A stretch of DNA of 21,496 bases, taken from positions 1-21,496 of IMG/VR virus record IMGVR_UViG_3300042731_005205; one strand, given 5' to 3'. The notes below the pieces were generated by a model. It ran no database searches, was not told the DNA's origin, and saw only the letters and a list, made by a program, of their open reading frames with translations. This stretch comes from a virus. The translations under genes and the position numbers were made by a program. Every line of letters starts with the position of its first letter. The stretch's first letter is position 1. Positions 1-21,496 of this stretch are shown here, piece by piece.

Positions 1-746
1 GGGGTATACTTGAAGATAACTGGTTGGTTGCAAGTTCTACAAATGAATTTGGATTTGGAACCATTGCTGAAGGAGACACGATTAGAAGAAATTTTATTGA
101 AGCTCCTGACGGATGTGGAACTGATTGTAACGGGATAAAACCGGGAAATGGTTTTTATATTTATAACAATATAGTTGAAGGATTTGACAGGGCAATTTAC
201 ACGAGATATCATAACGTGAATATTTGGAATAATATTTTCACAGATGTAATCAGAGCTATAGATTCATATGCTGATGATAACAACACTATAGTATCAAAAA
301 ATAATTTATTCAATAATTGCAATTATTATTATTATATACATCAAAACGTTGTTTTAACATCCGATTATAATTTTTTTGATAGCATAGGATATTGGCGAGA
401 AGGAACTTCAAGTGATTTAACACTTGAAGACTGGCAAATGAACGGGTATGATGCTAATTCATTTTGTAATATACCTACATTTATAGATACTATTAGATAT
501 CGACCTTTATCTACTTCGTACCAGGTTGATTCGGCAACATCAGTAACATGGGTATTAGATTTAGATCATAAAACTATCCCTAGTGGAATTGCTGGTGATA
601 TTGGTCCTTATGAATATCAACTTGTTACTTTTGGACCTAAAGAAATTTTATTGTACGATAGAAAGTATAAAGAGGGAAATCGAATTATAATTTTTGATAG
701 AAAATTCAAAGGAGGCTCCGAAATAAAAGTTCATAATACTAAATAA
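1..746 (+). CDS. Parallel beta-helix fibre/spike protein, C-terminal part (5' truncated)
   Basis: The reading frame is open to the left edge, so the true start lies upstream; the TTG at 24 is not a convincing start. The visible 248 or so residues contain irregular repeats of Asn-rich turns followed by hydrophobic strands (IYNNIVEG, VNIWNNIF, IVSKNNLF, YNFF). This is the pattern of right-handed parallel beta-helix (pectate-lyase-like) proteins used by phages as fibres, spikes or glycan-binding and depolymerising enzymes. The chain then passes through a short segment containing GDIGPYEY, a common end to such helices. It finishes with two degenerate 13-residue units (654-731) sharing the pattern aromatic-DRK-aromatic-K. 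No catalytic residues can be assigned. The next gene starts one base after the TAA stop. A receptor-binding or head/tail fibre role is inferred from fold and position only. Confidence 0.75.
   Translation, partial: GILEDNWLVASSTNEFGFGTIAEGDTIRRNFIEAPDGCGTDCNGIKPGNGFYIYNNIVEGFDRAIYTRYHNVNIWNNIFTDVIRAIDSYADDNNTIVSKNNLFNNCNYYYYIHQNVVLTSDYNFFDSIGYWREGTSSDLTLEDWQMNGYDANSFCNIPTFIDTIRYRPLSTSYQVDSATSVTWVLDLDHKTIPSGIAGDIGPYEYQLVTFGPKEILLYDRKYKEGNRIIIFDRKFKGGSEIKVHNTK
654..731 (+). repeat. Two degenerate 39-base coding repeats at the end of the fibre gene
   Basis: Two adjacent 13-residue units, at 654-692 and 693-731, begin YDRKYK and FDRKFK and continue with a polar stretch (EGNR, GGSE) and a hydrophobic strand. 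The nucleotide copies have diverged, so the similarity is mainly at protein level. They form a small C-terminal module after the beta-helix, plausibly a capping or oligomerisation strand pair. Confidence 0.55.
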
Positions 747-747
747 A

Positions 748-1452
748 ATGAGTATAGAATTTGTTAGTCTTAATAGTATAGTTAATGATCTTTTAAATAT
801 TGTTAGAGGATCAAAGTTGAATTCTAGTGAACCTATATCAAAAAGACAAATTGAAGCTTGGATACATCAATATAGAGCTTTTCTTTTAAAAAGGGATTTA
901 GATAAAAATAAATTTGTTGATACAGACTATATTCAAAATATTCCTTTTAAATTAGTAAAAGAGGATTTGGCTGGCAGTGATACTACTATTTCAACTGGAA
1001 AATATATTTATAGAACTTCTTTAAATGTTCCTAATACGATAGATTTAAATTTTAAATCAGGTATAACCCATGTCGGGGATTTATCAGGTAATGAAATACA
1101 GCTTTCAAATGGAGTTAGTAGAACTAATCATCAAAAATATAAAAAATATACTTCTAACGATGTGATAGCTTATTTGAAAGATAGATATATATATCTTTAT
1201 AATAATAATAAAGGTTTGCAATATATTTTAGTTAGGGGAATATTTGAGAATCCTGTTGAAGTTTATGAACTTACAAATCCTTTAACTAATCAAAGAGTAG
1301 CTTCTTATGATGATAAATATCCTATTCCTATGGATAAAATCCCAGTTCTTAAAGAGTTAATTCTAACTAAAGAGTTGGGGATAGAGGCTGTTTCTCCTAG
1401 TGATAATAAAGGAGATTCTAATAGTAAGTTTGAACCTAATATTTCTAAGTAA
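748..1452 (+). CDS. crAss-like tail ring/connector structural protein
   Basis: This 234-residue protein begins with an amphipathic helical region (about residues 5-55) carrying the segments NSIVNDLLNIVRGSK, EPISKRQIEAWIHQYR and LLKRDLDKN. I recognise this pattern from small structural proteins encoded just upstream of the tail genes in crAss-like phages. The rest is mixed beta, with Tyr-rich strands (DRYIYLYNNNKGLQYILVRG, about residues 145-164), and it ends in a polar, Asn/Ser-rich tail. The ATG lies one base after the previous stop, without a Shine-Dalgarno sequence, and the TAA stop abuts the next GTG start. By position and pattern it is most likely one of the ring proteins of the tail barrel or head-tail connector. 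I cannot tell which ring from sequence alone. Confidence 0.65.
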   Translation: MSIEFVSLNSIVNDLLNIVRGSKLNSSEPISKRQIEAWIHQYRAFLLKRDLDKNKFVDTDYIQNIPFKLVKEDLAGSDTTISTGKYIYRTSLNVPNTIDLNFKSGITHVGDLSGNEIQLSNGVSRTNHQKYKKYTSNDVIAYLKDRYIYLYNNNKGLQYILVRGIFENPVEVYELTNPLTNQRVASYDDKYPIPMDKIPVLKELILTKELGIEAVSPSDNKGDSNSKFEPNISK

Positions 1453-1935
1453 GTGGCTTTTTTTAGTAGAGGATCAAATAAGATAAAAAGTCCTTATACT
1501 GTTAGGCATATGTATAAGGATTATATAAAAAATTTAGAGAAAGATAGTCCTTATTATATATCATATTCTACATATGTTAGATTGACTACTTCTTATTTTA
1601 AAAAAATTATTAATGTTATTTTAGAAGATTCTGATAAATTTAAGTTAATAAGTGGATTAGGAACTTTTCAAATAATTAAAAAGAAAATAAAACCTGAAAA
1701 TCAAGTTAAAAGATTTTATAGTACAGATTGGCATACTACTTTAGAATGTGGTAAAAAAGTTACACATTTAAATGAGCACAGTGATGGATATAAATATTTA
1801 TTTTACTGGAATAAAAGAAATGCAATGACTAAGAATATATCCAAGTATAGATTTATTCCTACTAGAACTGTAAAGCGTACTTTAGCTAAATATATTAAAA
1901 ATAGATTAAAAGATTATTTTGAGTATGATTTATAA
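1453..1935 (+). CDS. Small tail-cluster protein with HU/IHF-like signature
   Basis: This 160-residue basic protein starts at a GTG directly abutting the upstream TAA; the next in-frame ATG would remove 19 residues. Residues 14-64 look like a helical pair with DSPYYISYSTYVRL and an amphipathic helix. They are followed by KLISGLGTFQIIKKK (residues 64-78), which resembles the loop-and-strand signature of HU/IHF proteins (GFGTF followed by a basic strand). The C-terminal half is rich in Lys, Arg and Tyr (HSDGYKYLFYW, TRTVKRTLAKYIKNRLK). Genes labelled IHF subunit are typical of this place in crAss-like phages. Because it sits among tail genes, it may be a virion structural protein that reuses the IHF fold rather than a DNA-bending protein; that is inference. 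The next gene overlaps its 3' end by 11 bases. Confidence 0.6.
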   Translation: MAFFSRGSNKIKSPYTVRHMYKDYIKNLEKDSPYYISYSTYVRLTTSYFKKIINVILEDSDKFKLISGLGTFQIIKKKIKPENQVKRFYSTDWHTTLECGKKVTHLNEHSDGYKYLFYWNKRNAMTKNISKYRFIPTRTVKRTLAKYIKNRLKDYFEYDL

Positions 1936-2866
1936 ACAAATTTCTTCTAAACGGATAATATCAAAGGTATTAACGGATTCAAATATTCAAGAAGAAACCG
2001 TTCGTATTTCTGATATAGTAGAGTGGATTGGAGAAGCTGTAGAAAAGATTGGAGGGTTTGGTCAATATAATATAAAAGTTGCAGGGAAAGAAGGCGAACC
2101 TTTACTAACTGTAAGCAATTATCAGGCAGAGCTTCCAGACGATGTTTATAGAATATTAGGCATTGCATATTCTACTTCTCCTACTGGTAATTTTCTTCCT
2201 CTTAGATATAATTATAATTCTTTTGCAACTCGTCAACCTGTTACTGATTCTTCATCTTCTGGGTTTGTAGCTAGTGAGAGTACTCTTATTCAATTAGCTA
2301 TGGATTTATATAATTTAAGTTACGAAGATGCTTTAGAGTTGATAAATACAGATTCTATTACCAAAGAAAAATTAACCTCTTTGTTGAATATAGATAGTTT
2401 TAGAATTACAGACAATACAACAGATTTTTCATTTGATTATACTTATACTCTTAATAGTAATTATATAAAGTTAAATGTTCGTAACGGGTATTTAATGATA
2501 GCATATCAAGCTATACCTACTGATTCAGACGGATATCCTTTAATACCCGATGACCCGGGTTATATAGAGGCTGTATATTGGTATATAAGAGTTAAACTTT
2601 TGTATCCAGAATGGGTTTCAGGAAGAATAACGGATAGAGTATATTATCATGCTGAACATAAGTGGAATTTTTATTGCAAACAAGCTTATGCAAATGTTAT
2701 TATGCCTAATGCAGATCAGTTAGAAAGTATTAAAAATAAGTGGTTAGAGTTAGTGCCTGAATTAACTGATCATTCTACATTTTTTTCAACTTCTGGTCAA
2801 GAACAGAAAATTTATAATGATACTTTTTATAGAAATAGAGTAAATATTTTAACAGTTGGCTACTAA
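1925..2866 (+). CDS. crAss-like tail tube/ring protein, analogous to P22 gp4
   Basis: I choose the ATG at 1925 (313 residues) over the TTG two codons upstream; it overlaps the previous gene by 11 bases. The N-terminal half has the helix ISDIVEWIGEAVEKIGGFGQY followed by a beta domain containing AELPDDVYRILGIAY. The C-terminal half has the hallmark run PLIPDDPGYIEAVYWYI, then YPEWVSGRITDRVYYHAEHKW, then a final helix with QAYANVIMPNADQLESIKNKW and the polar end LVPELTDHSTFF. This arrangement is the one I know from the crAss-like tail protein compared with the P22 tail accessory factor gp4, a ring between the portal and the rest of the tail. The neighbouring muzzle gene supports this. The exact position in the tail barrel is not determined here. 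Confidence 0.75.
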   Translation: MIYKQISSKRIISKVLTDSNIQEETVRISDIVEWIGEAVEKIGGFGQYNIKVAGKEGEPLLTVSNYQAELPDDVYRILGIAYSTSPTGNFLPLRYNYNSFATRQPVTDSSSSGFVASESTLIQLAMDLYNLSYEDALELINTDSITKEKLTSLLNIDSFRITDNTTDFSFDYTYTLNSNYIKLNVRNGYLMIAYQAIPTDSDGYPLIPDDPGYIEAVYWYIRVKLLYPEWVSGRITDRVYYHAEHKWNFYCKQAYANVIMPNADQLESIKNKWLELVPELTDHSTFFSTSGQEQKIYNDTFYRNRVNILTVGY

Positions 2867-5800
2867 AGTTGTTACACACACTTTTAACGGTGGGATGAAC
2901 AAGGACTTTGATAAAAGTATCATTCCAAATAATTCTTTTTATCATGCTGAAAATTTTAGATTAGTTGCTGATAAAGAAGGTAAGAAGACTATTCTCAAAA
3001 ATAATAAGGGAATGTCTAATACTTATATTAAATTTCCTGTAACTGGAATACCGGTTACTGAGTATATTGTTGGGTATTGTTTAGTTAGGAATTATTTAGT
3101 TGTATTTACTTATGACGGTTCTTCAGTAAGTAGTATATATAAGGTAGAATTAGATGATAATGAAGAATTAGTTTCCGTTAGTACTGTTTTTGCTGATTAT
3201 GATACAGAAGATGGAAGTACTTTAGGGTTTTCTTTAAGTAACAGAGTAAAAGCAGTTGGTCGATATGAGAATGATGATTTAATTAATGTTTATTGGTGTG
3301 ATGGTAGCGAATTAAGTAGAAGAATAAATATTGCTACGAATAATACAACTGACGGACTACCTTATAGTGGAAGTAATGACTATGTATCTGTACATAAATT
3401 AGATTTTATAGATAAAGCCTATCTAAGAAAACCTGTAATAAATAAAATAACTGGTGGAAGTCTTATTACTGGCGTTGTTTATTATGCATATCAGTTTTTT
3501 AATTTGAACGGTAATGAAAGTTTGTATTCTCCCTTATCAGACAAGATAAGCGTTTCTACTTCATCATATGCTTTTGTTGATGCTTCAAAGTTTAGAGGAG
3601 GAGACAGTGGTGAGTATAGTGGAAAAGGGTTTAGACTAAGAATAGAAAATGATGATTCTTATGATTATGTTAGACTAATAAGAATTCATTATGAGGAATA
3701 TAATGGAATTCCTACTATTTCTATTGTTAAGGAAGTCGAAGTAACTACTGGTACTTATTTATATATTACTGATAATGGAGTTACGGTAAGTGAAATAAGT
3801 TTAGAGGATTTTGTAACTTATAGTAATATTTTATTTTCTGCTAAAGAAATTACTACTAAAAATGATTATTTATTATTTGGTAATATAGAAGAAGATACTT
3901 TTGAAGTTGATTTCGATGTTAGGTCTTATAGGTTTAATTCTAGCGGTGTAGCTAAGTTATACCAATCAGATGGAAGTTATTATTATGTATATGCTGCCGG
4001 GGTTACTAGAACAGGTCAAGGAGGTCCAGCTACTTTAGGAGATTGGGAGTACTTTACTTCAGGTTCTGTATATACAGGAACTCATGGAACTGGGTGGACT
4101 GTTCCGGAGGACGCTGACTGTATAAATTATTTTAATAATATTTCAGTTGAAGGGTATTATTATCAAAATGATGCTAGTACAGTTGGGGGTTCTGGATTGA
4201 ATGTAGAGTATGAATTTTTGTATGGTTATGGTTCAAATGTTATAACTATAGAATCTGATGCTTCTGTAACTAAAGGAGATATAAGAACTGGAGGAACTTA
4301 TTCTGCTGGCGATTCTGGCGCAGAAAGTTTAGTGTTGTCTCAAGATGGAGTTAATTCTTATACTACTTATGCTAACCCTTTTAATGAAGATATTGTAGGT
4401 TATCAGCCTGATGAGGTATATCGTTTTGCTGTAGTATGCGGAGATGCTAAAGGGAGAGAAGCTACTGCCAAATGGATTGGGGATATTAGAATGCCTAGGT
4501 TAGAGCATTATGCTTCTGGTAGTAGAATATATAGAAGTGGTACAGATATTGTAGCAAATATATTAAATATAAAGTTTACTATCAGTAATTTACCTAGTGA
4601 TGTAGAATATTTTAGAATAGTTAGAGCTGAAAGGACGAATGTCGATAAATCTGTGGTAGCATGTGGAGCTCTTAGTCATACTTATTATGATTCTGGGTTA
4701 AGTATGTATGTTTCTCCGATTGAAGCTAAATTATCTGGGGCTGCCGGATATTATGGAGGAGATAATCCTGATAATGATTTATTTTCTTTTATGTCCCCAG
4801 AAATAAATTATGGGCAATATCAATATACACAAGGGGATATGTTATATGTTTTATATGTTATGGATGATTATTGTAGTTATTATAGTACAGATAAATCTTT
4901 CATAAAATATAATTCTTATGTAAAACCTGGTACTTCAAATAGGCCTGTTTATGATATTGATGATTTAAAAATTCTTTCACCAAATCCGCCAACAGAAGAT
5001 ACAGAATATTCTATAGGAGTTTTTACTCCTTATGTTCATATGTGTACAGATAAAGGAGCTGATAGTCCTTTTTCAACTGATAAAGGTCCTTGTGGAACAG
5101 CTGCTATTTTAGATCTTACTTCTAATGTTACTGGACCAGATATTTATTATGCTGCTGATTTAACTAACGATCATTCTATATATTATGCTTGTATAAAAAG
5201 AAATGTAGATACTTCAAGATATGGGGGAATAACTTATACAGATAGATTTTTTAATGAATATTATCCCTGTTCAAACAGATATGATTCATCTTATGACGGG
5301 GTTCAGATAACAGTGTATGGAGGAGATTGTTATATAAATATGTTTGATCATCTTCGCTGTACTTATCATATAAATGAATCTTCTGGGGATAGGCGTATTC
5401 ATGTTATGTATTTTCCAGTGGAATCTCAAATTAATCTTGCATATGATCATGGAGATTCTTATCATAGAATAAAGGGTAAAGTTGATGCTACTTGGGTTAG
5501 AGAAACAGCAGGGGAACATGATACTGCTTCTGGAACATTTGTTCAAGATAATGATTATTATTTATATAATACTGTTTATTCAATTGAACCTAAAGTTGAG
5601 TCAAGAATTTCTGAAACTTCTTTAGATTTTGATTTAACTAAATTTGACACAAGGGTATTAGTTTCAGATAAAAAATACAATAATGAAATTAGTGATAGTT
5701 GGACAAAATTTAGAGCAAATAATTTTTTAGATGTTGATAGTAACTATGGAGAGTTAACTAACTTATTTAATTTTAAGGATAAAGTATTTTACTTTCAACC

Positions 5801-6794
5801 AAATGGTTTTGGAGTTCTCTCTGTAAATGAAAGGTCTTTGATTTCTGATAATAATACTAATCAATTAGTATTAGGTACTGGAGGTGTTTTAGATAGGTAT
5901 GATTATATTTCTAATACTTCTGGTTCTTCTAGTAGATTTGGAGTTGTAAAAAGTAAAAGAGGAATTTATTGGATTGATGAGAAACGTAAAGAAGTTTATT
6001 TTTTTAATGGTAATGAAAATAAAATTTCTAAGTTAAAAGGAGTAGATTCATATTTAAAGGGGTTAACTTCAATAGATTCTGTTGAAGGTACTTTTGATAA
6101 TACTTATGATGATGTTTTATTCTCTATAACTAATGATGGGTCGAAGGAAAATACTTTAGTATATAATGAATTAGATGGAGTGTTTTGTCCTTTTTTTACG
6201 TACCAACCTTTTATGTTTATTACGTTAGATAAAAATGTTCTTTCAATTGAGGAACAAAATAGTAGTGGAGTGTATAAACACAATGTTTCAGATACTCGTT
6301 GTAGTTATTATAACAATGGAGTTTCTGATTCAAAGGTTACTTTCATATGTAATGAAAATTATCCATTTATTAAGGTGTGGGACAATATTGAATATTTTTC
6401 AGAAGTTAATTATATAAACGATACTACCGGGGTTAGGAAAAACTTATTTGATACTACGTTTACATATGCAAATTTTTACAATGATTATCAAAATACTGAT
6501 ACATGGGAAATGAAAAGTAATATCAGTATGAACAATAATGTACTTAAAGAACTAGCTTTGAAAAGACGAGAAAGAAATTGGACATTTGGTATTCCAAGAA
6601 ACGCAGTTGATAAAGATGTATCTAATGATCCTGATATTTTTGATTCTTCAAATTTAGATACTACTCAAACTTTTAGAGAAAGAATGAGGAGTTCGTTTTT
6701 ATATTGTAGTTTTATATATGAAAATAATTCTTCTACTGGGTATGAATTTTCTATACCTTATATGAATATTAAATATAGAATATCTAATAGATAA
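2856..6794 (+). CDS. Tail stabilisation/muzzle protein (P22 gp10-like in position)
   Basis: This 1312-residue protein starts at TTG 2856. An in-frame TAA at 2850-2852 excludes an earlier start, and the next ATG would cut into the conserved N-terminus THTFNGGMNKDFDKSIIPNN. Family segments follow in order: the YQPDEVYRFAVVCGDAKGR run ending in WIGDIRMP (residues 515-547), FRIVRAERTNVDKSVVACG (around 590-610), and a beta-propeller-like region (about 936-1045) with DSWTKFRANNF, FYFQPNGFGVLSVNER, LVLGTGGVL (1004-1012) and GIYWIDEKRKEVYFFNG. Residues 370-500 are rich in Gly, Tyr and Ser and less conserved in appearance. In crAss-like phages the homologue, called the stabilisation protein and later the muzzle, closes the distal end of the short tail barrel. 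The gene overlaps its upstream neighbour by 11 bases and the downstream one by one base (TAATG). Confidence 0.88.
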   Translation: MATKVVTHTFNGGMNKDFDKSIIPNNSFYHAENFRLVADKEGKKTILKNNKGMSNTYIKFPVTGIPVTEYIVGYCLVRNYLVVFTYDGSSVSSIYKVELDDNEELVSVSTVFADYDTEDGSTLGFSLSNRVKAVGRYENDDLINVYWCDGSELSRRINIATNNTTDGLPYSGSNDYVSVHKLDFIDKAYLRKPVINKITGGSLITGVVYYAYQFFNLNGNESLYSPLSDKISVSTSSYAFVDASKFRGGDSGEYSGKGFRLRIENDDSYDYVRLIRIHYEEYNGIPTISIVKEVEVTTGTYLYITDNGVTVSEISLEDFVTYSNILFSAKEITTKNDYLLFGNIEEDTFEVDFDVRSYRFNSSGVAKLYQSDGSYYYVYAAGVTRTGQGGPATLGDWEYFTSGSVYTGTHGTGWTVPEDADCINYFNNISVEGYYYQNDASTVGGSGLNVEYEFLYGYGSNVITIESDASVTKGDIRTGGTYSAGDSGAESLVLSQDGVNSYTTYANPFNEDIVGYQPDEVYRFAVVCGDAKGREATAKWIGDIRMPRLEHYASGSRIYRSGTDIVANILNIKFTISNLPSDVEYFRIVRAERTNVDKSVVACGALSHTYYDSGLSMYVSPIEAKLSGAAGYYGGDNPDNDLFSFMSPEINYGQYQYTQGDMLYVLYVMDDYCSYYSTDKSFIKYNSYVKPGTSNRPVYDIDDLKILSPNPPTEDTEYSIGVFTPYVHMCTDKGADSPFSTDKGPCGTAAILDLTSNVTGPDIYYAADLTNDHSIYYACIKRNVDTSRYGGITYTDRFFNEYYPCSNRYDSSYDGVQITVYGGDCYINMFDHLRCTYHINESSGDRRIHVMYFPVESQINLAYDHGDSYHRIKGKVDATWVRETAGEHDTASGTFVQDNDYYLYNTVYSIEPKVESRISETSLDFDLTKFDTRVLVSDKKYNNEISDSWTKFRANNFLDVDSNYGELTNLFNFKDKVFYFQPNGFGVLSVNERSLISDNNTNQLVLGTGGVLDRYDYISNTSGSSSRFGVVKSKRGIYWIDEKRKEVYFFNGNENKISKLKGVDSYLKGLTSIDSVEGTFDNTYDDVLFSITNDGSKENTLVYNELDGVFCPFFTYQPFMFITLDKNVLSIEEQNSSGVYKHNVSDTRCSYYNNGVSDSKVTFICNENYPFIKVWDNIEYFSEVNYINDTTGVRKNLFDTTFTYANFYNDYQNTDTWEMKSNISMNNNVLKELALKRRERNWTFGIPRNAVDKDVSNDPDIFDSSNLDTTQTFRERMRSSFLYCSFIYENNSSTGYEFSIPYMNIKYRISNR

Positions 6795-8821
6795 TGGCTT
6801 GTAAAAGTAAACGAATAAGGCGAATGCAGTCTGGGGGAAATGTAAACCCTGTATCATTGATGTCTTCTGGAGCTAATCTTATTAATCAACTAGGCTCTAG
6901 TATTGGGGATTTAGTAGGTTTAAATGATTTGAGCGATGAAGGTTTTATGGATCCAAAGAAAGCTTTTGGTCAAGGGCTTTTAAAAAATATAGCGTTAGGA
7001 CCTCTGTCTTTTATTGGAGCTTTTGGCGCTAAGCGTAAGGCAAAAAAATACAATGAGGAGTTAGAAAGACAACATGCAATGCAGCGTGAGGCAATGGATC
7101 CGACTAGGTCTTCGTACAATCCTTATGTCCCAATAATGCAGGATGGTGGAATGACATCAGATGTGGTAGAACTAGAAAAAGGTGAAGTTTATAGGACTCC
7201 AGATGGTAAACTTTATAAAATACCAGACAGTGCTCCTTCCCATGCACAAGGAGGAGTTATTACTCAGTTACCTAGTGGAACTGATGTATTAGGAAAATTA
7301 AGACCAGGAGGAGATAAAACTTATAAACAATTAGGCTCTAAATTAAAAAAGCTTCAAAATAAATATGAGGAATCTTTGTTAGAGAATCCAGTAGGTATAA
7401 CATCTAATACTGCTGGTTTAATGTTAAATAAGATACAACGTAAGTTTGATGATTTATTTGAAGATCAACAAATACAAAATGGTGGAGAAAATAATATGGA
7501 AGAATTTGCTAAGGGAGGTAAATGGATTCAAAAAGCTACTGCCAGTATAAAACGTAGGGGAACTGAAGGAGTATGTACTGGTTCTAAATTTGGTAGTTCA
7601 AGTTGTCCTCCCGGGTCTAAAAGGTATAATTTAGCTAAAACTTTTCGTAAAATGGCTCGTAGTAGGAAAGGAGCTGAAGGTATGGAAGTATTTGCAGGTG
7701 GGGGATTATCTGGTGCAACAGACAGATATCCTAAAGGTAAAGGTAAAACTAAGGCTTATCCTATGGTTAAATCAGGTGATTTTGCTGGTGGAGGAAGATC
7801 ATATCCTATACCTACTAAGGCAGATGCAGTTGATGCATTACGTTTAGCTGGACTGCATCATAGACCAGATGTTAAAGCAAAAGTATATCATAAATATCCT
7901 TCTTTGAAAAAAGGACAAGGGGGGATGAAAATATTACCAGGATACGAAGAAACTGAAGGTGCTTCTTTTTTCACCGAGAATCCTCAGTATATGAGAGACT
8001 TTCAGTCTTTTTATGGGATATCTCCTGATAATATATATGGACCAGAGACAAATAAAATGTTTCAAACTTATGGAAAAGATTATACAAGTAATTTGTTAAC
8101 TCCTGTAACTCCCATTTCTGGAAAAATTAATCAAGGAAATCCATCTTTACCAATGACTCAAGGGTTGACTGATTATTTGAATACTATTCCTACTGCTCCA
8201 ACTAGAGGTTTTGATTTTTCTAATATTCCTTACGAAGATATATTTAATACTGGTGCTACATTAGCTCCTATAGCTTATAATATCAGCCAAGGTTTAAAAA
8301 GTCCTACAAGGTTAAATGCTAGGGATTTTCAGAATCCTTATATAAGCGATATAAGAAATACATTGAAAAATAGAAAATTCAATATAAATCCTATATTAGA
8401 ACGAAACAGATTAGCTCAATCTACGTATAATTATGGTGTGAGGCAAGCAGCTCCCAGTAAAGCAAGGTACTTAGCTAATCTACAGACTGGTCAAGCAGCA
8501 AGACAACGAGCTGATGCTGAAGCAATTGCTCAAAAACAAAATGTAGAAAATCAATATTTAAGGGATCAGGCTTTATTTGATATGTATTTAGGTAAAGATA
8601 TTGCTACTACAAGATATAATGTAGCTGACATTAATTTAAGGAATGAAGCTGCTAGGAGAAAAATGATGGGTGCTGGTCTTTCTGGAATACAGCAATATGC
8701 TCAGCAAAGGAAGTTAATGAAAAATATGACTCAAAGAGATAAAGAAAAACTTGCATTATTAAGTTCTCTTATACCAAGTCTTTTATATAATTCTGATTTA
8801 GGTTTTACTTTTAAAGATTAA
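6794..8821 (+). CDS. crAss-like internal/cargo virion protein, multi-motif
   Basis: This 675-residue protein starts at an ATG overlapping the previous stop by one base. It is a chain of small motifs joined by Gly-rich linkers. After a basic N-terminus (KSKRIRR) come a Gly/Ala-rich hydrophobic segment (residues 60-80) and VELEKGEVYRTPDGKLYKIP with AQGGVITQLPSGTDVLG (124-167). A Lys/Arg-rich stretch with two Cys follows, starting GGKWIQKATASIKRRGTEG (241-290), then DFAGGGRSYPIPTKADAVD with a basic helix (329-375), resembling the phage domain DUF6582. A segment around YGISPDNIYGPETNKMF (396-432) resembles a peptidoglycan-binding repeat. The last third is helical and charged. The position between the muzzle gene and the RNA polymerase fits an internal or tail-associated protein released with the DNA. 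Function is inferred from position; homology of the small motifs needs profile searches. Confidence 0.65.
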   Translation: MACKSKRIRRMQSGGNVNPVSLMSSGANLINQLGSSIGDLVGLNDLSDEGFMDPKKAFGQGLLKNIALGPLSFIGAFGAKRKAKKYNEELERQHAMQREAMDPTRSSYNPYVPIMQDGGMTSDVVELEKGEVYRTPDGKLYKIPDSAPSHAQGGVITQLPSGTDVLGKLRPGGDKTYKQLGSKLKKLQNKYEESLLENPVGITSNTAGLMLNKIQRKFDDLFEDQQIQNGGENNMEEFAKGGKWIQKATASIKRRGTEGVCTGSKFGSSSCPPGSKRYNLAKTFRKMARSRKGAEGMEVFAGGGLSGATDRYPKGKGKTKAYPMVKSGDFAGGGRSYPIPTKADAVDALRLAGLHHRPDVKAKVYHKYPSLKKGQGGMKILPGYEETEGASFFTENPQYMRDFQSFYGISPDNIYGPETNKMFQTYGKDYTSNLLTPVTPISGKINQGNPSLPMTQGLTDYLNTIPTAPTRGFDFSNIPYEDIFNTGATLAPIAYNISQGLKSPTRLNARDFQNPYISDIRNTLKNRKFNINPILERNRLAQSTYNYGVRQAAPSKARYLANLQTGQAARQRADAEAIAQKQNVENQYLRDQALFDMYLGKDIATTRYNVADINLRNEAARRKMMGAGLSGIQQYAQQRKLMKNMTQRDKEKLALLSSLIPSLLYNSDLGFTFKD

Positions 8822-8831
8822 TTCTTGTAAT

Positions 8832-10889
8832 ATGCCTTCAATATATGATGTTCCCGCAGAGAGTAACATAGTTAATACTTATGTTCCAATTCCATTTGAA
8901 GAGATAGTTCAAGCTGGTACAGCAAGACAACAGCGTTATGAACAAGGTTTGGCTGGGTTAGAACAAACTCAAGCTGAAGCTGAGTTATTAAGAGGTATGC
9001 CTGGGTATGATGAACAGTATATAAAAGAACAAGTAATTCCTACTATAAATGAGATTACTGAAAAATATATCAATAAGGATTTAAGTGATCCAATGATTGC
9101 TAAGCAAATAAGTAAGGAATTAAGAACTAAAGTAAGTAAAGGTAATATTAGTAAAATACAAGAGAGTTATAAAAATTATCAAAGTTATTTAAATACGTTA
9201 GCAAAGATGGGTGCGGCTGGTCGAACTCCAGTACCTGAATTGTTAACAGATCCCTCAAGACATAGCACTTTAAAGTCTGGAGTATTTGCAGCTATACCAG
9301 AAGCAGCTTTAGATATTGAAACTCAATCAGCTGAATATTTTAAGAATTTAGGAAGTCAATTATTAGGTCCAGCTTTTGAAATAGATCCTGTTACAGGTAC
9401 AAGAGCTTATAGACAAGGTATTGTAGAATCAATGATTAGTGGACGTGCTGAAGAATCAATATCCAATTTCTTAAAAACCCCTGAAGGAAATCAATTAGTT
9501 AGGATTCAAAGGGCTAGGGGAGATCAAAGAAGCGCTGAAGACATTGCTTATGAAGAACTTTATAGATCTGGTATGGGTTTTGTAGGCTCTAATGTAGGTT
9601 TAATACCCGGCTCTGGTGGAAAAAAACAAGGTCCTATATTTCCTACTGTTGAAAGGGAAGTTCAATTACCTGCTCAAGAAGTTCCTAAAGAACGAAGAGT
9701 TCCTAGATTATTTATGAAGGGTATAGAAAAACAACAAGAAGAGTTGGCTAATTTACAATATCAAATTAATACATCAAGTCCAACAATTCGAGCAGAAAAA
9801 CAAGCAGAATATGATCAATTAGCAGAAAAATTAAATAAGGATATAGCAGTATTAGATCAAGCTGTATCAGTAGTAAATACTGAGGTTAATGAGGGATATA
9901 GAACAGCTTTAGATGATTTAAAAATTGATTTGTTATCTAAAGGAATAAGTGGTGAAGTATTTGATAATATTGTAGAAAATATTGATTCTTTTATAATTAA
10001 GGACATTTCACAACGTAATGTATCTCCTACATATATATATGAGTCGATATATGGGGATAAACCCCATTCTTCTTATTCTGAAAAACTTGCTATTAACGAA
10101 GCTGTAACAAAATATAATAAGTATATAAGTAATTTAGAAAATAATGTAAATAAGAGAACTAAAGAAATATTAAAAGTAAGTCTTCCAGCTAGTTTAAAAG
10201 AATCAGTTACGGATGCTCCTCCAATTGTAATTTCTCAAGGAGTAGGTTATATTATTGATCCAGTTAGTGGAAAACAAATTCCTTCTGATATAGCGAGGAT
10301 ATTTAAAGATGTTACTACATTAGTTAAAGATCAAAAAGTAGAATGGATAGCAGGTGAAAAGGATGATAAACTTAAGAAATTTCAAGAGGCTGATGATTAT
10401 TATATCATGGGACCTTCTATAAGTATAACTAGTAAGGGTCCTTTTTTGGCTGTTGAAACTATGGATGTTAAAAAAAATAAAGATGGAATTAAAACTTCTA
10501 AACCTAAAGCAACCTATAAGGTATTTCTTCCAAATCAAAGTGATATTCAATCAGTAGTAAGGGATTTTTCTATACTTGGGTATACAAAAACTGCAAGGAG
10601 ATGGGATTATCCTAATGTTAGTTTAGATATTGAAAAAGGATGGAATAACCCTAAGGATGTAAAAGAGGGTTATAATTTCAAAGTAGAATTATCTAAACAC
10701 AAAATAGTTGGTGATAAATACGTACCTTTACCAAAAACTGCTTACGTAACAGTTGTTAAAAGAGGTAATGGGTATAAGCTATTAGATCCGGATACAAAAG
10801 AAGAAAGTAAAAGAACATATACAACAAGGGAAGATTTAGAAAAAGCAATATACGACATGAGGGTTATAAATAAGTATAGTCCTGTTTAA
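8832..10889 (+). CDS. crAss-like conserved cargo/structural protein
   Basis: This 685-residue protein starts with the ATG 10 bases after the previous stop. The N-terminus (SIYDVPAESNIVNTYVPIPF, then EEIVQAGTARQQRYEQGL) is a pattern I associate with proteins encoded directly before the giant cargo/RNA polymerase genes of crAss-like phages. Residues 25-130 are helical and contain LLRGMPGYDEQYIKEQV. A likely coiled coil covers about 298-350 (KQQEELANLQYQI, then YDQLAEKLNKDIAVLDQAV). The C-terminal 200 residues are beta-rich, with WIAGEKDDKLKKFQ and YKVFLPNQSDIQSVVRDF. No catalytic motif or signal peptide is visible. Length, gene order and the absence of enzymatic signatures suggest a virion protein that is packaged or ejected. 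Only a 22-base AT-rich spacer separates it from the giant gene, so the two are probably co-transcribed. Confidence 0.6.
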   Translation: MPSIYDVPAESNIVNTYVPIPFEEIVQAGTARQQRYEQGLAGLEQTQAEAELLRGMPGYDEQYIKEQVIPTINEITEKYINKDLSDPMIAKQISKELRTKVSKGNISKIQESYKNYQSYLNTLAKMGAAGRTPVPELLTDPSRHSTLKSGVFAAIPEAALDIETQSAEYFKNLGSQLLGPAFEIDPVTGTRAYRQGIVESMISGRAEESISNFLKTPEGNQLVRIQRARGDQRSAEDIAYEELYRSGMGFVGSNVGLIPGSGGKKQGPIFPTVEREVQLPAQEVPKERRVPRLFMKGIEKQQEELANLQYQINTSSPTIRAEKQAEYDQLAEKLNKDIAVLDQAVSVVNTEVNEGYRTALDDLKIDLLSKGISGEVFDNIVENIDSFIIKDISQRNVSPTYIYESIYGDKPHSSYSEKLAINEAVTKYNKYISNLENNVNKRTKEILKVSLPASLKESVTDAPPIVISQGVGYIIDPVSGKQIPSDIARIFKDVTTLVKDQKVEWIAGEKDDKLKKFQEADDYYIMGPSISITSKGPFLAVETMDVKKNKDGIKTSKPKATYKVFLPNQSDIQSVVRDFSILGYTKTARRWDYPNVSLDIEKGWNNPKDVKEGYNFKVELSKHKIVGDKYVPLPKTAYVTVVKRGNGYKLLDPDTKEESKRTYTTREDLEKAIYDMRVINKYSPV

Positions 10890-10911
10890 TAAACATATTT
10901 AAATATTAATT
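10890..10911. other. Longest intergenic spacer, AT-only leader of the giant gene
   Basis: These 22 bases contain a single C and no G. They include the perfect palindrome ATATTTAAATAT (10895-10906) and end in TTAATT before the ATG. There is no Shine-Dalgarno sequence. A-rich or unstructured leaders are normal for translation in Bacteroidota, so I take this as a translation leader; no promoter motif is recognisable. Confidence 0.4.
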
Positions 10912-13900
10912 ATGGCTTTAAAATTTCCAGAAGATGAAGTTTTGGGTACGGAACCAGTAGATCCTACTACTGGTTTACTTTTTCCTGAAGATGAACCTTA
11001 TTCGACTTTTACAGGTACAGTAGAAAGTACTTTTGATATAAGGCCTTATAAACGATTTTTTGAAGGGAAAGTACATCCTGAATTTGGCCAAGATTATTTA
11101 GATAGAGTTAGGGCTGAGAGACAATCAGGTACTGAACAATTTGGGGCTTTTCTTAATCAAGCAATTGTTGGGGAAATAGTTGGTGGTACTTTGGAAGGTG
11201 CTGGGTATTTGTTAGATGTTGATCAAACTGTAAATATACTTAACGATGTTGAACAAGATTGGGGTAATTGGTTAAGTGATATAGGTAAAGATCTTCGAAC
11301 TTGGTCACAAGAAGCTACTCCTATTTATACTACATACGAGCCTGGTCAATTTAGACCTGATAAATGGTCTTGGTGGATGTCAAACGGTCCTTCAGTTGCT
11401 AGTACATTGTCTTTATTAGTACCTACATTAGGCGCCACAAAAGGTATTAGTATGTTAGGCAAAGCGGCTGATATATCCTTAAATATGGGTAAGAAGGCTA
11501 AGTGGCTCTCCACTGGTATCGGCCAGGCTGTTGTTTCTAGACTTATGGAGAATGGTATGGAAGCTGCTGGGAAATATGACGAAATTGAACAACGAAATCT
11601 TCAAGCAGGCATGTCTCCTAATGAAGCTAAAAAGAATGCTTCAATTGCTGCTTCAGATATATGGAATAAAAACTGGGTACTTATGGCTCAGGATATTCCA
11701 CAATATTTAATTTTAGGTAAAGCGTTTGGCAAAGCTAGTAAACCTGCTACTTTAGAGATGAGTAAAAGTATGGGGTTTGATTTAAGCCCTATTTTAGCTC
11801 GTAAGGGGGCACTTCTTTTAGAAGATGCTATTACAGAAGGTGGTGAAGAAGTAATGCAGTATATCGTCTCTGAGAACGCTGATTACTTGTCTCGTGCTTC
11901 ATTAGACCCCACTGTTACAAAAAAATCAATTAGTGATTATTTAGGGGAAGGTGAGTTATGGACTAGTTTTACTATGGGAGCTTTAGGGTCTACAGTATTT
12001 CAAACTGTTGGTAGACGTATAAATAAAGCTATATTTGGGGAAGATCCGGTTGACCAGGCTAGAATTAATAATATTAATACTTGGGCTCCCTTAATAAAGT
12101 TATATGGTACATCTGCTAGGATAGCTGAAGAGAGGGGTGATATTTTAGGAGCTCAATCTTTGAAAGTTAGGCATGCTTCTGAAATGGCTGCCAAAGCTTC
12201 AGAAGTAGGTAACTTACAATTTTCTATAGATTTTCTTACTGCTATAAAAAATGCATCAACTGAAGAATTACAAAATTTTAATTTAGATGAAGCAGATGCC
12301 GAGTTTATAAAAACTAATTATGATGAGCTAGTAGATGTTACTAAGAAGGTAGGAAATTATTTTGAATCTTATACTAAAGATAATTATGATTTTGACATAG
12401 CTTCAAGATTAGCAAGAGCTGAAGTTGAACGAGAATTATTAATGGAACTATCAGAAAAGTATAGGGGAGAAGCTCAAGCATTAAATTCTAAGATACCAAT
12501 TTATACAGATAAGGATGATAAAGGTAATTCTATACTATCTATTACTGGTAAAACATTAGTAAATTTATCTAGTCAACTTGCTCGTAAATGGAGGATTCTT
12601 ACTCAAACAAATATTTCTTTAAAAAGTGATTATATTGATAATCCCGTTTATTATCAAAATAGGGGAGGAGAAATTGAAAAGGAAATTCTTGACCTAAAGA
12701 AAGAAATTTCAAAAATATATATAGATGAATACAGTAATGAAGACAAGAAGAAAGATTCAAAATATTTAAACATTTCAAAAAAAGGAGATAGTGTTTATAT
12801 AAATATAAGAGAGGATAAAGAATTTACTCCTTTTAAAGATCAACAAGAATTATATGCAAAAGCAGATTTCACCAGAGAAGGAGCTCTTATACAAGAAAAT
12901 ACAATAAAAGCTCAGAAAGAATTACAAGCTGAACGTAATGCTGGTACAAAACAAAAGCCTGTTACACCAACGGAGCCTGTTACAGAACCTGAAGAAAAGC
13001 CTGTAGTTAAGCCTGAAGAAATTTCTGAAGAACAGCGTGTTGCTGATATTGAAAATCGTAGGCGTATTACAAATGAAAATTTTTATGTAGAACAAGATGA
13101 AAAAGGATTATATGAGTACTATATTAATCCTGAAGGAAGAACCGAAGAAATAAGGGGAAAATCAGAAAAGGATATACGTGATAAAATAAACGCTAAGTAT
13201 GACGCAGAATTAGAAGAAATTAAACCAGGAATTAAAGAAAAAAGGAAAAAAACAAAAGAAAAAGCTGAGAATATAATTAAAAAAGAACCTGCTAAAGCAG
13301 CTAAAAATCTTTTAATTTCTACTCCTTTTAGTAAGATAGAAGATATATCTTCTATTGTTGGTACTAAAGTTACATATGCAAATAAGGAGTGGCAAGTTGT
13401 AACAGATGGTTCTGAAGTTTTATTGGAAGATGAAAAAGGTAGTAGGTATTTTGTTGCTTACTCCAATGCTGATATTTCTTTAGAGAGTAAAGGCATACAA
13501 CCTATTCAAGGGGATGAAATTTTTGATATAAAAGTATCTATTATTACTGATAACGTAGGATTGAATATTCAAGGTAAAGAACATACTTTTGCTACTTATA
13601 ATATATTAGAATCAATTACTGAAGATAAAGAAGGTAATCCTATTTTTGTTACCTTACTAGATGATAAAAAAAATAAAGTAACTTATGAAGCAGTTGATAA
13701 TGATAATTTAGTGAATGAAATAGCTTCAGCTATTGCTATAATAGAAGAATCTAGGGTAGCTGCTTTAAACAAGTTTAGGGAATCTGAACAACATCCTGTA
13801 TTTTATAAATTTGAAAATAAAGAGTATAGGGTATATTATAATGGTAGAAATTGGTTACCTGTTAGTCTTTCTTCAAGGGTTGTCATGAAAGATTCTCCAT

Positions 13901-16900
13901 TTAAGAAAAGATTATTAAATAACTTTTTTACGGATTTAAATATTATTATAAACGATGAAATTACCGAAAATATTAGACAAGGATCTTCGAAAGAAATTAA
14001 TAACTCTCCCGACGTTACAGCGTTATTTATATCTGAGGAAGATACAATTAAAAAGGTTGAGTCGACTACTGAATCCAGGGATAAAGGGTCAAAGTCTGCA
14101 AAGGATGTAGTTGATGCTAAAGCAGAAAGTTTAACTGACGCTTTATTAGAAGCAGAGGCTATGGCGGAACAACGAGCCTTTGAGGCTTCATTAGAAGGTT
14201 ATAGAGACATTGAAGTAACTGATGAAGTCCCCGTTATTACAAAAGATCAAACGTACGTGTATGAGCCTGAAAATAACCTCTATGGCGATTTTACTCAATT
14301 GGTATATTTAGCTAATAAAGAAAAGGAATTAAATGAGTATTTATCAAATCCAGATAATGATTTAAAAAATAATTATATAGAATTTGAGATAGATTATGAT
14401 TCTGATTATGCTAAAGAATGGTGGGCAAATAAAACAGAGTTAAAAACTAAAGTTCAAAAAGGAAATAAATTTGTTTTAGAGATTGAAGATATAAATAATT
14501 ATAACTCATTCATAGACGAAGTTCCTGTAATAGGTAAATTGTATGATTCAAAAGGTAATCAAATAGAAGGACATCTTTATTTACGTAGATCTTCTAATAC
14601 AGATGTACTTAGTCCTGAAAAGTATCAGGGAGATATAAGAGATAAAACTAGGGAAGTAAGATCAAAAGTACTAAATTCTATTTTAGAAGGTAATAAAGTA
14701 AGAATTAAAAGACTTAGTAAAGATAGGGGTTACCCAAATGTTGTAGCTGAAAATATTTTAGTAAAGGATGCTCTGCGTATAGATACTTCAAAAGCTGAGT
14801 TAGGTGTTAGTACAAAAGATGGTAGTATAAGGGGATTGAATAATGAAATATTTGAAGGTATAAGTAGTTCTACTGGGGGTAATGTTTTTATAAGAACTAA
14901 TTTAACTAGTAACAAAGAATATAGAGCGTTAAATTTAAACCCTAGTAAACTTTCTAATGAGCATGCCGGTGTAGTATTTGATGTATTTTCTAACTTACTG
15001 TCAAGACCTGGGACAAGGCCCAGTGTTAAACGTCAAATAAAAGTTGCAAATGTAGAAGGGTTAGCTACAGCTGAAAAAATACTAGATTTATTAGTTAATT
15101 ATGGACCCCATACTAAACAAAAGAAAACGGTAGTTAATCCGAATCTCATTGACAAACAGTTGTATTATGAAGGGAAAGTTTTACATTATGGCAACAAATC
15201 TTTTAACTTTGTTGGCAAGAATGAAAACCAAATAGCACAAGAGAGACAAAAATTTATTGATTGGGCTGTAATATATAAAAACTATGGGATTAGTTTTAAT
15301 CATTTTGGTACTACTTTTGAGAATAATTTTTCAATAGGTTCGTTAAAAGGTAAAGAAGGACAAACCTATGAAAGTTATGTATTAGATAATGGTTTTGTAA
15401 AAACTAATGCAAGATATAATCTTAAGACTAATAGTGCTTATCATAAGCCAGCTTTGTTTGTACATTTTGATAATATTAATTCTACTGAAACTATAACTGA
15501 AAAACCTACTAAAGAAGAAGAAAAACCGAAAGGGGAAACTTTAGATGATATTAGAAATGAGTTTTGGAGTATCAATCATTTTTATAAAAAGGAAGTAGAT
15601 TACCAAAAGATAGATTTAAATAAAGAATTAAAACATGTAAAACGTCAAATTGGCAAAAATGTTTCAATTCAAGTAGTTAATGATTTAATTAGGGTTTCAA
15701 ATGAAATTGGTAATGAAACTGCTTTTGGGTTAGTAAAAAATGCTGCTATAAAAATAAGTACAGAAGCCAAAGAAGGTACTGGGTATCATGAGGCTTTTCA
15801 TTTTGTAACTTTATATTATTTGACTGATAAGCAACGAGCTGAACTTTATGATGACGCTAGGTTATCATATAATTTAGGAGAATCTTCTGATAAATATGTT
15901 AATGAAAAATTAGCGGAAGAATATGAAATTTATATACTGACTAATCAAAAAGTAAAACCTTTATCTGAGAAGATAGCAGATTTTTTTGCAAAATTATGGA
16001 ATTTTATTAAGTCTGTATTCGTAGATAATACTAAGATTTCTGATTTAACAGTTAAAAAATTATTTAAATCTATTGAACAAAATAAATTTTCAAGAGCTAA
16101 GGTTAAACCAGAAAATTTAGAAAAGTTTGGGAGTATAGACTATCTTAAAAAAATAGCTGGATTTAATAATGAACAAATACGTAATATTACTAGTGGTTTA
16201 ATATATCAAGTATTAGTTTTAAATGGTGTAAGTAATATTAATAATATAGATAACATAAAATATCAGCCTGTATATGATTGGGTATTAAATAGAAAAAATA
16301 GATTTAAAGAATTAGCTGAAAAAATTTCTAAAGATAAAAGTAGACAAGAGGAATATAAAGAAACAATTAGGTTACAAGAAGTATATCAAGACATATTAAA
16401 CAATTTTCCAAAATTTGTCGAATATATGGATGATATGTTACTTGGAATGAATATTCATAAAAGGATAGAAAATGATGAAGATGATGTAGCTGCTTATAAC
16501 GATGAAAATGAGGATTATGAATCAAATAATTTTGAAAAATATCAAAAAGCTTCCTATGAGTATTCAGGTAGAGACAACATACTTTCTAATATAAAGATGT
16601 TTATTGCTACTATACCTGTTGAAAGAAAGATAGATTCATACTCAGCTATGCCTATATTTGAAGATTTTAATACATCATGGTCTAAATTGATGTTTTTACT
16701 TTGGAATTCTTCAAATATATATGAAATGATAGATACCTTAAAATTAAAAGCTAATAATTCAACAGATGATTATTACAATACTCTATTGTATGGCATAACA
16801 AATGCTAAAGGAGATTTAATAAAGCCTGGTTTAATAAATGGAGATGAGGAGTTGAGGACTCAGTTTCAGGTATCTGTTATGAAACATCGTCATAATTTTA

Positions 16901-19900
16901 TAAACTTTTTATACAACAAGAATACAAAAGGGATGTTAGTAGTTGATGCTAACGTACGAAAACTTTCAAGTCAGTATTTGTTTGATTGGAATAATAGATT
17001 AGTAGAAGATGATGCTTTTTTTGAAGGTTCTGAACGAAAATATAATAAACAACATTTGTTAAAAATTATTTCAGAATATACTTCCTTTTCAAAGATAGTA
17101 CGTGAAGAATTTTCTAGGAATGGTTTAACTTTACCTAACATACAACAACATACTACAAAATTATTATCTTTATTAAATAAGTTACATATAAATATAACAG
17201 AGGATACTTTAGTAGCTTTTCTTACTCAAAAGAAAGGAAGTTACGATAAAAATTTTATTGATTTATTAAGCGGTAAAAATTCTTTAGAACTTGTTTTTGG
17301 TACTAAGGGCACTTTATGGAAATTGTTTTCAAATCAAAATGTACCTAAAAATGCGACTATAGATAATGTTTATAGTTATGAAAGTATTATAAGGGATTTT
17401 GCTAATTTACAGGCTGAACTTTCACCTGATGCATTAGATGATACTATATTAGGTCCTGACAATAACATATATTATGTTTACTCACAGAATACTTATTTAA
17501 CAGATACTCTAAGGGATTTAGTAAAAGATCCTGATTTAATTACTAAAAGAAGTAAAGTTGTTTACAATAAAAATTCTAGGTTTTATAAGGAATTAATCGA
17601 AGGTACTAAACCTCAAGTTACTACAATGTCAGCTCTTAGAATTCCTGGTATATCTAATACTGGGTATTTAGAGTTATCTAGGGATATGGATTATTTAGTA
17701 AAACTTAATGCGGTTTTACAGGGTTATTTACCATTACCTACTTTAGCTGACAGGCGTTCATTTTTCTTTTATAAGGGATTTAAAACATTAAAAGAAGAAT
17801 TTTCTGACATACAATTAGACGAGAAAGGTAATATAGTAATACCTAAAAAAGTAATAGATGTTTTTAAAGGGTATGCAGAAGATGAGTATAATAGGATAAA
17901 TCAAGCAAAACAACAAATTGAAGACGCTAAGAAGAACGGATATAAAGGTTTAATAGAGAATTATCATTATGAAAAATTTGATAGTTATGGTAACCCTGTT
18001 GAAGGTAATGCTTTAAAATTTGTTTTATTTAAAGAGTTTAATAAAACAACTTATAATTTAAATAAAGTAGAAAAAATAATAAAAGATAGAATTAGAGATT
18101 CTTTGAATTATGCTAAAGAATTAGGGGTTATTAATATTAAATTAATTGGTGGAAAAGAAATATATACAAATAATTTACTTGATAAAAAAGTAATAAAAGG
18201 TTATAAAGATAAGTATGGATTAGGGGAAAGTGAAGCAATATACACAATAATTAGTGAATTTACTACTTCTTATATGATGTCTATTATTGAAACTCAAAAG
18301 TTGTTATCAGGCGATCCTGCTTTTTATAAACATAGTAAAGTTAATGGTGATATTGTTGATGACTTTATTAAAAGAGTTAGTGTGCTAGCTGCTCCTGGAG
18401 ATAATTACAGGACAGACTATAAAGAAGGAGAATTTGCTGGTAAAACTAAGTATAATGTAGTTACGTTGGCTACTCAAAAATATAATAGTGAAGAAATATA
18501 TAATAAATTAAAACCAAAATTTATAAAATTATTAAAAAAAATAGACCCAAATATATCCGATCAAGCAGCTCTATTATTAGCCGAAGATAAATTGAAAGCT
18601 TATAAAAATGTAGATGTAACTGATGCTCAGGTGTATATTACTCCTGAGTTTTATAGAGAGCTTTCTATTAGAATAGGAGAATGGTCTAAAGGTAAACAGG
18701 ATGCTTTTGACTTATTAATGTCTGATAAAGAATTAACTCCAGAAGAAGAGTTGAAAGCTTCAGGAGTAATAATGCAACCTCTTAAGCCGGTATATTTTGG
18801 AATCGAACAAACAAACAATTTAAATATACCTGTATATGACAAAATGTCAATGGCTGTTTTATTACCTAGATATATAGATAAAAAATCAAAAATAAGACCT
18901 CTTATTGATAAGATGAGAGAAGAAGGGATTGATGTCGTTAAATTTGATTCTGCTGTTAAAGTTGGTAATAGGGACAGTATAAAGTATTTTAAATCTGATG
19001 GTAGTGTTAATACTACAGCTTTAAAAGATATTAAAAAGGTAGTTCATAAACAAAGTTTTAGAAATTTAAGAAGACAACAAATAACTGATGTACATGAAGC
19101 TTCTAAAAGATTAATTGGAACGCAGCTTAGAAAAATGGTATACGCTAACCTTCATCTTGAAAAAGAAGTATATAAATTTAGAGGTAGAGATATTACAGGT
19201 AAAGAATTAGCTAATATAATTAGTAAAACATTTAATGCGTTATCAAATAAAGGCAAAGCTGAATTTAAAGAAAAACTAGGTATAGATGAAAACGATAAAG
19301 TAGATGAAGTTAAACTTCGTCGAATGTTAAGAAGTGATGCTGTTAAAGGTAATATGCCTTATAATGTTATAGAAGCTTTAGAAGAAGGAATTCAGTTAGA
19401 CACTTTACCAGATAGAAAATGGGTAGAGAGTAGACTTATTGCTCTTAATACTAAACATACTATTCATTTAAAATCAAAAGGGGATGCATACATTCAAGTA
19501 TCAAACTTTGGACTACATACTGTAGAAAGCGATAGACTAAATTTAATAGATTCTTCTGGTAAAATGGAAGTAATGATGTCTGTACAAATGTTTAAAGATG
19601 TTATTCCTAATTACAATAAAAAGACTTTTGAACAAAAGAAGAAATGGTTAGAGAAGAATTTAGAAGGAATTGGTTATCGTATTCCTACTCAAGGACCTAA
19701 TTCTGTTGTTGTATTTTCAGTTAAAGATTTTTTGCCAGAAAATACAGGTAATACCATTATATTACCATCAGAATTTACTGCATTAACAGGGTCTGACTTT
19801 GATATTGATAAGATATTTATAGCTCGTTATAATTATAACAGAAAAGGAAATAAGGTAGAATTTATTGAAGGGGATGAAGGTGATTTAGTTACAGAGGCTT

Positions 19901-21496
19901 CTACTTGGGAACGTATATACCAACAATTATATCAAGATAAAATATTTTTAAGGGAAGAGTTACAAGAAGTAAAAGAAAAAGTAGCTTCAAAAATATTACT
20001 TAATAAAGAAAAATATGGTATTTTATTTGCTGAAGAATTAACAAATGAGAATTATAAAAGTATGGTAAATACTTTAATGTCTTTACGACAAGAAGTATTA
20101 GATGATTGGAATATTAAAAATATAACCCCCGAACAAGTAGATTCATTACTTGAAGATTTAAATAAAATTCCTGATTTTGATGAATGGGTTAATAAAAATA
20201 AAAAAACTTCTGTTTATGATTTAAATTCGAAAGAAGCTGTAGAAAACAGATTATTAGATACTATGTTTACAGTATTTACTAATGAGGAACATTTAATGGA
20301 TACTAAAACTCCTTTAGATCGTTTTACTAGTGATTTGAAAGAAATAGCTAGTGAATTAAAAAAATTAGAAGGAAAAACTAAATCTTTACAGTCATTAGAA
20401 GGAATAGCTCCAACATATCAAATAGAAGCTAAAGTTAATTATACGGAAGGTAAAGGGGGTATTGGGCCATTTGCATTAAATAATGTTCATCACGCATTAG
20501 CTCAAATATCTGATTTAAAGATAAAATTTAGGGAATATTTTAAAGATGGAAGTTTTAGGGAATTTCTTATAGGCAATAATGACGGTAAGTGGGTAAATGT
20601 AGGAGGAATAATTGGTAAAGACGGTATAAATATATTAGATTGGTTTTCAGCTCTAATTAGTGCTCATGTTGATGTAGCTAAAGATCCTTATATTTTTGAT
20701 ATAAATGTAGTACCAACTACTTATAATGTTGTTTCATTGTTACTTCGATCAGGTATTGGTAAGAATACTTTTTGGTTTATAAATCAACCTCTTATAAAAG
20801 ATAACAAATATGATTTGGAAGATAAAAATAAGCTTTATAATATTGCTGAAAAAAATAAACTTAAGGCAGTATATCTTGCTAAAAAGGAAGGTATGTCTAA
20901 GGAAGATGTAGAAAAAATATTTAATTATAATGCTTTACCAAAGAATGCTTTAGGATACAGTGAAAATACTTATAAGAATTTTATAAAAGGTGATAAAGAT
21001 TGGAAGTGGTATGCTACTCAAGGAGGTTTATTAAAAGCATACGCTAGAATGCTTGAGCCTGCTAATTTATTAAGTAAAATAGTATTAAGTACTAGAACTG
21101 ATACTAGAGGAATAGGTAAAAATTTAGCTGCTGTAAAAAGATATAATGTAAATTTAGAAGAATTAATGTTAAGAGATGATGTTCTAAATCTTGATAAGTT
21201 TATGAATGAATCTTTCTTACAAACTTTTCATGATAATAGTGCGGCTTACATTTCTACTGTATATTCAGGGTTAATGATATCTTCAACTAAACAATTTAAT
21301 ACATTAGTAGATAGGATTATAAGTGATACAAATGTAAATAGTCGAAATCCTCGTATTATGAAAGTAATAGAAGATGAATTATTTACTTCTATAGTATCAG
21401 AATATTTTACTTCACTTGATGGTTTCGGTTTATCTAAAGAAGATATATTAAATTTATTTGAAGGTAAAAATTCTTTACCAAAAAGATTATATGATT
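10912..21496 (+). CDS. Giant cargo-metallopeptidase-RNA polymerase fusion protein (3' truncated)
   Basis: From ATG 10912 the frame stays open to the right edge: 3528 codons with no in-frame TAA, TAG or TGA (checked line by line), and the gene continues beyond the window. The parts in order are: Gly-rich hydrophobic cargo-like segments (about 70-365); a helical charged region; a Pro/Glu/Lys linker (680-709); a beta-rich module (about 800-1045); a Ser/Lys/Glu linker with a helix (1048-1098); a further module to about 1525; a second Pro/Glu/Lys linker (1526-1543); a HEAFH domain (1544-1703); and a crAss-type RNA polymerase from roughly 1700 on, with LPTLADRRS (2275-2283), GDPAFYK (2467-2473), FDSAVK (2678-2683), IGTQLRK (2735-2741), IGYRIPTQGPNS (2920-2931), DFDID (2962-2966), AHVDVAKDP (3251-3259) and RTDTRGIGK (3395-3403). 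Relatives such as gp66 of phage phi14:2 are packaged in the virion and transcribe early genes after ejection. That role is inferred here. Confidence 0.9.
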   Translation, partial: MALKFPEDEVLGTEPVDPTTGLLFPEDEPYSTFTGTVESTFDIRPYKRFFEGKVHPEFGQDYLDRVRAERQSGTEQFGAFLNQAIVGEIVGGTLEGAGYLLDVDQTVNILNDVEQDWGNWLSDIGKDLRTWSQEATPIYTTYEPGQFRPDKWSWWMSNGPSVASTLSLLVPTLGATKGISMLGKAADISLNMGKKAKWLSTGIGQAVVSRLMENGMEAAGKYDEIEQRNLQAGMSPNEAKKNASIAASDIWNKNWVLMAQDIPQYLILGKAFGKASKPATLEMSKSMGFDLSPILARKGALLLEDAITEGGEEVMQYIVSENADYLSRASLDPTVTKKSISDYLGEGELWTSFTMGALGSTVFQTVGRRINKAIFGEDPVDQARINNINTWAPLIKLYGTSARIAEERGDILGAQSLKVRHASEMAAKASEVGNLQFSIDFLTAIKNASTEELQNFNLDEADAEFIKTNYDELVDVTKKVGNYFESYTKDNYDFDIASRLARAEVERELLMELSEKYRGEAQALNSKIPIYTDKDDKGNSILSITGKTLVNLSSQLARKWRILTQTNISLKSDYIDNPVYYQNRGGEIEKEILDLKKEISKIYIDEYSNEDKKKDSKYLNISKKGDSVYINIREDKEFTPFKDQQELYAKADFTREGALIQENTIKAQKELQAERNAGTKQKPVTPTEPVTEPEEKPVVKPEEISEEQRVADIENRRRITNENFYVEQDEKGLYEYYINPEGRTEEIRGKSEKDIRDKINAKYDAELEEIKPGIKEKRKKTKEKAENIIKKEPAKAAKNLLISTPFSKIEDISSIVGTKVTYANKEWQVVTDGSEVLLEDEKGSRYFVAYSNADISLESKGIQPIQGDEIFDIKVSIITDNVGLNIQGKEHTFATYNILESITEDKEGNPIFVTLLDDKKNKVTYEAVDNDNLVNEIASAIAIIEESRVAALNKFRESEQHPVFYKFENKEYRVYYNGRNWLPVSLSSRVVMKDSPFKKRLLNNFFTDLNIIINDEITENIRQGSSKEINNSPDVTALFISEEDTIKKVESTTESRDKGSKSAKDVVDAKAESLTDALLEAEAMAEQRAFEASLEGYRDIEVTDEVPVITKDQTYVYEPENNLYGDFTQLVYLANKEKELNEYLSNPDNDLKNNYIEFEIDYDSDYAKEWWANKTELKTKVQKGNKFVLEIEDINNYNSFIDEVPVIGKLYDSKGNQIEGHLYLRRSSNTDVLSPEKYQGDIRDKTREVRSKVLNSILEGNKVRIKRLSKDRGYPNVVAENILVKDALRIDTSKAELGVSTKDGSIRGLNNEIFEGISSSTGGNVFIRTNLTSNKEYRALNLNPSKLSNEHAGVVFDVFSNLLSRPGTRPSVKRQIKVANVEGLATAEKILDLLVNYGPHTKQKKTVVNPNLIDKQLYYEGKVLHYGNKSFNFVGKNENQIAQERQKFIDWAVIYKNYGISFNHFGTTFENNFSIGSLKGKEGQTYESYVLDNGFVKTNARYNLKTNSAYHKPALFVHFDNINSTETITEKPTKEEEKPKGETLDDIRNEFWSINHFYKKEVDYQKIDLNKELKHVKRQIGKNVSIQVVNDLIRVSNEIGNETAFGLVKNAAIKISTEAKEGTGYHEAFHFVTLYYLTDKQRAELYDDARLSYNLGESSDKYVNEKLAEEYEIYILTNQKVKPLSEKIADFFAKLWNFIKSVFVDNTKISDLTVKKLFKSIEQNKFSRAKVKPENLEKFGSIDYLKKIAGFNNEQIRNITSGLIYQVLVLNGVSNINNIDNIKYQPVYDWVLNRKNRFKELAEKISKDKSRQEEYKETIRLQEVYQDILNNFPKFVEYMDDMLLGMNIHKRIENDEDDVAAYNDENEDYESNNFEKYQKASYEYSGRDNILSNIKMFIATIPVERKIDSYSAMPIFEDFNTSWSKLMFLLWNSSNIYEMIDTLKLKANNSTDDYYNTLLYGITNAKGDLIKPGLINGDEELRTQFQVSVMKHRHNFINFLYNKNTKGMLVVDANVRKLSSQYLFDWNNRLVEDDAFFEGSERKYNKQHLLKIISEYTSFSKIVREEFSRNGLTLPNIQQHTTKLLSLLNKLHINITEDTLVAFLTQKKGSYDKNFIDLLSGKNSLELVFGTKGTLWKLFSNQNVPKNATIDNVYSYESIIRDFANLQAELSPDALDDTILGPDNNIYYVYSQNTYLTDTLRDLVKDPDLITKRSKVVYNKNSRFYKELIEGTKPQVTTMSALRIPGISNTGYLELSRDMDYLVKLNAVLQGYLPLPTLADRRSFFFYKGFKTLKEEFSDIQLDEKGNIVIPKKVIDVFKGYAEDEYNRINQAKQQIEDAKKNGYKGLIENYHYEKFDSYGNPVEGNALKFVLFKEFNKTTYNLNKVEKIIKDRIRDSLNYAKELGVINIKLIGGKEIYTNNLLDKKVIKGYKDKYGLGESEAIYTIISEFTTSYMMSIIETQKLLSGDPAFYKHSKVNGDIVDDFIKRVSVLAAPGDNYRTDYKEGEFAGKTKYNVVTLATQKYNSEEIYNKLKPKFIKLLKKIDPNISDQAALLLAEDKLKAYKNVDVTDAQVYITPEFYRELSIRIGEWSKGKQDAFDLLMSDKELTPEEELKASGVIMQPLKPVYFGIEQTNNLNIPVYDKMSMAVLLPRYIDKKSKIRPLIDKMREEGIDVVKFDSAVKVGNRDSIKYFKSDGSVNTTALKDIKKVVHKQSFRNLRRQQITDVHEASKRLIGTQLRKMVYANLHLEKEVYKFRGRDITGKELANIISKTFNALSNKGKAEFKEKLGIDENDKVDEVKLRRMLRSDAVKGNMPYNVIEALEEGIQLDTLPDRKWVESRLIALNTKHTIHLKSKGDAYIQVSNFGLHTVESDRLNLIDSSGKMEVMMSVQMFKDVIPNYNKKTFEQKKKWLEKNLEGIGYRIPTQGPNSVVVFSVKDFLPENTGNTIILPSEFTALTGSDFDIDKIFIARYNYNRKGNKVEFIEGDEGDLVTEASTWERIYQQLYQDKIFLREELQEVKEKVASKILLNKEKYGILFAEELTNENYKSMVNTLMSLRQEVLDDWNIKNITPEQVDSLLEDLNKIPDFDEWVNKNKKTSVYDLNSKEAVENRLLDTMFTVFTNEEHLMDTKTPLDRFTSDLKEIASELKKLEGKTKSLQSLEGIAPTYQIEAKVNYTEGKGGIGPFALNNVHHALAQISDLKIKFREYFKDGSFREFLIGNNDGKWVNVGGIIGKDGINILDWFSALISAHVDVAKDPYIFDINVVPTTYNVVSLLLRSGIGKNTFWFINQPLIKDNKYDLEDKNKLYNIAEKNKLKAVYLAKKEGMSKEDVEKIFNYNALPKNALGYSENTYKNFIKGDKDWKWYATQGGLLKAYARMLEPANLLSKIVLSTRTDTRGIGKNLAAVKRYNVNLEELMLRDDVLNLDKFMNESFLQTFHDNSAAYISTVYSGLMISSTKQFNTLVDRIISDTNVNSRNPRIMKVIEDELFTSIVSEYFTSLDGFGLSKEDILNLFEGKNSLPKRLYD
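11119..11460 (+). other. Gly-rich hydrophobic N-terminal segments of the giant protein
   Basis: Residues 70-183 contain FGAFLNQAIVGEIVGGTLEG with a further GAGYLLD (glycine-zipper-like spacing), an aromatic cluster (KWSWWMSNGP), and the apolar run PSVASTLSLLVPTLGATKG. None looks like a standard signal peptide. Similar segments in phage internal proteins are thought to interact with membranes during DNA delivery, so a role in crossing the host envelope is plausible but unproven here. Confidence 0.4.
12949..13038 (+). other. Pro/Glu/Lys/Thr-rich inter-module linker 1
   Basis: Residues 680-709 are almost only Pro, Glu, Lys, Val and Thr (KPVTPTEPVTEPEEKPVVKP and on). This is low-complexity, surely disordered sequence that separates the N-terminal cargo-like module from the next module. 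It could be a flexible tether or a cleavage region. Confidence 0.6.
15487..15540 (+). other. Pro/Glu/Lys-rich inter-module linker 2
   Basis: Residues 1526-1543 (ETITEKPTKEEEKPKGET) resemble linker 1 in composition and stand directly before the HEAFH domain. This marks a domain border and, speculatively, a place where the metallopeptidase-polymerase part could be separated from the upstream modules. Confidence 0.6.
15541..16020 (+). other. Zincin-type metallopeptidase domain (HEAFH) within the giant protein
   Basis: The segment leads through AFGLVKNAAIKIS into GTGYHEAFHFVTLYYL. HEAFH (15787-15801, residues 1626-1630) is a full HExxH zinc-binding and catalytic motif in a hydrophobic helix. About 40 residues later the helix EKLAEEYEIYIL offers Glu1669 or Glu1670 as a third, gluzincin-like zinc ligand. 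It is followed by ADFFAKLWNFIKSVF, a short amphipathic helix. All residues needed for activity are present, but the substrate is unknown; self-processing, cleavage of other virion proteins or a host target are all possible. Confidence 0.7.
18781..19140 (+). other. Probable first double-psi beta-barrel region of the RNA polymerase
   Basis: Residues 2624-2743 carry KPVYFGIEQ, PVYDKMSMAVLLPRYI, IDVVKFDSAVK, SFRNLRRQQ and IGTQLRK. In two-barrel polymerases the barrel before the catalytic Asp barrel supplies Lys/Arg residues to the active site. The conserved basic and Lys positions here (for example K2683 in SAVK and R2740/K2741) are candidates. The assignment rests on position before the DFDID barrel and on family resemblance; a structure prediction would settle it. 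Confidence 0.45.
19621..19851 (+). other. Catalytic double-psi beta-barrel of RNA polymerase (DFDID)
   Basis: Residues 2904-2980 read IGYRIPTQGPNSVVVF, then about 30 residues, then LTGSDFDIDKIFIARY. DFDID (19795-19809; Asp2962, 2964, 2966) matches the catalytic triad of crAss-like virion RNA polymerases and corresponds to DFDGD of cellular beta' subunits and DxDGD of QDE-1-like RNA polymerases. The upstream RIPT parallels the R-PT motif that precedes NADFDGD in beta'. The spacing and hydrophobic strands fit an intact Mg2+-binding barrel, so the enzyme is probably active. Confidence 0.85.

Follow-up and report, generated by a model that had tools for sequence, protein, structure and literature searches.

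Does a single phage gene join a virion cargo protein, a protease-like domain and an RNA polymerase in one chain, and is such a gene an oddity of one virus or a common arrangement among its relatives? We examined this in the window, by which we mean the whole stretch of DNA analysed, a complete IMG/VR record of 21,496 bases whose contig ends within the giant gene. The tail channel of crassviruses is narrower than 50 angstroms, and the passage and activation of a polymerase of several hundred kilodaltons is an open question in these phages (PMC10172136). We assign a probability of roughly 0.83 to the reading that the gene encodes a fused crassvirus virion transcription cargo, in which an RNAP-associated protein is followed by a zincin-type domain and a two-barrel RNA polymerase. 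This reading is carried by the observed architecture, homology and synteny of the gene, the spread of the fused state among relatives, and the conserved polymerase and zincin motifs.

Genomic context

Tail ring protein 2, tail ring protein 1 and the muzzle protein follow one another in the window (Table 1), placing the virus in the Crassvirales by Pfam matches and synteny. The order agrees with that of Suoliviridae, where ring and muzzle genes are followed by C1, C2, the giant gene and a third gene; complete genomes of that family encode a ring protein, a muzzle protein and two proteins of ~540-745 residues, followed by a giant gene (4,328-5,794 codons) and a gene for the third protein (1,381-2,043). 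In all Suoliviridae examined, the giant gene occupies the identical place after the ring, muzzle and cargo genes. In the RNAP tree, the window falls in a clade of 10 rows, all of them fused (support 97), nested in a 35-row group to which every Suoliviridae row belongs; the window carries no terminase or portal gene. A DNA-level search of phages with the window returned no matches. Upstream of ring 2, positions 3-746 encode the C-terminal portion of what may be a tail spike or fibre; it contains beta-helix-like repeats and gave no PHROG match.

Table 1. Features of the window, with residues numbered along the giant protein unless stated otherwise
Feature	Position	Strand	Basis or remark
Tail ring protein 2	748..1452	+	Pfam CrAss_Ring_2
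Tail ring protein 1	1919..2866	+	Pfam CrAss_Ring_1
Crassvirus muzzle protein	2856..6794	+	Pfam crAss_MUZ, E=9e-202
Cargo protein C1 homologue (crAss001 gp45; residues 300-377, E=3.8e-21)	6794..8821	+	
Second cargo-position protein, 685 aa	8832..10889	+	Family of the pre-giant gene of window-clade loci and Suoliviridae
Giant ORF (predicted front cargo protein, zincin and virion RNA polymerase)	10912..21495	+	ATG start
Module A (residues 44-392), all-helical	11041..12087	+	
Stretch without detectable relatives (residues 393-1135)	12088..14316	+	Pieces 400-720 and 720-1130
Module D (residues 1136-1538)	14317..15525	+	Homology to front proteins
Zincin-type domain (residues ~1566-1710)	15607..16041	+	Motif, AF2 model
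HEAFH motif (residues 1626-1630)	15787..15801	+	
Glu1665, candidate third ligand	15904-15906	+	
Break interval in separate-gene relatives (residues ~1700-1870)	16009..16521	+	Profile comparison
Predicted virion RNA polymerase, phi14:2 gp66 / crAss001 gp50 type	16039..21495	+	C-terminal part missing
DFDID catalytic motif (residues 2962-2966)	19795..19809	+	

Integrity of the giant reading frame

The giant ORF spans 3528 codons with no stop, its 3' end open beyond the contig, a run with a chance of ~1e-151 in random sequence of the window's base composition; in the remaining forward frames we counted 342 and 599 stops, respectively. The frequency of G at codon position 1 stays at ~0.28-0.37 in each 1500-base block, and because this codon-position signal is constant along the whole frame, a hidden frameshift is excluded. 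ORF calling and codon periodicity thereby confirm the proposal, made from the sequence alone, of a gene of at least 3528 codons that runs past the window, and neither the periodicity nor the stop counts in the other frames indicates a missed frameshift or stop. An assembly or sequencing artefact that deleted a real stop between two genes might also yield a long frame, and the source is a single metagenomic contig with its 3' end missing; however, the periodicity is unbroken across the ORF, and the identical fused frame recurs in dozens of further contigs and complete genomes, which makes this explanation exceedingly unlikely. Homologous genes carry the same modules, likewise in one single frame. 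In cr4_1, cr109_1, cr273_1 and cr52_1 that frame requires TAG to be read as sense, while the giant gene of the window contains no in-frame TAG.

After DFDID the window protein continues for 566 residues, compared with 1,144-1,388 in complete clade members (L021 excepted). Judged from these relatives, the complete protein would be expected to reach ~4,100-4,350 residues, which suggests that some 600-800 are missing.

The polymerase and its boundary with the front protein

The DFDID motif had led to the rear of the protein being called an RNA polymerase, and this was borne out by homology that covers the polymerase body, with a match to the phi14:2 structure 6VR4 at E=3.8e-61 (chain residues 812-1428 and 1484-1804) and matches to 143 phage records, the best being cr4_1 at 31% across the whole query. 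The similarity is not limited to the motif but extends, in the profile match, from gp66 residue 62. Among nine diverse polymerases we counted 40 invariant columns, including the three Asp of SDFDIDK (residues 2961-2967); Lys 2683 and Lys 2741, upstream of DFDID, are also invariant in the alignment and are candidates for the catalytic lysines of the second barrel. Pfam and PHROGs searches with pieces of the giant protein gave almost nothing besides phrog_16227, a virion protein family of 4401 positions that covers the DFDID region. On this homology, the rear is a genuine phi14:2 gp66-type RNA polymerase well past the DFDID motif.

The spacing of 1336 residues between HEAFH and DFDID had been likened to the length upstream of DFDID in the phi14:2 enzyme. 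That length is right (DFDID stands at residue 1361 of 2180 in gp66), but the agreement is a near coincidence, since the gp66 N-terminus has ~60 other residues replacing the zincin. We rejected a polymerase starting at HEAFH, because both the profile alignment, in which gp66 residues 62-249 fall on a stretch starting ~80 residues past HEAFH, and the ends of separate genes place the motif in the front protein. This stretch is also where crAss001 gp47 and the front gene of locus L063 come to an end, and in L063 the gene for the polymerase starts near window residue 1870; together with the gp66 profile, this points to a natural break at about residues 1700-1870. Judged by these alignments, the front protein ends with the HEAFH domain, and the start of the polymerase lies near this interval. 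The sequence-only reading, which fused a protein of ~1500 residues ahead of the polymerase, was right about its presence, but the front protein is ~1700 residues long and includes HEAFH.

Modules of the front protein

The view that the N-terminal region resembles virion cargo is supported by homology to the N-terminus of crAss001 gp47, a protein detected in virions by mass spectrometry (PMC10172136). Module A is shared with crAss001 gp47, p-crAssphage gp45, crAss002 gp32 and cr108_1 gp54, as well as with separate upstream genes of phi14:2-type phages; after iteration, the E values against p-crAssphage gp45, crAss002 gp32 and crAss001 gp47 range from 1e-63 to 1e-109. Its predicted structure best matched, among viral models, a p-crAssphage-type 'RNAP associated protein fused to zincin protease', while a fold search in PDB gave no matches, and the module was undetected in the Suoliviridae front regions compared. 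Module D is common to the fused relatives and to separate upstream genes (L046, L047, L057, L079 and L082). By homology, the front of the window protein corresponds to crAss001 gp47 and p-crAssphage gp45, and its rear to phi14:2 gp66 and crAss001 gp50.

Between these two conserved modules sit ~740 residues without detectable relatives; when both pieces of this stretch were tested separately, they matched the window alone. Part of the front protein may therefore have another role.

The zincin-type domain

HEAFH had been taken to mark a protease-like domain, a claim now supported in the form of an HExxH domain with an invariant metal-ligand pattern. The His, Glu and His of HExxH and the downstream Glu are invariant in 35 of 35 aligned sequences, at a mean column identity of 25% over these 35 members, which argues that the metal site is under selection. 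The AF2 model of the region (mean pLDDT 83.6 over 260 residues) consists of strands, the HExxH helix and then a helix bearing the Glu. It had no PDB match at E<=0.001, and a profile match to PPEP-1/Zmp1 was sub-threshold (E about 0.1); as a solved-structure match is absent, the label zincin rests on the motif, the secondary structure and the published annotation of p-crAssphage gp45 ('putative RNAP associated protein fused to zincin protease').

HExxH is absent from 12 of 16 separate-gene loci compared with 10 of 61 fused loci, and nine of the latter ten carry HExxE. The association between fusion and an intact HExxH that we sought was not significant (3-4 independent contrasts, several counter-examples), and given so few contrasts and these counter-examples, we treat the link as a lead and not as a result. 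The HExxE group, mostly HEAFE (L052, L060, L066, L068, L074, L083, L090, L092 and L094), mostly retains the region of the downstream Glu. In the phi14:2-type separate clade, the zincin was undetected in either gene, front or polymerase.

Fused and separate arrangements among relatives

A single-sequence search of IMG/VR gave no matches, and the loci compared came from a polymerase-alignment search. Among the 77 classifiable rows of the RNAP tree (best 80 of 488 IMG/VR loci plus annotated genomes, a sample seeded from the window's group that favours its kin), 61 are fused and 16 separate. Fused genes with a visible start encode 2,889-4,461 residues ahead of DFDID, versus mostly 1,337-1,501 in the separate class; the latter has, in nearly all cases, an adjoining upstream gene of ~1,400-2,050 codons, mostly a front protein. 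The state changes four times on the tree, at least three of these changes falling on well-supported branches, and since the tree is unrooted, gain and loss of fusion read alike.

At least four partitions of the front, polymerase and third proteins exist. All three are separate in phi14:2 and crAss001; front and polymerase are fused and the third separate in Suoliviridae and the window clade; the front is separate and the polymerase fused to the third in Intestiviridae; and in locus L021 a single ORF of 5,547 residues around the DFDID motif unites the front protein and the polymerase with the third, RNAP-associated protein. We did not find this comparison stated in the literature searched.

The fusion is not unique, as the giant gene occurs in all Suoliviridae examined and most loci compared are fused; among them, a stand-alone enzyme like that of phi14:2 is the less common form. 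Thus, comparison with other crAss-like gene boundaries recovered the proposed fusion but not its status as an exception with an 'extra' protein in front. Giant transcription proteins are a signature of crAss-like phages (PMC7886860) and reach up to ~6000 aa (PMC10136315), and the window is a new, divergent example of these already described proteins. The comparison also suggests a likely function for giant genes of Suoliviridae whose current labels are hypothetical protein, exonuclease V, DNA helicase or nuclear-pore-like. Four such genes, in NC_055872, NC_055868, NC_055892 and NC_055888 (L009, L010, L011 and L014), hide a polymerase under the annotations exonuclease V, DNA helicase, DprA-like and nuclear pore complex protein-like.

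Several relatives have interrupted genes. The giant frame of L084 is broken ~627 residues before DFDID (a frameshift, an intron or an assembly error), while the closely related L074 and L090 have an unbroken frame. Insertions lie within the DFDID codons of L016 (cr108_1; 28591-28909), L038 (about 11156-12060) and L089 (about 11171-12300). The first is a group I intron (Rfam RF00028, 80 bits), and the other two contain LAGLIDADG-like open frames and had no Rfam match. Their split points differ, being after GSD in L016 and L089 and after GSDFD in L038. Frameshifts in the DFDID motif have been described for the zeta group (Yutin 2021).

Delivery and possible processing of the fused protein

In crAss001, gp47, gp49 and gp50 are all present in virions, and the homologues of both halves of the giant protein are thought to exit through the tail partly unfolded (PMC10172136). 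For phi14:2, g065-g068 were annotated from virion MS/MS, and gp66 is the early-gene polymerase (PMC7886860, PMC10136315). By analogy with these two phages, the window protein would lie inside the capsid close to the portal, next to the C1 cargo protein, pass down the tail in a partly unfolded state, and refold in the host to transcribe early genes; we found no proteomic data on virions of a phage with the fused gene. Fusion could tie polymerase delivery to the ejected protein itself, as the sequence-only reading proposed. Separate-gene relatives also carry the front protein and the polymerase in the virion, and since the three transcription modules are found in several combinations, some fused and some separate, delivery probably depends little on whether they are joined.

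The zincin-type domain raises the question of whether the chain stays whole. It might cut the chain just behind itself (~1700-1870), in the maturing capsid or after entry, so that an autoprocessing polyprotein yields a free polymerase, as in phi14:2. Its position directly ahead of the polymerase, its invariant metal ligands in an otherwise divergent alignment, the frequent absence of HExxH from separate-gene loci and the phi14:2-type clade without a detectable zincin all speak for such processing. Conversely, crAss001, p-crAssphage, crAss002 and L063 retain HExxH although their front gene is separate and the polymerase needs no cut to be free of it, HExxE replaces the motif in one fused group, and the association with fusion is not significant over its 3-4 independent contrasts; we consider autoprocessing unlikely. 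More doubtful still is its general form, in which crAss-like cargo would be a self-processing polyprotein whose zincin detaches the polymerase from the portion concerned with ejection, so that the protease could be lost once a lineage had split the genes. We would sooner entertain, though at somewhat less than even odds, a zincin whose target at entry is the host envelope or some host protein, with fusion as a delivery convenience and the chain uncut. Retention of the domain in separate front proteins (HEAFH in crAss001 gp47, HESLH in p-crAssphage gp45) is consistent with such a role, as is the conserved HExxH of N4 vRNAP, a giant phage polymerase that is likewise ejected but belongs to a different type (PMC12633501); against it, no substrate of the zincin is known, and phi14:2-type phages, in which the domain is undetected, still infect. 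The occurrence of one chain in most relatives compared and of separate genes in others offers natural pairs for tests of cleavage and covalent linkage.

Comparison with known systems

Among the closest counterparts are the giants of Suoliviridae (delta crAss-like), for example cr4_1 gp26, cr1_1 gp076, cr118_1 gp14 and cr50_1 gp059, single ORFs of 4.3-5.8 thousand residues in which the zincin precedes DFDID and the same neighbours stand in the same order; they differ from the window protein in sequence (about 24-36% identity), and several use TAG as a sense codon. In p-crAssphage (Intestiviridae), the N-terminus of gp45 matches module A and its HESLH lies in the C-terminal part, while gp44 is the catalytic polymerase; unlike in the window, front and polymerase are separate, and the third RNAP protein is the fusion partner of the polymerase. 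The window polymerase aligns with residues ~62-1804 of the phi14:2 gp66 enzyme (PDB 6VR4), but gp67, gp66 and gp65 are three separate adjoining genes, and no zincin was found between front and polymerase. In crAss001, gp47 combines module A with a C-terminal HEAFH domain, 184 residues from the protein end, and gp50 is the polymerase; here gp47, gp50 and gp49 are separate genes, and gp47 lies on the strand opposite gp50. Also compared were coliphage N4 vRNAP (gp50), a single-subunit polymerase type whose HExxH stands behind the polymerase and not ahead of it, and P23-45 gp96, which resembles the window in fusing a virion polymerase to a virion protein, the tape measure protein (PMC10770324), but has its polymerase at the N-terminus and belongs to a different two-barrel lineage in a long-tailed phage.

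What the first reader, a model, noticed from the sequence alone, without database searches (positions are those of the whole stretch)
15787..15801. Intact HExxH zinc protease motif embedded directly before the RNA polymerase
HEAFH in a hydrophobic helix, preceded by GTGY and followed about 40 residues later by AEEYE, has every residue expected for a gluzincin-like active site. A protease inside a polyprotein that also carries disordered linkers suggests self-cleavage releasing the polymerase, or cleavage of other ejected proteins or a host factor after infection.
Basis: partly seen in the sequence, partly recalled or inferred. Interest (0 to 1): 0.7.

Follow-up and report, generated by a model that had tools for sequence, protein, structure and literature searches.

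The report
Zinc-protease domain beside phage RNA polymerase
A giant protein of a crAss-like phage carries a genuine zinc-protease-type domain just ahead of the RNA polymerase it injects into bacteria; the domain is conserved across this abundant phage group, but relatives show that its main job is probably not to cut the polymerase free.

Summary
HEAFH lies at 15787-15801 (residues 1626-1630 of a 3,527+ aa ORF, 10912-21495) of a crAss-like phage. It is the only HExxH in that protein (0.03 expected by composition), and H, E, H are kept in all 95 relatives first collected.

One correction: the third zinc ligand is almost certainly E1665 (15904-15906; 95/95), not a Glu of AEEYE.

AlphaFold (pLDDT 84) gives a zincin core; nearly all 50 top structural matches are zincins, led by Pro-Pro endopeptidases, lethal factor and IrrE. 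No Pfam, PHROG or NCBIfam model recognises it.

The domain sits on the seam (~residue 1756) between a gp47-like cargo protein and the virion RNA polymerase. In Suoliviridae-type phages both are fused. In Steigviridae the domain ends a separate gp47, and the polymerase is another gene, sometimes on the opposite strand. In one phage it starts the polymerase gene. phi14:2 lacks it.

Self-cleavage to free the polymerase is therefore not supported as its main job: active sites persist where nothing is fused, and about a third of sampled relatives are fused yet carry HExxE, almost always with Lys/Arg beside the third ligand.

Best reading: an ejected zincin, probably active here, perhaps also structural or regulatory. 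Similar fusions are known in N4-like phages.

The parts
10912..21495 (+). Giant ORF (3,527 aa, runs off the window): gp47-like cargo part + seam zincin + virion RNA polymerase
   Evidence: residues 2385-3443 match 6VR4 (phi14:2 vRNAP) E 9.9e-61
15427..15543 (+). Pro/Glu/Lys-rich flexible linker upstream of the zincin (residues 1506-1544)
   Evidence: composition scan; AlphaFold pLDDT 37-52 for residues 1506-1535
15544..16128 (+). Seam zincin module (residues 1545-1739)
   Evidence: alignments A1, A3; AlphaFold pLDDT 84, pTM 0.77
15775..15786 (+). GTGY, conserved G..Y before HExxH
   Evidence: G 84/95, Y or F 95/95
15787..15801 (+). HEAFH (H1626, E1627, H1630): two zinc ligands and general base (predicted)
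   Evidence: 95/95 in the first set; the second H is replaced by E in a subset of later relatives
15904..15906 (+). E1665: predicted third zinc ligand
   Evidence: E in 95/95, 158/160; in register with the 'EExxAExF' Glu of Pro-Pro endopeptidase
15913..15927 (+).
   Evidence: E1669: E74 D17 N4
16129..16149 (+). Predicted short hinge (residues 1740-1746) between zincin module and polymerase
   Evidence: pLDDT below 50 at these residues
16177..16182 (+). Gene-fission seam (residues ~1756/1757): alignment of split gp47 C-terminus ends here, phi14:2 vRNAP alignment begins here
   Evidence: HMM coordinates 161 / 162
16180..21494 (+). Virion RNA polymerase part (residues 1757-3527, incomplete)
19789..19812 (+). 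GSDFDIDK: DxDxD metal-binding motif of the polymerase
   Evidence: invariant D78, D80, D82 in A2

Best explanation
It is a zincin (gluzincin-type HExxH metallopeptidase) domain of a crassvirus-wide family. Zinc is held by H1626, H1630 and E1665, with E1627 as general base. It is built into the cargo protein that the virion ejects with its RNA polymerase, on the seam between the gp47-like part and the polymerase. In this phage the site is complete, so the domain most likely works as a peptidase once the unfolded cargo has passed the tail and refolded in the host. Its substrate is most likely something other than the seam itself: a host protein or another ejected cargo protein. Shown: the domain, its fold class by prediction, conservation of the active-site residues, the seam position, and presence in both split and fused genes. 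Inferred: zinc binding, peptidase activity, time of action and substrate.
For: Active site invariant over very divergent sequences (21-43% identity to the window in A3), with non-circular checks. The AlphaFold model has helix, three strands, HExxH helix and Glu helix, the zincin/MPTase core described in PMC5512222. VIA-align matches: PPEP-2 Z 6.7, PPEP-3 6.6, lethal factor 6.4, IrrE 6.1, ArdC 5.0; nearly every row is a zincin. Same domain with intact site in phages with separate polymerase genes, so function does not depend on fusion. Homologous proteins gp47, gp49 and gp50 are virion cargo in phiCrAss001 (PMC10172136, PMC6235969). Where the seam domain is absent, other HExxH motifs usually occur in the same cargo proteins (8 of 9 untruncated cases), and 72 of 140 HExxH loci carry a further HExxH in a large ORF, so a peptidase in the ejected set seems to be favoured.
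Against: No activity, zinc content or substrate is known for any crassvirus copy. The HExxE subgroup keeps the fold under purifying selection (median dN/dS 0.175), which shows that the fold can be kept for something other than standard zinc catalysis. All structural Z-scores are below 8, and Foldseek against PDB gave nothing significant. The recombinant HExxH-bearing N4 vRNAP shows no degradation, and its HExxH-bearing CTD inhibits the polymerase allosterically (PMC12633501).
Confidence: 0.5

Rival explanations
1. Non-catalytic or regulatory module: the zincin fold is kept as a structural hinge, chaperone-like or autoinhibitory element beside the polymerase (as the HExxH-bearing CTD of N4 vRNAP inhibits its polymerase), and catalysis is optional or lost.
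For: HExxE replaces HExxH in 20 of 65 RNAP-led relatives, at least 3 forced switches on the tree, with K/R beside the third ligand in 94 of 95 HExxE sequences and 0 of 145 HExxH sequences; the fold stays under purifying selection; N4 CTD autoinhibits vRNAP (PMC12633501).
Against: The window and the majority of relatives keep H, E, H, E almost without exception, which a purely structural role does not explain; the HExxE form is confined to part of the tree.
Confidence: 0.28
2. Self-processing: the domain cuts its own chain, at the 1740-1756 hinge or the 1506-1544 linker, and frees the polymerase.
For: The domain lies on the seam where genes are split in relatives; flexible stretches lie on both sides; phage P1 DdrB with an MPTase domain is processed before packaging (PMC5512222).
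Against: Active site kept where gp47 and polymerase are separate genes, even on opposite strands; fused proteins exist with HExxE or without the domain at the seam; phiCrAss001 virion bands at 270 and >300 kDa (PMC6235969); the region after the zincin is continuous and conserved rather than a long linker; N4 vRNAP is packaged unprocessed (PMC5512222).
Confidence: 0.19
3. Chance HExxH in a helical protein, no zincin.
For: No Pfam, PHROG or NCBIfam hit for the window.
Against: Conservation in 95/95, predicted zincin topology and almost exclusively zincin structural matches.
Confidence: 0.02

Closest known systems
N4-like (Schitoviridae) virion RNA polymerase with HExxH C1 domain / MPTase
   Same: Giant ejected vRNAP chain that carries an HExxH zincin next to the polymerase (PMC5512222, PMC12633501; HExxH at N4 residue 2228)
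   Different: N4 zincin is C-terminal to a T7-type polymerase and of the 'LIHELVHAST' type; the crassvirus profile does not align significantly with it (hhalign prob 7%, 32 columns); the crassvirus polymerase is two-barrel
Pro-Pro endopeptidases (PPEP-1/2/3) and lethal factor C-domain (MEROPS M34, Pfam ATLF)
   Same: Best structural neighbours (Z up to 6.7) with HExxH and the EExxAExF Glu in register
   Different: 11-17% identity, secreted proteases or toxins, sequence match not significant (E ~0.5)
Polyvalent-protein MPTase (Pfam PF18818, ArdC-type)
   Same: Zincin in multidomain ejected or transferred proteins; ArdC is a structural neighbour (Z 5.0-5.4)
   Different: PF18818 does not hit any member of A1 or A3
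'Putative RNAP associated protein fused to zincin protease', crAssphage sp. ctbg_1 (BFVD A0A345MT41)
   Same: A zincin in a crAss RNAP-associated protein is already annotated
   Different: That match is weak (E 0.73, TM 0.27); which zincin it holds was not determined here
P23-45 gp96 tail-tape-fused vRNAP
   Same: DFDGD two-barrel polymerase and a metallopeptidase domain in one giant virion protein (PMC10770324)
   Different: Tape measure protein; no relation of the peptidase was tested

Membership tests
Zincin / gluzincin superfamily | HExxH on an active-site helix | tested here: met
Zincin / gluzincin superfamily | Third ligand Glu on the next core helix | tested here: met
   E1665 invariant in 95 loci, in helix 125-145 of the model; geometry not measured, no coordinates
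Zincin / gluzincin superfamily | Three-stranded sheet with N-terminal helix | tested here: met
   compared with the description in PMC5512222
Zincin / gluzincin superfamily | Bound zinc and peptidase activity | not testable with these tools
   needs protein
M34 / ATLF (lethal factor, PPEP) | Pfam PF07737 above cut-off | tested here: not met
   one of 14 members at E 0.0011, below cut-off; window none
M34 / ATLF (lethal factor, PPEP) | Same fold | tested here: inconclusive
   Z 6.7 / 6.4, top of the list but below 8
Polyvalent MPTase PF18818 | Pfam PF18818 match | tested here: not met
   no member of A1 or A3
N4 vRNAP C1 / MPTase | Sequence profile similarity | tested here: not met
Crassvirales virion RNA polymerase cargo | Homology to phi14:2 vRNAP with DxDxD | tested here: met
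   E 9.9e-61 to 6VR4; GSDFDIDK
Crassvirales virion RNA polymerase cargo | Crassvirus structural genes nearby | tested here: met
   muzzle protein PF25731 E 9e-202 at 2856-6794
Self-cleaving polyprotein | Processing products in virion or cell | not testable with these tools
   only indirect: phiCrAss001 gel bands of full-length size (PMC6235969)

The most novel reading that the evidence does not exclude
The crassvirus seam zincin is an evolutionary on/off switch. The zinc site is repeatedly exchanged for a Glu/Lys(Arg) pair (HExxH + E beside the third ligand, versus HExxE + K/R) while the fold stays under selection. The fold would then serve as a regulatory or structural element of the ejected polymerase, as the N4 CTD does, with proteolysis an optional extra.
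Probability: 0.28. Interest if true: 0.7.

Novelty: new variant of a known kind. Interest (0 to 1): 0.5.

Why it matters
Crassviruses dominate the human gut virome, and how their virion polymerase is delivered and switched on is open. The data give a defined domain with exact predicted catalytic residues and natural experiments: split and fused genes, HExxH and HExxE, presence and absence. The idea of a protease inside the injected polymerase complex thus becomes directly testable in cultured phages. They also show that placing a zincin beside a virion polymerase recurs in unrelated phage lineages.

Tried and rejected
Pfam, PHROGs and NCBIfam on the whole protein and on the domain gave no family. 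Single-sequence retrieval in IMG/VR found nothing; alignment-led retrieval worked. The idea that phi14:2 vRNAP (6VR4) starts with the zincin was tested and rejected: it lacks the domain. Foldseek against PDB gave only non-significant, meaningless matches. A long cleavable linker between zincin and polymerase was looked for and not found; only a predicted 7-residue hinge. Whether HExxE loci are rescued by another HExxH was checked: 7 of 20 have one nearby versus 72 of 140 for HExxH loci, so no sign of compensation. Independent-pair tests of the HExxE-K/R coupling have too few events for significance (2-0-1 and 3-0-1 on starred branches).

Full report
What the window is. The window is a 21,496-base virus record. 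The ORF at 2856-6794 is a crassvirus muzzle protein (PF25731, E 9e-202), followed by two cargo-type proteins and a giant ORF at 10912-21495 that runs off the end. [quoted passage not shown]), and GSDFDIDK at 2960-2967 is its metal motif.

The motif. HEAFH is residues 1626-1630, exactly at the coordinates given. It is the only HExxH in the protein, against 0.028 expected by composition. tblastn finds 68 phage records; the annotated ones that were opened are Crassvirales. Alignment-led retrieval found 329 IMG/VR relatives, of which the best 80 were taken. Over 95 aligned loci H1626, E1627, H1630 and E1665 are 95/95 and A1668 is 94/95, while E1669 of AEEYE is E/D/N. The 21 loci that match only the downstream pattern all have HExxH.

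Fold. AlphaFold on 80 aligned sequences gives pLDDT 84 and pTM 0.77, with helix 34-45, strands 50-54, 71-74 and 77-81, the HExxH helix 88-101 and the helix 125-145 that holds E1665 (residue 130 of the model). This is the zincin core as described for polyvalent-protein metallopeptidases (PMC5512222). VIA-align lists PPEP-2 (Z 6.7, rmsd 4.1, 126 aligned), PPEP-3, lethal factor, IrrE (6.1), ArdC (5.0) and other zincins; Z is below 8, so this supports the fold class, not a family. A profile search of PDB sequences weakly (E ~0.5) aligns HExxH and the EExxAExF Glu with PPEP. No coordinates were available to measure ligand geometry.

The seam. In Suoliviridae (cr4_1, cr1_1, cr118_1, cr60_1 and others) the domain is inside a gene of about 4,300-4,900 aa with the polymerase. 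In Steigviridae (Kehishuvirus, Kahnovirus) and in Dulem virus 41 it is at the C-terminal end of a separate gp47-like gene, with the polymerase in another gene, on the opposite strand in Kehishuvirus. Of 20 loci with the domain near a complete C-terminus, 17 have HExxH 148-290 residues before the stop. In L084 the domain starts the polymerase gene. phi14:2 lacks the domain: its gp47-like protein ends in what looks by eye like a GNAT motif, and its polymerase can be aligned only from window residue ~1757. Split gp47 proteins align up to ~1756. AlphaFold of 1506-1945 puts a low-confidence hinge at 1740-1746 and disorder at 1506-1528. The stretch after the zincin is otherwise continuous and moderately conserved.

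Test of the self-cleavage idea. If the domain existed to free the polymerase, it should decay where genes are split and be intact where they are fused. Neither holds. Split phages keep H, E, H, E. Sampling through the polymerase motif instead of the zincin (80 loci, some on contigs already fetched) gave 65 with the domain, of which 20 carry HExxE; 19 of those 20 are fused. Of the 15 without it, six are cut off upstream, five have a different HExxH upstream of the polymerase motif (two near-identical loci at the same distance), two have one downstream in the same ORF, one has one in the upstream gene, and L142 has none. The phiCrAss001 virion gel has bands at 270 and >300 kDa (PMC6235969), as expected for unprocessed gp47 and gp50 (262.5 and 276.9 kDa; PMC10172136); the text does not say which band held which protein. 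N4 vRNAP, with its own HExxH domain, is packaged unprocessed (PMC5512222), and the recombinant protein shows no degradation; its C-terminal part inhibits the polymerase (PMC12633501).

The HExxE form. In 240 sequences, 95 have HExxE. In 94 of these the residue before the third ligand is K or R; in 145 HExxH sequences it never is. The exception, L098, has HExxE and the third Glu changed to His. These counts are inflated by a second retrieval seeded with HExxE sequences; the frequency estimate is the 20 of 65 above. On a tree with both columns masked the best tree needs 8 changes, at least 4 forced, so the switch happened several times, but there are too few independent events for a significant coupling test (3-0-1). 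HExxE domains are under purifying selection (median dN/dS 0.175, 306 pairs; HExxH 0.106, 25 pairs). A plausible reading, not shown, is that a Lys/Arg-Glu bridge replaces the zinc.

More zincins. Of 140 HExxH loci, 72 have a further HExxH in a large ORF, often of the 'LLHExxHAxT' kind and often in the gene after the polymerase. One such domain reaches ATLF E 2e-5 and another MPTase-PolyVal 0.006, both below cut-off. The N4 motif (LIHELVHAST) looks like this kind and not like the seam domain.

Verdict. The domain is a real zincin of a family that Pfam, PHROGs and NCBIfam do not recognise. The concept, a zincin beside a virion polymerase, is known from N4-like phages, and a zincin-fused RNAP-associated protein is already annotated in a crAssphage record. 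Not found described in the papers searched: the seam position, its survival across gene fusion and fission, and the coupled HExxE form; the paper library is partial (the 2018 and 2021 primary papers on crAss transcription were not held). Most likely it is an ejected peptidase with a substrate other than the seam (0.5). A regulatory or structural role is the main rival (0.28), self-processing next (0.19).

Noticed in passing
L098, L131, L133, L136, L145, L146, L148 and others; L178-L257: HExxE instead of HExxH in the seam zincin, coupled with K/R before the third ligand (94 of 95 versus 0 of 145); L098 instead has the third Glu changed to His.
   Followed up: partly
L003:19067-19786, L012:21230-21949, L123:13926-14645 and similar: Second zincin of 'LLHExxHAxT' kind, mostly in the gene after the polymerase, resembling the N4 vRNAP motif; no Pfam model above cut-off.
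   Followed up: partly
L110, L139, L140, L159, L160: The seam domain is missing, but a different HExxH (HEILH, HEITH, HEVVH, HEVGH) lies upstream of the polymerase motif: possible non-orthologous replacement.
   Followed up: partly
L097:6543-11936 (phi14:2 gp78): C-terminus of the gp47-like protein ends in a GNAT-like motif (RRKGIASSVYQFM) where other phages have the zincin; judged by eye only.
   Followed up: no
[quoted passage not shown] its first residues (MACTYNYKG) resemble the start of phi14:2 vRNAP (MACKIENIKYKG), which lacks the zincin.
   Followed up: no
L002, L007, L008, L011, L013, L014 giant genes: 38-70 in-frame TAG codons in the giant gene, open when TAG is read as a residue (known TAG recoding in delta crAss-like phages); the window ORF needs no recoding.
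   Followed up: no
window 12865-13326 and 13999-14151 (residues 652-805 and 1030-1080): Further Pro/Glu/Lys-rich disorder-like linkers in the gp47-like part.
   Followed up: no
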